A DNA stretch of 64,000 nt, from NCBI RefSeq assembly GCF_008065375.1, contig NZ_VJYI01000008.1, forward strand, positions 62,001 to 126,000. The letters are read 5' to 3'. This document shows positions 1 through 64,000 of the stretch, in pieces. Within the stretch, counting starts at the first letter, position 1. Every line of letters begins with the position of its first letter. The DNA comes from Nonomuraea sp. SYSU D8015. Lineage in GTDB: Bacteria; Actinomycetota; Actinomycetes; Streptosporangiales; Streptosporangiaceae. The position numbers were made by a program, and so were the translations under genes. The notes under the pieces were generated by a model that did not search any database, was not told where the DNA came from, and was given only the letters and a program-made list of their open reading frames with translations.

Positions 1-1
1 T

Positions 2-988
2 CCGAGTGCGGTCTCTCTGATGGCCAATTCCAACCTCTCTCCGCATTTCCCGTACGCCGCGAAGACTTGGCTGGGACTGTGGGAACGTCAGACTGGAGAG
101 CAACTGGACGGCGCGATCGCGACCGATCCCGTCGCGCTGTCCTACCTGCTGAAGGTGATCGGGCCCGTCACCCTGCCCAGCGGCGAGAGAGTGACCGCTG
201 ACAATGTGGTCGACCTCACCGAGCGGGAAGCGTATGCGCGGTACCCGGACCCGCTGAAGCGCAAGGAATTTCTCATCGCGATCGCCAGTACCGTCAGCAA
301 GGCCATCACCCAATCCCGCCCGGACCCCCTTGCTCTGCTATCCGCCCTGTCACAAATGGTGGACGAGCGCAGGATCCAGATCTGGAGTCGCAGGGATTCC
401 GAACAGCGACGCCTGGCGGCGACCCCCATCAGCGGCGTACTTCCCCGTAAGCCAGGGCCGTTCGCCGGGCTGGTGGTCATCAATTCCGCCGGCACAAAGC
501 TCGACTACTACCTGGAGCGATCGCTCCACTATGAGCTAGGCCCGTGCCGGAGCGACGGAACGCGTGTCTCCAAGGTGTGGATCCAACTCAACAACAATGT
601 GCCGCAGGGGAAACTACCCAAGTACGTCATAGACCGACTCGATCTCCCCCCGGATCGCCGTGCTGCCAAGTCCAACGGCTCCAACCGCCTTTGGCTGTCT
701 TTTTACGCCGGGGCCGGCGCAAAGGCGAATGCTTTGCGGATCGACGGCAAGCCGGCTCGGATCATCAGACATACCGAACGATCCCACCCTGTTTACGATG
801 CACTGCTGGAGTTCGCACCCAAACAGTCCAGGACGCTGGAGTTCGACCTTCTGGAGCCTTACTCAACCAACCCACCGGTGGTTCCCGTGCAACCGCTGGT
901 CCGTCCTCAGTACACCAGGATCACTCAGGACAACAAGGGCTGCCCCACGGGGGCGTCTACCACTCAGAACGCGGGGCACAGGGGATAG
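2..988 (+). CDS. DUF4012 domain protein, C-terminal part (cut by window edge)
   Basis: The reading frame is already open at the first base, so the ATG at 20 is internal and the true start lies left of the window. About 328 residues are visible. They match the C-terminal half of actinobacterial DUF4012 proteins: the stretch around WLGLWERQTG, then DGAIATDPVALSYLL and VTADNVVDLTEREAY, followed by a beta-rich segment and a proline-rich, disordered tail. Family members are usually about 550-600 residues with an N-terminal membrane anchor and commonly sit next to exopolysaccharide genes; their biochemical role is unknown. Here the gene converges on the Wzz/BY-kinase gene at the left end of a polysaccharide locus, which fits a part in assembly or attachment of that polymer (inference). 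Confidence 0.8.
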   Translation, partial: PSAVSLMANSNLSPHFPYAAKTWLGLWERQTGEQLDGAIATDPVALSYLLKVIGPVTLPSGERVTADNVVDLTEREAYARYPDPLKRKEFLIAIASTVSKAITQSRPDPLALLSALSQMVDERRIQIWSRRDSEQRRLAATPISGVLPRKPGPFAGLVVINSAGTKLDYYLERSLHYELGPCRSDGTRVSKVWIQLNNNVPQGKLPKYVIDRLDLPPDRRAAKSNGSNRLWLSFYAGAGAKANALRIDGKPARIIRHTERSHPVYDALLEFAPKQSRTLEFDLLEPYSTNPPVVPVQPLVRPQYTRITQDNKGCPTGASTTQNAGHRG

Positions 989-1371
989 AGCCACGTGGTC
1001 CCTTTCCAGGGGCTAGTCTTACGGTGGGTGTCATGGACACGACATCAAAGGCGCGTTCCTGACTGGCACCACCACGCACGGTTCCATATCGCACACAGCA
1101 ACACCTTATGAGCGGGCGATGAGGGCTGCTCGGTCTCGGCGGCGAACCAGTGAACTTCGCCTCCGCCAGCTCACCGCTGAGCTAGGGCGACGGCCGACCT
1201 CGTGCCTACCGTCGCCCAAGCACACGTTGCCGAAGGAGTGACGCGAAACCCCCGGCCGTCACACGGCGCGGACTGGGTCCGGTAGACCAGCCCGAAATCC
1301 CGATTCCCATCGGTGAGCACTGAACCGTGGCATAGAGTCGCCGAATCGCTCGCCACCCCCGCTCCAGTTGC
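989..1371. other. Convergent intergenic region, no gene recognised
   Basis: This 383-base stretch separates two genes that converge. Short frames are present on both strands, for example a 40-codon plus-strand frame from the ATG at 1120, but none has a convincing ribosome site or recognisable protein. A small perfect stem-loop lies at 1168-1183 and could help end transcription from either side. Confidence 0.5.
1168..1183. terminator. Possible bidirectional terminator hairpin
   Basis: A perfect six-base stem AGCTCA / TGAGCT with a CCGC loop lies between the converging DUF4012 and BY-kinase genes. No T-run follows on either strand, so termination is only suggested by position. Confidence 0.25.
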
Positions 1372-2757
1372 TCACCCGGAGACCGGCATCGTGACCTCTC
1401 TCTTGACCTTGGGCTCTTTCGCACGACCGTGGCCACAGCGAATGGCCCTGGCCGGTACAGCATTCAGGACAGCCCCTACCACGCAGGCGTCTACCGATGA
1501 CAGCAGTTCCTTAGCGCGGACGACGTGCTCCTGCCGGGTCTTGCCGTACCGCACGACGAGCATCGTGCCATCGCAGGCCCCCGCAAGCGTCGCTGCGTCG
1601 GTGAGGTTGAGGAGCGGCGGTGCGTCGATGATCACCATGTCGTAGCTCTTCACGAGTTCCTCGAGCACTTGCCTCATGCCACGCGAACCGAGGAGTTCGC
1701 TCGGATTGGGCGGGATCTGGCCACTGGGCAGCACGTACAGGTCGAGCTTCCCCCACTGCTGTGTCGCTTGACCCAGCTGTGCCTTGCCAATGAGCACATC
1801 CGTCAGACCCGCCTCGCTGTTGATACCGAAGTAGTCTCGGATTCGCGGGTGGCGAAGGTCACCATCGATCAAAATCACCCTTCGTCCCGCCTGTGCCAGG
1901 GCTATCGCGAGATTGGACGCGGTCGAGGACTTCCCCTCGCGCGGGAGACAACTGGTGACCACAAGCGACTTCGGCTGCCGGTCGGTATCGATGAACTGCA
2001 GATTCCCACACAGCGAGCGATACGCCTCAGCCCTCAACGGACTTCGCGTGTTATGGACGACCAGAGGGTGACGCTGTGCGTCCTTATCGTAGCCGATGAT
2101 TCCAAGCATGTAGCTCTGAGCCAACCGCTGGAGCATCTCGGAGGTCTTGATGGTGGTGTCCAAGTGATCGCGGAGAAAGATTGATCCTATGCCGATGAAA
2201 AGTGCAATAAGCAGTCCATACGCGACATTTACCAGCGGTTTGGGACTAATCGGTCCGCTGGGCACGCTCGGCGGGTCAACCACCGCTAGTGTAACGCTAG
2301 GAGAGCTGCCGGGGGTTGGTCGCTCCATTTCTTCCACCATGGTGGCCAACCTGGCGCCGAGAGCATCAGCGAGGCGCACGGCACGGATGGGATCGCCATG
2401 GGTGATCGTCGCCTGTAGAAGCAGGGTATCCGGTATGACTTGCGCTGTAATGTTCTGCTGAAGGGCTCCAATCTCGTTCTCAGTCTCCGCGATCTGGCTG
2501 ATCAGGCGCCGGCTGGACAGGAGGTTGGCGTAGGACTTCACCTGCTGCGTGGAGATTGGCTGGTGCGCGCCAAGAGCGTCAACCTTTGCGCTCTTGACCA
2601 TCAATGTGATCGCCGCGGCGTATTTCGGTGGCGTGTTCGCGGTGATCCAGACTGCTGATATCACACCGATGATCAGCGAGATGAGAATGAGCAGCCAGTT
2701 GCGATACAAGAGCCTTAGGCATGTCAGCAGATCCACTGAATCAACCCTGCCTTTCAC
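1372..2757 (-). CDS. Wzz-type chain-length determinant fused to BY-kinase domain
   Basis: A 461-residue polysaccharide co-polymerase/tyrosine autokinase that would control polymer length and assembly at the cytoplasmic membrane. The N-terminal Wzz part has a first membrane segment near residues 20-40 and a second near 172-195, with the external loop between. The cytoplasmic ATPase follows: Walker A PREGKSSTASN near 268, Walker A' ILIDGDLRHP, and Walker B MVIIDAPP near 372. BY-kinases normally end in a tyrosine-rich tail that is autophosphorylated; here the last residues (KVKREVTMPVSG) contain no tyrosine. The gene is last in the minus-strand operon and its start overlaps the end of the WecA-like gene by 17 bases. 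Confidence 0.88.
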   Translation of the reverse strand: MKGRVDSVDLLTCLRLLYRNWLLILISLIIGVISAVWITANTPPKYAAAITLMVKSAKVDALGAHQPISTQQVKSYANLLSSRRLISQIAETENEIGALQQNITAQVIPDTLLLQATITHGDPIRAVRLADALGARLATMVEEMERPTPGSSPSVTLAVVDPPSVPSGPISPKPLVNVAYGLLIALFIGIGSIFLRDHLDTTIKTSEMLQRLAQSYMLGIIGYDKDAQRHPLVVHNTRSPLRAEAYRSLCGNLQFIDTDRQPKSLVVTSCLPREGKSSTASNLAIALAQAGRRVILIDGDLRHPRIRDYFGINSEAGLTDVLIGKAQLGQATQQWGKLDLYVLPSGQIPPNPSELLGSRGMRQVLEELVKSYDMVIIDAPPLLNLTDAATLAGACDGTMLVVRYGKTRQEHVVRAKELLSSVDACVVGAVLNAVPARAIRCGHGRAKEPKVKREVTMPVSG

Positions 2758-3775
2758 GGTTTCGGGAAATAGGGTGATTTATCGGCGCGTAGACGCTTAC
2801 ACCCTGTAGCAAACTGATGAGTAGGATGGCGGCTCCAACCGAGATCATTGCTGTGACGGGCGGCGATATCCACTTCAATGCCATCGCGAGGCAGCAGGCA
2901 CCGGCCACGGCGGCCACCAGGCCGAGCACCACAGCTACCGCTCGTACGCGAAGGCCCATTCGGCGCAGGCGGTGGGACACGTGGTCAGTGCCACCCGTCA
3001 GAGGAGAGCGCCCCACCCGCAGCCGTGAGAAGAACACGACGCCCGTGTCGACGGTCGCCACGAAGGTCGGAAGCAGCAGCCCGGCGACCATTGTGTCCGG
3101 GTCTTGTCCCGACACCAGGAAAACGGCGGAGCAGGAAAGTATGAATCCGATGAAGAGGGACCCTGAGTCGCCCATGAATGTCTTCGCAGGTGCCCAGTTG
3201 TGCGGCAGGAAGCCGAGGCTCGTGCAGGCGAGCGCTGTCAGTAGGAGCCCCAGCGACTCATGACCAGATACGAAGGCCGTCCCTGCGAGGAGAGCCGCAG
3301 TGACCGTGGCGACGGCTCCAAGCGCACCGTCCATGTTATCCAGCAGGTTGAAGGAGTTGGCCACCACGACGATCCATAGCACCGTGAGAGAACCGTCCAG
3401 CCACCCGCCGAAAAGAGTGACGTGGACTCCAGAGGAGACGACTCCACTCGCCGCCACGGTCCCCACGGTCAGCTTGGTGAAGGGCTGCATCGGCCTGATG
3501 TCGTCGATCAGACCGACCAAGGCCATCACCGTGGCGGCCAGCAGCACGGCGGTGATGCGCTGATCAGCGAGGCCGAGTGCCGTGACCGCAGGGACGAGCG
3601 TGCCCAGCGCGATCGCGATGCCGCCGAGATAAGGAGTTGGGCGAGCGTGCGCTTTGTTGGCGCTGGGCTGATCGGTCAGTCCCCACCGGAGCGCGAGGCG
3701 CTTCAGCGGGACGACGGCCAGACAACAGATCAGAAACCCGGCCACGCCCACGGCCCAGATGGTCGTGGCGTTCAT
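2741..3775 (-). CDS. WecA/TagO-type undecaprenyl-phosphate HexNAc-1-phosphate transferase
   Basis: A 344-residue polytopic membrane enzyme of the MraY/WecA family, predicted to start the repeat unit by moving HexNAc-1-phosphate (usually GlcNAc) from UDP to undecaprenyl phosphate. Family marks are HARPTPYLGG near the start, the cytoplasmic acidic motif LIDD, the NLLDNMDG motif, and MGDSGSLFIGF near residue 205. About ten or eleven membrane spans alternate through the length. It overlaps the downstream kinase gene by 17 bases and the upstream epimerase gene by four, so the three are probably translated from one message. No polyprenyl-phosphate hexose transferase is seen in the locus, so this is the likely initiating enzyme. 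Confidence 0.88.
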   Translation of the reverse strand: MNATTIWAVGVAGFLICCLAVVPLKRLALRWGLTDQPSANKAHARPTPYLGGIAIALGTLVPAVTALGLADQRITAVLLAATVMALVGLIDDIRPMQPFTKLTVGTVAASGVVSSGVHVTLFGGWLDGSLTVLWIVVVANSFNLLDNMDGALGAVATVTAALLAGTAFVSGHESLGLLLTALACTSLGFLPHNWAPAKTFMGDSGSLFIGFILSCSAVFLVSGQDPDTMVAGLLLPTFVATVDTGVVFFSRLRVGRSPLTGGTDHVSHRLRRMGLRVRAVAVVLGLVAAVAGACCLAMALKWISPPVTAMISVGAAILLISLLQGVSVYAPINHPISRNRERQG

Positions 3776-4761
3776 GGGACCGACGCCGCAATGTCTTCGC
3801 GGGCTTCCATGACGACCTCGGTGAGGATCTCATCCAGAGTGCGCCGTGGAGTCCAGCCGGTGAGCTCGCGAAGCTTCGTGGTGTCGGGCACCCGGCGTGT
3901 CATGTCCTCGAAGCCCTTGATGTACGCCTCGTGATACGGGATGACTTCGATCCCGGACGTGGATCCGGTGTGCCGGATAATCAGCTTCGCAAGCTCCAGG
4001 ATGCTCACTTCCTCCTCTGAGCCGATGTTGAAGGTCTGCCCCTCTGCCGCCTCAAGATCTAGAAGCATGAGCAACGCGTCAACAACGTCCGCGACGTGTG
4101 CGAAGCAACGGGTCTGGCTCCCGTCACCGAAGACCGTTAGGGGGGCCCCGCTGATCGCCTGCCGTACGAGTCGCGGGATGACCATGCCGTAAGCCGGGCT
4201 CTGCCGCGGTCCCACAGTGTTGAACAGCCTCACCACGATCGTCGGAAGACCCCGTTCCCGGTGATATGCATTGGCCAAGATCTCGTCGACGGCCTTCGCC
4301 GTGCTGTAGGCCCACCTCACGACGGACGGGGGACCGAGAATGCGGTCAGCACTCTCCGGCAGCGGCCCTGAAGAGTTCTTGCCGTAAATCTCACTGGTGC
4401 TGGTGATCAGGAACTTTTTCCTGTAGCGATACGCGGCCTCGATGACGATCTCCGAGCCGCGGATATTGGTCGTCAGGCACCGCAGCGGCTGTTCGACGAT
4501 CAGCTTGACCCCGACCGCCGCCGCGAGATGGACGACCACGTCACACTGGCGGACCAGTTCGTCGACCATGAGCTCATCCAGGACCGACCCGTGCACAAAG
4601 CGGAGGTTGGGATGCGGCCGGAGGTTCTCCCGCCGCCCGGTCGACAAGTTGTCCAGAGCCACGACAGAGTCACCGCGGGCGAGCAACGCATCGGCCAGAT
4701 GCGACCCGATGAATCCGCTGCCGCCTGTTATCAGGTAGGTGCTCTTTTCTGCTTTGGTCAC
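3772..4761 (-). CDS. NAD-dependent nucleotide-sugar epimerase/dehydratase (SDR)
   Basis: An extended short-chain dehydrogenase acting on a nucleotide sugar. The N-terminal Rossmann motif is GGSGFIGSH, the active site has STSEIYG with YSTAK, and the later NTVGPRQSP and FGDGSQTRCF segments are typical of the UDP-glucuronate decarboxylase/dTDP-glucose dehydratase branch; the exact reaction cannot be read from sequence. The frame can be extended to an ATG at 4830, but that would overlap the upstream gene by 56 bases. A GTG at 4761 has AAGGGGAAG just upstream and leaves a 13-base gap, so I choose it (329 residues). Its end overlaps the WecA-like gene by four bases. Confidence 0.85.
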   Translation of the reverse strand: MTKAEKSTYLITGGSGFIGSHLADALLARGDSVVALDNLSTGRRENLRPHPNLRFVHGSVLDELMVDELVRQCDVVVHLAAAVGVKLIVEQPLRCLTTNIRGSEIVIEAAYRYRKKFLITSTSEIYGKNSSGPLPESADRILGPPSVVRWAYSTAKAVDEILANAYHRERGLPTIVVRLFNTVGPRQSPAYGMVIPRLVRQAISGAPLTVFGDGSQTRCFAHVADVVDALLMLLDLEAAEGQTFNIGSEEEVSILELAKLIIRHTGSTSGIEVIPYHEAYIKGFEDMTRRVPDTTKLRELTGWTPRRTLDEILTEVVMEAREDIAASVP

Positions 4762-4774
4762 AGGCTTCCCCTTG

Positions 4775-5770
4775 TCACATATGTGGAAAGGTCTTATTTG
4801 TGGGGGGAAGCGGCAGGTCAACATGGGCACTGGGCCTCGAGACCGCAGCCTGTTCGAACCAGGCCACCGTCGCGCGGAGTCCTTCGTCGAGCTGTACGGG
4901 ACGCACTGTGGGGAACAGGTGGCGAAGCAGATGAGGCGATGCCTGAGACTCCCGGATGTCGCCGATCCGGGGAGGCAGGAAGGTCACTTCGATCGGCCGC
5001 CCGAGAACCTCGCTCAGGACGTCCTTTAGATGCCGCAGGGTCACGCGGGTACCGAATGCGAGATTCACCGGTTTAGTGTTCGTGGCCATGCGGTTGATCG
5101 CCTCGACGAGCACCTCCGCTACGGATCCCACATAGGTGAAGTCCCGGGCCTGATTCCCATCGCCGTAGATGGGCACCGGACGGCCGCGCAGGGCCATCGA
5201 CACGAAGGTCGGCACCACGGCCGCGTAGGCGTGGTCGGCCGACTGCAGCGGGCCGTATACGTTGAAGAACCTGAAGGCCAGGACGGGCAGGCTGAAGCTC
5301 CTGCCGTACGCGAGCGCATAAGCCTCCGTAGCCACCTTGCTCGCCCCGTAGGGGCTGAGCGGCCGGAGAGGAAGGTCTTCATGCTTGTGCGGCTCCTGGG
5401 CGTCTCCGTAGACGGAGGACGATGACGCGACGATCACGTGAGGCTTGGTTGCACGGCACGCCTCGAGGAGGTTGAGTGTGCCCGTGGCGTTCACGGTGTG
5501 CGAGGCCAGGGGATCTTCCAGCGATCGAGGCACTGAGGGCCGGGCGGCCAGGTGGACGACCGCGCCGGCGTCGGCGACGAGAGTGGCCAGGAGATCGTCC
5601 TCCAGAATGCTGCCCTTCACGAAATCCACTTCGACGCCGTCGAGATTGGCGAGATTCCCCGTGCTCAGGTCGTCCAGGACGGTGACCTTCTCGACTTCCT
5701 CTCGCGCTGTGAGCGCGCGGCACAGGTTCGCGCCGATGAAGCCCGCGCCGCCGGTTACCAGTACTCTCAT
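4775..5770 (-). CDS. NAD-dependent sugar 4-epimerase-like SDR
   Basis: A 331-residue extended SDR close in pattern to UDP-glucose/UDP-GlcNAc 4-epimerases of the GalE/WbpP kind. It shows GGAGFIGANL, VHLAARPSVPRS, ASSSSVYGD, the YGASK catalytic pair, FRFFNVYGP, and YGDGNQARDFTYV. It would supply a galacto-configured sugar nucleotide in the cytoplasm. The gene is second in the minus-strand operon, 18 bases after the GT4 gene and 13 bases before the next SDR. A GlcNAc epimerase, a GalNAc-type epimerase or a uronate epimerase are all possible. Confidence 0.85.
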   Translation of the reverse strand: MRVLVTGGAGFIGANLCRALTAREEVEKVTVLDDLSTGNLANLDGVEVDFVKGSILEDDLLATLVADAGAVVHLAARPSVPRSLEDPLASHTVNATGTLNLLEACRATKPHVIVASSSSVYGDAQEPHKHEDLPLRPLSPYGASKVATEAYALAYGRSFSLPVLAFRFFNVYGPLQSADHAYAAVVPTFVSMALRGRPVPIYGDGNQARDFTYVGSVAEVLVEAINRMATNTKPVNLAFGTRVTLRHLKDVLSEVLGRPIEVTFLPPRIGDIRESQASPHLLRHLFPTVRPVQLDEGLRATVAWFEQAAVSRPSAHVDLPLPPTNKTFPHM

Positions 5771-5788
5771 CTGCTCGCTCCTTCTCGC

Positions 5789-6958
5789 TCAGGCGGCGGC
5801 GAGTCGATCCCGCCGGTCCTGGACCAGCGATCGATAAAGGGCTTCGGTATCGGCGACGAGGCGTTCGACGGAGAAGGAGGCATTTGTCCAGTCACGGGCA
5901 GCCTCCCCCATCCGGCGGGCAAGCGCGGGATCGGCGAGCAGGCTCATCGTCTTTTCGGCCAGTTCGGCTGCGTCAGTCGAGGCCAACAGCCCGGTCTGCC
6001 CGTCCTTCACGATCTCCGCGACGCTTCCCACCCGCGTGGAGACGCTCGGTGTGCCGGCCATCCCCGCCTCGACGAGGGTGAGCGGCGTCCCCTCGTTGTC
6101 GGAGGTCAGCACCACCGCGTCGGCGGCGGAGTAGACAGACTCCACGTCCTTTCTCCAGCCGAGCAGATGGAAGGACCGCCGCACGGATCGGATGTCCCGT
6201 TCGAGCTGCTCCTGGAGTTCGCCTCCACCGCAGACCACGAAATGACAGTCAGGCACCTGCTGGAGCACGGCTCTGGCCACCGCAACAAACCGGTCAGGCC
6301 GCTTAATCTGGGTCAGTCGCCCCACGTAGGCGACGACTGGCGCGTCTGGTGGCAGGCCTAGAGCGAGACGAGCCGCAGTGCGGTCGGGGACGGGACCGAG
6401 TCGAACGCCGGGCCTGATCACCACATACTGCTCGGGACGGCCGATGCCCGCCCGGAGTAGATCGTCGCGAACCCGCGATCCGACTGTCACCAGCCGATCG
6501 GATCTGGAAGCGAGGAACCGTTCTGATCGCACGTAGAGAGCACGCTTGGCCGGGGAGAAATAGCCGTGGAGAAGGTGCCCGTGGAACACATGAACCCGGG
6601 CGGCGCCGACACCGGACAGGAGCGACGCCAGCCGCCCGAGAGCGCCCGCCTTGGCCGTCCGGGTGTGAACGACATGTGGCCGGAAGGTACGCATGGCGGC
6701 CATCAACCCGAGGAGAGCACGGTAGTCGTCCGAGGGCCTGACCGCGCGGCCCAGACCCGCCACGCGGTGAACCCGCACCCTCGAAGCCTTCAGGTCGAGG
6801 TGATCCCCCTCATCGGCATCCACATGCCCCGTGTAGAGCCGATGGTCGAACTCGGCGTGGTTCAGCCGCTCGCACAGTCCCGATACCTGTGTGGCGGGGC
6901 CGCCCACGTTCAACCGGGCGATGATCTCCATGACACGGATCCGGCCATCCGGTTTCAT
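5789..6958 (-). CDS. GT4-family glycosyltransferase
   Basis: A 389-residue GT-B fold glycosyltransferase. The N-terminal domain opens with IARLNVGGPATQV, typical of retaining GT4 enzymes. The C-terminal nucleotide-sugar domain has VAYVGRLTQIKRPD and the E-x7-E site DNEGTPLTLVEAG followed by VSTRVGS. It would add one sugar to the lipid-linked repeat at the inner face of the membrane. The ATG at 6958 has AGGAGT seven bases upstream. It is the first gene of the minus-strand operon and faces the plus-strand operon across a 322-base gap. Confidence 0.88.
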   Translation of the reverse strand: MKPDGRIRVMEIIARLNVGGPATQVSGLCERLNHAEFDHRLYTGHVDADEGDHLDLKASRVRVHRVAGLGRAVRPSDDYRALLGLMAAMRTFRPHVVHTRTAKAGALGRLASLLSGVGAARVHVFHGHLLHGYFSPAKRALYVRSERFLASRSDRLVTVGSRVRDDLLRAGIGRPEQYVVIRPGVRLGPVPDRTAARLALGLPPDAPVVAYVGRLTQIKRPDRFVAVARAVLQQVPDCHFVVCGGGELQEQLERDIRSVRRSFHLLGWRKDVESVYSAADAVVLTSDNEGTPLTLVEAGMAGTPSVSTRVGSVAEIVKDGQTGLLASTDAAELAEKTMSLLADPALARRMGEAARDWTNASFSVERLVADTEALYRSLVQDRRDRLAAA

Positions 6959-7280
6959 GCGGACTCCTAACCACTGTCTCGGCCAACACGGGAGAAACTA
7001 ACCCGGCGATCGAGGCAATCCGCCGATCACGTCGCATGGGTGGCGAAAAGTTTCCTATTTCCCTACCTGTGGATGATCGAGTGATTGCAGCGCCAAGGCC
7101 GCCCGTGACACGCCGGATCCTCCTTAGCAATGAGAAATCGGGAGAACCACGTAATGTGGTGGTGGCCGTTGACCAACCGGCGACGACAGGGCTGTACCCG
7201 ACGCGTGATGTCGGCGAACGCCGCGATGTGCGCGTGGACGACAAGAGGCAATCTTCCGCAGACTGTGACAAAGGAATCAT
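6959..7280. promoter_or_regulatory. Divergent promoter region between two polysaccharide operons
   Basis: The 322-base gap separates the GT4 gene (minus) from the first methyltransferase gene (plus), so it must hold promoters for both operons. I do not see a consensus -35/-10 pair that I would fix. It is locally AT-richer than the flanks, and AAGGA stands just before the ATG at 7281. A minus-strand frame of 172 codons that crosses the region shows no recognisable protein. Confidence 0.45.
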
Positions 7281-8096
7281 ATGGGTGATCACGTTATTGT
7301 CGTAGATGAGGATCGGGAGACTGGTCAACGCCTTAAATACTACTCAAAAAACGCTGACGTCGATTATTGGACCACTCTATGGGCGTCCAAGAAATGGACG
7401 TACGATCGGCAGTTGAAGGGTTATCTGCCCCGCTACCTTCGCGACACGTTCCTGAAATGGGTGAGGCCCGGTGCTCGTGTGCTCGAAGCGGGTTGCGGTA
7501 TAGCTCATTTCACGGTGGCGGCCCACGCGCTTGGATACCGCGCCGAGGGACTGGACTGGTCCGAGCAGACGATCCACAGACTCAAGGCCAGGTTTCCCGG
7601 CATTTCGTGGCATGTTGGAGACGTTCGGAAGCTCGAATTCGACGACGGCGTTTTCGACGCCGTCTACTCCCCCGGCGTGTGTGAGCACTTCGAGGAAGGC
7701 CCCACTCAGATCCTGGCCGAGACGCGGCGGATTCTTTCTCCGAGCGGAATCGCCGTCATCGTGACACCGTGTTACAACCGGTGGCTGCAGGCGCGCGCAC
7801 ACCGGCTCTTCGCCGGCTCGGTGCCTGTGGGTCATTTCTATCAGTATGCGTTCAGCTCCGATGGGATAACCGGCCTCCTGCGTCGTATCGGCTTCGAGGT
7901 GCTGCAGGTACGGCATTTCGGCACCTTGGAAACACTGATGGAGTTTGGGAACTGGCGGCTTCCTCGCCGGCTGCAAAGGCCGCTTCACGTCATGGACTAC
8001 CTGCCTGTATTCCAGCAGTGGGGAAGGTGCTGCGTCTGGGTGGCGCGCCGGCCCGCCCTCGCCACGCCGACCAGGACGGCGCGTACAGCACCGTGA
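7281..8096 (+). CDS. Class I SAM-dependent methyltransferase, copy A of a tandem pair
   Basis: A 271-residue methyltransferase with motif I VLEAGCGIAHFT near residue 73 and the acidic GDVRKLEFDDGVFDAV segment. It lacks membrane spans and would methylate a sugar or sugar-lipid in the cytoplasm. The next gene is a clear paralogue of almost equal length (270 residues), sharing the opening DHVIV-DE-RETG-RLKYYS, the block SPGVCEHFEEGP and the ending WGRCCVWVARRPA. AAGGA lies before the ATG. It leads the plus-strand operon. Confidence 0.87.
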   Translation: MGDHVIVVDEDRETGQRLKYYSKNADVDYWTTLWASKKWTYDRQLKGYLPRYLRDTFLKWVRPGARVLEAGCGIAHFTVAAHALGYRAEGLDWSEQTIHRLKARFPGISWHVGDVRKLEFDDGVFDAVYSPGVCEHFEEGPTQILAETRRILSPSGIAVIVTPCYNRWLQARAHRLFAGSVPVGHFYQYAFSSDGITGLLRRIGFEVLQVRHFGTLETLMEFGNWRLPRRLQRPLHVMDYLPVFQQWGRCCVWVARRPALATPTRTARTAP

Positions 8097-8362
8097 TCTG
8101 TTCGGCGGACGACCGGAGTTTCTCACAACAGGTGATCGTTGTTCTCGCGGTCATCCCTTGCCCCGACGAACCGGCGTGCGGTTGTCAACAACACACAAAC
8201 GATTCGCCATCGCACGTGGCGACGGAGGCTACGTACACCATCAGGTGTCATGGTTTATGCAGCTAGGCGGCCGCTCGAGGTGATTACGGCCGTCGGCCCC
8301 GAACGACCGCGTATGGCTATGGCGCCGCTCGCAGACCCGAGCGTTGGACAACAGGAGGTCCC

Positions 8363-9175
8363 ATGAGGGATCACGTGATCGTCCTGGATGAGAACAGAGA
8401 GACCGGGCGACGCCTCAAATACTATTCGCAGGTCGCGGACGCGGCCTACTGGACCGATCTGTGGAAATCCAAGGAGTGGTCGTACGACCGCCAACTGGCA
8501 GGCCACCTGCCGCACCAGCTCCGCAGCACGTTCAGCAGATTCGTCGAGCCGGGCGCCCGAGTGCTCGAAGCGGGTTGTGGCATGGGGCACTTCACGGTCG
8601 CCGCGCGTGTGCTCGGATACCGCGCAGAAGGTCTGGACTGGTCCTCGGAAACGATCGAAGAACTGCGGAGACGTTTTCCGGAGATTCCCTGGCACGTGGG
8701 GGACGTCCGCAAGCTGGAATGCGATGACGGCAGCTTTGACGCAGTATATTCTCCCGGCGTGTGCGAGCACTTCGAGGAAGGGCCCGTACAGATACTCAGG
8801 GAGACGCAAAGAATCCTGCGGCCCGGTGGCATCGCCATCATCACGACTCCGTGTTTCAACCGCTGGCTGCAGGCACGAGCGGATCGGTTCACCCCCACCG
8901 CGGAGCGCACCGGGGAGTTCTACCAGTTCGCCTTCAGCCCCGAGGGTATGAGGCGGCTATTGGAGGATCTCCAGTTCGAGGTGCCGTTTGTACGGACGTA
9001 CGACACGGTGGACACGTTTATCCAATTTGCCGGCTGGCGACTTCCCCCGTGGGCGATCAAGCCGCTTGCGATCATGGACTATCTGCCCGTCCTGCGTCAT
9101 TGGGGAAGGTGCTGCGTCTGGGTGGCGCGCCGCCCCGCTGGATTGACGATCCCATCCGGAGGCGGCTCCCCATGA
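8363..9175 (+). CDS. Class I SAM-dependent methyltransferase, copy B of a tandem pair
   Basis: A 270-residue methyltransferase with motif I VLEAGCGMGHFT and GDVRKLECDDGSFDAV, colinear along its whole length with the preceding gene, so the two arose by tandem duplication. The middle region after the WLQAR block is the most different part and may set acceptor choice (inference). The start has AGGAGG five bases before the ATG. Its TGA overlaps the ATG of the next glycosyltransferase by four bases. Confidence 0.87.
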   Translation: MRDHVIVLDENRETGRRLKYYSQVADAAYWTDLWKSKEWSYDRQLAGHLPHQLRSTFSRFVEPGARVLEAGCGMGHFTVAARVLGYRAEGLDWSSETIEELRRRFPEIPWHVGDVRKLECDDGSFDAVYSPGVCEHFEEGPVQILRETQRILRPGGIAIITTPCFNRWLQARADRFTPTAERTGEFYQFAFSPEGMRRLLEDLQFEVPFVRTYDTVDTFIQFAGWRLPPWAIKPLAIMDYLPVLRHWGRCCVWVARRPAGLTIPSGGGSP

Positions 9176-10320
9176 CAGAAAAGAGCAATCAGCATTCGAA
9201 GCTGGTCTATGTGATACCTCATCTCTCGAGGGACGAGTGCGAGCACTTCGCCCATATCCCAGCGCTTCTTGCCGAACTGGGCAAGAATGTTGATGTCATT
9301 GCGGTCGTCGAGCGGGGGGCACCACCAGCGCGTCTCGACGGTGTGCGAGACGTTGTCAAAGTGACGGGGAGGACCAGGGCCGGACGGCTTCTGAGCACCG
9401 TCAATGTCATCCGGCGCTGCTCCGCAGCCGGCTATGACACCTATTTCCTGCGTTACTCCCAGCTGTTTCTGGCCGCTCTCGTCGTCACTCGCCCTTTCTT
9501 CCGGCATCGCATATTGCTCTGGCGTAGCGGAATCAGCGATGTCGTTCAACCCGAGCTGCGGCGATCCCTGCGGCACCGCCTTCAGAACGCGATCAACCGG
9601 GCGCAGCTGCGCTTCGTGCACCGATTTGTCACCGGACCCGAGTCCATGGTGACCTACATGAGCCGCCGGTGGCGCGTGCCTCTTGGAAAGATGTGTCTCC
9701 TCTACAACGACGTGGACACCAAGCGGTTCACCCCTCTCCCCCTGACGGAACGCAAGGCCGTGCGGACAGGCTTGGGGTGGCGCGAGGACGAGTTCGTGAT
9801 CCTCTTCGTGCACCGGCTGTCGTATCGCAAGGGCGCGCGACTGCTGGCGCCGCTGCTTCACTCGCTCCTGTCCAAAGCGGATTTCCCGGTGCGCCTTGTT
9901 GTGGTGGGAGACGGACCGGAGCGTGCCCGGATCGAGCAGAGTGCCGCCGATCCTGCGCTTCGTGGCCGGATGCAGCTCATGGGAGCACTGCCGAACCACC
10001 ACCTGCCGAAGATCTACGGCGCGGCCGACTGCCTGCTCATGCCGAGCCTCGAAGAGGGTTTTCCGCGAGTGCTGCTCGAGGCGATGTCGGCGGCACTCCC
10101 TGTCGTATCGACGAATGCCGGAGGCTCGGTCGACGTGCTCTCGCCGCATTACCCCTTCGTCGCCGGAGTCGGCGACGTTAGCGGACTCGTTCATCACCTG
10201 ATGGCGGTCGCACAGATGTCGACAGCGGAACGCGAAGCTCTCGGCGCGCGGCTTCGGGCCAGGGTCCAGGCGAACTACTCCACAGAAAACGTCGCCGCAA
10301 TGCTTCAGGGACTGCTATGA
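9172..10320 (+). CDS. GT4-family glycosyltransferase
   Basis: A 382-residue GT-B enzyme. The frame stays open upstream to 8761 inside the methyltransferase gene, but the ATG at 9172 forms an ATGA overlap with that gene and has GGAGG nine bases upstream, so it is the better start; the protein then begins MTEKSNQHSKLVYVIPHLS. The C-terminal domain has VVVGDGPERARIE and the E-x7-E site LEEGFPRVLLEAM followed by PVVSTNAGGS. It is followed by another four-base overlap, so expression with the next gene is coupled. Confidence 0.88.
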   Translation: MTEKSNQHSKLVYVIPHLSRDECEHFAHIPALLAELGKNVDVIAVVERGAPPARLDGVRDVVKVTGRTRAGRLLSTVNVIRRCSAAGYDTYFLRYSQLFLAALVVTRPFFRHRILLWRSGISDVVQPELRRSLRHRLQNAINRAQLRFVHRFVTGPESMVTYMSRRWRVPLGKMCLLYNDVDTKRFTPLPLTERKAVRTGLGWREDEFVILFVHRLSYRKGARLLAPLLHSLLSKADFPVRLVVVGDGPERARIEQSAADPALRGRMQLMGALPNHHLPKIYGAADCLLMPSLEEGFPRVLLEAMSAALPVVSTNAGGSVDVLSPHYPFVAGVGDVSGLVHHLMAVAQMSTAEREALGARLRARVQANYSTENVAAMLQGLL

Positions 10321-11447
10321 CATCCGTGTCTGTGATCGTGGTGGGCACCACTCCCATGGCCGACGACGACCCTCAACTCCAGGTGGCCCACGGGCTTGCC
10401 GATCGGCTCGGCGGCTCCTACCACTTCATCGTGCCCTGCGGCGCGGCGAAGCCCGGGGAGCTCGATCTGCATCCCGTCCACATACACCGGGTGAAAGGGC
10501 GAACACGCCTGGCCTATGTTTTCGCTGCCCGCCGGATCGTCGATCGCATCGCCGTGGAGCAGCGGCGGCTGCTGATGTCGAGCAACCCGCTTGCCGCCAT
10601 CATCATCGAGATCACCCGAGCAAGGCGAAGAAGCCCCCACATCTTCCATATCCAGGGGGAGATCGTGTCGCCTGGGCCGGAGTACGGTGGCCGGCTCAAA
10701 CGATTTGCCCTGGGCGCGGTGACGAGGCTCGCCACACGACGCGCGTCTGGAGTAAGAGTGGTCAGTGAGAGCCTGCGTTCGGCGGTGGAGCCCAGCGCTC
10801 GTTGTCCGGTCGCGGTCGTCGGCAGCCGCGTCGACACCGAGGTGTTCCGCCCCCCGAGGAGTGACGGCCACGCCGGTGACCGCAAGGTGGACGCCGTCAT
10901 GGTCGGCGGGCTCGCCGAGGTTAAGAACCACCGCACCATGCTGCAGGCCTGGTCGTTGATCATGAAACAGCTGCCCGACGCCCGGCTGCTGATCGTTGGC
11001 GACGGGCCGGCCCGGCGACGGCTGGAAGCCCAGATCGCCGCACTTGATCTCCACTACAACGTGGAGCTGCGGGGCTTCGTGCCACATGACCGGCTCACGG
11101 ACATACTCACGTCGGCCAAATGCTTCGTGCAGGCTTCCTGGTCCGAGGGACAACCGCGCGCCGTGCTGGAGGGCATGGCCTGCGCTCTGCCGGTCATTTG
11201 CAGCGACATACCCGCACATCGAGAGATCGTCCCTCCAGATGCGGGGCTCCTGGTGCCGCCTGGCGACGTCGATGGGTGGGCCGCCGCGATCCTCACGACC
11301 CTCCGCGATCCCACGGGTGCGGCCGAGCTGGGACGTCGCGGGCGAGCGCTGGTCATCGAGCGTCACGGCGTCGAGAGCAGCCTTGATCGTTACGCCGAGT
11401 TCATCGCTGCTGTGGCGGCACGCAATCCCAGGATGGCCACCCGATGA
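10317..11447 (+). CDS. GT4-family glycosyltransferase
   Basis: A 376-residue GT-B glycosyltransferase. The nucleotide-sugar domain contains VGGLAEVKNHRTML, LLIVGDGPARRRLE, and the E-x7-E site SEGQPRAVLEGM followed by PVICSDIPAHREIV. The acceptor-side domain is shorter than usual at its start. Start and stop overlap the neighbours by four bases on both sides (ATGA), which indicates translational coupling within a run of four glycosyltransferases. The sugar donor and acceptor cannot be read from sequence. Confidence 0.87.
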   Translation: MTSVSVIVVGTTPMADDDPQLQVAHGLADRLGGSYHFIVPCGAAKPGELDLHPVHIHRVKGRTRLAYVFAARRIVDRIAVEQRRLLMSSNPLAAIIIEITRARRRSPHIFHIQGEIVSPGPEYGGRLKRFALGAVTRLATRRASGVRVVSESLRSAVEPSARCPVAVVGSRVDTEVFRPPRSDGHAGDRKVDAVMVGGLAEVKNHRTMLQAWSLIMKQLPDARLLIVGDGPARRRLEAQIAALDLHYNVELRGFVPHDRLTDILTSAKCFVQASWSEGQPRAVLEGMACALPVICSDIPAHREIVPPDAGLLVPPGDVDGWAAAILTTLRDPTGAAELGRRGRALVIERHGVESSLDRYAEFIAAVAARNPRMATR

Positions 11448-12556
11448 TGATCGTCCGTGTGAGTTACCGCGTGCCACCCGAGCCGGGCGGCAAAGAACGG
11501 CATGTCGAATGCCTCACCCGAGAACAGCTGAATCGCGGGCATGAAGTCGTCCTGGCGTTCCGCCGGGGGAAGGTGGTGCCCGAGGGGGCGAAAGTGTTGG
11601 CCACCACGCCCACCACGCTGTCACGCGCGCTGAGTGCGAAGTCGGATGTGCTGGCCTTCGCAGCCGAGGTCGGACGGGCTTTGCGCAGCTGTCGTACCCC
11701 TGATCTCGTACATCTGCATGGAGATCACATGGAGGCATCCATTCTGGGGCCGGTCTGCCGGCGGCTCGGCCTCCCACTCGTGCTCACCGTGCACGCCGCA
11801 CTCTCACGACGGCACCACCGATTCGCCAGCATGGCTCTGCGAAACGTCGATGCGTTCATCGCTCTGGGCTCTGCCACGGCCGATGACCTCGTCCGGCGTG
11901 GCGTGGATCCACGCCGAATCCACATTGCCTCCAGCGGCTTGGACCTTCGGGCGATCACCTCGCTCCCACAAACTTCCTCCGGACAACAGCCAGGCCTTGT
12001 GGTCAGTGTCGGTTCGCTGGAGCCGATGAAGAATCACGCCCTCCTCATCGACGCTTTCCACGTCCTGCGTGCGACCCGACCGGAACTTCGGCTGGTCATC
12101 GTCGGCGACGGGCCGGAAATGAATCGGCTGCGAGGGCTGGCTGGAGAAGGGAACGGTGTCGAACTGCCAGGCCAGTTGCCGCGTGAGGAGGTCTACAGGC
12201 TCATGCGGCGGGCACAAGCCTTCGTTCTCGCCTCACGCCGCCTCGAGGGCAAGGGCGAAGGCGTCCCGACAGCCGCTCTGGAGGCTCTCGCACTCGGCAC
12301 TCCGGTCATCGTGTCGTCGGACGCGACGCTTGATCCGGTTATACAAGATCGTGAAGCGTACCGAACGTTCACGTCAGGATCGGTCGACCAACTGGTCGCT
12401 GTTCTCGGCGCTGTGCTCGGCGATGAGAAGACCCGCCGCCGCATGAGTGTCTTGGGCGCGCGTGCGGCTGCCGCGCTGGACTGGCCTGCCGTCGCCGACA
12501 GATTCGAGGAGTGGTACGGCATGGCGCTGGGCACCGGCCGCGGTGGTGGGCGATGA
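11444..12556 (+). CDS. GT4-family glycosyltransferase
   Basis: A 370-residue GT-B enzyme opening with VSYRVPPEPGGKERHV, the glycine-rich acceptor-domain motif of GT4 enzymes. The second domain carries SVGSLEPMKNHALL, LVIVGDGPEMNRL and an unusual donor loop, RLEGKGEGVPTAALEA, where a few extra residues sit before the conserved glutamate pair. It overlaps the genes on both sides by four bases. It would add the third sugar of this run, but order cannot be inferred from gene order with certainty. Confidence 0.87.
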   Translation: MMIVRVSYRVPPEPGGKERHVECLTREQLNRGHEVVLAFRRGKVVPEGAKVLATTPTTLSRALSAKSDVLAFAAEVGRALRSCRTPDLVHLHGDHMEASILGPVCRRLGLPLVLTVHAALSRRHHRFASMALRNVDAFIALGSATADDLVRRGVDPRRIHIASSGLDLRAITSLPQTSSGQQPGLVVSVGSLEPMKNHALLIDAFHVLRATRPELRLVIVGDGPEMNRLRGLAGEGNGVELPGQLPREEVYRLMRRAQAFVLASRRLEGKGEGVPTAALEALALGTPVIVSSDATLDPVIQDREAYRTFTSGSVDQLVAVLGAVLGDEKTRRRMSVLGARAAAALDWPAVADRFEEWYGMALGTGRGGGR

Positions 12557-13683
12557 ACCTGCACGTATGCGAGGTGGTCAAGACCCTGGATGTCGGCGGT
12601 GTCGAGGTGCTGCTCGTCGAGCGACTGAGGCAGGCTCCCAAAGTAGACAAGGAGTACACGGTCGTATGTCTGCGTGCTTCGACCGACGAACTCATCAACC
12701 GCTTGCGTGCGTCGAGAATCAGAGTCGTCAATCTCGATCGCCGGCCGCGTCTGCTCGCCTACGCCAAGCTGGTCACGACGATTCGCCGGCTACGCCCTGA
12801 TGTGATCAATATTCATTCCCCGACACCAGCCATCGTCCTGCGACCGTTCGTCAGATTCGCCCGCAAGCGGCCGGTGCTCGTATCGACCGTGCATTTCGCG
12901 CATCGGCCTACGAGCGTGTTTCTGGATCATCTGGCGACGTCCGCGACGGTGTTCTTCGATCGGCTGACGCGACGGTTTGACGATCTTACGATTGCCGTCT
13001 CGTCACTCGTCGCTCGCTCATTGGCCGGTAGCAGGGGGCGCCGCGTTCTCACTCGTATTCACGGGGTCGACGTTGCCGAACTGCGGTACTGGGCCGAGCG
13101 GTCGGACACGGTCCGGCGAGAGTTCGGCGTCCCTGACGGCGCGGTCCTCGTGGTCTGCGTCGCCAACTTCCGGCCTCAGAAGAATCACCGGCTGCTGATC
13201 CACGCCGCGCAAGAGGTGCTCAAGACGCGACCGGACGCGGTTTTCCTGCTTGCCGGTGACGGGCCTCTGCGCGAGCAGGTCGCCCGCGATGTGGAACAGC
13301 GCAGGCTGGGCGATCGGGTTCGGGTCCTGGGGCCGGTCCCCCAGGCGAAGAGGCTGGTCGCGGCCGCTGACTTGGTGGTCCTCAGCTCCCATTACGAAGG
13401 ACTGCCGGTGGTGGTCATGGAGGCGCTGGCGGCAGGCGTGCCCGTCGTCTCGACGAGGGTCGGCGGCGTTCCAGAGCTGATCAGCTCGGGGCAGAACGGA
13501 ATCTTGACGGAACCGGATTCAGCGAGCGCCTTCTGCGAGGCGATCCTCGATGCGATGAAGCCCGCGACACTGAGCCGGCTCCGCGCCGGAGCCTTGGCCA
13601 GCTCCGAAACCGTGGATATGGGCGGCACCGCCGAATGGTTCGAGAACCTCTACGAGGACCTCGCAATGACGCAACACACCTGA
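12553..13683 (+). CDS. GT4-family glycosyltransferase
   Basis: A 376-residue GT-B enzyme with VKTLDVGGVEVLLV at its start, VANFRPQKNHRLLI and LLAGDGPLREQV in the second domain, and the E-x7-E site YEGLPVVVMEAL followed by PVVSTRVGGVPELI. The frame extends back to 12511, but the ATG at 12553 makes the same ATGA overlap seen between the preceding genes, so it is preferred. It is the last of four coupled glycosyltransferases; the fifth in the locus is at 5789-6958. Confidence 0.88.
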   Translation: MNLHVCEVVKTLDVGGVEVLLVERLRQAPKVDKEYTVVCLRASTDELINRLRASRIRVVNLDRRPRLLAYAKLVTTIRRLRPDVINIHSPTPAIVLRPFVRFARKRPVLVSTVHFAHRPTSVFLDHLATSATVFFDRLTRRFDDLTIAVSSLVARSLAGSRGRRVLTRIHGVDVAELRYWAERSDTVRREFGVPDGAVLVVCVANFRPQKNHRLLIHAAQEVLKTRPDAVFLLAGDGPLREQVARDVEQRRLGDRVRVLGPVPQAKRLVAAADLVVLSSHYEGLPVVVMEALAAGVPVVSTRVGGVPELISSGQNGILTEPDSASAFCEAILDAMKPATLSRLRAGALASSETVDMGGTAEWFENLYEDLAMTQHT

Positions 13684-13734
13684 GATCGACGACGCACGCA
13701 GGGCCGTGCGCAAACGGACAGACAGGGGGCGACA

Positions 13735-14721
13735 GTGGACGACGTAAACCGGATCGAGCAGGCGGTGGTCACGGGGGTGGCCGGATTCATCGGCTCTCAC
13801 CTGGCGGAAGCCCTGGTGGAACAAGGTTCGCAGGTCCTCGGGATCGACAGGCGACATCCCTCTCACGATCCCATCGCGGCCGAGAACCTTGCCGGACTTC
13901 TGGGACATCCGCGATTCACTTTCATCAACGAAAATCTGACGGAGCTGAATCTGCCGTCGGTCGCCGAGGGCGCAGGCGTGGTGTTCCATCTCGCCGGTGT
14001 GCCCGGTGTCAGGCCATCGTGGGGCGAGCGGTTCCGCGACTATCTCACCTCCAACGTCGCAGTCACCCAGCAGGTGCTGGAGGCCTGCATCGCCGTCGGT
14101 GTGCCACGGCTCGTCCTCGCGTCGTCGTCAAGCGTGTACGGCGGCAACATCGATCGTGCTTCGCGCGAGGAAGACCTCCCCGTCCCTCTCTCTCCTTATG
14201 GGGTCACGAAATTGGCCGCTGAGCGACTCTCGCTCGCGTATGCGATCAAACCCGGTACGCCGACGAGTGTCGTGGCTCTGCGGTACTTCACGGTGTACGG
14301 TCCCCGGCAACGCCCCGACATGGCGATCCGCCGAGTTCTCGAGGCCGCCATCACCCGCCGTCCGATGCACCTGTTCGGCGACGGCAGTCAACGCCGCGAC
14401 TTCACCTATGTCGACGATGCGGTCGCGGCAACGATCGCCGCCGCGTTCGCGCCCACCCGTGCTGAGGTGGTCAACGTCGGTGGTGGCCGGACCTTCTCCA
14501 TGCTCCACGTCCTCGAATGCGCCGCGGAGATCACCGGTCTCGATGTCCCGGTCGTCCACGAAGCCCGGCAGCCGGGTGACGTGGAAGCCACCGAAGCGGA
14601 CCTGACCAAGGCCAGGGAACTGCTCGGCTATGAGCCGGCGACCCCACTCGTCGAAGGCATGAGTCAGCAGTGGAAGTGGCTTCTGTCCCGGCCCAGCCAT
14701 CCCGTTGCCGCGTTGGCCTAG
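13735..14721 (+). CDS. NAD-dependent nucleotide-sugar epimerase (SDR)
   Basis: A 328-residue extended SDR. Visible marks are TGVAGFIGSHLAEAL, FHLAGVPGVRPSWG, ASSSSVYGGN, the YGVTK catalytic pair, LRYFTVYGPRQRP and FGDGSQRRDFTYVDD. The pattern resembles UDP-glucuronate/UDP-glucose 4-epimerases. With the nucleotide-sugar dehydrogenase at 27303 it could give a galacto-configured uronic acid (inference). The GTG at 13735 has AGGGGG seven bases upstream. Confidence 0.86.
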   Translation: MDDVNRIEQAVVTGVAGFIGSHLAEALVEQGSQVLGIDRRHPSHDPIAAENLAGLLGHPRFTFINENLTELNLPSVAEGAGVVFHLAGVPGVRPSWGERFRDYLTSNVAVTQQVLEACIAVGVPRLVLASSSSVYGGNIDRASREEDLPVPLSPYGVTKLAAERLSLAYAIKPGTPTSVVALRYFTVYGPRQRPDMAIRRVLEAAITRRPMHLFGDGSQRRDFTYVDDAVAATIAAAFAPTRAEVVNVGGGRTFSMLHVLECAAEITGLDVPVVHEARQPGDVEATEADLTKARELLGYEPATPLVEGMSQQWKWLLSRPSHPVAALA

Positions 14722-14763
14722 CACTCCCATGCCTCCGCACAGTGACGCGCATGAAGGTGCCGC

Positions 14764-16098
14764 ATGACTGATCTTCTGCACCATGTTCGCACCTGGATTC
14801 GCCTGCCCAGCCGACGCCACATGACAGTCTTCTTTTCGCTGGGTGCTGCGGGGCAAGTCGAGGCAGGCCTGGCCGTTCTCACCACCATCGCACTCGTGCG
14901 CATGGTGGGTGCGGAGGAGGCGGGAGAAGTCTTCTTTGCGCAATCCCTGGGGAACCTGTGGTTTCTGCTATGGGATCCGCGCCTGGGTGACACGGCGCAA
15001 CGCTTCGTCCCACTACAGAGTAGGACCGAGGGCGGGCCTGGCAGCTGGTTGTTCTTCTGGCTGCTCCGCCTAGACGCCGGAATCGGGATCACCACGGCCG
15101 TCACGGGCACCGGTCTCGTATTGCTCGCGCATCACGTCGATTGGGTCGACGACAAGAAGGCCTTGCTGCTCGTTCTGGTGCTGATGGGTTGCGGCGTGAC
15201 GGTATCGAGGGGAACAGCCGTGGCCGGATTCGCCCTGTCGGAACGTCTGAGGCTCCTCGGGGCAGTGCGCATGGTCGCCGCGGGCCTCTCCTTTGTGGCG
15301 ACGATGACGGCGTTGTTCATGGGAGGGTTGATCGCCTACTTGGTGGTGGCAGCGGTCGCCGGCCTGGCAACCACGATCATGCTTGTGGCCATGGCCGCTC
15401 GCAGTATCGTCTTGGCGTTCGGCCGTCCGAGCACCGAGTGCAGCCGCCCCCCGCAAGGGCTCATCCGTTTCGCGTGCACGACGTCGGCGGCCACTTCCGT
15501 TGCTCTGGCGTCGGACAGCGGGGTGCTGGCTCTCGCCGGCCTTCTGGGGGCTCCGACCCTGGTGACGTTTCTCAAGATCGCCGGCACTCCCGCCCGGATG
15601 GTGCGCAGCTGCTTCAGCACGGTGGCGGCGCAACTGTATCCACGGCTGGCCAACGCCGTCGTGAGCAACGACAGCGCCGGCGCCCAGCGGGACCTCCTAC
15701 GAGCGACCGCGCTGCTGTCGGTCATTGGACTCGGCATGGTAGCCATGGTGCTGCCAGTCGCCGACGTCTTGCTGACGCTCGTCTACGGGCCTGCCTATGT
15801 CACTCTCGCCCCGACGCTGGTAATCCTGCTGGCGGCCGCCTGTGTGCGCGAGACAGTGGTGTGGTCGAAGGTCTTTCCGCTGGCGGTGGGCGTGCCCGGG
15901 GTTCGATTCGCCGTAGTCGTCGCCGAGGGCATATTGATCGCGGCCATGCTGGTCGTGGCGACCCGGCTGGGCGCACACGCGGAGGAGTGCGCGCTCATAT
16001 TCGCGTGGGGAAGTCTTGCCGTCGCCATCGCTTACGGGACGACGTGGCTGAGCCTGATGCGACCGCTCTTCCAACGCTTTGCGAGCACCGCCGCCTGA
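14764..16098 (+). CDS. Wzx-type lipid-linked oligosaccharide flippase
   Basis: A 444-residue multi-pass membrane protein of the polysaccharide flippase (MOP/PST) superfamily, with about twelve predicted spans. It would move the finished undecaprenyl-linked repeat to the outer face for polymerisation by the Wzy-like protein at 23942-25402. The start MTDLLHHVRTWIRLPSR is shared with a shrunken second copy at 25399-25995. It lies 42 bases after the epimerase gene. Confidence 0.84.
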   Translation: MTDLLHHVRTWIRLPSRRHMTVFFSLGAAGQVEAGLAVLTTIALVRMVGAEEAGEVFFAQSLGNLWFLLWDPRLGDTAQRFVPLQSRTEGGPGSWLFFWLLRLDAGIGITTAVTGTGLVLLAHHVDWVDDKKALLLVLVLMGCGVTVSRGTAVAGFALSERLRLLGAVRMVAAGLSFVATMTALFMGGLIAYLVVAAVAGLATTIMLVAMAARSIVLAFGRPSTECSRPPQGLIRFACTTSAATSVALASDSGVLALAGLLGAPTLVTFLKIAGTPARMVRSCFSTVAAQLYPRLANAVVSNDSAGAQRDLLRATALLSVIGLGMVAMVLPVADVLLTLVYGPAYVTLAPTLVILLAAACVRETVVWSKVFPLAVGVPGVRFAVVVAEGILIAAMLVVATRLGAHAEECALIFAWGSLAVAIAYGTTWLSLMRPLFQRFASTAA

Positions 16099-16204
16099 AT
16101 CCTGGACCGCGCGACCTCGGCAAAGAAATCACCAAGACTTTTCTTTAAACATTGCGAGGCGGCAGTGAACCGAGGCACGAGACATTTCCAAAATGAGGAG
16201 TCGA

Positions 16205-17080
16205 ATGACCAAGGAACCTTACACCCTTGTTTATCTGCTGGGCAGCGGCCGCAACGGATCCACCATCATAGATCTCATGCTGGCCGGCCATCCGAGCATA
16301 CTTGCACTGGGCGAACTGTCCACTCTGAACCGAATCTACAACCCCTTCGACCCGCCCGAAGACGACTATGCGACGCTCCGGTCGTGGAAGTCGTACCGCA
16401 GGTTCTGGAGCCAGGTGAAGGAAGCGTACGAGAAGGACACGTACCAGCCGTTCGAGAAGATCGACATCATAGAGCCACGCCTGCTGAAGGCCGCGCGCAT
16501 GAGCCAGGCGCAGGCGGAGCCATGGATCCAGAGAAACCTGGCGATTCTCAGAGCGTCACACGCCGTATCCGGCTGCCCCGTTCTGTCGGACGCGAGCAAG
16601 TCCCCGCAACGTCTCCTGCTCCTCAAGCGCTCACGCGCGGTTCGCATCAAGGTGATCCACCTGGTCCGCGATGGCCGGGCAGTCTCCTACTCCTACTTCC
16701 GCCGGTACGGAAGCCTCTATGAGGGGATGCGGACCTGGAGTCGCGCGGAACTCGCTTCCCTGTATCTCCGCCGGATCTTCTCACCGGACGAGTGGATGGA
16801 GGTCCGGTACGAACAGTTCGCCTCACAACCGGATCAGGCCCTTCGCGATATCTGCACCTTCCTCGATCTTGACTATCACGAAGCGATGCTGGACTTCCGC
16901 GCGCATCCTTATCTGGGAATCGGCGGAAATCCGAAGGTCAAAGCGTCCCGAGCCGCAGAAGTCCGCGAAGACGACCGCTGGCGACAAGAGTTGAGCGCGG
17001 CAAAGCGATTCATCGTGGGCTTGTGCATCGGCTGGCTGAATCGCATGAGAGGATATTCTGCTTTTGCGACGCGCCGATGA
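16205..17080 (+). CDS. PAPS-dependent sulfotransferase
   Basis: A 291-residue sulfotransferase. The 5'-phosphosulfate loop appears as LLGSGRNGSTIIDLML at the start and the 3'-phosphate site as KVIHLVRDGRAVSYSY near residue 152. The family transfers sulfate from PAPS to hydroxyl groups of carbohydrates or lipids. An ATG at 16193 is in frame, but GAGGAG sits five bases before the ATG at 16205, which I choose. It follows the flippase gene by 106 bases and ends the plus-strand operon, pointing to a sulfated polymer. No PAPS synthesis genes are in view. Confidence 0.83.
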   Translation: MTKEPYTLVYLLGSGRNGSTIIDLMLAGHPSILALGELSTLNRIYNPFDPPEDDYATLRSWKSYRRFWSQVKEAYEKDTYQPFEKIDIIEPRLLKAARMSQAQAEPWIQRNLAILRASHAVSGCPVLSDASKSPQRLLLLKRSRAVRIKVIHLVRDGRAVSYSYFRRYGSLYEGMRTWSRAELASLYLRRIFSPDEWMEVRYEQFASQPDQALRDICTFLDLDYHEAMLDFRAHPYLGIGGNPKVKASRAAEVREDDRWRQELSAAKRFIVGLCIGWLNRMRGYSAFATRR

Positions 17081-17150
17081 CACGGGCCTGCCAGTGACCG
17101 AGCCCCCGTCCGCCTGCGCCAACGGCGCGATACGAACCCGAGCAAGCCTT

Positions 17151-18032
17151 TCACCGCGCTCCATTCAGCCGAGCTTCCACTTCGGCTCGCCGCTCCCGTG
17201 AGACGACGAGGACATTCGGTGTCTCAATATTTGACCTCGGTGACGTGACAAGACCGTTGTGGCCGGGCTCGTAGTACATGAAGTCATAGCCGTAGTCGGC
17301 GAGCCACTCTCGAACCTCCGTCACGGTCGAACCGAATCGAAGGAGGAAGCGATCGACGAGTTCCAGCATCCAGACGGCGGGCTCGCCGCGAGCGAGAAGC
17401 TTCTCTGCACCGGCCAGAGCCTGGTGCTCCGCCCCTTCGATGTCGAGCTTGCCCATCGCCCATTCACGGTCCGGCAACGCATCGTCCAGGCGGACCACGT
17501 CCACGTCGACAGTGCTGACGTCGGACGCGCGGTCTTCCCGGGTCTGAATACGGGAGCCGACTCCGCGGAGCACGAAGGGCATCTGGCCTGGCTTCGCGCC
17601 GATGGCGGCGGAGTGGACCGTGACCATCGTGAGGTGGTTGACCCGGATGTTCCCACGCAATCTGGCAAGGTAGAGAGGGACCGCCTCGAAGGCATGCACC
17701 TCTCCAGATGAGCCGACCAGCTTGGCCGCGAGAAGCGTGTAGACGCCTTCGTTCGCGCCGCCGTCGATGAAGCCGTCGCCGGGCCGAAGATAGCGGTGCA
17801 TGAACGTCATCTCGACGTAGTCCGGCAGTCGGCCGAAGTAGAAGAACCGGCTGGCCTGGCCGTCGGGGTATGCCCTGAGTTTCATGTCGTCGTACACGGT
17901 CAAGTCAAATGGACGGCGTATCAATCTCTTCCATACCTGCCAGACAGCGGTACGGACGAGAGCCGCTCCACGATCGCCACGGTTTGCGGAGTGGTCCAGA
18001 ATAACCCTCAGCATTCCTTGTCGACCAGCCAT
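17151..18032 (-). CDS. FkbM-family SAM-dependent methyltransferase
   Basis: A 293-residue protein with the FkbM domain in its central part: FIDGGANEGVYTLLAA (motif I), HAFEAVPLYLARL, and GKLDIEGAEHQAL. FkbM enzymes O-methylate sugars and polyketides and are frequent in polysaccharide loci. The ATG at 18032 has AGAGAGGA upstream. It is the last gene of the second minus-strand block and converges on the sulfotransferase gene with a 70-base gap. Confidence 0.85.
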   Translation of the reverse strand: MAGRQGMLRVILDHSANRGDRGAALVRTAVWQVWKRLIRRPFDLTVYDDMKLRAYPDGQASRFFYFGRLPDYVEMTFMHRYLRPGDGFIDGGANEGVYTLLAAKLVGSSGEVHAFEAVPLYLARLRGNIRVNHLTMVTVHSAAIGAKPGQMPFVLRGVGSRIQTREDRASDVSTVDVDVVRLDDALPDREWAMGKLDIEGAEHQALAGAEKLLARGEPAVWMLELVDRFLLRFGSTVTEVREWLADYGYDFMYYEPGHNGLVTSPRSNIETPNVLVVSRERRAEVEARLNGAR

Positions 18033-18381
18033 ATCATGGTCCTCTCTGAACAGGTGGAGGCGCGTTCATGGCCGCGACTCTCGCCTTGCCAGGGTGCGGC
18101 ATGAATCCGGAAGCGTGCCGAAGGCCACACCTTGGCTGATTCATTCTTTGGGGAACGCACGCATCTTTCCTGCGGAATCGAGCTCCACGACGCCCTTTCA
18201 TTGACCCTTGAGGCCACGTCCCCGAAGCGTCGCGAAGGATCAACCAAGACTTGGCCAGGTAGCCGGGTGCGCCGGCCGCCACGAACCCGGGAACGCCCCG
18301 GCGTCAACATGCCCGCGACCGGGGGCTGCGCCCTGCGGAAACAGTGCCTACAGCGGCTCATGGCACAACTCTGAATCCGGG
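18033..18381. other. Intergenic stretch, no gene recognised
   Basis: Between the FkbM gene and the broken ugd, 349 bases hold only short frames without recognisable products. It may carry the FkbM promoter, since ugd is no longer functional. Confidence 0.4.
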
Positions 18382-19313
18382 TCATGTCCGGTAGCTCCAC
18401 CCCGCCGAGCGCCAGAGGTCCGGCGCCAGGGCGTGGCGGGCGTCCACCACATTTCGCTGTCGAACCGATTGAGTCAGCACGTGGGGATCCATATCCCGGA
18501 ATTCGGTCCAGTCGGTCAGCAGCATCAGCAGATCGGCGTCACGTGCCGCGGCAAGGAGAGTGTCCGCGTATTCAAGCTCCGGGTGGGCCCGCCGGGCCTT
18601 GCCCTCGGCGACGTTGTCGTGGACGACAACGTCTGCTCCTTCCTCCCGGACGGCTACCGCTACGGTGAGAGAGACATGACGCAACCTATGCTCCGCCCAT
18701 GGCGATGCGACACCGAAAACGAGGCGATCCGGTCTGAGCATGTCCTCGAGCGCTCGGCCCTCTCGCAGGAATTCCGGATTCCACGCTACTTCCAGCCTGA
18801 CCCCTCCCTTCGCATGTCCGCGAACGATCTGAGCCATTCGCCGTGCCGTGCCGACCGGAACGGTTGACTTGCCCACGACGAGGGAGGGGGCGCGCAGATA
18901 AGGAGCCAGCTCCGCGAACGCCCTTTCCACCCAGCTGAGATCAGCCCGGTGGGATCCGGTGAGCTGCGGTGTCCCCACACAGACGAAGTGCACGTCCGCC
19001 TCGGCCCCGACCTCTCTGTAGGAGGTGGCGAAACGCGCCGTCCGGCCTCCACGAGCTTGCGGAGCATCTCGCTCAGGCCGGGCTCGTAGAAGGGAACGAT
19101 TCCGGCGGAGAGCAGAGAGATCTTCTCTTCATCGATGTCCATGCCGACGACTTCATGACCCAGCCGAGCCATGCTGGCGGCGTGCGTCGCGCCCAGATAA
19201 CCGACACCTATCACGCTGCCCCTGAGGCGATCAGCTGTCGCATGGACTGGCTCGCCACATGTGTCGCTGAGTCGCGGGCATTTGTGCTCATTCTCGTAAA
19301 CCCTCTGAATCAT
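18382..19313 (-). pseudogene. Broken UDP-glucose 6-dehydrogenase gene (ugd remnant)
   Basis: Two frames together give the ends of a UDP-glucose dehydrogenase. The first frame (start near 19313) has the Rossmann motif VIGVGYLGATHAA through LRKLVEAGRR. The second gives RFATSYREVGAEADV, FVCVGTP, VGKSTVPVGTA and NPEFLREGRALED. Joining GRR to RF needs one added base near 19040. Beyond PDRLVFGVAS the protein jumps to the C-terminal HPELEYADTLLAAA and LTDWTEFRDMDP, so the central dimerisation domain with the catalytic cysteine motif GGxCLPKD is missing. The whole remnant is about 310 codons against roughly 430-450 for the family. One frameshift plus one large in-frame deletion make it non-functional; an intact dehydrogenase lies at 27303. 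Confidence 0.85.
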
Positions 19314-19354
19314 TCGCGGTCGTCACCCGGTCATGAGCTGCAGGCGACGATCGG

Positions 19355-20338
19355 CTATTTAGTGCCGCGAATCACGTACAATCCACGACGGCGCTCGATC
19401 GACACGTCTCGCAGGTGTAGTTCGGTCGTCCAGCGTTCAAGACGTCGACGCGTCTGTGGTGTTTCGTACCGGGGTGCGAACCAGTCGAATGTGTCCAGGA
19501 CCGACCAGTTGCGAAGCGTGTTCTTGTTCCTGAGGCCCAGATACCGATGGTTCGCGACCGGAACCAGGCGGGCCAGGTACGGTCCTGCCGCCGGAACCGC
19601 GCTGAGCATCATCGAAAGCGGGAGCAGGCGTGGCACGACCTTCTCCACCACGGTATAGAGCCTAGCCGGCGGGATTCGTCTGGTGAGCGGACGCAGTAGG
19701 TGCCGAGGGTGCGTATACGCGACTATCGCCGCGTAGACGTCGATGCAGAAGCGACCTCCCGGCCGCAAGTACTGGAATATCGTCTTGAACGCCTTTTCCA
19801 CGTCTGGCGTGTGCTGGAGCACACCGAAGCAGACCAGGAAGTCGAAGGATTCCTTCTTGAACGGGAGTTCATAGATGCTGGCCTGGACCAGTCTCAGGTT
19901 GGGGAAGTGACCGTTCGAGGCCACGTTCGCGTGCACAGCGCTCGAGATGTCGAACGATGTGACGGAGGCACCGGTCTCGCAGAGCACCTCGGTGAAGCGT
20001 CCGGCGCCGCTGCCGCATTCCAGCACGTTCTTGCCGTGCAGCTCGGCGACGGACCAACCACTGGCGCTCATCAGCCGGTCGCGCGAGATTGGCATTCCCG
20101 AGTGCGAGTCGAGCTGGGTCAGCCGATGCTGGTTCCATTGGTAGCCGAAGCCCGCGGCATAGTTGTCCTTGGCTACGAACCTTGGCACTCCGTTGTCAAT
20201 CGGGTATGTCGCCCCACATCGCGTGCAGCAGAGCTTCCTTCCTGCCCTGAGTGAGCATCCGCAGTGAATACAGCACAGTGTATCGTGCCAGTCGGTCTGG
20301 AAATCCGTATTGCCCGGAACGGGTGATGAAGGAGTCAT
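19355..20338 (-). CDS. SAM methyltransferase with N-terminal zinc ribbon
   Basis: A 327-residue protein. Residues about 22-45 form a CxxC...CxxC zinc-ribbon (CCIHCG and CCTRCG, followed by YPIDNGVPRF), then a class I methyltransferase domain with VLECGSGAGRFTEVL and SFDFLVCFGVLQHTPD. This arrangement is common in sugar and lipid methyltransferases of polysaccharide loci. The C-terminal third is hydrophobic and basic and may touch the membrane. Its ATG overlaps the stop of the preceding gene (20335-20338). Confidence 0.85.
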   Translation of the reverse strand: MTPSSPVPGNTDFQTDWHDTLCCIHCGCSLRAGRKLCCTRCGATYPIDNGVPRFVAKDNYAAGFGYQWNQHRLTQLDSHSGMPISRDRLMSASGWSVAELHGKNVLECGSGAGRFTEVLCETGASVTSFDISSAVHANVASNGHFPNLRLVQASIYELPFKKESFDFLVCFGVLQHTPDVEKAFKTIFQYLRPGGRFCIDVYAAIVAYTHPRHLLRPLTRRIPPARLYTVVEKVVPRLLPLSMMLSAVPAAGPYLARLVPVANHRYLGLRNKNTLRNWSVLDTFDWFAPRYETPQTRRRLERWTTELHLRDVSIERRRGLYVIRGTK

Positions 20339-21132
20339 CGAGAATGCCTGCCCTGCTCAAGGTCCGCTAGCCCAGGTCCCGTCATGCCGATGTACTTGCC
20401 GCGGTACTCGAAGACGTGAAAGAGCTGCCTTGCAGCCACATATTCCTGGAATACCAGGTTGTCCTGGATGTCGTCCATTACCAAGACATGGCCATCCGTC
20501 AGGTGCGGGGAAATCCGCCGGAGAAAGAACTCTCTTCCCGCTCTCGTCTTGTCAGAGTCGTAGTGGGCCAGGTCCACCTTCATCCGAGCGCGGAGTATAC
20601 GGCGGAGATTTCGTCGGTCACCGTCCAGGTGGAGCGTCCATGAGTCCTTCAGCGGCTCCGCGACGACATGGCCGATGTACTGCTCTGGGTCGCCGAGCCG
20701 GAAGCACGGGAAATCACTCGAGTACAGGTGGCCGAATTTGTTCGCCTGTATTGCCGCGAGAATGGCGGCGGTGGTCCAGCCCGCGGCGACACCGGTCTCC
20801 ACCACTACTTTCGGGCACAGCATCCTGGTCAGGAAGTACAGCAGTTCGATGCCACCCGGCCCACCGAGGTCCACGCCGAGCTCCGCCAGGGCCCTCACCC
20901 GTGGCTCCGCCGACTCGGTGAGGAGGCGGGCATAATTCTCCGCCTCCCTCCAGAGGAGGGGATCGATGCGACTACCCCATTCGTCGAGGCTTTCCGCCTG
21001 GCTGGAGGCCCATGCGGTGGCGGCCTTGCGTTCCCGGTCATGTCCATGTCTTATTCGCACGTAGACCTTGTGTGTCATGACCGGCAGATATGTCGGGCGC
21101 ATCGCATTACGAGCGATGGCGAAAATGCTCAT
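20335..21132 (-). CDS. Class I SAM methyltransferase (CmcI/Methyltransf_24-like)
   Basis: A 265-residue protein. Motif I is VVETGVAAGWTTAAIL, followed by LYSSDFPCF, KVDLAHYDSDKT and VMDDIQDN. This layout is that of small cytoplasmic methyltransferases distantly related to the 260-residue pair at 23260 and 26082, though not a recent copy. The ribosome site before the ATG is weak. It is coupled to the zinc-ribbon methyltransferase by a four-base overlap and follows asnB by 92 bases. Confidence 0.78.
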   Translation of the reverse strand: MSIFAIARNAMRPTYLPVMTHKVYVRIRHGHDRERKAATAWASSQAESLDEWGSRIDPLLWREAENYARLLTESAEPRVRALAELGVDLGGPGGIELLYFLTRMLCPKVVVETGVAAGWTTAAILAAIQANKFGHLYSSDFPCFRLGDPEQYIGHVVAEPLKDSWTLHLDGDRRNLRRILRARMKVDLAHYDSDKTRAGREFFLRRISPHLTDGHVLVMDDIQDNLVFQEYVAARQLFHVFEYRGKYIGMTGPGLADLEQGRHSR

Positions 21133-21224
21133 AATTCGGATTCTAAGGGGCCGATCCCCTTGTATCCCAACTCGCCGGGCATGTCCATCAGAATATTCGT
21201 GGACATGGAATCACCATGAAACGG

Positions 21225-23165
21225 TCAATTCCCTGGACGCGCATGCGGGGACGAGCCCTGCGCAGCCTGGCACCCGCGCGGTCGAATGCCGGTACAACGG
21301 TCATCGATGAACATGCGATGCCACAGTTCGAATTGCATGAGGGTCCAGATGCGACTGCCATGATCATGGCCTTTGCCGTGCTGGCGGAGTAGTTTGGTCA
21401 CCGCGTCGTTCCGAAACAGGTCACGAGAGCGTGCGGTTCTATCCGTCAGCACGTCCCATGACAGATCTCGCAGGTCGGTCCGCAGCCACGCGGCCAGCGG
21501 GATGCCGAACCCCATCTTCGGACGCTTGATAAGATCCGCCGGCAGCCATCCCGCGAGTGCCTTTTTCAGCAAATATTTCGTGGTGCCGGATCGTACCTTG
21601 AAATGAGACGGAAGGGACGCGGCCCATTCCATGAGATGGTGGTCGAGAAACGGAGATCGCGCCTCCAGTGAGTTGCTCATCGTGGCGATGTCCATTTTCA
21701 CGAGAAGATCGCCGGGAAGGTAGGTGTTCACGTCGACGTCCAGGAGGCGGCCGACGCACGTGTCCGCGCGGGAAGCGGCGAAGGCGTCGTTCAGGAGCCG
21801 AAAACTGTCTGTTCCCGCAAGCTGCTCTCGCAAGGTGTCGGAGTAGACAGTCATCTTCTGCTCCGGGGTGAAGCAGGACATCAGCCGTGCGTAGCGAAGC
21901 TGTTCGGGAAGGCCAAGAAGCTCGACGACACGACCGACATCGCTCAAACGGGAGCGGGCACGAGAATGCGCGGCCAGGAGCGCTCCCGCCTTCTCCAGCA
22001 CACCTCTGACGGGCCGAGGCGCTCTGATCCGCTGGATCTTCGCCATCGCCGCGTACCGGCGATAACCTCCGAAGCTCTCGTCGGCCCCGTCTCCATTGAG
22101 CACGACGGCGACATGATCGCGGCTCATCCGCGCGACGTAGAAACTCGGGATGGCGGACGAGTCGGCGAACGGCTCGTCGAAATGCCACGTCAGCTCCGGC
22201 AGCACGTCCAAAGCCGAGGGGGTGACAACTTGTTCGTGATGATCGGTGCCATACCGCTCCGCAACCAAACGTGCATAGCGTCGTTCATCGAAGTCCTGTT
22301 CGGCGAAGCCGATGTTGAACGTCTTGATGCGCCCTTCACTCACGCGGGCCATCGCCGCCACGACGGCCGATGAGTCGACACCGCCGGAGAGGAAGGCTCC
22401 CAGCGGACGTTCGCTTACCAGGCGAGCCCGCGTGGCGTCTAGCAGGAGATCGCGGAGGCGAGCAGCAGCTTCGGCTTCGGAGTGGATCTCACCTGGCGTG
22501 CAGTCGAGCCGCCAGTAGGGGAACACGTCGACGTCGCCTTGCTCCCAGACGAGCAGGTGTCCTGGAGGTACTTTGCGGATTCCCTGGTAGATCGACCAGG
22601 GCGCGGGGACGTATTGGAAGGTCAAATAGTGGTGCAGCGCGACGAGGTCCACTTCGCGAGGCGCCGCGGGATCCTGCACCAAGGCCTTCAACTCAGAGGC
22701 GAAGATCAGTGATCTTCCATGGGACCGCCAGTAGAGCGGCTTCTTTCCCACCCGGTCGCGGCCAAGCAGCAACCGTCGTCGTGGGGCGTCCCAGATGGCG
22801 AAGGCGAACATGCCGCGCAGGCGGTGGACGAGTTCGTCACCAAAAACCTCATAGGCGTGTACGAGGCACTCGGCGTCCCCGTCGCTCCTGAAGCGATGCC
22901 CCCTCTTGCGTAGTTCCTCCCGAAGGAGGGGGAAGTTGTACAGCTCGCCGTTGAACACCGCCGCGATGGAGCCGTCTTCGCTGTAGACGGGTTGGGCTCC
23001 GCCCACCACGTCGATGATGGCCAGTCTGCGCATCCCGAGGGCGGCATGCGCGTCCTCGTGGTAGCCGACGTCGTCCGGACCGCGGTGGATCAGCGCGTCA
23101 CACATCCGGCGGACAAGGTCGGCATCCGGCCGCTCCGTCGAAACCACACCGGCTATCCCGCACAC
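21225..23165 (-). CDS. Asparagine synthase-type glutamine amidotransferase (AsnB family)
   Basis: A 646-residue two-domain enzyme. The GTG start is followed directly by TGC, giving the catalytic Cys2 of the class II glutaminase domain (MCGIAGVV), with RHRGPD-type IHRGPDD and FNGELYN. The synthetase half has the PP-loop SGGVDSSAVV near residue 259. Family members make asparagine or amidate other carboxylates; in polysaccharide loci AsnB-like proteins are linked to amidation of uronic acids (WbpS in Pseudomonas aeruginosa O6 is the named example). Here it stands among methyltransferases and near a nucleotide-sugar dehydrogenase, favouring that role (inference). Confidence 0.88.
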   Translation of the reverse strand: MCGIAGVVSTERPDADLVRRMCDALIHRGPDDVGYHEDAHAALGMRRLAIIDVVGGAQPVYSEDGSIAAVFNGELYNFPLLREELRKRGHRFRSDGDAECLVHAYEVFGDELVHRLRGMFAFAIWDAPRRRLLLGRDRVGKKPLYWRSHGRSLIFASELKALVQDPAAPREVDLVALHHYLTFQYVPAPWSIYQGIRKVPPGHLLVWEQGDVDVFPYWRLDCTPGEIHSEAEAAARLRDLLLDATRARLVSERPLGAFLSGGVDSSAVVAAMARVSEGRIKTFNIGFAEQDFDERRYARLVAERYGTDHHEQVVTPSALDVLPELTWHFDEPFADSSAIPSFYVARMSRDHVAVVLNGDGADESFGGYRRYAAMAKIQRIRAPRPVRGVLEKAGALLAAHSRARSRLSDVGRVVELLGLPEQLRYARLMSCFTPEQKMTVYSDTLREQLAGTDSFRLLNDAFAASRADTCVGRLLDVDVNTYLPGDLLVKMDIATMSNSLEARSPFLDHHLMEWAASLPSHFKVRSGTTKYLLKKALAGWLPADLIKRPKMGFGIPLAAWLRTDLRDLSWDVLTDRTARSRDLFRNDAVTKLLRQHGKGHDHGSRIWTLMQFELWHRMFIDDRCTGIRPRGCQAAQGSSPHARPGN

Positions 23166-23259
23166 CGTCGTTCTGGCACCTTCCCGAGAACACGCAGACG
23201 TCGATTCGCCATGACTACGAGGCGGTCGTACGCCGGTCCACCGTTCAACTCGACGGACA

Positions 23260-24042
23260 TCAGGTCCTCAACGCCCCTGTGATCTTTCTGCTGTCGAAGA
23301 GGAACTCCGGATGCAGTCCTCGCCGCTTGCAGAAGTCGATGAACGCCTTGCTGACATCGACGTCGTCACTCGCGAACAACCCATTGGGCTTCATGAGAGG
23401 CCAGACGTAGTCGTACTCAAGGAGTTGATTGAGGTACCTGTGATCGCTGTCATGGAAGAACAGGTCCACCGTTCCGATCCGCCGTAGAGACTGGACGAAG
23501 CAGGACTCCGGTGCGCTGCGGCCGCAGATCGTGAGCTGCCACTGATCATGCTCACCTACCAGGACGCCCGCCCTGGGGTTGACATCGAAGCTGTGGAGGC
23601 GCCCGGAGCCGTTTCGTTCGAGCGCGGCCAGGAATATGAACGAGGATCGACCATCCGCCACCCCGGTCTCCACAATCGTGACCGGCTGGACCAGCCGGGT
23701 GGCAGCATAAAGGAAGAATCCCGTCTCCGTCTCCACCCCGAATCTCTCCGGGAATGAAAGGCTCGCCGTCCGGTACTGGCCGGCAAGACGCTGGGAGACT
23801 TCGTCGTACTCGTCAGCGAGTTTCTCCGTCTCAGCTGAGCCCCACCCCAGTCTTTCGAGGAGGGCCCGGCCCGACGTGGCAAGCGACGTGCAGATGCCGG
23901 TGAAGTCGCGAATGGTCGGCGGGCTGTTTCGGTGGATCCAGTCAGGTGCGATTCTTGCCGTAATCCAGCTGCCCGCTATCGCTGCCACCGGCTTGATTCC
24001 ACAGTTCTTCGCCCACCGCCGAGCCGTCGCCACCCGTCTCAC
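23260..24042 (-). CDS. Class I SAM methyltransferase, copy 1 of a 260-residue pair
   Basis: A 260-residue methyltransferase with motif I IVETGVADGRSSFIFLAAL, then HSFDVNPRAG, DLFFHDSDHRYLNQLLEYDY and FASDDVDVSKAF. It aligns end to end without large gaps with the protein encoded at 26082-26864, ending in the same FLFDSRKITGALR. The GTG at 24042 has GAGAGGAGG six bases upstream; the second copy confirms this N-terminus (RRVATARRWAKN against GRIATAQRWAKH). The start lies 101 bases inside the end of the Wzy-like frame. Confidence 0.85.
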   Translation of the reverse strand: MRRVATARRWAKNCGIKPVAAIAGSWITARIAPDWIHRNSPPTIRDFTGICTSLATSGRALLERLGWGSAETEKLADEYDEVSQRLAGQYRTASLSFPERFGVETETGFFLYAATRLVQPVTIVETGVADGRSSFIFLAALERNGSGRLHSFDVNPRAGVLVGEHDQWQLTICGRSAPESCFVQSLRRIGTVDLFFHDSDHRYLNQLLEYDYVWPLMKPNGLFASDDVDVSKAFIDFCKRRGLHPEFLFDSRKITGALRT

Positions 24043-25402
24043 GACGGCCTCCTCTCATGGCCAATCGAATACCGGTGAGTGTAGTGTTCCCCGTCTCATG
24101 GAGCTCTGCCGGACCACCCGGACAACCAAACAGAGGACGGCGCTTTGCTCTATTTTGGCCGATGCGGCGGCAGGGAACTTCGAAGGATGCAAAGGGTTGT
24201 GCGGCCTTCAACGGTCTCCATGTGAACGTCATGGTGAAGAAGAGCAGCGCCAGCAGGGACTGGCCGTAGAGATGCATCTCAGAAAGCGACATGGCCAGGG
24301 TCGCCACCAGGAAAAGGTAGGCTTTCTGGTCGCTGAGGGCCTCACGAGCCAGCGTGGAGACGAAAGTCAGAAAGAGTATGAGTCCTACGATGCCCGAGCT
24401 GACTCCGAGATGGATCCATAGATTGTAAATCGCCACGTCGCTCGGTCCGATGATCCCGAGTTCGCGAACCGCCGAAGCGAGCTGCCAGCCGTGACCGACG
24501 ATCGGATTCTCCTGAAACTGCCGCCACCCGGCAGAAATGCTTTTGACGCGAACGGTCACGGAGTACTCGTACAATCCGAGCATACTGTTGACGTAGGGGA
24601 CAAGCGGTAGCGCGGCCAGACCGGCGGCGGGGGGCAACAGCAGTGGGACGTACCATCGGCGCGGCAGCGCGGCGGCGAAGGCGACGGCGCCTACCGCGAA
24701 CCAAACGGAGCGCGTGAGCGTCATTGCGATTCCGAAGGCAATCAGTCCCACCAGGAGGACCTTGAGTGGCCGGTGAAGACGGGATGTCCAGACGACGAGG
24801 AGGGCTGCGATGAAGAGCCCGCCCGCATGGGATGGATCGTCGATGAATCGGCCGTGCAACCGACTGGGCAGATACGGCATATGGAGAATGATCTCCATCA
24901 CGGCCAGTCCGACGATTCCTGCGAACAGGTATCGCTTGGCTGGCGGCCGGTAACTGACCGCTACGCCCATGGCTGCGTAGAGGGCCACCCGTCCTAGAGC
25001 CGTCAAGACCCCTAGTCCAGTGATCGTGACAAAAGCTGTCCACAGGAAAAAGGCCAACAGTGCGATGCGTGAGGCACTGAAACGTATCTTGAGCCCCTGC
25101 GGACTCAACACCACCCGCGTCACACAGACAAGGGCGGCCACATCGCTCAGGAAGAGAGGACCGATGAAGGCCCCGTCATCTCGTACCGTGATGAGGACGA
25201 TGGCGGGGAGGAGATCGGTCGGGACTATGAGGAGTGCCAGGCACATCAGTGCCACCGACAGCGGGGCGTCGTTGGATGCGCCCCCGAGTTGGGCGAGTAC
25301 CACGAGGGTCAGGCTGGTCATCAACCGCATCGGCAGCATCGGGTCAATGCGCCGTCGGCCCACGCTCACCTTCCAACGGGCTCCTGGAGATACAGCCCTC
25401 AT
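23942..25402 (-). CDS. Wzy-like O-antigen/polysaccharide polymerase
   Basis: A 486-residue integral membrane protein with about ten hydrophobic spans and a large external loop in the second half, containing NPIVGHGWQLASAVREL. That loop resembles the O-antigen ligase/polymerase (Wzy_C) region. It would join flipped repeats at the outer membrane face. The ATG at 25402 overlaps the end of the decayed wzx by four bases; a GTG at 25363 with GGAAGG upstream is an alternative start. The last 33 or so residues (from MRGGRRETGG) are hydrophilic, read the start of the next gene in another frame, and are unlikely to be original. Confidence 0.78.
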   Translation of the reverse strand: MRAVSPGARWKVSVGRRRIDPMLPMRLMTSLTLVVLAQLGGASNDAPLSVALMCLALLIVPTDLLPAIVLITVRDDGAFIGPLFLSDVAALVCVTRVVLSPQGLKIRFSASRIALLAFFLWTAFVTITGLGVLTALGRVALYAAMGVAVSYRPPAKRYLFAGIVGLAVMEIILHMPYLPSRLHGRFIDDPSHAGGLFIAALLVVWTSRLHRPLKVLLVGLIAFGIAMTLTRSVWFAVGAVAFAAALPRRWYVPLLLPPAAGLAALPLVPYVNSMLGLYEYSVTVRVKSISAGWRQFQENPIVGHGWQLASAVRELGIIGPSDVAIYNLWIHLGVSSGIVGLILFLTFVSTLAREALSDQKAYLFLVATLAMSLSEMHLYGQSLLALLFFTMTFTWRPLKAAQPFASFEVPCRRIGQNRAKRRPLFGCPGGPAELHETGNTTLTGIRLAMRGGRRETGGDGSAVGEELWNQAGGSDSGQLDYGKNRT

Positions 25403-25995
25403 GATGACGCAGCCAGAGGAAAGACTTCAGACCACACGACTGTCCCTGAACGCAAGAGGTCCCACCATGAGCGCATGACGGGCGCCAACGTGACATGAGT
25501 TGATCCGTACATAAACTCCGGCATCGTGCCGGCAAGCGGTCGCAGCACAGCCACCGAAGCCGATCCCACGCTCCATAGCCGTGCCGACGCTCGGAGGACA
25601 TCCCCTCGTTCCCCGGCGCCGTCATGGCGGAAGACAGCCGCGGTCAGCCGAGAGTGGAGTTGTGCCACCACCGTGCTAGCACAACCGATCGGAGGGCGGC
25701 TTCGCCCTGTTGGCCGGCTTCCCAGCGCCACGACAACAGTGCGCCCGATCTTGACCACGAGCACGCTGGTGGCCAGGAGGCCGACGGTCATCGCGACGCA
25801 CAGATACGCGATCCCGGCGTCCAGCCGGAGGGAGACGAAGCACTGCCTGGTGTCCCCCAAGCGCGAGTCTCGAACGAAAAGCCACATACACAGTCCTGCC
25901 TCCGTCTGAGTTGCCATGCCGAGCGACGCGAAGATCGTCAGGCATCGGCTCGGCGGGCGGGTGCAGGCGTTGACACGCTGCAGCAGGTCAGTCAT
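25399..25995 (-). pseudogene. Shrunken second copy of the wzx flippase gene
   Basis: The 198-codon frame is a condensed version of the 444-residue flippase at 14764-16098. The same blocks occur in order: MTDLLQRV..TRPPSR / MTDLLHHV..IRLPSR; RDSRLGDTRQCFVSL / WDPRLGDTAQRFVPL; RLDAGI; GRSRPPIG / ECSRPPQG; STVVAQLHSRLTAAV / STVAAQLYPRLANAV; and HVTLAP with TVVWSEVFPLA. Several in-frame deletions remove about 250 residues and most membrane spans, so it cannot work as a flippase. The frame is open and its stop overlaps the wzy start by four bases, so it may still be translated as a short leader-like protein. Confidence 0.8.
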
Positions 25996-26081
25996 GCCGG
26001 AATTCCAATCGCTTCATAGTGCCGAGGCGTTGGGCGGCCAATGTCAGCGGCGGAGTGCTTGGCTCATTCACTCCACATGGA

Positions 26082-26864
26082 TCAAATCCTCAGCGCTCCG
26101 GTGATCTTCCGGCTGTCGAACAGGAATTCAGGGCGTTGGGCATGTCGCCTGCAGAAGTCGAGGAACGCCTTGCTGACGTCGACGTCATCGCTCGCGAACA
26201 GGCCGCCAGCGCGCATCCTGGGCCAGACGAAGTCATATTCCAAAAGCTGTCCGAGATAGCGATGGTCACTGTCGTGAAAGAAAAAGTCCACTTTGCCTAG
26301 TTTCAGTAGCGACTGGATGAACGAGAGTTCCGGCGCCGTCGGGTCACTGATCTTGAGGTGCCATTGATCATGCGCTCTCACGAGCCCGCCGGCTTTGGAA
26401 TTGATGTCAAAGCTGTGGAGGAGACCCCCGCCGTTGCGTTCGAGCGCGGCGAGGAATATGAACGAGGATCGACCGTCCGCAACGCCGGTCTCCACCACTT
26501 TTTGCGGTTTCGTCAGCCGGGTGGCCGCATACAGGAAGAATCCCGTTTCCCGCTCCACGCCGAACCTCAGCGGAAGTGCGAGGGTGGTGCTCTTGTACTG
26601 TCGGGTGAGGCGTTCCTGAATCTCCTTGTACTCGTCGACGAGGATGGCGATGTCAGCGGCCGACCAGCCCAGTCTTTCTAGAAAGACCTGGCTCGATGTT
26701 GCGAATGGAGAGCTCATACCGAGGAAGTCCCGGACAGTCGGCGCACTGTTCCGATGTATCCAGCCTGGCGCGATCTTTGCGGTGATCCAGCTACCTGCGA
26801 CCTCGGCGACGGGCCTGATACCACTGTGTTTGGCCCACCTCTGGGCCGTTGCTATTCGCCCCAT
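26082..26864 (-). CDS. Class I SAM methyltransferase, copy 2 of a 260-residue pair
   Basis: A 260-residue methyltransferase, the same length as copy 1. Motif I is VVETGVADGRSSFIFLAAL, with HSFDINSKAG, DFFFHDSDHRYLGQLLEYDF and FASDDVDVSKAFLDF. The frame extends to 26897, but GAGGAG lies seven bases before the ATG at 26864, and copy 1 begins at the equivalent residue. It heads the second minus-strand block, so the operon promoter should lie within 26865-27302. The two copies differ most in the first 80 residues after the shared start, which may set substrate choice (inference). Confidence 0.86.
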   Translation of the reverse strand: MGRIATAQRWAKHSGIRPVAEVAGSWITAKIAPGWIHRNSAPTVRDFLGMSSPFATSSQVFLERLGWSAADIAILVDEYKEIQERLTRQYKSTTLALPLRFGVERETGFFLYAATRLTKPQKVVETGVADGRSSFIFLAALERNGGGLLHSFDINSKAGGLVRAHDQWHLKISDPTAPELSFIQSLLKLGKVDFFFHDSDHRYLGQLLEYDFVWPRMRAGGLFASDDVDVSKAFLDFCRRHAQRPEFLFDSRKITGALRI

Positions 26865-27302
26865 ACCGGTCTCCTCTGTCGCGCCGAACCCGAACACTGC
26901 AAGACGGTATCGGTGAAAGCCAGCAGGCCTTGACCAAAACAGGGTAACTGTCGCAAATTTGCATTAAATTTGCTGTTCCTCGAAAACGGGCGATTTGTTG
27001 CGAGCCTCGACACTGTTGCTGAATTTTGCCGACACGCCAGTGGTAGCCGGGATCCGGTGAAGGTAGCGGTGGCGCCACACCGTGGCTCGAGAACGAGGGC
27101 CTGCCATCACATCCCAAGTCGCCGACTTCAGCTGTCGCCCCGGGCTACGCCAAATCGTGGAAGGGATGGATTCGGCGCGGCTGAGCCCATCGTGGGGATG
27201 GTTGGGACACGACACGCCAGAGGTAGCGCTGAAATGGGCGATATGAGGACACGGGGCACCTACAGTCAGTCTTAACTCATATCGAGGTGACGGGGGCCGG
27301 TT
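26865..27302. promoter_or_regulatory. Divergent promoter region
   Basis: These 438 bases separate the methyltransferase block (minus) from the nucleotide-sugar dehydrogenase (plus). Part of it (about 26935-26985) is markedly AT-rich for this genome (for example GCAAATTTGCATTAAATTTG), as expected for promoters. No protein-coding frame is convincing. GAGGTGA precedes the ATG at 27303 by 11 bases. Confidence 0.5.
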
Positions 27303-28562
27303 ATGAGAGAGAAACTGGTGGTCATCGGCCAGGGGTACGTCGGTCTGCCGCTGGCGATGCGTGGGGTCGAGGCGGGGTTCGAAGTTGTGGGGATCGACGT
27401 GGACGAGTGGCGGATCAAGCGGTTGGGCGAAGGCGAGTCCTACGTCGAGGACATCCACAACGACGAGGTGAAGGCCGCGCTGCGCGGCGGCCGCTACATG
27501 GCCAGCACCGACTACGCCAAGGCCAAGGACTTCGACATCTGCCTGATCACCGTACCGACTCCTCTGCGCGAGGGGGCTCCGGATCTACGTCATATCGCCT
27601 CGGCCGGCCATTCCATCGCGCCTCTGATCCGGCGAGGTGCCACGGTGGTTCTCGAGTCCACTACCTATCCCGGCACCACGGAGGAGTATCTTCTCCCGAT
27701 ACTGGAGAAGGGCTCCGGGCTGCGCGCGCCCGATGACTTCTTCCTCGGCTACAGCCCTGAACGCATCGACCCGGGCAACTCCCGATGGCACCTGCAGAAC
27801 ACGCCGAAGGTCGTGTCGGGAATCGACGAGTATTCACTGAAGAAGATCGAGGTCTTCTACCGGCAGATCGTCCGGGAAGTCGTTGCCGTCTCTTCTCCCC
27901 AGGTGGCCGAGCTGTGCAAGCTCCTGGAGAACACCTTCAGGCACGTCAACATCGCCCTGGTCAACGAACTGTCCATCTTCGCGCAGCAGCTCGGGATCGA
28001 CGTTTGGGAGGCAATCGACGCCGCCTCCACCAAACCGTTCGGCTTCATGCGCTTCACCCCGGGCCCCGGCGTCGGCGGGCACTGCCTGCCGATCGACCCG
28101 TCGTACTTGTCATGGGCGGTCAAGCGAGGTCTGGGACACAACTTCCGGTTCGTCGAGCTGGCCAACGACATCAATAGGAGCATGCCGAGCCACGTCGTAC
28201 ATCGGCTCGGCCTAGCGCTGAACAAGCGCGCCAAGCCGATCAAGGGCAGTCGGCTGGTCCTGCTCGGACTCGCGTACAAGAAGAACGCAGGAGACTGCCG
28301 TGAGTCCCCCGCGATCGAGGTGGCCAGGTCTCTTTGCAAGCTCGGCGCCCGAGTACGAGCGGCTGACCCCCACGTCGACCGTTCCCTGCTACCGCTGAAC
28401 ATCGAGATCATCGAAGCCACGGGCTGGGAGCTCGCGCAAGCTGACGTCGTGGTGATCCTCACCGACCACGACTGCTTCGACTATGAAATGATCGAGCAGG
28501 TGAGCCCGTTCGTCTTCGACACGCGCAACCGCTGCCGGGGCCCCAACGTCGAACGGCTGTGA
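27303..28562 (+). CDS. Nucleotide-sugar 6-dehydrogenase (WbpA/WecC-like)
   Basis: A 419-residue UDP-sugar dehydrogenase with all three domains. It begins VVIGQGYVGLPLAMRG, then has VPTPLREGAPDL, ESTTYPGTTEEYL and the FFLGYSPERIDPGN signature typical of the WbpA/WecC branch that oxidises UDP-HexNAc rather than UDP-glucose. The catalytic cysteine is in GVGGHCLPIDP near residue 265, and the C-terminal domain has LGLAYKKNAGDCRESPA. It converts a UDP-(HexNAc) C6 hydroxyl to a carboxylate using two NAD+. As the broken ugd is inactive, this is the only intact uronic-acid-forming enzyme in the locus. Confidence 0.9.
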   Translation: MREKLVVIGQGYVGLPLAMRGVEAGFEVVGIDVDEWRIKRLGEGESYVEDIHNDEVKAALRGGRYMASTDYAKAKDFDICLITVPTPLREGAPDLRHIASAGHSIAPLIRRGATVVLESTTYPGTTEEYLLPILEKGSGLRAPDDFFLGYSPERIDPGNSRWHLQNTPKVVSGIDEYSLKKIEVFYRQIVREVVAVSSPQVAELCKLLENTFRHVNIALVNELSIFAQQLGIDVWEAIDAASTKPFGFMRFTPGPGVGGHCLPIDPSYLSWAVKRGLGHNFRFVELANDINRSMPSHVVHRLGLALNKRAKPIKGSRLVLLGLAYKKNAGDCRESPAIEVARSLCKLGARVRAADPHVDRSLLPLNIEIIEATGWELAQADVVVILTDHDCFDYEMIEQVSPFVFDTRNRCRGPNVERL

Positions 28563-28681
28563 CGAAACTTGGGGCTCAGCCACAGCGCGGCGGCGGATCG
28601 TAGCCGCCCACCACACTAGCCCCCTCTCCTACCCTCGCCACGAGGGCTCCAGCCACGGTTGGCATCGGGGCACTGTCTTGA

Positions 28682-28701
28682 ATATGTCGTCTACGACATA
28701 T
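28682..28701. promoter_or_regulatory. Palindromic operator upstream of toxin-antitoxin genes
   Basis: Perfect inverted repeat: ATATGTCGT at 28682-28690, two bases CT, then ACGACATAT at 28693-28701. It lies just before the toxin remnant. XRE-type antitoxins commonly bind such palindromes to repress their own operon, so this is the likely operator of the downstream antitoxin. Confidence 0.55.
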
Positions 28702-28703
28702 AG

Positions 28704-29085
28704 GGGGATGCACTCTTCACCATCGAGGTCGAGCCGGCGGTGCGGGACTAGCAAGAGGCATCGCCCGCCAAGCACTTCCTCAAGATCGACGAGTATGTCG
28801 GGGCTACTCGCCGAACATGCCGCCGCACTCGGCGTGCCCTACGCCCGCTACCTAGGCGACGGAGTCCGGGAGCAGCGCCCCACACTCGACGGTGCTGCCA
28901 TACGTATCACGTGCTGGCTCACGCCGAACCGCACCGCGGTCCTGCTGACCGTCTTCCACAAGACAAGGATGCGGGAAGATGCCGAGGTCAGGCGCGCCAA
29001 ACTCGCTCAGAAGGTCGGCGAGGCCGAGCACGGCCCGGCGCATGAGGAGTTCGTCCGCATCATTGAGGAAGGAGAGGTGGAGTAA
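28704..29085 (+). pseudogene. RelE/HigB-type toxin gene with N-terminal damage
   Basis: From about 28800 the frame encodes GLLAEHAAALGVPYARYLGDGVREQ, then ITCWLTPNRTAVLLTVFHKTRMREDAEVRRA and AEHGPAHEEF, the C-terminal two thirds of the HigB-like (phage-derived) toxin family. The expected N-terminus FTIEVEPAVRD..PAKHFLKIDEYVG is present in another frame, interrupted by a TAG at 28749-28751 where a tryptophan codon is expected. A run of four G at 28800-28803 shifts the frame; removing one G would join EYVG to LLAEHA. No start codon is in frame with the N-terminal part. The toxin is therefore probably dead, unless these are sequencing errors. Confidence 0.7.
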
Positions 29086-29426
29086 TGATCCACAGCCGCT
29101 GGAAGACTTTGCGTGAGCGCAAGCTCGCCGAGGGATTCACCGAGCCGGAGGACGTGGCTGAGGCTCGTCGCGAGATTCGGCTGTCCATGGCCCTGGCGAA
29201 GGCCGTGTACGACCGGCGCACCGAACTCGGTCTCACCCAGACAGAACTGGCCGACCGCGCGGGGCTTACCCAGGCGAAGATCTCCCGGATCGAAGGCTCC
29301 GATACCGTCCCCACGCTACCCCTTCTCGCCAAACTGGCCGAAGCCTTGGACGCCACCCTGAACATCGCCCTCGACACCGATGACACCCAAATGGGCTTCA
29401 TCGGACACTGCACCGATGCGGCCTGA
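29085..29426 (+). CDS. XRE/HigA-type antitoxin
   Basis: A 113-residue helix-turn-helix protein. The Cro/C1-type domain occupies about residues 40-95: TELGLTQTELADRAGLTQAKISRIEGSDTVPTL (helices 2 and 3) and LAEALDATLNIAL. Its start overlaps the toxin stop as TAATG, the normal coupling in toxin-first HigBA modules. It would bind the toxin and repress the operon through the palindrome at 28682-28701. With the toxin broken it is an orphan antitoxin. Confidence 0.83.
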   Translation: MIHSRWKTLRERKLAEGFTEPEDVAEARREIRLSMALAKAVYDRRTELGLTQTELADRAGLTQAKISRIEGSDTVPTLPLLAKLAEALDATLNIALDTDDTQMGFIGHCTDAA

Positions 29427-29751
29427 ACAGTCCAAGCACTTCGAGCAACTCTCATGTCCGCATGGACGTGGCTGATCGACGGGCTCGCAGAAAGGGAGTC
29501 TGTAGGTCATCCGGCATCCCGGCTTCCTGCCCATGGCCCGGCTCCCCCGGCCATCCGGAGCACGCCACCGCATGAAGCTTGATCAGCCGGTGAGCGGTTG
29601 GTCGCATCTTCATATCGCCGACAAGGTTTTCGATCAGCTTTTCAGGTGATACGCGCCGTGCCTCAATCGAAATCCCTACATCTCATGAGAGCTTCTACTG
29701 GAGCGGAGGAGACGTCGGGGGCTCCTCCTGACCTGCCGGAGAACGATCTCA
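29427..29751. other. Intergenic stretch, nothing recognised
   Basis: These 325 bases between the antitoxin and the dioxygenase hold no convincing gene, repeat or hairpin. The promoter of the dioxygenase should be in the right-hand part. Confidence 0.4.
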
Positions 29752-30543
29752 GTGAGACACGATCATGAAGGGCAGCGGGTCAGCCGTCGGCGGCTGATCA
29801 CGAACATCGGCATCAGCTCGCTCGGGCTCGGCAGCCTCCTGGCCACCCGCAGCGCCGGCGCCACGGCGGCCACAGACCTAAAGGATCTGTTCGCCAAGGC
29901 TCAGACCTGCGAGCTCACGCCTGCCGCGACCAAAGGACCCTTCTACTTCGACACAGACAAGATCCGCAGCGACATCCGGGACAACAAGCCCGGTGTCCGG
30001 CTGCGCCTCGCCATCAAGGTGCAAGACAGCGCCACGTGCCAGCCGCTGCCAGGCGTGGTGGTGGACGTCTGGCAGTGCGACGCCTCCGGGCTCTACTCGG
30101 GAGGCGAGCGGGGGTCCATGATCCAGCATGTCGAGTCGCGCGAGATCACCGGCGACAGGGCCTGGCCCGACCTGAAACCCACTGACGAGAAGCGCTATCT
30201 GCGCGGCGCGCAGGTGACGGACGGCGAAGGCGTCGTCGAGTTCACGACGATATGGCCGGGGTGGTATCCGGGGCGCACGGTGCACATCCACGCCATGGTG
30301 CACATGGGCGGCTCGCGCGTGCTGACCACGCAACTGCTGTTCGAGGAGGAGCTCAACTGGAAGGTTCTGTCCCAGCCGCCGTACGCGCAGCACAGGGGGC
30401 GTGACACGTACAACACCCATGATCCGTATTTCGACGACCGCCTGGTGGTGACGGTCGTCGAAGACGGTGACGGTTACTGGGGCGCCATCGTCCTGTCCGT
30501 CGACTCCGACACGGACCGCGGCCGAAGCCGCCGTACCACCTGA
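29752..30543 (+). CDS. Tat-exported intradiol ring-cleavage dioxygenase
   Basis: A 263-residue protein related to the beta chain of protocatechuate/catechol dioxygenases. The first 42 residues form a twin-arginine signal: SRRRLITNIGISSLGLGSLL ending at ATAA. The catalytic core has VDVWQCDASGLYSGG, YLRGAQVTDGEG and TIWPGWYPGRTVHIHAMVH, which supply the Tyr and His ligands of the non-haem Fe(III). Exported members of this group act on catechols outside the cytoplasm; the substrate here is unknown. The GTG start is at 29752. No pathway genes are adjacent, so it seems to stand alone. Confidence 0.85.
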   Translation: MRHDHEGQRVSRRRLITNIGISSLGLGSLLATRSAGATAATDLKDLFAKAQTCELTPAATKGPFYFDTDKIRSDIRDNKPGVRLRLAIKVQDSATCQPLPGVVVDVWQCDASGLYSGGERGSMIQHVESREITGDRAWPDLKPTDEKRYLRGAQVTDGEGVVEFTTIWPGWYPGRTVHIHAMVHMGGSRVLTTQLLFEEELNWKVLSQPPYAQHRGRDTYNTHDPYFDDRLVVTVVEDGDGYWGAIVLSVDSDTDRGRSRRTT

Positions 30544-30576
30544 AAGCAGGCGCGCCGGACTTCGAGTTCCGCGTAC

Positions 30577-30653
30577 GCGTCGGGCTGCGCTGGCGGGCGA
30601 CACAGGCTCGGGCGGGAAGCTGTGTGCATGGGCGGCCCGCCGGCGCGCTCACC
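30577..30653. repeat. Dispersed repeat R1, copy a
   Basis: About 77 bases starting GCGTCGGGCTGC match 32248-32323 with roughly nine in ten bases the same, in direct orientation, including the shared CTGGCGGGCGA and GGCGGCCCGCCGG. Two genes that flank the copies are unrelated, so the similarity is not due to a shared protein domain. Confidence 0.6.
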
Positions 30654-30700
30654 CTCCCACCCGCCCGGCGTGCGGTGGAGGAGAAGCTTGCTGTGACGAG

Positions 30701-30889
30701 ATGACGGCTGATGGGCATCCCGGTCCAGCCACACCAGGTCGACGCCTCCGTGGAGCCGAAGGCGAGCGCCCCGAGGGCTTCTCTGAAGAAGGCCGCAGCG
30801 CGACCCACGTCCTGGCGATGGCCTTGATCACCGTGCTCGCCGGGGCTGCGTTCCTGGGGTTCGTGTTCTTACTTGATCGCAGCGCGTGA
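30701..30889 (+). CDS. Possible small single-span membrane protein
   Basis: A 62-residue frame beginning MTADGHPGPATPG and ending in one hydrophobic helix, HVLAMALITVLAGAAFLGF, then VFLLDRSA. GGAGGAG lies about 19 bases upstream of the ATG, which is too far for a good ribosome site. Charged residues before the helix and none after suggest an N-in orientation. I do not recognise the family. It could be a chance frame; support is the clean C-terminal transmembrane segment. Confidence 0.3.
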   Translation: MTADGHPGPATPGRRLRGAEGERPEGFSEEGRSATHVLAMALITVLAGAAFLGFVFLLDRSA

Positions 30890-30957
30890 TCTTCGTTTGT
30901 TACCCTTTGTGGTGGGCGTCGGGTCGTGCGGGTGGTGGCGTAACGGCAGCGGCGACG
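30881..30957. repeat. Dispersed repeat R2, copy a
   Basis: About 77 bases from AGCGCGTG through GTGCGGGTGGTGGCG to AGCGGCGA match 31938-32015 with about four in five bases the same, in direct orientation. With R1 the order is R1a-R2a then R2b-R1b, so the pair has been rearranged rather than copied as one block. Confidence 0.5.
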
Positions 30958-31402
30958 CTGGGTTGACGAGGGTGCGGAAACCAAAGGGGATGCGGGCGAC
31001 TGCTTGATGACCCGGCTGGTGTCGTCGCTCTCACATTGGAGATCTTCCACACGATCGCGGCGGCGATCTCGGCGCGCCAGTGGCTGACCGTCTCGGCAAG
31101 CGTGATCAGCTTAGGAATGTGATCGTGGGTGGCGCATCAGAACGTATGCGACCGATCGCGGGTGAGGCGGCGTACAACTTCTACTGTCTCGCCAATGCCT
31201 GCCGTCATCGGCCGACCCATGACCTGGGACAAAGGGGGGAGCCGCAGCCGATGGGAGGGCACGGTGATGCGGGAGGCGGCCAGGGCCGGCGACCTTGAGA
31301 AAGGGTCTGGACGGCCCCGCAGGCAGCTTCGACCCAGGCGCGGCCATGCTGCAGGCGGCCCATTCGATCATGCGCGATGCTGCGGTGAAGTGCGGGGTCC
31401 GG
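30958..31402. other. Region without recognised gene
   Basis: Around 450 bases between the possible small membrane gene and a secreted-protein gene. Several frames of 70-100 codons run on both strands without clear start signals or recognisable products. It may hold decayed coding sequence. Confidence 0.35.
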
Positions 31403-31810
31403 TCAGACACAGATCCTTACGACTGGGCTGCAAACGTTGATCGCACTTGGCAGCACGATGATGCCGAGCCTGTTCCTGTAGACGTTGACCACCGCTTCTT
31501 GGAGCGCGGCGAGCTGGACAAGAACAGGTGCGTTGACGTGGTTGTCGGCGACCTCGACCAGCTCGGCCTCCAGGTTCCTGAGCTGGATGTCGCTGAGCAC
31601 GTTGACGTCCCCAACATTGATGGTCGTGTCATTGAGGGCGTTGCTCAGGGTGATATTGCCGATGCAGGTCACCCTGTGGTTCGGGCCGCCGCCCTGATTG
31701 GTGCACGTGTACTTGTGGTTGGAGTCGGCACTGGCCGCGGGTGCGAAGACCCCACCCATGAGCGCGGCGGCAATTCCGGCGGCAGCGGTGATACTTGCGA
31801 TTTTTGGCAT
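31403..31810 (-). CDS. Small exported protein of unknown function, four cysteines
   Basis: A 135-residue protein with a Sec-type signal peptide (MPKIASITAAAGIAAALMGG, cleavage likely after ASA near residue 28). The mature part holds four cysteines (KYTCTN, RVTCIG, NVCSP and RICV), enough for two disulfides, and repeats of NITLSNALNDTTINV and DVNVLSDIQLRN, which look beta-rich. There are no membrane spans after the signal, so it is probably free or wall-associated. The family is not recognised. Neighbouring genes give no hint; two other small exported proteins lie within 5 kb. Confidence 0.7.
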   Translation of the reverse strand: MPKIASITAAAGIAAALMGGVFAPAASADSNHKYTCTNQGGGPNHRVTCIGNITLSNALNDTTINVGDVNVLSDIQLRNLEAELVEVADNHVNAPVLVQLAALQEAVVNVYRNRLGIIVLPSAINVCSPVVRICV

Positions 31811-31937
31811 GGCTTTCCCTTTTGGATGTTCTGCGGGTGTCAGCGCGCCACCTAATCTGCAGGTTGACGCACTGCGACCTGTTTATCACAGAGGGTGATC
31901 AAGGGGGTGGAGCCACAGCGCCGAGTCGGTCATCACG

Positions 31938-32015
31938 AGCGCGTGCGGTCTTCGTTGGTTACTGTTTCGCGGTGGTCGTCGAGCCGTGCGGGTGGTGGCG
32001 AAACCGGAGCGGCAG
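31938..32015. repeat. Dispersed repeat R2, copy b
   Basis: Direct-orientation partner of 30881-30957. The best conserved part is CGTGCGGGTGGTGGCG; a few small insertions separate the copies. Confidence 0.5.
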
Positions 32016-32247
32016 TGGCCTACGCCTCCCCGGCGTCCGGTCACCGCTCACTTTCCAGGACCGTGTCAACGACATGCGGCGCTCTCATCTGCCCCTCGCC
32101 TTTCGCGTTGCCCGGAGACTGTGCGGCCTGAGCATGGCGAGGGCCGCGATCCCTGGTCGACAGGAGCAGCCCTGATTCGGCAGCCGCTGACACCTGAATC
32201 AACCTCAGCCGAGCAGGCGCCGCGTGGGCCACGGTGACGACGGCTTC

Positions 32248-32323
32248 GCGTCGGGCTGCACTGGCGGGCGATACAGGCTCGGGCGAGAAGGTGTGTCCGT
32301 GGCGGCCCGCCGGCACGCTCGCC
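32248..32323. repeat. Dispersed repeat R1, copy b
   Basis: Direct-orientation partner of 30577-30653. It shares GCGTCGGGCTGC, CTGGCGGGCGA, ACAGGCTCGGGCG and GGCGGCCCGCCGG with that copy. Confidence 0.6.
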
Positions 32324-32562
32324 CCCGCGGTCCGGCGTGCGGGGACGGGTGCGTGCACTCTCGGTCCGTTGAATCGACGGCGATCAACGTCGCGATGACC
32401 GAGGGGGACAACGAGTGAGAGATACGCGGGGTTGTCTCGAACGATAATCGTCCGCCGTGAGAAATGGTCCGCCGTGAGAAATGGTCCGCCGTAAGTTCCC
32501 TCGCTGAGCGGGAATCAACCGGGGCAGGGTGAAGGGCCTGCCCTTTTTGCATGTGAGCGTGG

Positions 32563-33003
32563 CTATGCGTCGGCGAGCGCGGAATGGCGGGGCCGTGTGC
32601 GCGTCTGCTGCGAGGTTGGGAGGTGGAGGGCGAGCCGGAGGCGGGATTGGCCGCGTGGGTGATCGAGGTGAACGTGGTCGCAGAGGCGGTGGATCAGCCA
32701 CAAGCCGAAGCCCCGGGGAGCGAGGGCGGGCTTGATCCGCGCGGCGGCCAAATGGTGTGAGGTGAGCCTGCCGGCCGAATCGGTGATGTCCACGGTGAGC
32801 TGCGCGTCGTCGGCGGTGAGGATGACGGTTCCACTTCCTCCGCCGTGCTCAAGGACGTTGGTGACCGCTTCGTTGGTGGCAAGGACGAGGTCGGTCACGC
32901 GGTCAGGCGGCAGACCTAGGCGGGCGGCGTAGCCGGCGACGAGATCGCGGATACGTTGAAGGTCGTGGCTGATGGGGAGGCGGATGGATGGATGGTCACT
33001 CAC
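32563..33003 (-). CDS. RsbW/SpoIIAB-like ATP-binding anti-sigma regulator
   Basis: A 146-residue single-domain protein of the HATPase_c_2 group. The N-box is NEAVTNVLEHGGG near residue 45, followed by VDITDSAGR in place of the usual DxGxG motif, and PRGFGLWLIHRLCD as the G2 box. Such proteins bind sigma factors or phosphorylate anti-anti-sigma partners and are very numerous in actinomycetes. The GTG at 33003 has AGGTGA eight bases upstream. No sigma factor or STAS partner is adjacent, so the target is unknown. The basic, disordered tail after residue 125 is not part of the domain. Confidence 0.75.
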   Translation of the reverse strand: MSDHPSIRLPISHDLQRIRDLVAGYAARLGLPPDRVTDLVLATNEAVTNVLEHGGGSGTVILTADDAQLTVDITDSAGRLTSHHLAAARIKPALAPRGFGLWLIHRLCDHVHLDHPRGQSRLRLALHLPTSQQTRTRPRHSALADA

Positions 33004-33509
33004 TCATGGTCACCTGCCCGGTTGATGGGCGGAGGGGACGGGAGAGGTTCCGCGCCATCGTCAGATTTACGTACCCGTGGTTTGCGAATGGATGCATGAG
33101 GCGTTGGTCACACGGGCCCGGTGTGGCACGCAGTCCACTTGGTGGGAGTGCATCGACTCGGTTGGAGCTCACGACGTCTCCATATCGACCTCCGACCCCG
33201 AGGGAGGGGTAAGTCCCCGACGCTGGCCCGCCGTCTCCGGCTGGTCAAGAGTGAACCAACATTCGCCGGAAGTGTCCGGGCATGACGCGTATGCGCGGGC
33301 GGGGTTGCTGATGATGTGGTGTACGGCCTTCAATCTGCTCACAACCAGGCCGACCGGCATCTTGATTAGCCCTTTCGCCGGTACCTCGGACCGTGGTGTT
33401 CCGAGGATGGGCCCAGACGGGGACGGCATCGGAGGGGATGCCGTCCCCGCATGGCGCATCATTCCGCGTTTCGTGGCACAGGGCGCGGCCCAAGCGTAAC
33501 GGCGGGCGC
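33004..33509. other. Region without recognised gene
   Basis: About 500 bases upstream of the RsbW-like gene and downstream of a broken regulator. The visible frames show no family features. The promoter of the RsbW-like gene should lie at its left end. Confidence 0.35.
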
Positions 33510-33790
33510 TCAGCAGGGCGGCGTGTGAGCCGCTGGACTTGGGGTGGCGAGGAGGTCGATGAGCGCTTGGACGGGGACGCCGGGGTTCCGTAGACGCTGC
33601 CCCGGATAGCCTCGTAGCTTTACGGCGGCCGTCGCGGACCTTTCGCGCGTGACCCGCCTCGTGCAGGTCGGTGACGATGGCATGAGCGGGGCGCTCGGTG
33701 ATGCCGATTGCAGCGATGATGTCCCTCACTCGGGCTCAGCGGCGAGGTTGATCGGAACGCGCGCATGGCTGGTGAGGAACGTCCCAGGTA
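33510..33790 (-). pseudogene. Frameshifted winged-helix (MarR-like) regulator
   Basis: Three minus-strand frames give consecutive parts of one small actinobacterial winged-helix regulator: TFLTSHARVPINLAAEPE ending in a stop at about 33730; RDIIAAIGITERPAHAIVTD then LHEAGHARKVRDGRRKA, the DNA-recognition part; and LRNPGVPVQALIDLLA up to a TGA at 33510. The usual family order is WTFLTNHARV, RDIAxxVGITERAxxxIVxDLxxAGY, xxGRRNxY and a short C-terminal helix. At least two frameshifts (near 33730 and near 33600-33620) break it. Which regulon it once served is unknown. Confidence 0.62.
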
Positions 33791-34069
33791 GACGCCTGCT
33801 CGGCAGTGTCGGCCGTACTCCGCTCCTTCCAGAGGCGGCGACAGCGAGAGGTTGCCTGGTGAGGCACCGGTCGGCCTCCTTCACAAGTGCCTCAGTAGCA
33901 GCCATGAGGCGGCAGGAGGAAGATCAACGACGGTCTGAACATGGAGAACCGTCGCCTGATCGACCACGAAATGATCTAAAGCATCCGTGACTGCACAATA
34001 AGTAACTCTCTCGATACGGAGGGTAGGTTCCGGGTGGTTCCCGCGAGGACCACGAGGAAAGGACAGCTG

Positions 34070-34375
34070 ATGGAACAGCAGCAAGCCCAGCAGGTCGAGC
34101 AGCAGTTGCGGCAGAACTGGCGGCAGATCAGGTACCGGATTCTCGACCAGTTCGCCGAGGTCAGCCCTGCGGACCTCGACTTCGCCCGCAACGTCAACGA
34201 TCTCATCGAGCGGATCGCGGACAAGTCGCACCACACTCCGCGCTATGTCGAGACGCGACTGCTCGACCTCGTCGGCGCCGGCGCCGGCATCTCGCAGGGA
34301 CAGCCTTACGGCACGACCCTGGGCCAAGGCATGCAGCAAGGCGGACAGCAGCAGCCGTTCGGAGGCATGCAGTAA
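34070..34375 (+). CDS. Small hydrophilic protein, glutamine-rich, CsbD-like in outline
   Basis: A 101-residue protein. AAGGA ten bases upstream supports the ATG at 34070 over the in-frame GTG at 34034. The central part QNWRQIRYRILDQFAEVSPA then LIERIADKSHHTPRYVETRL looks like two or three amphipathic helices, with the tryptophan and spacing faintly like CsbD stress proteins; this is a weak resemblance only. Both ends are rich in Gln and Gly (MEQQQAQQVEQQ and GMQQGGQQQPFGGMQ), suggesting disorder. It lacks a signal peptide. It is alone, followed by a strong hairpin terminator. Confidence 0.6.
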   Translation: MEQQQAQQVEQQLRQNWRQIRYRILDQFAEVSPADLDFARNVNDLIERIADKSHHTPRYVETRLLDLVGAGAGISQGQPYGTTLGQGMQQGGQQQPFGGMQ

Positions 34376-34421
34376 CGCAACGCCTTTCGGTCACGACGTG
34401 ACGTCGTCGTAGTCTTGCGTT

Positions 34422-34453
34422 GCTGGCCGCACCGGATGGACCGTGCGGCCAGC
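34422..34453 (+). terminator. Hairpin terminator after the 101-residue protein gene
   Basis: A perfect 11-base stem, GCTGGCCGCAC (34422-34432) and GTGCGGCCAGC (34443-34453), with a ten-base loop, followed by AGCCTTTCC. It lies 47 bases after the stop of the upstream gene. Confidence 0.65.
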
Positions 34454-35120
34454 AGCCTTTCCATGCCGCGCCAGGACCAGGCAAGGGTCAAGGGCCGGCT
34501 TTGACCTCCACATGGCGTGGATCGCCCCTCTCGGCTTTCTGCACGATCATCGTGAGCAGACCCCGATGGCCAGCGTGGTCGGCACCTGGTCGATCGGCCG
34601 ACGGCGCTCACATCCCTTCCGCAGGACCACCGAAGGCGGTCCATACGGTCGCAGAACTCGTCGATGTGAGGGAACGGGGCCTATCGCGGGCCCAGGGCCG
34701 TACCCGGCTAGTTACAGCAGACAGTCGGCGGCGGATCCCGCCGCTGTTCGATCAAGGCATATCGCCTGGCGGGACAGAGGCGGCGTATGGCTCCCCCGCC
34801 ACACCGGTGCGAGTAATCGGTGCCGGAGAGGCGTCAGGTGCGCTCACCATGGCCGAAGATGGAGCGCCTGCCAGGCAGAGGATCTGCAGGAGCCATACCT
34901 CCACGCCGGCGGGATCGGGTGGGTTGGACGCCTGGTCCATGGAGGGCCCCTCGGTTGATCTGGCCTTTCACGCGATGACTGCTGAAACGATTGCTTATCT
35001 ACCGCCTGACACCTGCGCCGGCCCGGCGAATGGGCACTAACTTAACCGGCGAGGGAACTGGACTGCACCATCCCGCATTGCTACGTATAGCAACATCATC
35101 ATTACAGAAGGGAAAGAACG
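34454..35120. other. Region without recognised gene
   Basis: About 670 bases between the terminator hairpin and the next small gene. Long frames run on the plus strand but show no family features. The promoter of the gene at 35121 should lie near the AT-richer end around 35080-35110. Confidence 0.4.
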
Positions 35121-35381
35121 GTGCGTCTATTCACACCTCTACTCGCCGTCGCCATTGGGGCCGCGACGCTGTACGCCACTCCTGCACTCGCAGAGACGAC
35201 CACTGCCCAGCACAAGCAAGTCGCACTCCAAAACGACGACGACTGGCACCCCTGGTACGCCCTCTTCTGGGCGCTGCGCCAATGGGAGGCATGGGACCGC
35301 GACGACGACATGGGCCAGGTCCCGGACACGGTCCCGGACACAGTCCCGGAGCAGTTTCCGGCCGCGACCGCGGGCGCATAG
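35121..35381 (+). CDS. Small exported acidic protein of unknown function
   Basis: An 86-residue protein starting at a GTG with GAAGGGAAAG upstream. The first 24 residues form a signal peptide (LFTPLLAVAIGAATLY, cleavage after ALA). The mature 62 residues are acidic and tryptophan-rich: DDDWHPWYALFWALRQWEAW followed by DRDDDMGQVPDTVPDTVPEQ. There are no cysteines. The family is not recognised. The tail has a small PDTV repeat. Confidence 0.62.
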   Translation: MRLFTPLLAVAIGAATLYATPALAETTTAQHKQVALQNDDDWHPWYALFWALRQWEAWDRDDDMGQVPDTVPDTVPEQFPAATAGA

Positions 35382-35904
35382 CGACGACGACGACGTGAAC
35401 GACTGACTCGTACCCGACTCGACTCACACCACTGACGCCAGGCGCCGCACCGCCTGGTATCCATGAGCCCCTCCACGCCGGCCCTCAGCGCCGCCATCAG
35501 GTCCGCGGCCGGGTCGGCTTCCTCCTCTCTCGGCGACGCGATGACCTCCTCGAAGGACTCGAAGCCGGGCTTGCGGATCTCGTCTGACCACCCGGTTGCG
35601 GTGCCCCTTCGTGGATCGAGGGCGCCGGATATGCGCTCGCGATGTCTCAAAGCAGAGGGCCCCTTGTGCCGCCGCGCAACGGGAACAAATCAGACGAAAT
35701 CATCTTATTTCAGAGATAAGCCTCTCGAGTAGCCGCGGCAATAGCGCTTGAGTTGGGCAAAACACCACAAAGCCCGTTTGTGTGACACTCGCCCGGTAAC
35801 AAGTGGCAATAGATGGCACCTTCGCCATCATGCGCGATGTTTTCCTACCAAACCGGAAAATGTCGAGAAGAACTGGAGTAATCGAACCCTTGGGGGGAAA
35901 TTCA
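35382..35904. other. Intergenic stretch containing the ku fragment
   Basis: Apart from the ku relic at 35468-35600 nothing is recognised. The part around 35680-35880 is AT-richer than its surroundings and probably carries the promoter of the gene at 35905. Confidence 0.45.
35468..35600 (-). pseudogene. Fragment of a second ku gene with internal deletion
   Basis: Read on the minus strand this encodes DEIRKPGFESFEEVIASPRE then EEADPAADLMAALRAGVEG. The intact Ku gene at 36409-37278 has DEIRKPDFEFLEED and, about 50 residues later, KEVIAPPEEEEAGPAVDLMA then ALRASVEA. The two segments are directly joined here, so an in-frame stretch is missing. The DNA match with the real gene is close (about nine in ten bases over the first 80). 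Start and most of the gene are absent, so it is a relic of a duplicated or exchanged ku copy. Confidence 0.78.
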
Positions 35905-36228
35905 ATGCCCAAGTTCACAAGTGTCATCGTGGGCGTCGCACTGGGCACCGCCACGTGCGGCGCCATCATCGGCGTGGGCGCGCTGGCCACCACGTCCTCC
36001 GCCGACGCCGCCACGGCCGCCACGGCCGCCACGGCCGCCACGACCGCCACGGCCACCGGCTACACAAGCCATGGCGGGGACCAGCATGCGTGCCAGTTCC
36101 AGACCCGTTCCTCGTACCAGAGCTCATCCCAGAGCCCCTCCTGGACCCCGTCCGAGTTCCTGAACCAGGGGGAGCTCGAACCCGCCAACAAGTGTGCGGA
36201 GGTCGAGTCGGAGGACGAAGAGGAGTGA
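35905..36228 (+). CDS. Small exported low-complexity protein
   Basis: A 107-residue protein. The frame extends back to 35803, but GGGGGGAAA before the ATG at 35905 and the signal peptide that begins there (MPKFTSVIVGVALGTATCGA, cleavage near ADA) fix the start. The mature part opens with Ala-Thr repeats (ATAATAATAATTATATG) encoded by a nine-base tandem repeat, then has QHACQFQTRSSYQ and a Ser-rich stretch, and ends EPANKCAEVESEDEEE. Two cysteines in the mature part could pair. The family is not recognised. The opening MPKF and signal resemble the protein at 31403 in style only. Confidence 0.6.
   Translation: MPKFTSVIVGVALGTATCGAIIGVGALATTSSADAATAATAATAATTATATGYTSHGGDQHACQFQTRSSYQSSSQSPSWTPSEFLNQGELEPANKCAEVESEDEEE
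36011..36040 (+). repeat. Nine-base tandem repeat inside exported-protein gene
   Basis: The unit ACGGCCGCC is repeated about three times with slightly varied further copies, encoding the Ala-Thr run just after the signal peptide. Such repeats change in length easily. Confidence 0.6.
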
Positions 36229-36408
36229 TCCTCCCACCCTCTACAGCAGCGTGCTGAACGGCCGAAAGGTGGCCGTGCCGCCGCATCCCGATCGGTGCGA
36301 ACCGCGGCCGGGCGCCCGCGTCCACAGCGGCATCACTCGCTCCGGCAAGGCGATGACCCGACATGGAACACGGGCACCCGGCCTCACGCACGAAGCAGCG
36401 CCTGCGGC

Positions 36409-37278
36409 TCAGGCGGATTTGCGGGCTTTGCGCTTGGCAGGCGGCTTTTCTTCTTCCTTGGATTTGCCGGACGCGGCCTTCTTGGGCTTGGCGGGTGCGC
36501 CCTCGCGTTCGCGTTTCGCCGCCTCCACGCTGGCCCTCAGCGCGGCCATCAGGTCCACGGCCGGGCCGGCTTCCTCCTCCTCCGGCGGGGCGATGACCTC
36601 CTTGCCCGCCACCTTCGCCTCGATCACCGCCTGCAGCGCCTCACGGTAGCTGTCGCGGTATTCGCTCGGGTCGAAGTCCGACTCCATCGTGCTGATCAGC
36701 GACTCGGCCATCTTCAGCTCCTGGGCCCGCACCTCGATGTCCTCCTCCAGGAACTCGAAGTCGGGCTTGCGGATCTCGTCCGGCCACAACATCGTCTCCA
36801 GGACGAAGACGCCGTCGCGGACCCTCAAAGTCGCCAGGGACTCGCGCTGGCGCAGGGCCACCTTGACCACCGCGACCTGGCCCGAGCTCTCCAGGGCGTT
36901 GCGGAGCAGCACGTACGGCTTCTCCCCCTGCGCGTCGGGCTCCAGATAGTACGACTTGGCGAAGTAAATGGGGTCGATCTGCTCGGCGGGGGTGAACTGG
37001 AGGACGTCGATCCTGCGGGACGTGCTCAGCGGCAGGTCCTCGAAGTCCTCGTCGGTGAGCACGACCATCTCGCCCGTGGCCAGTTCGTACCCCTTGGCGA
37101 TTTCGGAGTAGGGGATCTCCTCGCCGTCGATCGTGCACACGCGCTTGTAGCGGATGCGGCCGCCGTCCTCGCGGTGCACCTGGTGGAACGTCACGTCTTT
37201 CTGCTCGGTCGCGGAGTAGAGCTTGACCGGGATCGTGACCAGGCCAAAGGAGATCGCACCCTTCCAGATGCTGCGCAT
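36409..37278 (-). CDS. ku: Ku homodimeric DNA end-binding protein
   Basis: A 289-residue bacterial Ku for non-homologous end joining. The ATG at 37278 (MRSIWKGAISFGLVTIP) has GGAGGAG seven bases upstream; the longer frame to 37359 is not needed. The core Ku domain includes YSATEQKDVTFHQVHREDGG, RRIDVLQFTPAEQIDPIYF and WPDEIRKPDF, and the last 60 residues are a Lys/Ala/Pro-rich tail (KPKKAASGKSKEEEKPPAKR) typical of actinobacterial Ku and able to bind DNA. It is divergent from the LigD-type ligase gene across 47 bases, so one short region drives both. Confidence 0.93.
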   Translation of the reverse strand: MRSIWKGAISFGLVTIPVKLYSATEQKDVTFHQVHREDGGRIRYKRVCTIDGEEIPYSEIAKGYELATGEMVVLTDEDFEDLPLSTSRRIDVLQFTPAEQIDPIYFAKSYYLEPDAQGEKPYVLLRNALESSGQVAVVKVALRQRESLATLRVRDGVFVLETMLWPDEIRKPDFEFLEEDIEVRAQELKMAESLISTMESDFDPSEYRDSYREALQAVIEAKVAGKEVIAPPEEEEAGPAVDLMAALRASVEAAKREREGAPAKPKKAASGKSKEEEKPPAKRKARKSA

Positions 37279-37325
37279 GGCCACTCCTCCGCTCTCAACG
37301 GCTCGGCAATGGGCACATACCCGGC
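37279..37325. promoter_or_regulatory. Short divergent promoter region for ku and ligase
   Basis: Only 47 bases separate the two start codons, so the promoters must overlap or extend into the genes. A shared control of both end-joining genes is likely. Confidence 0.4.
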
Positions 37326-38240
37326 ATGGGGCAACCAATGCCATACCCGATCGAACCAATGCTCGCCGTACCTGGGGAACTACCCTCCGATCGCGAGCGG
37401 TATGGCCTCGAGGTCAAGTGGGATGGCATCCGCGCCATCGTGCACCTCGACGGTGGGTTGAGGCTGACCGGGCGGCACGGGGTTGAGTACACGCGGCGGT
37501 ATCCGGAGATATCGGGGTTCGGGATCAAGAACGCGATCATCGACGGGGAGATCGTGGCGCTCGACCGGCGCGGGCGGCCCAGTTTCGTACGCCTGCAGCA
37601 CCGCATGCACCTGACCGACCCCGAGCCGGTCATGCTCCAGCTGTACCCGGTCACGTACATGCCGTTCGACCTGCTCTACCTCGACGGGATCCCGCTGTTC
37701 GACCTGCCGTACCGCGATCGGCGGGCGCTGCTCGACGAGCTCGACATCGGCGCGCCGCCCTACTTCCCCGGCGAGTCCGACCTGCTCTCCGCGACGTCCC
37801 AGCAGGGGCTGGAGGGGGTGATCGCCAAGCGGCTCGACTCCCCCTACCGGCCGGGCACGCGCTCGCCGTGGTGGATCAAGGTGAAGCACCTGAGCACCAG
37901 GGACGTGGTGATCGGCGGCTGGAAGCCGGGCAAGGGGCGCCGGGCGGGCGGGATCGGCTCGCTGGTCATGGGGGTGTTCACGGACGCGGGCCTGACGTAC
38001 GTGGGCCACGTCGGCACCGGCTTCACCGACGCCCTGCTCGACGATCTCTACCGGGTGCTGCGGCCGCTGGAGATCCCGAGCAGCCCGTTCTGCAACGAGG
38101 TTCCGTGGCGTAATCGATGGGTTAGGCCAGATTTGGTCGGGGAGGTGGCCTACACGATGTGGACCGACGAGCAGCGGCTGCGGCACCCCGTGTGGCGCGG
38201 GTTGCGGCCCGACAAGATCCCCGCGGAGGTGTGGAGGTGA
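37326..38240 (+). CDS. ATP-dependent DNA ligase (LigD ligase domain as a separate protein)
   Basis: A 304-residue nucleotidyltransferase plus OB-fold ligase for sealing breaks. Motif I is EVKWDGIR (AMP-binding lysine), motif III-like MPFDLLYLDG, motif IV LEGVIAKR and motif V WIKVKH, followed by the OB-fold part with VGHVGTGFTDALLD. In many bacteria this domain is fused with the polymerase domain in LigD; here it stands alone with the polymerase gene five bases downstream. It pairs with Ku in end joining. Confidence 0.9.
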   Translation: MGQPMPYPIEPMLAVPGELPSDRERYGLEVKWDGIRAIVHLDGGLRLTGRHGVEYTRRYPEISGFGIKNAIIDGEIVALDRRGRPSFVRLQHRMHLTDPEPVMLQLYPVTYMPFDLLYLDGIPLFDLPYRDRRALLDELDIGAPPYFPGESDLLSATSQQGLEGVIAKRLDSPYRPGTRSPWWIKVKHLSTRDVVIGGWKPGKGRRAGGIGSLVMGVFTDAGLTYVGHVGTGFTDALLDDLYRVLRPLEIPSSPFCNEVPWRNRWVRPDLVGEVAYTMWTDEQRLRHPVWRGLRPDKIPAEVWR

Positions 38241-38244
38241 CGAC

Positions 38245-39123
38245 ATGCCCAGGAAGGTCCCCGTCAAGGTGGACGGGCGCGAGCTGACGCTGAGCAACCT
38301 GGACAAGGTGCTCTATCCGGACTACGGCTTCACCAAGGCCGAGGTCATCGACTACTACAGCCGCGTCGCCCCCGTCCTGCTGCCCCACCTCGCGGGCCGC
38401 CCTCTGACCGTCAAGCGGTACCCGAACGGCGTCACCGGGCAGTTCTTCTTCGAGAAGAACGCCCCAGAGCACACCCCCGACTGGGTCAGGCGCGTCAACC
38501 TGCCCGTCCCCGGCAGCACCAAGAACCGCGAGAGCATCGACTTCGCCGTCGTCGAGGACCTGCCGACGCTCGTCTACTACGCGAACCTGGCCGCCCTGGA
38601 GCTCCACGTACCCCAGTGGCGGGTCGACGAGGACGGCGAGGCGCTGCCGCCCGACCTGCTGGTGTTCGACCTGGACCCGGGGGCGCCGGCGACGATCGTG
38701 GAGTGCTGCGAGGTGGCGCTCATGCTGCGCGACGTGCTCGACGCCGAGGGGCTCAAGGCCAGGCCGAAGACCAGCGGCAGCAAGGGCATGCAGCTGTACG
38801 CGGACTGGGACTGCCGCGAGGAGCCCTCCGCGTACGCCAAGAGGCTGGCCCAGTTCCTGGAGAAGGAACATCCCAAGCAGGTCGTCAGCGTGATGACGAA
38901 GAAGGCCAGGCCGGGCAAGGTGTTCATCGACTGGAGCCAGAACAACCCGGCCAAGACGACCGTGGCGCCGTACTCCCTGCGCGCCAGGGAGCAGCCGACC
39001 GTCTCCACGCCGCTGACCTGGAAAGAGGTCGAGGATTGCGAACGGCCCGAGGATCTGGTGTTCACGGCTCCGGACGTGCTCGTCAGAGTGGAGAAGCGTG
39101 GCGACCTTTTCGGCCGGGCGTAG
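38245..39123 (+). CDS. LigD-type primase-polymerase domain protein
   Basis: A 292-residue archaeo-eukaryotic primase-type polymerase (LigD polymerase domain). Marks are LSNLDKVLYPDYGFTKAEVI, FFFEKNAPEHTPDWV, the catalytic DLDPG, TSGSKGMQLY and the third acidic site VFIDWSQN. It fills gaps and adds ribonucleotides at broken ends before ligation. The gene follows the ligase gene at once. No phosphoesterase (PE) domain is attached to either protein. Confidence 0.9.
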   Translation: MPRKVPVKVDGRELTLSNLDKVLYPDYGFTKAEVIDYYSRVAPVLLPHLAGRPLTVKRYPNGVTGQFFFEKNAPEHTPDWVRRVNLPVPGSTKNRESIDFAVVEDLPTLVYYANLAALELHVPQWRVDEDGEALPPDLLVFDLDPGAPATIVECCEVALMLRDVLDAEGLKARPKTSGSKGMQLYADWDCREEPSAYAKRLAQFLEKEHPKQVVSVMTKKARPGKVFIDWSQNNPAKTTVAPYSLRAREQPTVSTPLTWKEVEDCERPEDLVFTAPDVLVRVEKRGDLFGRA

Positions 39124-39158
39124 GCTGGTTGCGTCCGCACCAAGAGGGGGACCAAAAG

Positions 39159-39374
39159 ATGTCGGAAATGGACATTCGCGGGGACGAGGGCTTCCACGAC
39201 GAGGAGGAGACGGAGTTGTCGATCGAGACGCCCGAGGCCGACGCCGTCGAACAGCATCGGGAGATGCGCCAGAACGGCGGCACGCTGCGCCGTGAGCTGC
39301 CGATCGACGTCGACCCCGGCGACGCGGCCGAGCAGGACCGCGTGGTGGACCTCGACGACGACGAATATCGATGA
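39159..39374 (+). CDS. Small acidic conserved protein (DUF5709-like)
   Basis: A 71-residue protein with GAGGGGG nine bases before the ATG at 39159. It is strongly acidic and ends with PEADAVEQHREM, VDPGDAAEQDRVVDLDDDEYR-type repeats, where the phrase xDAxEQxR occurs twice. This layout resembles small actinobacterial DUF5709 proteins, whose function is unknown. It lies 35 bases after the polymerase gene, but a link to end joining is not shown. A tandem TGACCGAC octamer begins at its stop codon. Confidence 0.65.
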   Translation: MSEMDIRGDEGFHDEEETELSIETPEADAVEQHREMRQNGGTLRRELPIDVDPGDAAEQDRVVDLDDDEYR

Positions 39375-39395
39375 CCGACTGACCGACTGACCGAC
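39372..39395 (+). repeat. Tandem octamer TGACCGAC x3
   Basis: Three perfect copies of TGACCGAC follow directly from the stop codon of the DUF5709-like gene, giving repeated TGA triplets. Confidence 0.7.
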
Positions 39396-39518
39396 GCCGA
39401 GCGCCGAACCGTCGGTGTCACCTGTTATCGGTGTGACGGGCATCCGCGTGCGGTCGCTTCACCGCAGGCGCACGCGTAGGTGATGACAATCACTGCGGGT
39501 TAGCCTCGCGCACGTAGG

Positions 39519-40178
39519 ATGTCCGCACGACCCGCTGAGAGACCAATGGAGACCCGCGTGACCGCAACCCCGGACGCCAAGCCCCGGGGCACCCGGCTGC
39601 CCCGACTCGCCCGCCGTCGGCAGTTGCTGAGCGCCGCGCAGGAAGTGTTCGTGGAAAACGGCTATCACGCGGCCGCCATGGACGAGATCGCCGAACGGGC
39701 CGGGGTCAGCAAACCCGTGCTCTACCAGCACTTCCCCGGCAAGCTCGAGCTCTATCTGGCGCTGCTCGACGTGCACGTCGACGACATGGTCAACCGCGTC
39801 AGGGAGGCGCTGGCCTCCACGCACGAAAACAAGCTGCGCGTGCAGGCCACCTTCCAGGCGTTCTTCGACTTCGTCTCCACCCAGGGCGAGGCCTTCCGCC
39901 TCGTCTTCGAGTCCGACCTGCGCAACGTGGCGCCGGTGCGGCAGCGGGTGGAGCGGTCGCTGCAGGAGTGCGCGGAGATGGTCAGCGCCCTCATCCAGGA
40001 GGACACCGGGTGCACGAGTGACGAGGCGCACCTGCTCGGCGTCGGTCTGGTCGGCATGGCGGAGGTGAGCGCCCGCTACTGGGTCACCACACACGGCTCC
40101 ATCCCGAAGGACGCGGCCGAGCAGCTCATGGCCCGGCTCGCCTGGCGTGGCATCAGCGGTTTTCCGCGTACGGCATAA
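39519..40178 (+). CDS. TetR-family transcriptional regulator
   Basis: A 219-residue repressor-type protein. The N-terminal HTH runs QLLSAAQEVFVENGYHAAAM, DEIAERAGVSKPVLYQHFPG and KLELYLALLD. The rest is a helical ligand domain. The ATG at 39519 has a poor ribosome site; a GTG at 39558 with GGAG eight bases upstream is an equally good start, shortening the protein by 13 residues. The target genes are unknown; the family often controls its neighbours. Confidence 0.88.
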   Translation: MSARPAERPMETRVTATPDAKPRGTRLPRLARRRQLLSAAQEVFVENGYHAAAMDEIAERAGVSKPVLYQHFPGKLELYLALLDVHVDDMVNRVREALASTHENKLRVQATFQAFFDFVSTQGEAFRLVFESDLRNVAPVRQRVERSLQECAEMVSALIQEDTGCTSDEAHLLGVGLVGMAEVSARYWVTTHGSIPKDAAEQLMARLAWRGISGFPRTA

Positions 40179-40267
40179 CACGTTCGCTCGGCGCGATCAT
40201 TTACGTCGTCGGCGGGCGCGAGCGGCCACGATGGAGATGAGCCAGCCCCGTCGACTAAGGAGCCACG

Positions 40268-40498
40268 ATGGAAGTCAAGATCGGCGTACGCTCCGTACAC
40301 CGCGAACTCGTTGTCGAGACCGACCTCACCGCCGAGCAGGTGGAGGAGGAGATCAGGAACGCGCTGTCGGTTGATCGTGGCGTCTTCGCCATCACCGACG
40401 TGAAGGGCAGGCGCGTCGTCGTGCCGGTGGCCGCGCTCGGGTTCGTCGAGATCGGCGAGGACGAGGCCAGGCCGGTGGGCTTCGGCGGCACCCTCTAA
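40268..40498 (+). CDS. DUF3107 domain protein
   Basis: A 76-residue protein that matches the actinobacterial DUF3107 family over its full length: MEVKIGVRSVHRELVVETDL, then ITDVKGRRVVVPVAALGFVEIG and RPVGFG at the end. The family is small, conserved and of unknown role. AAGGAG stands before the ATG. It lies 90 bases downstream of the TetR gene, a common neighbour of this family. Confidence 0.88.
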   Translation: MEVKIGVRSVHRELVVETDLTAEQVEEEIRNALSVDRGVFAITDVKGRRVVVPVAALGFVEIGEDEARPVGFGGTL

Positions 40499-41459
40499 GG
40501 GCTCATGACCGGGGGTACGGCCGCGGGTTGCCGTACCCCTGCACGGGCGTACAGGAACGCAGGTGGCGGTGAGCGCGCGCCGATACCGGGCATCTGTGTG
40601 GGGTGCCATCCGGTCCCCCCGTCCGGGCCGCGCCATCCGGTCCCTCGGCCGGATCCAGAGCGCGAACGACGCCCGGGCCGCGGTCCTGGTCGGCGGGTGT
40701 GCGGCCGGTGGTCGCTTTCGTGCCGGTCATTGGGCTGGTGCGGCGGTGGGCGGGCTGGCGTATGGGCTCCGGCACCGGCGTATGGGCTCCTGACACAGGG
40801 GAGGCGGTTCCGGCGGGGCGCAGGGCAAGTGGCGCCACTGGAGCGTCCGGAAGGCAGCATCCCGCACAGGTGTAGGAAACCAGCGGTGTCGACGCGTAGG
40901 GGACGTTGCGCCATCCCTGGCGCAGGGATGATCGCACTGCTCCCGTCCCAGGTGACGCGTCCCGTGCGGGTAAGGCGTCACGTGCGAGTGCCGTGGCGCC
41001 TGGGGGTGAGGTGGCCCGTGTTGGGCGATGACGTGGCCGGTGCCCATGACGTGGCGCGGTGCGCGAAGCGTGCCCCCTGTGGCTGCCTGGCCCGTGCGGG
41101 TGCCGTGGCCCCTGCGGGCGGCGTGGCCCCTGCGGGCGGCGTGGCCCCTGCGAGTGCCGTGGCCCGTGCGAGTGCCGTGGCCCCTGCGGCGGGGATTCAG
41201 CGGCGCGGGGCCGTGGCGACGGGGTCAGCGGCCTGGGGTGCCGAGCCGGCAGCCGCGGGGGCGTGGGCGGCGAGGGGCGTCATGCCGCCGGTGCTCGGTG
41301 GCCGGACAAACCGCGCTGCCCCTCCTCAAGACGGCGCGCATGGTCCAGCGATTCGGCCCACATCTCGTGAAGGAACTGCCGTAGCGGCGCGAGGCCCTCA
41401 TGCCTGGCACGGTACAACCGTTTCCCGCCCTCGCGCCGCTCAATGAGAAGACGATCGGC
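40499..41459. other. Low-complexity GC-rich region without recognised gene
   Basis: About 960 bases with long open frames on both strands, as expected from extreme GC, but no frame shows domain features; predicted products are Arg/Pro/Ala-rich. It contains the 18-base tandem array at 41086-41193 and diverged relatives of that unit upstream. Confidence 0.5.
41086..41193. repeat. Tandem repeat, six units of 18 bases
   Basis: Units are CGTGGCCCCTGCGGGCGG (twice exactly, 41104-41139), with close variants on both sides from 41086 to 41193. Units follow without spacers, so this is not a CRISPR array. In one frame it reads as repeated Val/Ala-Ala-Pro-Ala-like hexapeptides. Confidence 0.8.
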
Positions 41460-42101
41460 TCAGATGCCCATGGCAGCCATGCGCTTCCCGTGCTCCTCCG
41501 TCAATTTCGCGAAAAGTCGGGAAATGTCACTCTGTCCCCCATCGGGGTCCACCACCAGCAACGCCAGCTCCGGCCGCGCCGTCGCCACCTGCTGCGCCTG
41601 ACTGAGCGCCTCCCCCACGAGCCGCCGCGCCCACAGCGCCAGCCGCGCGCCCGCCCGCGGATCCGCCTCGATCCCGGCCCTGACCCGCTCGACCGCGAAC
41701 TGCGACCGTCCCTCGTCCACCAGCACCTCGTCCACCAGCTCGGCGATCGAGGGATCGAGATGCCTGGCCGCCTCGCGGTAGAAGTCGAGCGCGATGCCGT
41801 CCCCCACGTACGTTTTGACCAGCGCCTGCAGCCAGTCGGCCGGCCGCGTCTGCGCGTGCCAGGCGTCCAGGGCCGCGACGAACGGCGTCATCGCCTCGTC
41901 GGGATCGGCGCCGAGCTCGGCCAGCCGGTCGCGCAGCAGACGGAAATGGGCGTACTCGGTGACGGCCAGCTCGCTCAGCGCCGCCCGGTCGGCCAGCGAG
42001 GGCGCCAGCGTGGCGGCGTCCTCGGTCATCCTGGCGTAGGCGCTGAGCTCCGCGTACGCCAGCACACCGAGCAGGTCGACGACTCCTGGGGACTCCTTCA
42101 T
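41460..42101 (-). CDS. Ferritin-like fold protein (MiaE-like)
   Basis: A 213-residue all-helical protein. The start is taken at the ATG at 42101 (MKESPGVVDLLGVLAYAELS) rather than the long frame to 42233. Candidate di-iron ligands are in LAYAELSAY, ELAVTEYAHF and VDEVLVDEG, spaced as in four-helix ferritin-like proteins. The actinobacterial family is often annotated as tRNA-(2-methylthio-N6-isopentenyl-adenosine) hydroxylase-like or simply ferritin-like fold protein; substrate is not known. It is divergent from the DEAD-box helicase gene, as is usual in actinomycetes. Confidence 0.8.
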   Translation of the reverse strand: MKESPGVVDLLGVLAYAELSAYARMTEDAATLAPSLADRAALSELAVTEYAHFRLLRDRLAELGADPDEAMTPFVAALDAWHAQTRPADWLQALVKTYVGDGIALDFYREAARHLDPSIAELVDEVLVDEGRSQFAVERVRAGIEADPRAGARLALWARRLVGEALSQAQQVATARPELALLVVDPDGGQSDISRLFAKLTEEHGKRMAAMGI

Positions 42102-42184
42102 GCAAGGCAGCGTACTTCGGCAAATCTTCGGGAACATACGTAAGCTCGGCCAGCGTTGTGGTATCGAGTACACTGCTCTGTGAA

Positions 42185-42252
42185 AGTGCGACCGCACTGT
42201 GTAAATTCGGGGGTTTCTCCCGAATACCTCCACTTCCCGGAGATGCGGTCGC
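42185..42252 (+). promoter_or_regulatory. Structured 5' leader of the DEAD-box helicase with alternative pairings
   Basis: The leader upstream of the helicase start contains hairpin AGTGCG-AC-CGCACT (42185-42198) and hairpin ATTCGGG...CCCGAAT (42205-42225, seven-base loop). In addition GCGACCGCA (42188-42196) is perfectly complementary to TGCGGTCGC (42244-42252), so the first hairpin and this long-range stem exclude each other. A helicase that remodels RNA might sense its own leader, but this is inference. Confidence 0.4.
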
Positions 42253-42345
42253 TGATGACGCGAGAGGGCTGGCTCTACCGCGAGGACCCACGAAACAGGG
42301 GCGTTTTCCGCCCGTCGGTCCCGGCAGGCCCGCCTTCATTGGAGA

Positions 42346-44406
<2,061 letters not shown>

Positions 44407-44414
44407 GGCACGCC

Positions 44415-44450
44415 CAGAGGCGCGCATCCGATCGCGGGTGCGCGCCTCTG
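44415..44450 (+). terminator. Strong hairpin terminator after the helicase gene
   Basis: A perfect 12-base stem, CAGAGGCGCGCA (44415-44426) and TGCGCGCCTCTG (44439-44450), with a 12-base loop, followed by CGTTGT. It lies eight bases after the helicase stop codon. Confidence 0.8.
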
Positions 44451-44658
44451 CGTTGTACAGGAGGGCCAGGCGCATGATCGGGCCGGCCCTTGGGTCCATG
44501 GGACGGCGACCAATGCGCCACAGACCTGGCGACCATCGCGTCACACAGGTTGCGGCCGATGGGTCAGAGGTAAGACGCCCGCCTTAGACGATCGCATGCG
44601 GCGACGCCCGTGAGTGCGCTGTGGGCCGTCGGGCAGCGCGGCGAAACGCGCTGCCGGA

Positions 44659-44937
44659 TCACGGGAGGGCGAGGCGCAGCCGTACGTGCTCCTCACGCGG
44701 CGCTACGGCGCACCACCCCACCGGCGTACCGTCGAGGTAGGCCAGCCCCCAGGCGCCCGTCCAGAGCCCTCCACGAGGGCCTGGAGGCGCGCACGACGGT
44801 CTCCGGGACGCATCTCCCTGATCCGCCCCGGCCACCCGGAACCACATGCACCAGCAGCCCGAGTAGGCCCCGTGAGGACCGAAGACGGTCTGGACGTCGT
44901 CCCACGAGTCGGCGGGCCGGATCTCGACCTCAGGCAT
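44659..44937 (-). pseudogene. Frameshifted, truncated GNAT acetyltransferase
   Basis: The frame from the ATG at 44937 (GGAGGAG nine bases upstream) begins MPEVEIRPADSWDDVQTVFG then SGCWCMWFRVAGAD. After that the expected family sequence REMRPGDRRARLQALVEG appears in a second frame, and LAYLDGTPVGWCAVAPREEH returns in the first frame. Two compensating shifts, near 44830 and near 44770, are needed. The protein then stops at about 92 codons where family members continue for nearly as long again. It is probably dead; two sequencing errors would explain the shifts but not the short end. Confidence 0.6.
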
Positions 44938-45005
44938 TTCTCGCATCTCCTCCGAACTCGCACCAGCGTAATCGCCATGCCGGTGTCGAGGCGCTGACCT
45001 CTGGG

Positions 45006-45020
45006 TATTGTTGCCCCACG
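45006..45020 (+). promoter_or_regulatory. Leaderless promoter -10 element of the hydrolase gene
   Basis: TATTGT at 45006-45011 fits the actinobacterial -10 pattern TANNNT and stands eight bases before the GTG at 45020, the spacing expected when transcription begins at the start codon. No clear -35 is seen. Confidence 0.4.
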
Positions 45021-45910
45021 TGAGTACGCCGCGATTCCTCGACCTGCCTCCTGGCGTCACACCACAGAAGATCGAGACGCCACAGGGCACGTTCGCGGTC
45101 CTGGAGGCGCTTCCGGTCAGTGGTGTGGTTGAGCGCTGGCCCGCGCTCCTGGCACCCGGCCTGACCGGCAGCAAGGAGGACTTCCTCGCGGTCCTGATGA
45201 CCCTCTCCCAGTCGGGCCGCCGCGTGGTGGCCGTGGATCTACGCGGCCAGTACGAAACCCCGGGCCCCGACGACCCCGAGGCCTACACCTGCGCCGCCCT
45301 CGGCGCCGACCTCGACGCGCTGGCCCAGGCCATCGGCGCCGGCGACCCCGTCCACCTGGTGGGCCACTCGTTCGGCGGTCTGGTCGCGCGTGAGGCGGTG
45401 ATCGACGGCCGGACGCGGTTCGCCTCCTTCACGCTGATGGGCTCGGGCCCCGCGGCCATCGGGGGCAGGCGGGCGAGCCACGGCAGGAACCTCGTGGAAG
45501 AAGTGCCCACGCTCGGGCTCGAGCACGTGTGGCACCACAGGTTCGAGCCGGAGGCGCTGGCCGACGACGTGCCCGACGACATCCTGGCGTTCCTGCACAA
45601 GCGCCTGCTGGCCAATTCGCCCACGGGCCTGGCGCGCATGGCCGAGCAGGTGCTGACCATGCGCGACCGCACCGACGAGCTGCGCGAGATCGAGGTGCCC
45701 ACGCTCGTGCTGTACGGCGAGCACGACGACGGCTGGTCCCCCGAGACGCAGTCCGAGATGGCCGCGAGGCTCGGGGCCGAATGCGTGGTCGTGCCGGGCG
45801 CGGCGCACTCCCCCGCCGTCGAGGCGCCGGAGACGACCGCGGCGGCGCTGGTCCGGTTCTGGAACGCGGCCGAAAAGCACTTCTTGGACACCAGGTCCAA
45901 TGTCATGTAA
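45020..45910 (+). CDS. Alpha/beta-fold hydrolase
   Basis: A 296-residue serine hydrolase. The oxyanion strand LLAPGLTGSKEDF, the nucleophile elbow GHSFGG, the acid at GEHDDGWSP and the histidine at GAAHSP are in the usual order. A frame to 45008 exists, but the GTG at 45020 has a -10 element at the leaderless distance. The substrate cannot be told; lipase/esterase or haloperoxidase-like roles are common. It is followed by the MpaB-like gene with a 13-base gap. Confidence 0.85.
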   Translation: MSTPRFLDLPPGVTPQKIETPQGTFAVLEALPVSGVVERWPALLAPGLTGSKEDFLAVLMTLSQSGRRVVAVDLRGQYETPGPDDPEAYTCAALGADLDALAQAIGAGDPVHLVGHSFGGLVAREAVIDGRTRFASFTLMGSGPAAIGGRRASHGRNLVEEVPTLGLEHVWHHRFEPEALADDVPDDILAFLHKRLLANSPTGLARMAEQVLTMRDRTDELREIEVPTLVLYGEHDDGWSPETQSEMAARLGAECVVVPGAAHSPAVEAPETTAAALVRFWNAAEKHFLDTRSNVM

Positions 45911-45923
45911 TCATGCACTTACT

Positions 45924-46835
45924 ATGGCGAGCATCGAAGAAATCGTCGTCCAGCCGCCACACAGCGCGACCTGGCAGGTGCATCTCGACCGCTCGATGTG
46001 GGTGGGCGGCGTACGCGGCCTCATGCTGCAGGCGCTGCACCCGCTGGCCATGCGCGGCGTCTGGCAGAACTCCGACTTCCAGCAGGACCCGTTCGGACGG
46101 CTGCGGCGCACCGCCGACTTCGTGGGGCGGGTGACGTTCGGCAGCCCTGATGAGGCCGACGAGATCGGGCGGCGAGTGCGCGGCATCCACAAGGCGCTGC
46201 GCATCCACGATCCCGACACCGGGCGGACGCACCGGGTGGACGACCCCGAGCTGCTGCTGTGGGTGCACTGCGCGGAGGTGTCGTCGTACCTGGAGGTGGC
46301 CAGGCGCGGCGGGCTGCGCCTGACGGAGCGGGAGGCCGACCGCTACCTGTCCGAGCAGCGCAAGAGCGCCGCGTACGTCGGCCTGCACCCCGAGGACGTG
46401 CCGGGCACGTGCGCGGAGATGGAGGCGTACTTCAAGCAGGTGCGCCCCGGCCTGCGCGTGACCCCCGAGGCCGCCTCGACCGTCAGGTTCCTGCTGTGGC
46501 CGCGGCTGCCGCGCGAGCTCAGGATGTTGTCCGCGGGCAAGCCTGCCTATTTCCCTTTCGGCGCGCTGTGCTACTACACGCTGCCGGACTGGGCCAGGCA
46601 GATGTACGGCGCGCTGCCCGAGGTGCCCCAGGCCACGGTCACGGCGGCGCTGAAGGCGTTCAGGCTGGGGCTCAACTCGCTGCCGGAGTCCGTGCACGAC
46701 CACGCGTTCATGCCGGCCACGCGGGAGATGCTCCAGGCCGCCAGGGAGCGGCTGGGCGCGGCCGGCTACGACGTCAGCAGAGGGCTCAGGGGCCTGACCG
46801 ATCCCCGCCGCCGACCGGCGAAACCGGCCGCCTGA
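45924..46835 (+). CDS. MpaB-like oxygenase (DUF2236, latex-clearing protein type)
   Basis: A 303-residue protein of the oxygenase MpaB family, whose named members bind haem b and cleave or oxidise polyisoprenoid or related substrates. Characteristic parts are VGGVRGLMLQALHPLAMRGV near the start, DPFGRLRRTADFV, WVHCAEVSSYL and a helical C-terminal region. Conserved histidines in these helices are candidate haem ligands. The ATG at 45924 is preferred over 45900, which overlaps the previous gene. The end overlaps the convergent MFS gene by 50 bases. Confidence 0.84.
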   Translation: MASIEEIVVQPPHSATWQVHLDRSMWVGGVRGLMLQALHPLAMRGVWQNSDFQQDPFGRLRRTADFVGRVTFGSPDEADEIGRRVRGIHKALRIHDPDTGRTHRVDDPELLLWVHCAEVSSYLEVARRGGLRLTEREADRYLSEQRKSAAYVGLHPEDVPGTCAEMEAYFKQVRPGLRVTPEAASTVRFLLWPRLPRELRMLSAGKPAYFPFGALCYYTLPDWARQMYGALPEVPQATVTAALKAFRLGLNSLPESVHDHAFMPATREMLQAARERLGAAGYDVSRGLRGLTDPRRRPAKPAA

Positions 46836-47970
46836 CGGGCAGGAGCAGGCCGCCCGCCAGCACGACCGCGGACACGCCGATCATCGTCCACGCGCTCCCG
46901 CCCATGCCCGCCCGCTCGAACAGCACGCCGAGCAGGGAGGACGCGGTGGCGGCGCCGACGTACCTGGAGGCCTGGAAGAGTCCCACCGCGACCCCCGTGT
47001 CGCGCCCGGCGGCGTGCACGAACACCAGCGAGTTGAGGCCGAACTGGCTGAAGGCCGAGGCCAGGCCGAGCAGCGACACGGCGACCAGGACCAGCGCGAC
47101 GGGCCCGACGGCCAGCATCGCCAGCGAGCCGCCGAGCAGCAGCGCCGCGCTCAGCACCAGCACGGCCCGCATGCCCGCGCGGGCGGCCAGCGCCACCGCG
47201 ACGGGCGTCATGACGATCGCCAGCGCGGCCATGGGCAGCACCAGGAGCCCGGCGACGTGCGCCGGCACGTCCGCCGAGCGCTGCGCCCACAGCGGCACGA
47301 CGAAGAACGCCGAGTAGAACACCACGTTGACCATCGCGAACTGGCCGCAGGTGGCCAGCAGCCGCAGGTCAGGCCGGGGCAGCACGGCCCGGCGGGAGCC
47401 GTCCACGCGTACCCGGGGCAGCCAGCGCAGGGCCGCGACGAGCGCGACCGCCGCGAGCGGCACGTTCACCAGGAAGATCGCCCGCCATCCCCACAGCGAG
47501 ATCAGGAATCCGCCGAGCACGGGCCCCGCGGCGGCGCTGGCGGTCAGCACCATGAAGATCGTCGCGATCACGCGGGGCGGCGGCCTGCCGTCCTCGCCCG
47601 CCATCGCGGCCTGGACGATCGCCATGCCCGCCGGCATCGTCGCGCAGCTCCCGAACGCCTGCAGCAGCCGCACCGCCACCAGCAGCGGGTACGTCGGCGC
47701 CAGGGCGGCCAGCACGCCGGTCACCGCCATCGTCACCAGACCGGCGCAGAACACCAGCCGCGGGCCGAGCCGATCCGCCAGCGTGCCCATCACGGGCGGG
47801 ACGAGGATGCCGGTCAGGTAGAAGCCGGCGGCCAGCCAGGTCACGGCGGCTATCCCGACGCGGAACTCGGCCTCGATGCCGGCCAGGGCCACGGCGATCA
47901 TGGAGGAGTTCAGAGGATTGAACAGGGACCCCAGCACCACCGCTGCCGGTAACCGCCCCACACGTGTCAC
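46786..47970 (-). CDS. MFS drug/metabolite exporter
   Basis: A 394-residue transporter with about twelve membrane spans. The loop after span 2 has GTLADRLGPR, matching the MFS motif A, and span 5 has AAGPVLGGFLI, the antiporter motif C, which supports export by proton exchange. It is shorter than 14-span DHA2 exporters, so probably DHA1-like. The substrate is unknown. Its 3' end overlaps the converging MpaB-like gene. Confidence 0.85.
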   Translation of the reverse strand: MTRVGRLPAAVVLGSLFNPLNSSMIAVALAGIEAEFRVGIAAVTWLAAGFYLTGILVPPVMGTLADRLGPRLVFCAGLVTMAVTGVLAALAPTYPLLVAVRLLQAFGSCATMPAGMAIVQAAMAGEDGRPPPRVIATIFMVLTASAAAGPVLGGFLISLWGWRAIFLVNVPLAAVALVAALRWLPRVRVDGSRRAVLPRPDLRLLATCGQFAMVNVVFYSAFFVVPLWAQRSADVPAHVAGLLVLPMAALAIVMTPVAVALAARAGMRAVLVLSAALLLGGSLAMLAVGPVALVLVAVSLLGLASAFSQFGLNSLVFVHAAGRDTGVAVGLFQASRYVGAATASSLLGVLFERAGMGGSAWTMIGVSAVVLAGGLLLPVRRPVSPVGGGDRSGP

Positions 47971-48185
47971 AAATGGTCCATAACCAATGTTTCACCGCGA
48001 AAACGGCATCGCCCCGACGGCGTACCCGCTCCCCGAGCACGAGGGCGTACCGACTCCCCCGCGACCCGACGGCCTTCCGGCTTCCCGTTCCTTGGCGCAG
48101 CGGCTCGGTCGTCCCGAACGTCGGCGCAGAGACGTCGCCGTTTCACCTCTCGAGCGGCCGCAGGGTCCTGACCGATGGCACCATG

Positions 48186-48218
48186 CGCTCCCGCCTCCCG
48201 GACCGGGCGGCGGGAGCG
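48186..48218 (-). terminator. Hairpin terminator after the PD-(D/E)XK gene
   Basis: Stem CGCTCCCGCC (48186-48195) and GGCGGGAGCG (48209-48218), perfect over ten bases, lying just past the stop of the minus-strand nuclease gene. The loop contains a second small CCCGG palindrome. Confidence 0.6.
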
Positions 48219-48242
48219 CGGGGCCGTGTGAGCGGCGGCCGG

Positions 48243-49274
48243 TCACTCCGCCAGGCCGTCCCAGGGCTGGCGGTCGGGGGCGGCCGCCCGGCCCTCGGGG
48301 CAGTGGCGGCGGAAGTCGCACCAGGAGCAGATGGGGCCGGGGTTGGGCGCGAACAGCTCGTCGATCTCGGGCGGCACCGGCGCGGGCCCGACCACCTGCC
48401 GCTCCGCCGGAGCCGACGGCCACTCGCCGCCTGCCACGGCGGCGGCTCGGCCGCCCGCCGCCACACCGGCGGATCCGCTGCCTGTCCTCATGCCCGCCGG
48501 CCCGCCGCCTGTCGAGCCGGAAGACCGGCCGCCTCCGGGTGAGCGGCCGCCGGCGGGCGGGGCGACCGCCTCGCGGTAGCGTTCGTCGGCCTCGGCCGCC
48601 TCGGTGGCGAGCTCCTCCGCGCGCCGAAGGTGGCGGGCCAGGGACTCGTCGGTGTGCCGCCAGTCGACGATCTCGCCGGTCGGCAGGTGGTGGAGCTCGA
48701 CGGTGCGGCACGGCGTGCGCATCATCGTGGACGCGGCGACGGCGTAGACGGCGAGGGCGAGCGACCCGCGGGCGTCGTCCTGGGTGAGCGGGCGGCGCCC
48801 GGTCTTGTAGTCGACCACGACCAGCTCGTCCCCGCGCCGGTCGAGCCGGTCGATGCGGCCGGACACGGCGATGACCTTGGTGCGGGTGGCGACGGTGCGC
48901 TCGACGCCGACCGGGTCGTCGGACGGATCCAAAGTCGCGACATATCCGGACACGAGGTCACGGGCGCGCTCCAGCCAGCGCCCCGACTGCTCGGCGTCCC
49001 TGAACCCCTCGGTGATCCACCCGTTCGTGACGAGGATGGCGGCCGTCAGCGGGGTGCGACGCTCGTACGGCTCCCGCCACCATCCCGCCAGCGCGTTGTG
49101 CACGCTCGCCCCGACGCTGTTGTGCGCCCAGGCGGGCCCTTTGGACGGCTGAGGCCGGTCGAGATAGGTGAACCGGTAGCGGCGGCGGCAGTCGAGCCAG
49201 GCGTTCAACCGCGACGGCGTGCAGGCATAGAGCCGCCGCGGCATTCCCTCCAGCGGAAGCTGCTCTGTGTTCAT
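48243..49274 (-). CDS. PD-(D/E)XK family nuclease with Fe-S cysteine cluster
   Basis: A 343-residue RecB-like nuclease. The N-terminal part YACTPSRLNAWLDCRRRYRF is typical of Cas4/AddB-like proteins, the catalytic strands are SGRIDRLDRRGDELVVVDYK with TGRRP, and the C-terminus has CSWCDFRRHCPEG which, with the N-terminal cysteine, can hold a 4Fe-4S cluster. Between about residues 245 and 300 a Gly/Ser/Ala-rich insert breaks the domain before the C-terminal cysteines. It likely works in DNA repair; no Cas genes or CRISPR arrays are nearby. Confidence 0.82.
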   Translation of the reverse strand: MNTEQLPLEGMPRRLYACTPSRLNAWLDCRRRYRFTYLDRPQPSKGPAWAHNSVGASVHNALAGWWREPYERRTPLTAAILVTNGWITEGFRDAEQSGRWLERARDLVSGYVATLDPSDDPVGVERTVATRTKVIAVSGRIDRLDRRGDELVVVDYKTGRRPLTQDDARGSLALAVYAVAASTMMRTPCRTVELHHLPTGEIVDWRHTDESLARHLRRAEELATEAAEADERYREAVAPPAGGRSPGGGRSSGSTGGGPAGMRTGSGSAGVAAGGRAAAVAGGEWPSAPAERQVVGPAPVPPEIDELFAPNPGPICSWCDFRRHCPEGRAAAPDRQPWDGLAE

Positions 49275-49363
49275 TCGGCCTCACTCCGTGAAGCGGGCTC
49301 GGTCGCCAGACGCCGCCTTCCTCCGTCGATCCCTCCGCTCGCCTCTCTCCCGCCGCTCCCCAC

Positions 49364-50086
49364 CTAGTCGTCGCCCGGGTTGAGCTTGATCCCGGAGGCC
49401 TTGGTGCCGTCGGGCAGCGGGCCCTCGTCGTCGTCCGCGGCCTCGGTGTCGACGCGGGTCAGGGAGCCCGAGACCCAGTCGTCGAAGTGCGGCTCCAGGT
49501 CGCCGATCGACACCTCGTCGCCGTGGGCGGCCAGCACCCGCGTGTCGAGGGGCAGCGTGAACAGCCGCCCGCCGATCGAGGTGAGCTGGTCGGCCAGGGC
49601 GGGGTATTCGCCGCCCAGCTTGCCGGGACCGTCGGCCTGCAGGGCCTTGCCGGTGAAGACGGCGGAGAGCGCCTCGCAGTAGAGCGACACGCCGCCGGGC
49701 GTGACGCCAGGCGTCTCCATGACGTCGAGCTGGACGTCGGCCACCTCGAAGACGCCGTCGTCCTCCATGTCGATGTCGGGCCAGGTCTCCGTCCAGGTCT
49801 CCCGCCACAGGGGCTTGTCCTTGGGGTGGAGGGCGACCACGGCCTCGTCTCTGCTGGCCACCTCGATGGCCGCGCCGACGTGGTCGGGCAGGCCCGCCGT
49901 GCAGATGACGGCCAGCACCTCCCGCTCGCCCACCTGCTCCATGATCTTCTCGGCGTCGCGGGCCGGATCGACGACGATCACCTCGTCGTCGTCACCCACG
50001 ATCCAGGTGTTGTTCTCGACCTTGTGTTCGGTGCCGTCGATGTCGACGACGCCCTCGGTCACCACTCGCTCGATACGCGCTGTCAC
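49364..50086 (-). CDS. Metallo-beta-lactamase-fold protein lacking metal ligands
   Basis: A 240-residue protein with the MBL fold order: TWIVGDDDEVIVVDPARDAE, VICTAGLPDHVGAA, TPGVTPGGVSLY, FTGKALQADGPG and LAAHGDEVSIGD. In active relatives these positions read THxHxDH, TPGHTPG and FTGDTLF. Here three of the metal ligands in the first two motifs are replaced (Ala, Leu, Val) and the bridging Asp is Lys; only DH and the last His remain. It is therefore probably a pseudoenzyme. It is not visibly frameshifted, so it seems kept under selection. A disordered acidic tail follows. Confidence 0.83.
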   Translation of the reverse strand: MTARIERVVTEGVVDIDGTEHKVENNTWIVGDDDEVIVVDPARDAEKIMEQVGEREVLAVICTAGLPDHVGAAIEVASRDEAVVALHPKDKPLWRETWTETWPDIDMEDDGVFEVADVQLDVMETPGVTPGGVSLYCEALSAVFTGKALQADGPGKLGGEYPALADQLTSIGGRLFTLPLDTRVLAAHGDEVSIGDLEPHFDDWVSGSLTRVDTEAADDDEGPLPDGTKASGIKLNPGDD

Positions 50087-50126
50087 GCCTCCGAACTCTA
50101 GTCGGTCTGCCTGACGACGCGACTCG

Positions 50127-50753
50127 CTAATCCTCCAGTCGGGGGGAGAAGGCGCCGAACGGCACGTCGAGCTCGTGATCCCGCGCGTCGATCAGTGATA
50201 GCTCCGCGAGGGCGATCATGCAGCCGGCGTCGGCCGGCCAGCAGATCGTCCACAGCCAATTGCCCAGGGCCTCGCCGGCGTAGACGGCGCGGTCGCTCTC
50301 CCCGTCCACGCACCACAGCGGGGTGGGATGGCCCAGCACCTCGATCTTCGCGTTCGGCGGCCCCGAGTCGAACCCCTCGCCGGGGTCGGGACCGCCCAGC
50401 CCGGCGAACGCCGCGCCGAGCCCGATGCCCGGCTCCTCGGCGATGACGAGCATGTCGGCCGGCCCCTCCATCAACGACGGCCCGGTCAGCGCGACAATGC
50501 TGGCACGGGCGCCGGTGCGCTGATCACCCACCTCGCCGAAGCCGGTCACCAGCCAGCCGGCCGGCAACGGCCAGGGGAGCCACACGGGCACCACGGAGTT
50601 CTTGCGCATCGCCTCCAACGCCGTGCTGGTCGGCGGCCATGGAGGTTGATAGGGCAGGACGTCACCGTGTGTGTCACATCGAAACGCACTAGACCACGCG
50701 CTCGGCCCGTGAAGCGGGCCAAAACACCGTGGGCAGGTTGGAGCCGCTCTCAC
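50127..50753 (-). CDS. DUF6758 family protein
   Basis: A 208-residue conserved actinobacterial protein. It opens with a zinc-knuckle-like motif CPRCFGPLHGPSAWSSAFRC, then HGDVLPYQPP, TALEAMRKNSVVPVWLPWPL, and ends LDVPFGAFSPRLED. No enzyme motif is seen. The start is taken at the GTG at 50753; an ATG at 50786 is in frame. Its upstream end faces the Nudix gene, with a short shared promoter region. Such proteins are sometimes labelled phosphotransacetylase in databases, without support in sequence. Confidence 0.78.
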   Translation of the reverse strand: MRAAPTCPRCFGPLHGPSAWSSAFRCDTHGDVLPYQPPWPPTSTALEAMRKNSVVPVWLPWPLPAGWLVTGFGEVGDQRTGARASIVALTGPSLMEGPADMLVIAEEPGIGLGAAFAGLGGPDPGEGFDSGPPNAKIEVLGHPTPLWCVDGESDRAVYAGEALGNWLWTICWPADAGCMIALAELSLIDARDHELDVPFGAFSPRLED

Positions 50754-50814
50754 AACTACCCACGGTGCGTTCTCTGGTACGGCCACGTCAAGGCCGCATC
50801 TCGTTATCCCGTCG

Positions 50815-50828
50815 TAATCTTGGTCATG
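50815..50828 (+). promoter_or_regulatory. Leaderless promoter -10 element of the Nudix gene
   Basis: TAATCT (50815-50820) fits TANNNT and is seven bases from the GTG at 50828, as in leaderless actinobacterial transcripts. No good -35 is visible. Confidence 0.4.
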
Positions 50829-51274
50829 TGCGCGTAAATTGTGTCGGCGCGATCATCCTCGACGCCTCCGGCCGGATCCTCCTGATCAAGCGGGGACACC
50901 CGCCTGGCATGGGCCTGTGGTCGATCCCCGGCGGCCGCCTGGAGCCCGGCGAGAGCGACGCCGCGGGCCTGCGGCGCGAGGTCCTGGAGGAGACCGGCCT
51001 CCACGTCGAGGTGGGCCGCATGGCCGGCACGGTCGACCGCCCCGGCCCCGGCGGCGTCACGTACGTGATCCGCGACTACCTCGCGACCGTGGCCGGCGGC
51101 GTCCCCGCGGCCGGGGACGACGCCGCCGAGGTGCGCTGGTGCACGGCGGACGAGCTGGCTCGCCTGCCCCTCTCCGAGGGCCTGCTGGAGACCCTGACCG
51201 GCTGGGGCGTGCTACCGGCATCGTCCGCGGCGCTCCGGCCTTCAGATAGGGGTGAAGCGGGCCCTCCCGCGTAG
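50828..51274 (+). CDS. Nudix hydrolase
   Basis: A 148-residue Nudix protein. The full Nudix box is present: GGRLEPGESDAAGLRREV then LEETGL. The flanking WSIP before the box and the ADELARLPLSEGLLETL end are typical of small ADP-ribose- or nucleotide-type hydrolases; the substrate is not told by sequence. A longer frame to 50729 overlaps the divergent gene; the GTG at 50828 follows a -10 element at the leaderless distance. Confidence 0.85.
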   Translation: MRVNCVGAIILDASGRILLIKRGHPPGMGLWSIPGGRLEPGESDAAGLRREVLEETGLHVEVGRMAGTVDRPGPGGVTYVIRDYLATVAGGVPAAGDDAAEVRWCTADELARLPLSEGLLETLTGWGVLPASSAALRPSDRGEAGPPA

Positions 51275-51278
51275 CGGG
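51266..51278 (+). terminator. Small hairpin over the Nudix stop codon
   Basis: CCCGC-GTA-GCGGG, a five-base perfect stem, spans the Nudix stop. It is short and may be weak. Confidence 0.25.
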
Positions 51279-51287
51279 TCAGGGAAA

Positions 51288-51312
51288 GCCGTTTCGCCGC
51301 CAGGCGAACGGC
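51288..51312. repeat. Imperfect hairpin, possible left end of the IS element
   Basis: GCCGTT-T-CGCC then GCCA then GGCG-AACGGC: a ten-base stem with one bulged T. IS200/IS605 ends are usually such imperfect palindromes. The assignment to the left end is a guess from position. Confidence 0.3.
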
Positions 51313-51556
51313 GTCTCACGCGTTGTCCGATGTAGTGCCGCAGCACACCGATCGGGGCACCCCTTACCGGCGAAGTAGGAGCCCGCTCACAGCTTGGTCG
51401 CCCGCCAGTAATGGTGGCGTGAGACTGGGGAACTGCTGGCGCGTCCTGCGGGAGGAGAAGCCTCGGCGAACACATCCCGCATGATCTTCTCCAAGTGTTC
51501 CAAGCGGGATCCGCTGAACACCGGGTGCCGGGTCAGGTCAGGAGAATCTTAGGTAG

Positions 51557-52810
51557 CGGTACTCCTACCGGCTGGACCCCACCCCCGGCCGGCGGATCGC
51601 GCTGGCCAAGGCGTTCGGGTGCGCCCGCGTCGTGTTCAACGACGCGCTCGCGATCCGCAACGACGCGTATGAGAAGGGTGAGCCGTTCGTCACCGACGCC
51701 GAACTGTCGGTTCGGGTGATCACGGCGGCGAAGAAGACGCCGGAGCGGGCCTGGCTTTGTGAGGTGTCCGCGGTGGCGTCGCAGCAGGCGCGGGCCGACT
51801 GCACGGCGGCGTTCCGCAACTTCTTCGACTCGGTCTCCGGCCGGCGTAAGGGCCGCAAGCTGGGCCAGCCCCGCTTCCGGTCCCGCAAGGACCACCGGCA
51901 GGCGATCCGCTTCACCCGCAACGCCCGCTTCGCCGTCACAGCGGGCGGCAAACTGCGGCTACCCAAGATCGGCGACATGGCGGTGCGCTGGTCCCGCGCT
52001 CTGCCCGCCGAACCTTCGTCCGTCACGGTGATCAAGGACGTGGCGGGCCGGTACTTCGCCTCGTTCGTGGTCGAGGTCGCCCCGAGCCGCTGCCCGAGAC
52101 CGGCGCCGGGGTCGGCGTCGATCTAGGGCTAGGGCATTTCGCGGTGACCTCGGACGGGCCGGAAGATCGACTCGCCCAGGTTCCTCCGCCGGGCGGAGAA
52201 GAAGCTCAAGCGCCTGCAGAAGGCGCTGTCACGCAAGGAGAAGGGATCGAAGAATCGGGCCAAGGCCCGCCTCAAGGTCGCCCGGCGGCACCCGAAGGTC
52301 GCCGACGCGCGCCGCGAGCTCCATCACCGGCTCTCCACAACGATAGTGCGCGAAAATCAAGCGATCTACGTGGAGGACCTGCCGGTGACGGGGCCGGCGC
52401 GCAGCCGGCAGGCCAAGAGCGTGCACGATGCGGGCTGGTCGGCGTTCACCCGCATGCTGGAGTACGAGGCCAGGCTGTACGGTCGCAGGTTCGCCCGTGT
52501 GGACCGGTTCTTTCCGTCGTCGAAGCTGTGCTCGGCCTGCGGGACGGTCGTGGACAGTATGCCGCTGTGGGTGCGGGAGTGGGCCTGGGCGTGCGGGACG
52601 GTCCATGATCGGGATGTCAACGCCGCGATCAACATTTTGGCCGCTGGGAGGCGACTGGTCGCCGCTGGACGGAAACCCGTGCCTGGGATGGGCGGGAAGC
52701 GGAGACCGAAAACGCCTGTGGAGACCGGTAAGACCAGGCCGCACGTGCGTACGCGTGGGCGGAGGGGGGCGGTCGGTGAAGCAGGAAGCCGCGGAAGCGT
52801 CGCCGTATGA
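51557..52810 (+). pseudogene. TnpB (OrfB) nuclease gene with frameshifts
   Basis: Consecutive frames give a TnpB of about 400 residues. Part 1 runs RYSYRLDPTPGRRIALAKAF, VVFNDALAIRNDAYEKG to YFASFVVEVAP and is preceded by an in-frame TAG at 51554. Near 52085 the frame shifts to PLPETGAGVGVDLGLGHFAV (first RuvC Asp). Near 52160 it shifts again to KIDSPRFLRRAEKKLKRLQK, then IYVEDLPVTG (RuvC Glu), FPSSKLCSACGTVVDSMPL and CGTVHDRDVNAA (RuvC Asp). The second zinc-ribbon pair has lost a cysteine (WAWACG where the family has a CxC form). Two frameshifts and the lost ligand show that it is inactive. Confidence 0.82.
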
Positions 52811-52830
52811 CCGGGCGTCGCAGGCCGAGT

Positions 52831-52850
52831 CCCCGGGCTTCAGCCCGGGG
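52831..52850 (+). repeat. Right-end hairpin of the IS element
   Basis: CCCCGGGC-TTCA-GCCCGGGG, an eight-base perfect stem, then AGCCCGTCAA. In active TnpB elements this end also forms the 3' part of the guide RNA; here the nuclease is broken. Confidence 0.7.
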
Positions 52851-52856
52851 AGCCCG

Positions 52857-55800
52857 TCAACTGCTTGAGGTGAGACTGGACGTCCACAGGATGAGATGGT
52901 CGGCGTTGTACGTCGTGGACCGCCCGAGCGCCACCACCTCGGCCCCCGACACCGCCACCGCCGTCAGCCACTGCATGCCCTGCCCCGCCAGCCGGTCCTT
53001 GGTGAGCGCCATGCGGTTCCACGACAGTCCGTCCTGCGAGGTCCAGGCCGCGCTGTCGCCCTCGCCGGGCACGCCGTGCCAGCCGACCGCCACCAGACCC
53101 TCCGCGGTCGCGGCCAGGTCGTGCACCGCGGCCGCCTGGTCCGCGGGCAGCCAGGCCGTCTGCCACGTCGCGCCGTCGTCGTCGGAGACGGCGGCGAAGG
53201 CCCGCCGGGAGCCGTCCGTCAGCGCGGTGCCGATGGCCACCAGCTTGTCCTGGTGGACGGCGACCTGGCGGAACCCGGCCGACGTGGCGCCCTCCGGGAC
53301 GACCCGCGGGCGCGCGCTCCAGTTGAGGCCGTCCTCGGAGTACCAGACCACGCTGCTCTCCTGGTCGGCCGCCCCGGACCCGCCGACCGCCACGAACCCG
53401 TCCGCGGTGGCCGCCGTGTCGTGGACCCGCACGCCGGAGCCGCCCTGCGGCAGCTTCTTCGACCTGGTGTACTTGCGCAGGTCGGAGGTGAACCACATGG
53501 CCGCGCTCGCCGCGCCCGCCTGGTCCCGGTCCTCGCCGGCCAGCACGTAGCCCTTCTTGCCGGCGGTCACCACGTGCGTCTCCAGGTATGGGTGGTCGGC
53601 GCGGCGGGCCAGGTCGCCGGAGAGGTTCACCTTCTTCCAGCTCTCGCCGTCCTGGGAGGTGACGAGCAGGGGGTCGGTGACGGCCACGTTGGTCTCCGTG
53701 CCGCCGACCGCCAGCCAGCCGCGGCCGCCGTGCGTCACGTCCTCCAGCCGTTGCCTGCCCGGGCCGCCGAGGCTCATGGACTTCCAGCTCTGCCAGTCCT
53801 TGATCGTCCACAGGCCGGCGTCGCCCGAGGCCGAGCCGACGGCCACGTACCGGCCGGCGAAGCTGGTGATGCCGGTGGTCTCGCGGGAGATGCGCGTGAG
53901 GCCGTCGACTTCGCCGAGCGGCACGCGCGAGGCCTGCCCGCGCGGCGGAGCGGCCATGAGCACGAGCTGGTTGTCCACGTCGGAGGCCGCCTGATCGCCG
54001 CCCGCGAACAGGGTGCCGCCGGCGGAGATCGTGAACCCGCGCAGCGTCGCACCTGTCAGGTTGCCGAGGTCGGCCCGCTTGGCCCAGGATCGCCCGTCGG
54101 CGGTGGTCAGGACGGAGTAGCGGCCGAGGCCCGCCTGCGTGATCGCCGCGATGCCCGACGGGTAGGAGATGAGCGACTCCACGCCGACGCTCTCGCCGCT
54201 CAGGCCGCCGATGGAGCCGCACTGCGACCACTGCTCCCCGGTCGGCGAGCAGTAGACGCGTACGTCGCCCGCGATCGTCCGCTGCCGCGTCGGCACCAGC
54301 ACGAACCGCTTGGGCAGCACCGCCAGCGTCCCGGCGCGCGGCGCGGCCTCGGGCAGCTGGAAGGCGGTGCCCTGCCAGGTGCGCCCACCGTCGGCCGACC
54401 GGACAACCCGCGAACCCTCGCCTTCCGCGGGGTGCCCGATCGCCACGACGGTGTCGCCCTTGGCGACCACGGCCTTGAACTCGCGTACCTCCAGACCCGT
54501 GAGGTGGATCCGCTCCCAGGCGCGGCCGTCGACGGAGCGCCAGGCCGCCGGGCCGGCGGCGCCGTCGTCCCCGGTCGTGCGCCCGACCGCCACGAAGCCC
54601 GACGCCGTCCTGGCGATGTCGTGGATCTGGTCGCCGGGGCGGAACGCGGTCATGCCCGACGCCTCCACGGCCTGCCAGCTGAACCCGTCGGTGCTGGTCC
54701 ACAGGCCGCGCTCGCCCGACTGGCCGTCGCCGCCGCTGGCCAGCCAGCGGCCGTCGCCGCCGACCACCCGCTGCACCGTGGGCGTGGAGGCTCCGCTCAC
54801 CTGGCCGAGCTGCCAGTTCTTGCCGCCGTCCGGCGAGAACAGGAACAGCGGGCGCGGGGTGGGGCTGGTCGTGTCGCTGCCGACCGCCACCACGGCCTTG
54901 CCGACCGAGGTCATGTCGTTGAGCTTCTGGTTGGTGCCGTCGCCGGCGGCGGGGACGGTGAACAGCTCGTCCCCCAAGCGGCCGGTGCCCGCCGCGAGGC
55001 GCAGGCCGGGGTCCTCCTCGCCGGTCCACTGCCACACGAGCACGCCGGTGGCCAGGAGTACGGCCGCGGCCAGGCTCAGCACGATCGGGGCGGCCCTGTT
55101 GCCCCGGCGGACCGGGCTGGACCTGCGTACGGCGGCCGGGGCGGGGCCTCTGTGGTGCCGGCCGCTCGATCCCTGGGGGCGCGGCGGGCCGGTGGCGACC
55201 AGGAGGTCGGGCCTGGTGGGCCGCCCGGCGGGCGGCCGCCCGACCCGCCGCACCTCCGGCTCCTCCTGCCCGTCGGGCTCCCGGCTCCCGGGCACCTCGA
55301 CCTGCTGGCTCCACGGCTCGGGCTCCCGGCTCTCCGGCACCTCAATCTGCTGGGTCCACGGCTCGGGCTCCCGGCTCTCCGGCACCTCGACCTGCTGGCT
55401 CCACGGCTCGGGCTCCCGGCTCCCGGGCACCTCGATCCGCTGGCTCCACGGCTCGGAAGGCTCTTGGTGGCCCGGTGTGGGCTCCTCGGCCGCGGGAGGC
55501 TGCTCCGGCTCCTTGGCGGGGACCACGAGCCGGTACGGGGCCGTGCGGGGATCCCGCCTGGGCGGCGCCGCCGGTTCCTCGGCGGCGGTCTCGCGAGCCT
55601 CAGGGGCGGGTTCCCGGGTCTCCTGCGGGACCCTGGGCGGGCCGCCGGCCACGAGCTTGTCCGGCCGGTTGACGATGCGGCGGGGCCGGCGGCGCGGCTC
55701 CACCTCGGGCTCCGCCGTCGGAGAGCTGTACGGCCTGCGTCCCTTGGGCAGCTCCTGCTGCTCCTCGCCGGGAATGGGGGCGGCGAAGGGCGGCATGCCC

Positions 55801-55964
55801 CAGGGAGAGGTGAGGGGTAAGCCCCTGGCCCGATCGTCGGTGGGACCGGGCGGGGAATGGCTGATCCTGGGCTCTGGAGACGATTGCTGTTCCGATGTGC
55901 CCTCGGAACGCGGGTCGTCGTCACCCGGCGGTCGCCGTGGCGGTTCGCTGGGGCCGGAGGCCAC
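52857..55964 (-). CDS. Large membrane-anchored protein with extracellular Asp-box repeats
   Basis: A 1035-residue single-span membrane protein. Residues 1-290 are cytoplasmic, disordered, Pro/Glu/Arg-rich, and contain four tandem 16-residue units of the type SREPEPWSQQVEVPE (about 169-230). The span is near 292-311 (IVLSLAAAVLLATGVLVWQW). Outside are about twelve repeats resembling the Asp-box (BNR) motif, for example LFSPDGGKNWQ, TSTDGFSWQ, RSADGGRTWQ, TTADGRSWA, TSQDGESWK, YSEDGLNWS and TSQDGLSWN, as in beta-propellers. The GTG start has AGGAGGT upstream. No enzyme motif is seen. The stop codon lies in the end of the neighbouring IS element, so the original C-terminus may be lost. Confidence 0.82.
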   Translation of the reverse strand: MASGPSEPPRRPPGDDDPRSEGTSEQQSSPEPRISHSPPGPTDDRARGLPLTSPWGMPPFAAPIPGEEQQELPKGRRPYSSPTAEPEVEPRRRPRRIVNRPDKLVAGGPPRVPQETREPAPEARETAAEEPAAPPRRDPRTAPYRLVVPAKEPEQPPAAEEPTPGHQEPSEPWSQRIEVPGSREPEPWSQQVEVPESREPEPWTQQIEVPESREPEPWSQQVEVPGSREPDGQEEPEVRRVGRPPAGRPTRPDLLVATGPPRPQGSSGRHHRGPAPAAVRRSSPVRRGNRAAPIVLSLAAAVLLATGVLVWQWTGEEDPGLRLAAGTGRLGDELFTVPAAGDGTNQKLNDMTSVGKAVVAVGSDTTSPTPRPLFLFSPDGGKNWQLGQVSGASTPTVQRVVGGDGRWLASGGDGQSGERGLWTSTDGFSWQAVEASGMTAFRPGDQIHDIARTASGFVAVGRTTGDDGAAGPAAWRSVDGRAWERIHLTGLEVREFKAVVAKGDTVVAIGHPAEGEGSRVVRSADGGRTWQGTAFQLPEAAPRAGTLAVLPKRFVLVPTRQRTIAGDVRVYCSPTGEQWSQCGSIGGLSGESVGVESLISYPSGIAAITQAGLGRYSVLTTADGRSWAKRADLGNLTGATLRGFTISAGGTLFAGGDQAASDVDNQLVLMAAPPRGQASRVPLGEVDGLTRISRETTGITSFAGRYVAVGSASGDAGLWTIKDWQSWKSMSLGGPGRQRLEDVTHGGRGWLAVGGTETNVAVTDPLLVTSQDGESWKKVNLSGDLARRADHPYLETHVVTAGKKGYVLAGEDRDQAGAASAAMWFTSDLRKYTRSKKLPQGGSGVRVHDTAATADGFVAVGGSGAADQESSVVWYSEDGLNWSARPRVVPEGATSAGFRQVAVHQDKLVAIGTALTDGSRRAFAAVSDDDGATWQTAWLPADQAAAVHDLAATAEGLVAVGWHGVPGEGDSAAWTSQDGLSWNRMALTKDRLAGQGMQWLTAVAVSGAEVVALGRSTTYNADHLILWTSSLTSSS
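55274..55458 (-). repeat. 48-base tandem repeat within the large membrane protein gene
   Basis: About four copies of a 48-base unit (containing GGCTCCCGGCTCTCCGGCA on the plus strand) encode the 16-residue PWSQ-EVP-SREPE repeat. Adjacent copies are almost identical, so the number may vary. Confidence 0.8.
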
Positions 55965-55996
55965 GCGCCGTACCTCCTAGTCGAACGAGTTCGTAA

Positions 55997-56023
55997 GGAA
56001 CGGCCGGTGTTGGGGACCGTTCC
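55997..56023. promoter_or_regulatory. Inverted repeat upstream of the large membrane protein gene
   Basis: GGAACGG (55997-56003) and CCGTTCC (56017-56023) stand 33 bases upstream of the GTG start. It could be an operator or a leader hairpin. Confidence 0.3.
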
Positions 56024-56223
56024 AGGAAGGTTGTCCGTCCTTATGCGCTTATTTCGAGCCTGTTGTCCTCACCCGACGAAGTATCACATGCGCCAACCCC
56101 TACCCCGCCGACCGAAACGATCACCTCCGGGAGACCCTCGCCAGCCCACAGGATCCAGAGCAGCATGAATGAGCCGGAATAGCGAGACCTCTCTAGCGAG
56201 ATTCCCCCAACCTCTGGCCTGAT

Positions 56224-57216
56224 TTATCCCGAAATAGTGCCCACTGACCGTTTTTTGGCGAGATACAAAACGCCGAACGCGTACAGACCGAACTGCACCA
56301 CCACGCCCACCAGCGCCTGCCACGGCACGACGACCTTGCTCTGGATCAAGGCGTCATCGAGGGTCCCCGCCGCCGCGCTCAGCCCGAACGCGAGCATGTT
56401 GTTCATGACGTGGAGCGCGATCGCCGCCTCCAGTCCGCCGGTCCGCACCGCCAGCCAGCCCATGACGGCCCCGAAGGCGAACACGTCGGCCAGTCCTGTC
56501 CACGAGTAGCCGTGCAGGGACGCGAACAACGCGGCGCCGATGAGGATGCCCCAGACGGGGTTGCGCACATGCGCCCCGACGGCCTGCAGGAACCAGCCGC
56601 GGAAGATGTACTCCTCGGCGGCCGCCTGGAAGGGCACCAGCAGCACGATCACGATGAGCGCGGGCAGGAAGCGCTCCCACCCGACCCAGCCGAACATGTC
56701 GGCGTACCCCTCGCCGGACACCGCCAGCGCGAGGACCTGCACGGTCTGCCCTGCCACCAGTGCCAGGAGCGCCAGCCCGGCGCAGGTCGCCAGCCACGTC
56801 CAGCGCAGCCGCCCGGCCACCGACGACAACGTGCCGGGCCGCCGCCGCTGCACGAGTGCCGCCAGTCCGAACACGAACGGGAGCACCGCCGCGATCGACA
56901 GCAGCATCACGACCATCCCGAAGACGGGGTCGCCGAAGAGCCCCGTGTTGACGTCCAGCGGCGCGGGGATGCCGAGGATCACCGCCACCACCGCGCCGGC
57001 GGACAGCACCACCGTCGCGACGATCAGGAACAGCGCCGCGAGCGCGAGCGTGCCGACGATCGCCCGCCACGGCCGGGCGACCTCGTTCCTGGCCAGGTGA
57101 TCGAAGCGGGTCCCGCTGGGCATCGGCAGGAACCAGGACCGGGGCGGGGACGGGGGCGCCGGTGGATAGGGGTACTGCGCGCCGTACGGGACCTGCGGTC
57201 CGGGGTTCTCCTGCAT
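56224..57216 (-). CDS. CPBP-family intramembrane metalloprotease
   Basis: A 330-residue membrane protein with about eight spans. The CPBP (Abi/CAAX protease) motifs are all present: EEYIFRGW (EExxxR), FASLHG (FxxxH) and HVMNNM (HxxxN) in three consecutive spans. The N-terminal 45 residues are a Pro/Tyr-rich cytoplasmic tail. Substrates of these enzymes in actinomycetes are mostly unknown. It is divergent from the exported-protein gene at 57341. Confidence 0.87.
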   Translation of the reverse strand: MQENPGPQVPYGAQYPYPPAPPSPPRSWFLPMPSGTRFDHLARNEVARPWRAIVGTLALAALFLIVATVVLSAGAVVAVILGIPAPLDVNTGLFGDPVFGMVVMLLSIAAVLPFVFGLAALVQRRRPGTLSSVAGRLRWTWLATCAGLALLALVAGQTVQVLALAVSGEGYADMFGWVGWERFLPALIVIVLLVPFQAAAEEYIFRGWFLQAVGAHVRNPVWGILIGAALFASLHGYSWTGLADVFAFGAVMGWLAVRTGGLEAAIALHVMNNMLAFGLSAAAGTLDDALIQSKVVVPWQALVGVVVQFGLYAFGVLYLAKKRSVGTISG

Positions 57217-57340
57217 TTTTCCATTCTGTCCATCTGATGCGCATTAGTTCACAGACGGGGGGCCGTTTTAGGCGGATGCTCTCAGTCATGGGGAGGCAAG
57301 CCTCCGCATGCAGTAGGCATTTCGACCCTGGGAGCAGTCC

Positions 57341-58039
57341 ATGTCAAGGCTGGGACCTGTCATCACCCTCGCGGCGGGAGCAGTGCTCGCCGCGGGGCTC
57401 GGTGTCGCCAGCATCATCGCGACACCGGCGGCGGACCCTACGACGGCCGCCGCCGACAACGGCAATGACGCCGCGGAGGCGCCCGCGACGGAGGAGAACT
57501 CCGCGCAGCCGTCACCGTCACCCACCAAATCCGAGGAGAGGCGGATCGAGAAGGCCGACTACGCCGGCCGCGTCAAGGGCAACGGGGCGCTCATCGCCGT
57601 CTCGATCAGAGACGGCAAGGCCATCGGCTACTTCTGCGACGGCCGGACCGAGGCCTGGTTCAAGGGCAGCCAGTCCGCGGACCAGGTGAACCTGAAGGGC
57701 CTCGCGGCCGGCACGATCACGGCCCGGTTGGGCGACGGTCAGGCCAAGGGCTCGGTGTCCCTCGGCGGCAAGAAGTGGAGCTTCGTCGCGCCGACGGTCG
57801 TCAAGCCGTCCGGGCTGTATCGCGCGACCGCGATCGTCCGCGGCGCCACGTACAAGGCCGGCTGGATCCGGGTGAAGAACCCGAACGGCGGCTACACCAC
57901 GGTCGGCGCCGCCACCCAGAACGGGACCCAGGTGCCGGTCCCCGAACTGAACGACGCGCAGCCGACCGCGCCTCTGACGGTCGACGGCACCACGCTCCAG
58001 CCGGAGGACGTCGACGGCTTCATCGAGGAGATGCAATGA
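57341..58039 (+). CDS. Exported or anchored protein of unknown function
   Basis: A 232-residue protein. The N-terminus MSRLGPVITLAAGAVLAAGL is a signal or anchor, then a Thr/Pro/Glu-rich linker to about residue 70, and a compact beta-rich domain (DYAGRVKGNGALIAVSIRDG, AIGYFCDGRTEAWFKGS, VNLKGLAAGTITARL). The single mature cysteine is in FCDGR. The family is not recognised. The last four bases overlap the next gene (ATGA), so it is coupled with the membrane protein downstream and the two probably act together. Confidence 0.75.
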   Translation: MSRLGPVITLAAGAVLAAGLGVASIIATPAADPTTAAADNGNDAAEAPATEENSAQPSPSPTKSEERRIEKADYAGRVKGNGALIAVSIRDGKAIGYFCDGRTEAWFKGSQSADQVNLKGLAAGTITARLGDGQAKGSVSLGGKKWSFVAPTVVKPSGLYRATAIVRGATYKAGWIRVKNPNGGYTTVGAATQNGTQVPVPELNDAQPTAPLTVDGTTLQPEDVDGFIEEMQ

Positions 58040-58581
58040 CCGCCATTCACCACCGCCCTTCGCGCGGGATGACCGTCTTACTGGTTCCGCTGCTCGTCGG
58101 CGGCCTGGTGGTGCTCGCGCTCGGCGTGTACGGCCGGGTGCACACGCCCACCGGGTTCGCGGTCGGCGTGGCGGGCTTCTCCGCCGCGCTGCCGATGAAG
58201 GTATGGCTGACGACGGGCGCGTTCGTGCTGGCGATCGTGCAGGTCGTCTCGGCCCTGTCGATGTGGGGCAAGCTCGGGGTCACCATCCCGCCGGCCGTGC
58301 ACCGCTGGTCCGGGCGGCTGGCGTTCGTGCTGACGATCCCGGTCGCCTTCCACTGCCTGTACGCCCTCGGCCTGCAGTACGACGTGCCCCGGGTGCTCGC
58401 GCACTCGCTGCTCGGCTGCTTCCTCTACGGCGTGTTCACCGCGAAGATGCTGGCCCTGCCCAAGCGGGACGCGCCCGGCTGGACGCTGCCGGTGCTCGGC
58501 GGGCTGACGTTCACGGCGCTGGTGGGGCTCTGGCTGACCTCGTCGTTCTGGTTCTTCACGGCCATCGGGTTCAAGGTGTGA
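58036..58581 (+). CDS. Four-span membrane protein, DUF6529-like
   Basis: A 181-residue membrane protein with four or five hydrophobic spans. Three histidines lie in or near the spans: VHRWSGRLAF, VAFHCLYAL and VLAHSLLG, a pattern like haem-b binding in ferric reductase or cytochrome b561-type proteins, although DUF6529 has no assigned role. The start is in a four-base overlap with the exported-protein gene. Its end overlaps the converging CoA-lyase gene by 11 bases. Confidence 0.72.
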   Translation: MTAIHHRPSRGMTVLLVPLLVGGLVVLALGVYGRVHTPTGFAVGVAGFSAALPMKVWLTTGAFVLAIVQVVSALSMWGKLGVTIPPAVHRWSGRLAFVLTIPVAFHCLYALGLQYDVPRVLAHSLLGCFLYGVFTAKMLALPKRDAPGWTLPVLGGLTFTALVGLWLTSSFWFFTAIGFKV

Positions 58582-59503
58582 AGCTCTTCGTACGTGCCAG
58601 CCCGGCCGCCCGCCCCTTGGCGGCCACGACGAGCGCCATCTTCCTGGAGGCCTCGTCGATCATCTCGTCGCCCAGCATGACCGCGCCGCGCTTCTCGACC
58701 GTGGTGTAGTAGTCGTACGCCTCCAAGATGAGCTCGGCGTGGTCATAGTCCTCCTGCGTGGGCGAGAACACCTCGTTGGCCGCGTCCACCTGCGAGGGAT
58801 GCAGCACCCACTTGCCGTCGAACCCGAGCGCCGCCGACCTCCTGGCCGCCCTCCTGAACCCCTCGACATCCTTGATCTGCAGATAGGGCCCGTCGACCAC
58901 CTGCAGGTCGTGCGTCCTGGCCGCCATGAGCAGCCGCATGAGGATGTAGTGGTAGGCGTCGCCCTCGGTGTAGCCGGGCGGTTGCTCGCCGACGACCAGC
59001 GTACGCATGTTGATGGAGGCCATGAGGTCCGCCGGGCCGAACACCAGCGTCTCCAGGCGCCCCGACGACCCGGCGATGGCGTCGGCGTTCACCAGTCCGC
59101 GGGCGTTCTCGATCTGCGCCTCGATGCCGATGCGGCCGACCTCGTACCCCATGGTCTTCTCGATCTGGGTGAGCAGGGTGTCGAGCCAGACGACCTGGGT
59201 GGAGTCCTGCACCTTGGGCAGCATCACGCAGTCGAGGAACTCCCCCGCCCCCTCGACGACCTCGATCACGTCCCGGTACGTCCACTGCGTCGTGAGGTCG
59301 TTGACCCGGACCGCGCGCGTCTTGCCCGACCAGTCGCCCTGGCGCAGCGCGGCCACGACGTTCGCCCGCGCCTCGTCCTTGGCGGCCGGCGCCACGGAGT
59401 CCTCAAGGTCCAGGAAGACCTCGTCGACGGGCAGGGTCTGGGCCTTCTCCAGGAAGCGGGGATTGCTGCCGGGCACCGCGAGAACCGAACGACGTGAGCG
59501 CAT
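58571..59503 (-). CDS. HpcH/HpaI-type CoA-ester lyase (CitE/malyl-CoA lyase-like)
   Basis: A 310-residue TIM-barrel lyase. Visible marks are RSVLAVPGSNPRFLEKA, DEVFLDLEDSV with the catalytic/Mg-binding acidic residues, RVNDL, IEAQIENARGL and GPADLMASI. Members cleave or form (S)-citramalyl-, malyl- or related CoA esters. The ATG at 59503 and a GTG at 59509 are both possible starts. It lies alone and converges on the DUF6529-like gene. Confidence 0.86.
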   Translation of the reverse strand: MRSRRSVLAVPGSNPRFLEKAQTLPVDEVFLDLEDSVAPAAKDEARANVVAALRQGDWSGKTRAVRVNDLTTQWTYRDVIEVVEGAGEFLDCVMLPKVQDSTQVVWLDTLLTQIEKTMGYEVGRIGIEAQIENARGLVNADAIAGSSGRLETLVFGPADLMASINMRTLVVGEQPPGYTEGDAYHYILMRLLMAARTHDLQVVDGPYLQIKDVEGFRRAARRSAALGFDGKWVLHPSQVDAANEVFSPTQEDYDHAELILEAYDYYTTVEKRGAVMLGDEMIDEASRKMALVVAAKGRAAGLARTKSFTP

Positions 59504-59603
59504 GCGCACACCGTACTAGCCGCCTGCTCGAAGGCGGCGAGGCGGGCCAGGCGGCCGTGAGCCTCCGGGGGAGCGCCTCCCCCGGAGGTCAGGTGCGGGC
59601 GGC

Positions 59604-60740
59604 TCAGCGGCGCGGGGACAGGCCCAGCTGGAGACCCTTCAGGCTGGAGCCGCGCTTGCTCAGGCCGGAGGCGATCTTGATGAGCTCGGCCGCCGCGGGA
59701 GAGTCGGGGTCCGTCAGGACCAGCGGCTTGCCCTCGTCGCCGCCCTCGCGCAGCCGCAGGTCGATCGGGACCTGGCCGAGCAGCGGGACGCGGGCCCCCA
59801 GCGTGCGGGTCAGCGCGTCGGCGACGGTCTGGCCACCGCCCTCGCCGAACACCGGGATGCGCTCGTCGCAGTGGGGGCACGGCAGCCACGCCATGTTCTC
59901 GATCACGCCGGCGATCTGCTGATGGGTCTGGGCCGCGATGGACCCGGCCCGCTCGGCCACCTCGGCGGCGGCCATCTGCGGCGTCGTCACGACCAGGATC
60001 TCGGCCCCCGGCAGTCGCTGGGCCACCGAGATGGCGATGTCGCCGGTGCCCGGGGGCAGGTCGAGCAGGAGGACGTCGAGGTCACCCCAGTAGACGTCGG
60101 CCAGGAACTGGTGGAGCGCCCGGTCGAGCATCGGGCCGCGCCAGACCACCGGCGTGTTGCCCTCGGGCTTGAACATGCCCACCGAGATGACCTTGATGTC
60201 GTGGGCCACCGGCGGCATGATCATGTCCTCGACCTTGGTGGGCCGCTCGGCGGCGCCCAGCATGCGAGGGACGCTGTGGCCGTAGATGTCGGCGTCCACG
60301 ATGCCGACCTTGAGGCCGCTCGCGGCCATGGAGGCGGCCAGGTTGACCGTCACGGAGGACTTGCCGACCCCGCCCTTGCCACTGGCCACCGCGAAGACGC
60401 GGGTCAGCGAGCCCGGCTGGTTGAACGGGATCTCCTTCTCCGGCCCGCGGTCGCCCCTGAGCTTGGTCTGCAGCTGCTTGCGCTGCTCGGTGCTCATGAC
60501 GTCGAGCTCGATCTGGACGCCCATCACGCCTTCGACCTTGGACACGGCGGTCGTGACGTCGCGGCGGATGGTGTCCTTCAACGGGCATCCGGCCACGGTG
60601 AGGTAGACGCCCACCCGTACCACACCGTCGGGAGCGATCTCGATGCTCTTGACCATGTCGAGGTCCGTGATCGGACGACGGATCTCGGGGTCGATGACGG
60701 TGGCGAGTGCCGCCGTCACGAGTTCCTGGGTTGGTGCCAT
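59604..60740 (-). CDS. mrp: Mrp/NBP35-type Fe-S cluster carrier ATPase
   Basis: A 378-residue P-loop ATPase that holds and transfers Fe-S clusters. An N-terminal MIP18-like domain (ITDLDMVKSIEIAPDG, GCPLKD) is followed by the deviant Walker A SGKGGVGKSSVTVNLA, DADIYGHSVP, LLDLPPGTGD and the cluster-binding CPHC. The layout with MIP18 domain and CPxC is that of bacterial ApbC/Mrp. No good ribosome site precedes the ATG. It lies in the same strand order as TatB and the protease at the right edge, although other genes intervene. Confidence 0.9.
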   Translation of the reverse strand: MAPTQELVTAALATVIDPEIRRPITDLDMVKSIEIAPDGVVRVGVYLTVAGCPLKDTIRRDVTTAVSKVEGVMGVQIELDVMSTEQRKQLQTKLRGDRGPEKEIPFNQPGSLTRVFAVASGKGGVGKSSVTVNLAASMAASGLKVGIVDADIYGHSVPRMLGAAERPTKVEDMIMPPVAHDIKVISVGMFKPEGNTPVVWRGPMLDRALHQFLADVYWGDLDVLLLDLPPGTGDIAISVAQRLPGAEILVVTTPQMAAAEVAERAGSIAAQTHQQIAGVIENMAWLPCPHCDERIPVFGEGGGQTVADALTRTLGARVPLLGQVPIDLRLREGGDEGKPLVLTDPDSPAAAELIKIASGLSKRGSSLKGLQLGLSPRR

Positions 60741-60888
60741 CGAAGTGTCGGCACGCGGGAGTGCCGTCCCTCCTTTGTCGGTATATGTGTGGCAGGCGCA
60801 GGACGCCAGTGAGGATGCCCCTCCATGGTATGAACCGGAGGCCTCGCTGAGTTAATCCGTCCTGTTAGATGTCTGTGCAACAACGTCC

Positions 60889-60901
60889 TAAGGTTACTCC
60901 G
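60889..60901 (+). promoter_or_regulatory. Leaderless promoter -10 element of the MarR gene
   Basis: TAAGGT (60889-60894) fits TANNNT and is six bases from the GTG at 60901. The same arrangement is found at the hydrolase and Nudix genes. Confidence 0.35.
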
Positions 60902-61362
60902 TGACTCTTCTGCGCGACGAGGGCCTGACCGCCGAGGAGCTGGCGGTCTGGCGGATGCTGCAGCGCGCCCAGGTGCGCATCACCCGCCATCTGGAGGCGG
61001 AGCTGCTCGTCGCCCACGATCTGCCGCTTGCCTCGTACGAGGTGCTCATGCAGCTGGCCGAGGCGCCCGGGCGGCGCCTGCGCATGAACGACCTCGCCGG
61101 CCGCGTGCTGCTCTCCCGCAGCGGTCTGACCAGGCTCATCGACCGGCTCCAGCGTTACGGGCTGGTGTCGAGGGAGGCGTGCGCGGACGACGCGCGCGGG
61201 CTGTTCGCGGTGCTGACGGACGCCGGCGCCGCCCGGCTGGCCGAGGCGACGCCCACCTACCTGCGCGGCATCAAGACCCAGTTTCTCGACCTGCTGGGCT
61301 CGGGCGAGATCACCCGAGTGCGGGGCATGCTCGCGAAGCTGGACGCCACCGGCTCCGCCTGA
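60901..61362 (+). CDS. MarR-family transcriptional regulator
   Basis: A 153-residue winged-helix regulator. The core runs LASYEVLMQLAEAPGRRLRM then NDLAGRVLLSRSGLTRLIDR (recognition helix) and LVSREACADDARGLFAVLTD, the wing. It binds DNA as a dimer; its ligand and targets are unknown. The EamA transporter gene 220 bases downstream on the same strand is a possible target (inference). The GTG start is probably leaderless. Confidence 0.88.
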   Translation: MTLLRDEGLTAEELAVWRMLQRAQVRITRHLEAELLVAHDLPLASYEVLMQLAEAPGRRLRMNDLAGRVLLSRSGLTRLIDRLQRYGLVSREACADDARGLFAVLTDAGAARLAEATPTYLRGIKTQFLDLLGSGEITRVRGMLAKLDATGSA

Positions 61363-61462
61363 ACTCCTCGACCAGCCGGCCGGCTCCGGCCTGCAGGCAG
61401 ACGCGGCCGCGCCCCCACCACCGGCCCGTGGGCGTGGGGCCGGCGGCCGATGCGCACTGACA

Positions 61463-61514
61463 GCGCCATCCCGATGCGCCATCCCCATGGGCCATCCCAG
61501 GGCGCTATCCCATT
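61463..61514. repeat. 13-base tandem repeat, four units
   Basis: Units GCGCCATCCCGAT, GCGCCATCCCCAT, GGGCCATCCCAGG and GCGCTATCCCATT follow without spacers between the MarR and EamA genes, 70 bases before the EamA start. Confidence 0.75.
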
Positions 61515-61582
61515 GCGCCCCGGATATCCGGCATGTCAGTATCAAACCTTGTTGACGGTCATTACGTAGCTGGTGGTGTGCG

Positions 61583-62548
61583 ATGAGGTATGCGGGGTTG
61601 GCACTCGCGTTCGTGTCCTCGTGGTGTTTCGCGTTCTCGGGGCCCATGGCCAAATACCTCATCGCCGCGGGGCTGGCGCCGATCGAGGCCGTGTGGGCGC
61701 GGATGGCTGGCGCGGGGCTGCTGCTCCTCGCCGTGCTGGCCCTGGTGCGGCCGCGCGCGCTGCGGATCCCCCGGTCCAGGCTGCCGTTCTTCGGGCTGTA
61801 CGCGATCATGGCGGTGGCCGGCGTGCAGTCGCTGTACTTCGTCGCGATCACGCGGCTGCCGGTGGGGATCGCTCTGCTGCTGGAGTTCATGGCGCCGGTG
61901 ATGGTGGTGGCCTGGGTGCGGATCGTGCGCGGGATCAGGCTGGCCCGTGCCGCCTACGTGGGCGCGGTCGCCGCCGTGATCGGGCTCGCGATCGTGGTCG
62001 AGGCGTGGCAGGGGCTGCGGCTGGACGCGCTGGGCCTGCTGCTGGGGCTGCTGGCCGGGGCGTGCTGCGCCGGTTACTTCATCATGAGCGACAGCTTCGG
62101 CGACGACGTGGACCCGCTCGGGCTGATCGCCTGGGGCATGACGGGGGCGGCCGTGGTGCTGATCCCGTTCTCCCGGCCCTGGGACATCCCGTGGGGGGCG
62201 TTCGCGGGCTCGGCCACGCCGGAGGGCGGGCAGACGCTGCCGGTGCTCGCCGCGTACCTGTGGATGGTCCTCATCGCCACCGTGGTCGCCTACATCCTGG
62301 GGGTGAACGCCGTGCGGCGGCTGTCGGCCGCGGTCGGCGCCACGGTCGCGACGCTGGAGGTCATCGGCGGGACGGTCGTGGCCTGGGCGCTGGTCGGCGA
62401 GACGCTGGGCGTCTTCCAGATCATCGGCGGCCTGATCGTGCTGTCCGGCGCGCTCCTCGCCCAGACCGCCACCGGATCCGCCTCCGCCGCCCAGCCGACT
62501 CCGGCGGCGTCGCTCGACGAGCCCGCCGCCGTCAGCGCTCGGGGGTGA
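61583..62548 (+). CDS. EamA/RhaT-type (DMT superfamily) transporter
   Basis: A 321-residue membrane protein with ten predicted spans in two EamA halves: the first half has GPMAKYLIAAGLAPIEAVW, the second SRPWDIPWGAFAG and VIGGTVVAWALVGETLGVFQ. Such carriers export amino acids or metabolites. The tail past residue 300 is Ala/Pro-rich. Its end overlaps the converging gene by 17 bases. Confidence 0.87.
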   Translation: MRYAGLALAFVSSWCFAFSGPMAKYLIAAGLAPIEAVWARMAGAGLLLLAVLALVRPRALRIPRSRLPFFGLYAIMAVAGVQSLYFVAITRLPVGIALLLEFMAPVMVVAWVRIVRGIRLARAAYVGAVAAVIGLAIVVEAWQGLRLDALGLLLGLLAGACCAGYFIMSDSFGDDVDPLGLIAWGMTGAAVVLIPFSRPWDIPWGAFAGSATPEGGQTLPVLAAYLWMVLIATVVAYILGVNAVRRLSAAVGATVATLEVIGGTVVAWALVGETLGVFQIIGGLIVLSGALLAQTATGSASAAQPTPAASLDEPAAVSARG

Positions 62549-62900
62549 GCCGCAGCACGGTGGACTCGCGGGCCCAGCGCTCGGTCAGGTGCTCGCTGTC
62601 GCGGGCGTTGAGCCGATCCTTGGCCAGCACGGCCACGGCGTCGGCCGCCGCGGCCTGGTCGACGACCGACACCGCCGCGTCGAACTCCACCAGCCTGGCC
62701 CCGTTGTCCTTGCTGCGCAGCGTCACATGGACCCGGTCGAGGGCGTCGAGACCCGGCAGGTGCTGCTCCTCGCCGCCGGTCACCAGGTAGATCGCGCCGT
62801 CGTGCCAGGCGTGCCAGGCCAGGCGGGGACGGTCGAGGGTGAGCCAGAGGATGCCGGACTTCTTGGCGCCCTCCTCGATGGCCGCGGTGTTGTCGCTCAC
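62532..62900 (-). CDS. Conserved actinobacterial protein, FMN split-barrel-like
   Basis: A 122-residue protein. It starts at a GTG and shows IEEGAKKSGILWLTL, LAWHAWHDGAIYLVTGGEEQ, LDRVHVTLRSKDNGARLVEF and AKDRLNARDSEHLTERWARE near its end. The strand order resembles pyridoxamine-phosphate oxidase-like split barrels that bind FMN or F420, but no cofactor motif is certain. It overlaps the EamA gene end to end and follows TatB by 23 bases, so it is probably co-transcribed with TatB. Confidence 0.72.
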   Translation of the reverse strand: MSDNTAAIEEGAKKSGILWLTLDRPRLAWHAWHDGAIYLVTGGEEQHLPGLDALDRVHVTLRSKDNGARLVEFDAAVSVVDQAAAADAVAVLAKDRLNARDSEHLTERWARESTVLRLTPER

Positions 62901-62923
62901 ACCTGAACTCTAACCTGGGAGCG

Positions 62924-63292
62924 TCAGGTCGCTTCCGAGTCGTAGGGCGGGATCTCGCCGTAGCCCAGCTCGTCCACGACGGGCTCAGGCGTGTACGAGG
63001 TCGCCGCGACCGGCTCCAGCTCCTTCTGCTTGGTGCCGTTCCAGTCGTCCTCGATGTCGTCGAGGAGGTGCTTGCGGACGAAGTTCCTCGGGTTGAGGTC
63101 GGCCGGGTCGAAGTTCTGGAACTCCGGGCCCAGGCCGGCGCGGAGGTCCTCACGCGCGTTGTTCGCCATCCGGCGCAGGTTGCGCAGCGTCCTGCCGGCC
63201 TGTGCGGCGGCCTGAGGCAGTTTTTCGGGACCGAAGACGAGCAGCGCTATGACGATCAGCGCCGCGATCTCCCACCACCCGAGTCCGAACAC
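62924..63292 (-). CDS. tatB: Twin-arginine translocase subunit TatB
   Basis: A 122-residue Tat component. One N-terminal membrane helix (GWWEIAALIVIALLVF) is followed by the hinge GPEKLPQ and an amphipathic helix (AAAQAGRTLRNLRRMANNAR), then an acidic tail. It works with TatC to recognise twin-arginine substrates such as the dioxygenase at 29752. The GTG start has AGGAGCT six bases upstream. It stands downstream of the protease gene on the same strand, a common actinobacterial order. Confidence 0.9.
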   Translation of the reverse strand: MFGLGWWEIAALIVIALLVFGPEKLPQAAAQAGRTLRNLRRMANNAREDLRAGLGPEFQNFDPADLNPRNFVRKHLLDDIEDDWNGTKQKELEPVAATSYTPEPVVDELGYGEIPPYDSEAT

Positions 63293-63834
63293 CGTGAGCT
63301 CCTACGCAGTCCAACCCTCCGAGGACAACCCCGGCCTATCCACAGACTAAGGGCTCCAGCCCCCAGCTCGGGTCCGCTCCCCTTCCGGAATCCCACAGCG
63401 GTCGTCGGTCGACCGCCACCGCCGTCGAGCGGGAGGCCCGTCGGCGGCAGGCGCCGTCGCATCGCACGCCGGCAAACGGACCCCGCCCCCGGCGCTACAC
63501 ACGTCGGCGTCGCACGGGAGGTGTCACTGGCCGTCAGTTGCGAAGCACCGGCCGGCCGGGCGATGAGCGGGCCACGGCGACGACACCAGCACCACTCCAG
63601 GCGCGCCGTCGTCACCCGTGAAGCGGCGTGGGAGCGGCCTGGGGGCCGGGTCGGCGGTGGGGTGGGGCGGGGGTCGGCGCTAGGGGACGGCGGCCGGGGT
63701 GGGCCCGAAGACGCCGGTGCCCGTACGCCGTTACGGCGGCGCGCCGCTGAAGCCGGTAACCGTCCCCCTGGAGGGCCGGTCACCGGCGTCGGCGGTTGGA
63801 GCCCACTTGGCCCCGCCGTAAAGAAAGAAATGGG
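63293..63834. other. Intergenic region, no gene recognised
   Basis: 540 bases between the protease and tatB. Long GC-driven frames are present without family features. It holds the hairpin at 63752-63787 and should hold the tatB promoter. Confidence 0.45.
63752..63787 (-). terminator. Possible terminator after the protease gene
   Basis: GCCGGTAACCG (63752-63762) pairs with CGGTCACCGGC (63777-63787) with one mismatch over 11 bases. It lies 48 bases beyond the protease stop. No T-run follows. Confidence 0.45.
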
Positions 63835-64000
63835 TCAGGAAGGCGTAGGAGCGGGCTCGTCGTCGGCCACCACGGTGAGGGTGGCGGTGCGTTGCTGGCC
63901 GGCGCGCTCGTACTTGATGGTGATCTTGGAGCCCGGAGCCTTGCTCCGGATCAGCGCGATCAGCTCGTTCCCGTCCTGCAGCGGCAGCCCGTCGATCTCC
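63835..64000 (-). CDS. C-terminal PDZ end of an HtrA/DegP-like serine protease (cut by window edge)
   Basis: The last 54 codons of a minus-strand gene that continues past the right edge. They read EIDGLPLQDGNELIALIRSK, APGSKITIKYERAGQQRTAT and LTVVADDEPAPTPS, the second half of a PDZ domain and a short tail, as in actinobacterial HtrA-type trypsin-like proteases. The position upstream of tatB agrees with that identity. The catalytic domain is outside the window. Confidence 0.75.
   Translation of the reverse strand, partial: EIDGLPLQDGNELIALIRSKAPGSKITIKYERAGQQRTATLTVVADDEPAPTPS

Follow-up and report, generated by a model that had tools for sequence, protein, structure and literature searches.

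A probable wzx pseudogene with an open reading frame upstream of wzy in a Nonomuraea polysaccharide cluster, and its possible role in translation of its neighbor

Why would a gene fragment that has lost much of a flippase remain open, in a single frame, directly against a polymerase gene? The question is raised by a 198-codon frame in the 64,000-nucleotide stretch of DNA analyzed here (the window), which belongs to a 12.4 Mb genome of the genus Nonomuraea, family Streptosporangiaceae. The window contains a polysaccharide cluster with a Wzz/kinase-type gene, glycosyltransferases, epimerases, the flippase gene wzxA, a Wzy-like polymerase gene and the 198-codon frame, hereafter the relic. The main features are:

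14764 to 16098, plus strand: wzxA, an intact flippase gene of 444 codons and the second wzx copy; WzxE is the best PDB match of its structure model
23260 to 24042, minus strand: methyltransferase copy 1 (Methyltransf_24), downstream of wzy; 68% identical to copy 2
23942 to 25402, minus strand: wzy-like polymerase gene; Pfam Wzy_C, E 2.7e-6, below the gathering score
25361 to 25374, minus strand: GGAAGG-TGAGC-GTG, a Shine-Dalgarno-like site, by duplex energy, with the alternative wzy start GTG25363
25399 to 25402, minus strand: ATGA, where the relic stop overlaps the first possible ATG of the wzy frame, which lacks a Shine-Dalgarno site (-1.5 kcal/mol)
25399 to 25995, minus strand: the relic, almost certainly a wzx pseudogene, a 198-codon open frame from ATG to TGA; identified by homology, in-frame gaps and grouping with wzxA (support 100)
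26082 to 26897, minus strand: methyltransferase copy 2 (Methyltransf_24), upstream of the relic; domain match

wzxA lies 9 kb from the relic on the opposite strand, behind a run of four glycosyltransferase genes (with an epimerase gene between) and ahead of a sulfotransferase gene. The same four-glycosyltransferase run precedes wzx in genome G151. The two methyltransferase copies flank the relic-wzy pair and share 68% protein and 71% DNA identity. As listed, the open reading frames of wzy and methyltransferase copy 1 overlap by about 100 nt (23942-24042); probably the 3' end of wzy or the start of the methyltransferase differs in life from the listed end. The methyltransferase start GTG24042 has a strong Shine-Dalgarno-like site (-15.7). 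A second duplicated pair (7281-8096 and 8363-9175, plus strand; 66% protein identity) lies upstream of the glycosyltransferases, and its first member is a Methyltransf_23-type methyltransferase. Elsewhere in the window, a tandem repeat at 55273-55456 consists of two copies of about 94 bases, 93% identical and 90 bases apart.

The relation of the relic to wzxA was examined at the DNA and protein levels. Alignment of the minus strand of 25200-26100 with the 444-codon wzxA gene gave a score of 220; 30 mononucleotide shuffles reached 119 at most. A profile built from wzxA and 16 relatives was run on the three minus-strand frames, so that its E values are those of a search of three sequences. It matched four relic stretches in order and in a single frame (E 2e-18), one of which, the WF/L..DPRL block, is weak alone (E 0.05). 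The other two minus-strand frames yielded just a one-residue match (E 0.25-0.45). The relic and wzxA are 53% identical in protein sequence and group together with support 100 in a tree of 188 aligned columns. These results show that the relic is a homologue of Wzx flippases descended from a wzx of this lineage. The 198-codon frame represents a decayed second copy of the flippase gene found intact at 14764-16098 (plus strand), and the preliminary description, which had recognized a relic of a second wzx, was right on this point.

A frame-changing alignment with wzxA divides the relic into four blocks, all on the minus strand:

25888 to 25995, minus strand: block 1, wzxA residues 1-37 with one codon missing, followed by a 27-codon gap
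25813 to 25887, minus strand: block 2 (MWLFVRDSRLGDTRQCFVS and LRLDAG), with a 17-codon gap within, followed by an 83-codon gap
25684 to 25812, minus strand: block 3 (IAYL...SRPPIG), followed by a 50-codon gap
25411 to 25683, minus strand: block 4 (CASTVVAQL...VVWSEVFPLA), reaching wzxA residue 374

The gaps of 1, 27, 17, 83 and 50 codons are all in frame, and they stay so at each frameshift penalty tried (5 to 15) and with shifts barred; at the lowest penalty, 5, one further short compensated shift appears. Since eight intact sequences aligned beside it contain the segments that are absent from the relic, the gaps are deletions in the relic; its internal losses come to about 178 codons, and its 3' end is gone as well. 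Ordered wzx blocks separated by in-frame deletions had been described before, and the four stretches in one frame and five in-frame gaps bear this out. A frameshifted pseudogene with a fortuitous open reading frame was ruled out for the main blocks by the one-frame profile matches and the in-frame gaps.

The most serious alternative to a frame kept for wzy is a plain pseudogene. A redundant wzx copy would be decaying neutrally, still open because its decay is recent and its DNA rich in G+C, while wzy starts alone at GTG25363 or GTG25369. We consider this quite possible, though not quite an even bet. That 5/5 resolved gaps are in frame counts against it. For gaps of random length the chance of this is (1/3)^5 = 0.004, or 0.012 for the four large ones, figures that flatter frame conservation because the finding was picked for its open frame.

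Two features of the 3' part are pertinent here. About 11 codons before TVVWSEVF are better read out of frame at frameshift penalties of 10 or less, through three small shifts that sum to one whole codon (score 85.0 vs 77.6 in frame). When this stretch was shuffled, 85.0 was reached in 2/200 cases and 77.6 in 12/200, a comparison that speaks for homology here but does not bear on the gain from shifting. If shifts are barred, the alignment places an insertion of 3 codons and a gap of 4 codons in this stretch. From these alignments, the 11 or so codons within block 4 may have been frameshifted and then restored, and a compensated frameshift inside the relic would favor the plain pseudogene. Evidence of wzx homology beyond TGA25399 is suggestive at best. 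Codon-wise, P is 1.0 if shifts are barred, and allowing them gives 0.03 and 0.075; DNA-wise, it is 0.09-0.32 for the colinear stretch and 0.44-0.92 for the whole gene. In the competing reading of the 3' end, wzx homology continues past TGA25399 in other frames, and the DNA alignment backs neither reading firmly. An ancestral wzx stop at 25368-25366 (AGG TGA, as at the wzx end in G172) was considered, but the tail is too short.

The intact copy was characterized by structure prediction. The wzxA model has a mean pLDDT of 79 (55-61 for the other four models). Against the PDB its best E-value is to WzxE (9g9p, 4.5e-7, TM-score 0.63-0.67), among matches to MATE and MurJ proteins. Because the MATE entry 6fhz has a higher TM-score (0.75), the fold indicates MOP and not Wzx in particular, and wzxA is predicted to be a MOP-type transporter in a Wzx/Wzy setting. 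No flippase family was matched by wzxA and six relatives in Pfam or by wzxA in NCBIfam, and a PDB sequence search with wzx returned a single chance-level match and no flippase. The wzxA lineage looks like an unmodelled MOP family.

Conserved positions were compared to gauge the decay of the relic. It keeps 37 of the 108 positions that are invariant in wzxA and six relatives; 12 are changed and 59 deleted. Among 37 columns invariant in 16 relatives, wzxA keeps 27 and the relic 21, with 7 lost in the relic alone and 1 in wzxA alone (sign test P 0.07). At 80% conservation the corresponding losses are 15 vs 4 (P 0.02). MOP folds have 12-14 transmembrane helices. By one crude rule the relic retains 1-2 hydrophobic segments vs 8-10 in wzxA. 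On these counts it does not appear to be a functional full-length Wzx flippase, and it is gapped or truncated against all intact homologues found, as expected of a pseudogene. We are highly confident that the 198-codon open reading frame is a pseudogene of a wzx flippase.

The protein branch of the relic is also longer, 0.68-0.78 vs 0.17 for wzxA or about four times that of its sister, and its G+C by codon position is flattened (0.64, 0.57, 0.72; wzxA 0.67, 0.51, 0.79). The comparison of dN/dS proposed in the preliminary description was carried out with a stationary codon model on 8/18 sequences with synonymous sites near saturation, and the numbers are rough. Its outcome depended on the treatment of branch lengths. 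Assuming equal times, dN/dS is higher for the relic (0.26 vs 0.07 for wzxA; 2dlnL 12.6 over a shared value). With free lengths, the excess of the relic goes into a longer branch, and the values (relic 0.20, wzxA 0.11, elsewhere 0.17) do not differ significantly (2dlnL 0.4), so that the case for relaxed constraint comes from the gaps and from assuming equal times. Both models, with the same rough numbers, rejected pure neutrality (omega = 1) over the whole relic branch: 2dlnL was 17.0 when lengths were free and 28.5 when times were equal. A model that switches from functional to neutral treats 16% of the branch as neutral, which amounts to about 0.53 substitutions per codon, as the plain pseudogene would have it. 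A single intermediate value gives a better fit than this switch (lnL -3857.2 vs -3861.4). A long functional phase with decay setting in only recently would fit the codon analysis, and such a history has fewer mutations to account for. The relic is decayed, but not long decayed.

The expectation that random decay should break the frame was weighed with neutral simulations. At 0.53 substitutions per codon, 15-24% of the simulated frames had no stop in 188 codons; at 1.1-1.5 substitutions per codon, 4.5-9% were stop-free. With 15-24% of neutral frames open at the inferred decay, the absence of stops means little and is no embarrassment to the plain pseudogene. That expectation is upheld by the improbability of the in-frame gaps (0.004-0.012) but not by the lack of stops.

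Under a second alternative, selection maintains the short form as a novel working membrane protein, either a miniature flippase or an accessory one. The whole-branch dN/dS, well below 1 under both treatments of branch lengths and no different from the rest of the tree with free lengths, is what such a protein would show. The same low value, however, would also come from a functional phase before decay, as in the less well fitting switch model. The deletion of 59/108 invariant positions with 12 others changed, and the 1-2 remaining hydrophobic segments, speak against a working protein, and the single-sequence structure model is useless (pLDDT 36).

If the short form were a protein in its own right, relatives might carry it. 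With wzxA as query (E up to 1e-10 and the best 5 candidates per genome in the family; 1e-5 in 54 genus genomes), 17/297 family genomes gave a match, own included, and in the 16 others the matches cover the greater part of the gene. The relic itself, used as query, matched 8/297 at E up to 0.001, own included; among the best 10 candidates, the 7 others all matched at known full-length wzx genes. In the 54 genus genomes the relic matched, besides its own genome, the intact wzx of G005 and 45 residues in G004 (E 0.006). No independent short form was found in relatives among the best candidates scored at these thresholds in the 297 family and 54 genus genomes. A conserved short protein, named at the outset as the finding that would overturn the proposal, was rejected because, at these thresholds, the relatives' matches in the 297 family genomes all lie in full-length wzx. 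We regard a miniature flippase as very improbable. A sequencing or assembly artefact is more improbable still: just one searched genome carries the relic, but gaps of 27, 17, 83 and 50 codons and 53% identity to wzxA are not sequencing errors, although a single-base error near TGA25399 is conceivable.

Because the proposal concerns a pair of genes, the neighbor was examined in the same genomes. The wzy product scores 27.7 bits with Pfam Wzy_C (gathering score 31.7) and is 40-46% identical to wzx-adjoining open reading frames in 4 genomes. At E up to 1e-20, a wzy of this kind occurs in 5/297 family genomes, counting its own. The other four, G005, G021, G151 and G172, each have a full-length wzx immediately upstream in the same orientation. 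By predicted starts, wzx and wzy overlap by 8, 8 and 8 nt in G005, G021 and G151 (nearest start codon); in G172 the overlap is 4 nt from a GTG start or 1 nt from an ATG start, and the longest wzy open reading frame of G172 begins at a TTG further upstream. The stop/start overlap is common to relatives (4/4 other wzy genomes among 297), and the gene order indicates that the coupled layout is ancestral. The suggestion that a relic had been turned into a coupling leader does not stand in that form, since the coupled layout was already there to be inherited. The overlapping pairs of the relatives also make the uncoupled wzy start of a plain pseudogene less natural.

The only wzy match of the genome itself (E up to 10) is the gene behind the relic, with no second copy. 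The simplest history is that there were two wzx copies and that the one beside wzy became redundant. Third-position divergence is 0.50 for the methyltransferase pair and 0.50 for the wzx pair, which suggests from sequence divergence that the two pairs are of common age.

The position of the wzy start determines whether the relic and wzy are in contact. The four-base overlap noted earlier with the longest open reading frame of wzy is present (ATGA, 25402-25399), and its ATG is one of several candidate starts. Stop and start touch only if ATG25402 is the start in use. We estimate the chance of such an overlap, with a TGA after A or G and the frames fitting, at about one in six. Duplex energies with the 16S end are -1.5 kcal/mol for ATG25402, -6.6 for GTG25369, which overlaps a TGA, -8.8 to -10.6 for GTG25363, with GGAAGG at 5 nt, and -2.1 to -3.1 for ATG25339. 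The relatives' wzy starts have values of -8.3 to -11.3. About 7.6% of 344 ATG/GTG sites on the minus strand of 17000-27000 reach -8, placing GTG25363 in the best 8%. With this good Shine-Dalgarno-like site, wzy could start by itself, which favors the plain pseudogene over coupling. The starts of cluster open reading frames at 21132 and 16193, however, also have no Shine-Dalgarno-like site (-1.5 and -3.0), so lacking one does not exclude ATG25402. In an alignment of wzy N-termini, ATG25402 falls near the relatives' first Met with six extra residues after it, which is non-decisive. The relic start ATG25995 has a Shine-Dalgarno-like duplex of -5.8.

Transcription signals were sought in 23000-27400. 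A sigma-70-type scan found no wzy promoter on its own strand, which is weak evidence against the separate promoter that had been named at the outset as the second finding to overturn the proposal. A promoter inside the relic was rejected because the sole promoter-like site is on the plus strand and at chance number. A terminator-like hairpin at 25532-25518 (minus strand) is one of 3 found, with 2.4 expected.

Together the observations could be accounted for as follows. A second intact wzx, wzxA, would have made the wzy-adjoining copy redundant, allowing its internal and 3' losses. Because the single-copy wzy was still needed, mutations that kept the frame would have persisted, with ribosomes still reaching the wzy start. 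The relic, judging from strand and spacing, would share an mRNA with the upstream methyltransferase. Ribosomes would begin at ATG25995, read through to TGA25399, terminate there and reinitiate at the overlapping ATG; the relic would yield no useful protein. Alternatively they might restart at GTG25363 after readjustment, or wzy might start alone there.

Reinitiation has been studied with two-reporter constructs in E. coli and Haloferax, and in the pairs reported it needs overlaps or very short distances (PMC10666635). Moving the upstream stop by about 20-38 nt strongly reduced or abolished reinitiation in both organisms, and the commonest overlaps given are -4, -1 and -8 (PMC10666635). GTG25363 lies 35 nt past TGA25399. 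If GTG25363 is used, the relic stop is at a distance at which reinitiation was mostly or fully lost in the tested E. coli and Haloferax pairs (PMC10666635).

A coupling leader is a plausible reading. Some dependence of wzy on the relic is favored, slightly, over independent starting, given the inherited overlap and the in-frame gaps. The frame is not strictly guarded if the 3' stretch was shifted and restored and the tail continues in other frames, which weighs against coupling, and the case for the frame comes from one genome, read from sequence. We give an even chance to the joint explanation, a frame-conserving pseudogene in an inherited wzx-wzy pair that has decayed while its frame was kept for wzy. 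That translation through the relic still feeds wzy, hence the survival of the frame, we put just short of even. The strictest version, in which a protein-dead gene is kept open solely to carry ribosomes on, with selection acting on the frame across a series of in-frame deletions and a restored frameshift, and not on the amino acids, is possible but rather doubtful.

At present the locus is a record of how one of two wzx genes decayed in a Nonomuraea polysaccharide cluster. Should its frame be kept for coupling alone, the locus would offer a natural experiment in the effect of translational coupling on gene decay: the upstream partner can give up function, whereas its frame has to remain. In that case it would also caution that an open frame, even one with low whole-branch dN/dS, is no proof that a short open reading frame makes a useful protein. 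Literature searched by titles and abstract openings, a scope that does not amount to absence from print, turned up nothing on the subject of a pseudogene kept open for coupling or of wzx-wzy coupling.

Each of the elements here is of a known kind: wzx-wzy pairs that overlap, pseudogenes of wzx, and pseudogenes that are expressed. The locus resembles Wzx flippases of the MOP type (WzxE 9g9p, 9g95, 9g9n) in the fold match of wzxA and the Wzx/Wzy-type cluster. It differs in that the relic is unlikely to form the fold and wzxA falls outside the Pfam and NCBIfam families. Like the coupled pairs reported in PMC10666635, the relatives' genes overlap (8, 8, 8, and 4 or 1 nt) and so do the relic and the longest open reading frame of wzy (4 nt); here, in contrast, the upstream partner is decayed and the downstream gene has a candidate start with a Shine-Dalgarno-like site of its own. 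As with the transcribed or translated pseudogenes mentioned in PMC3711429, an inactive copy may matter for the expression of a neighbor, but the constraint proposed for the relic is on its frame only and not on its RNA or protein.
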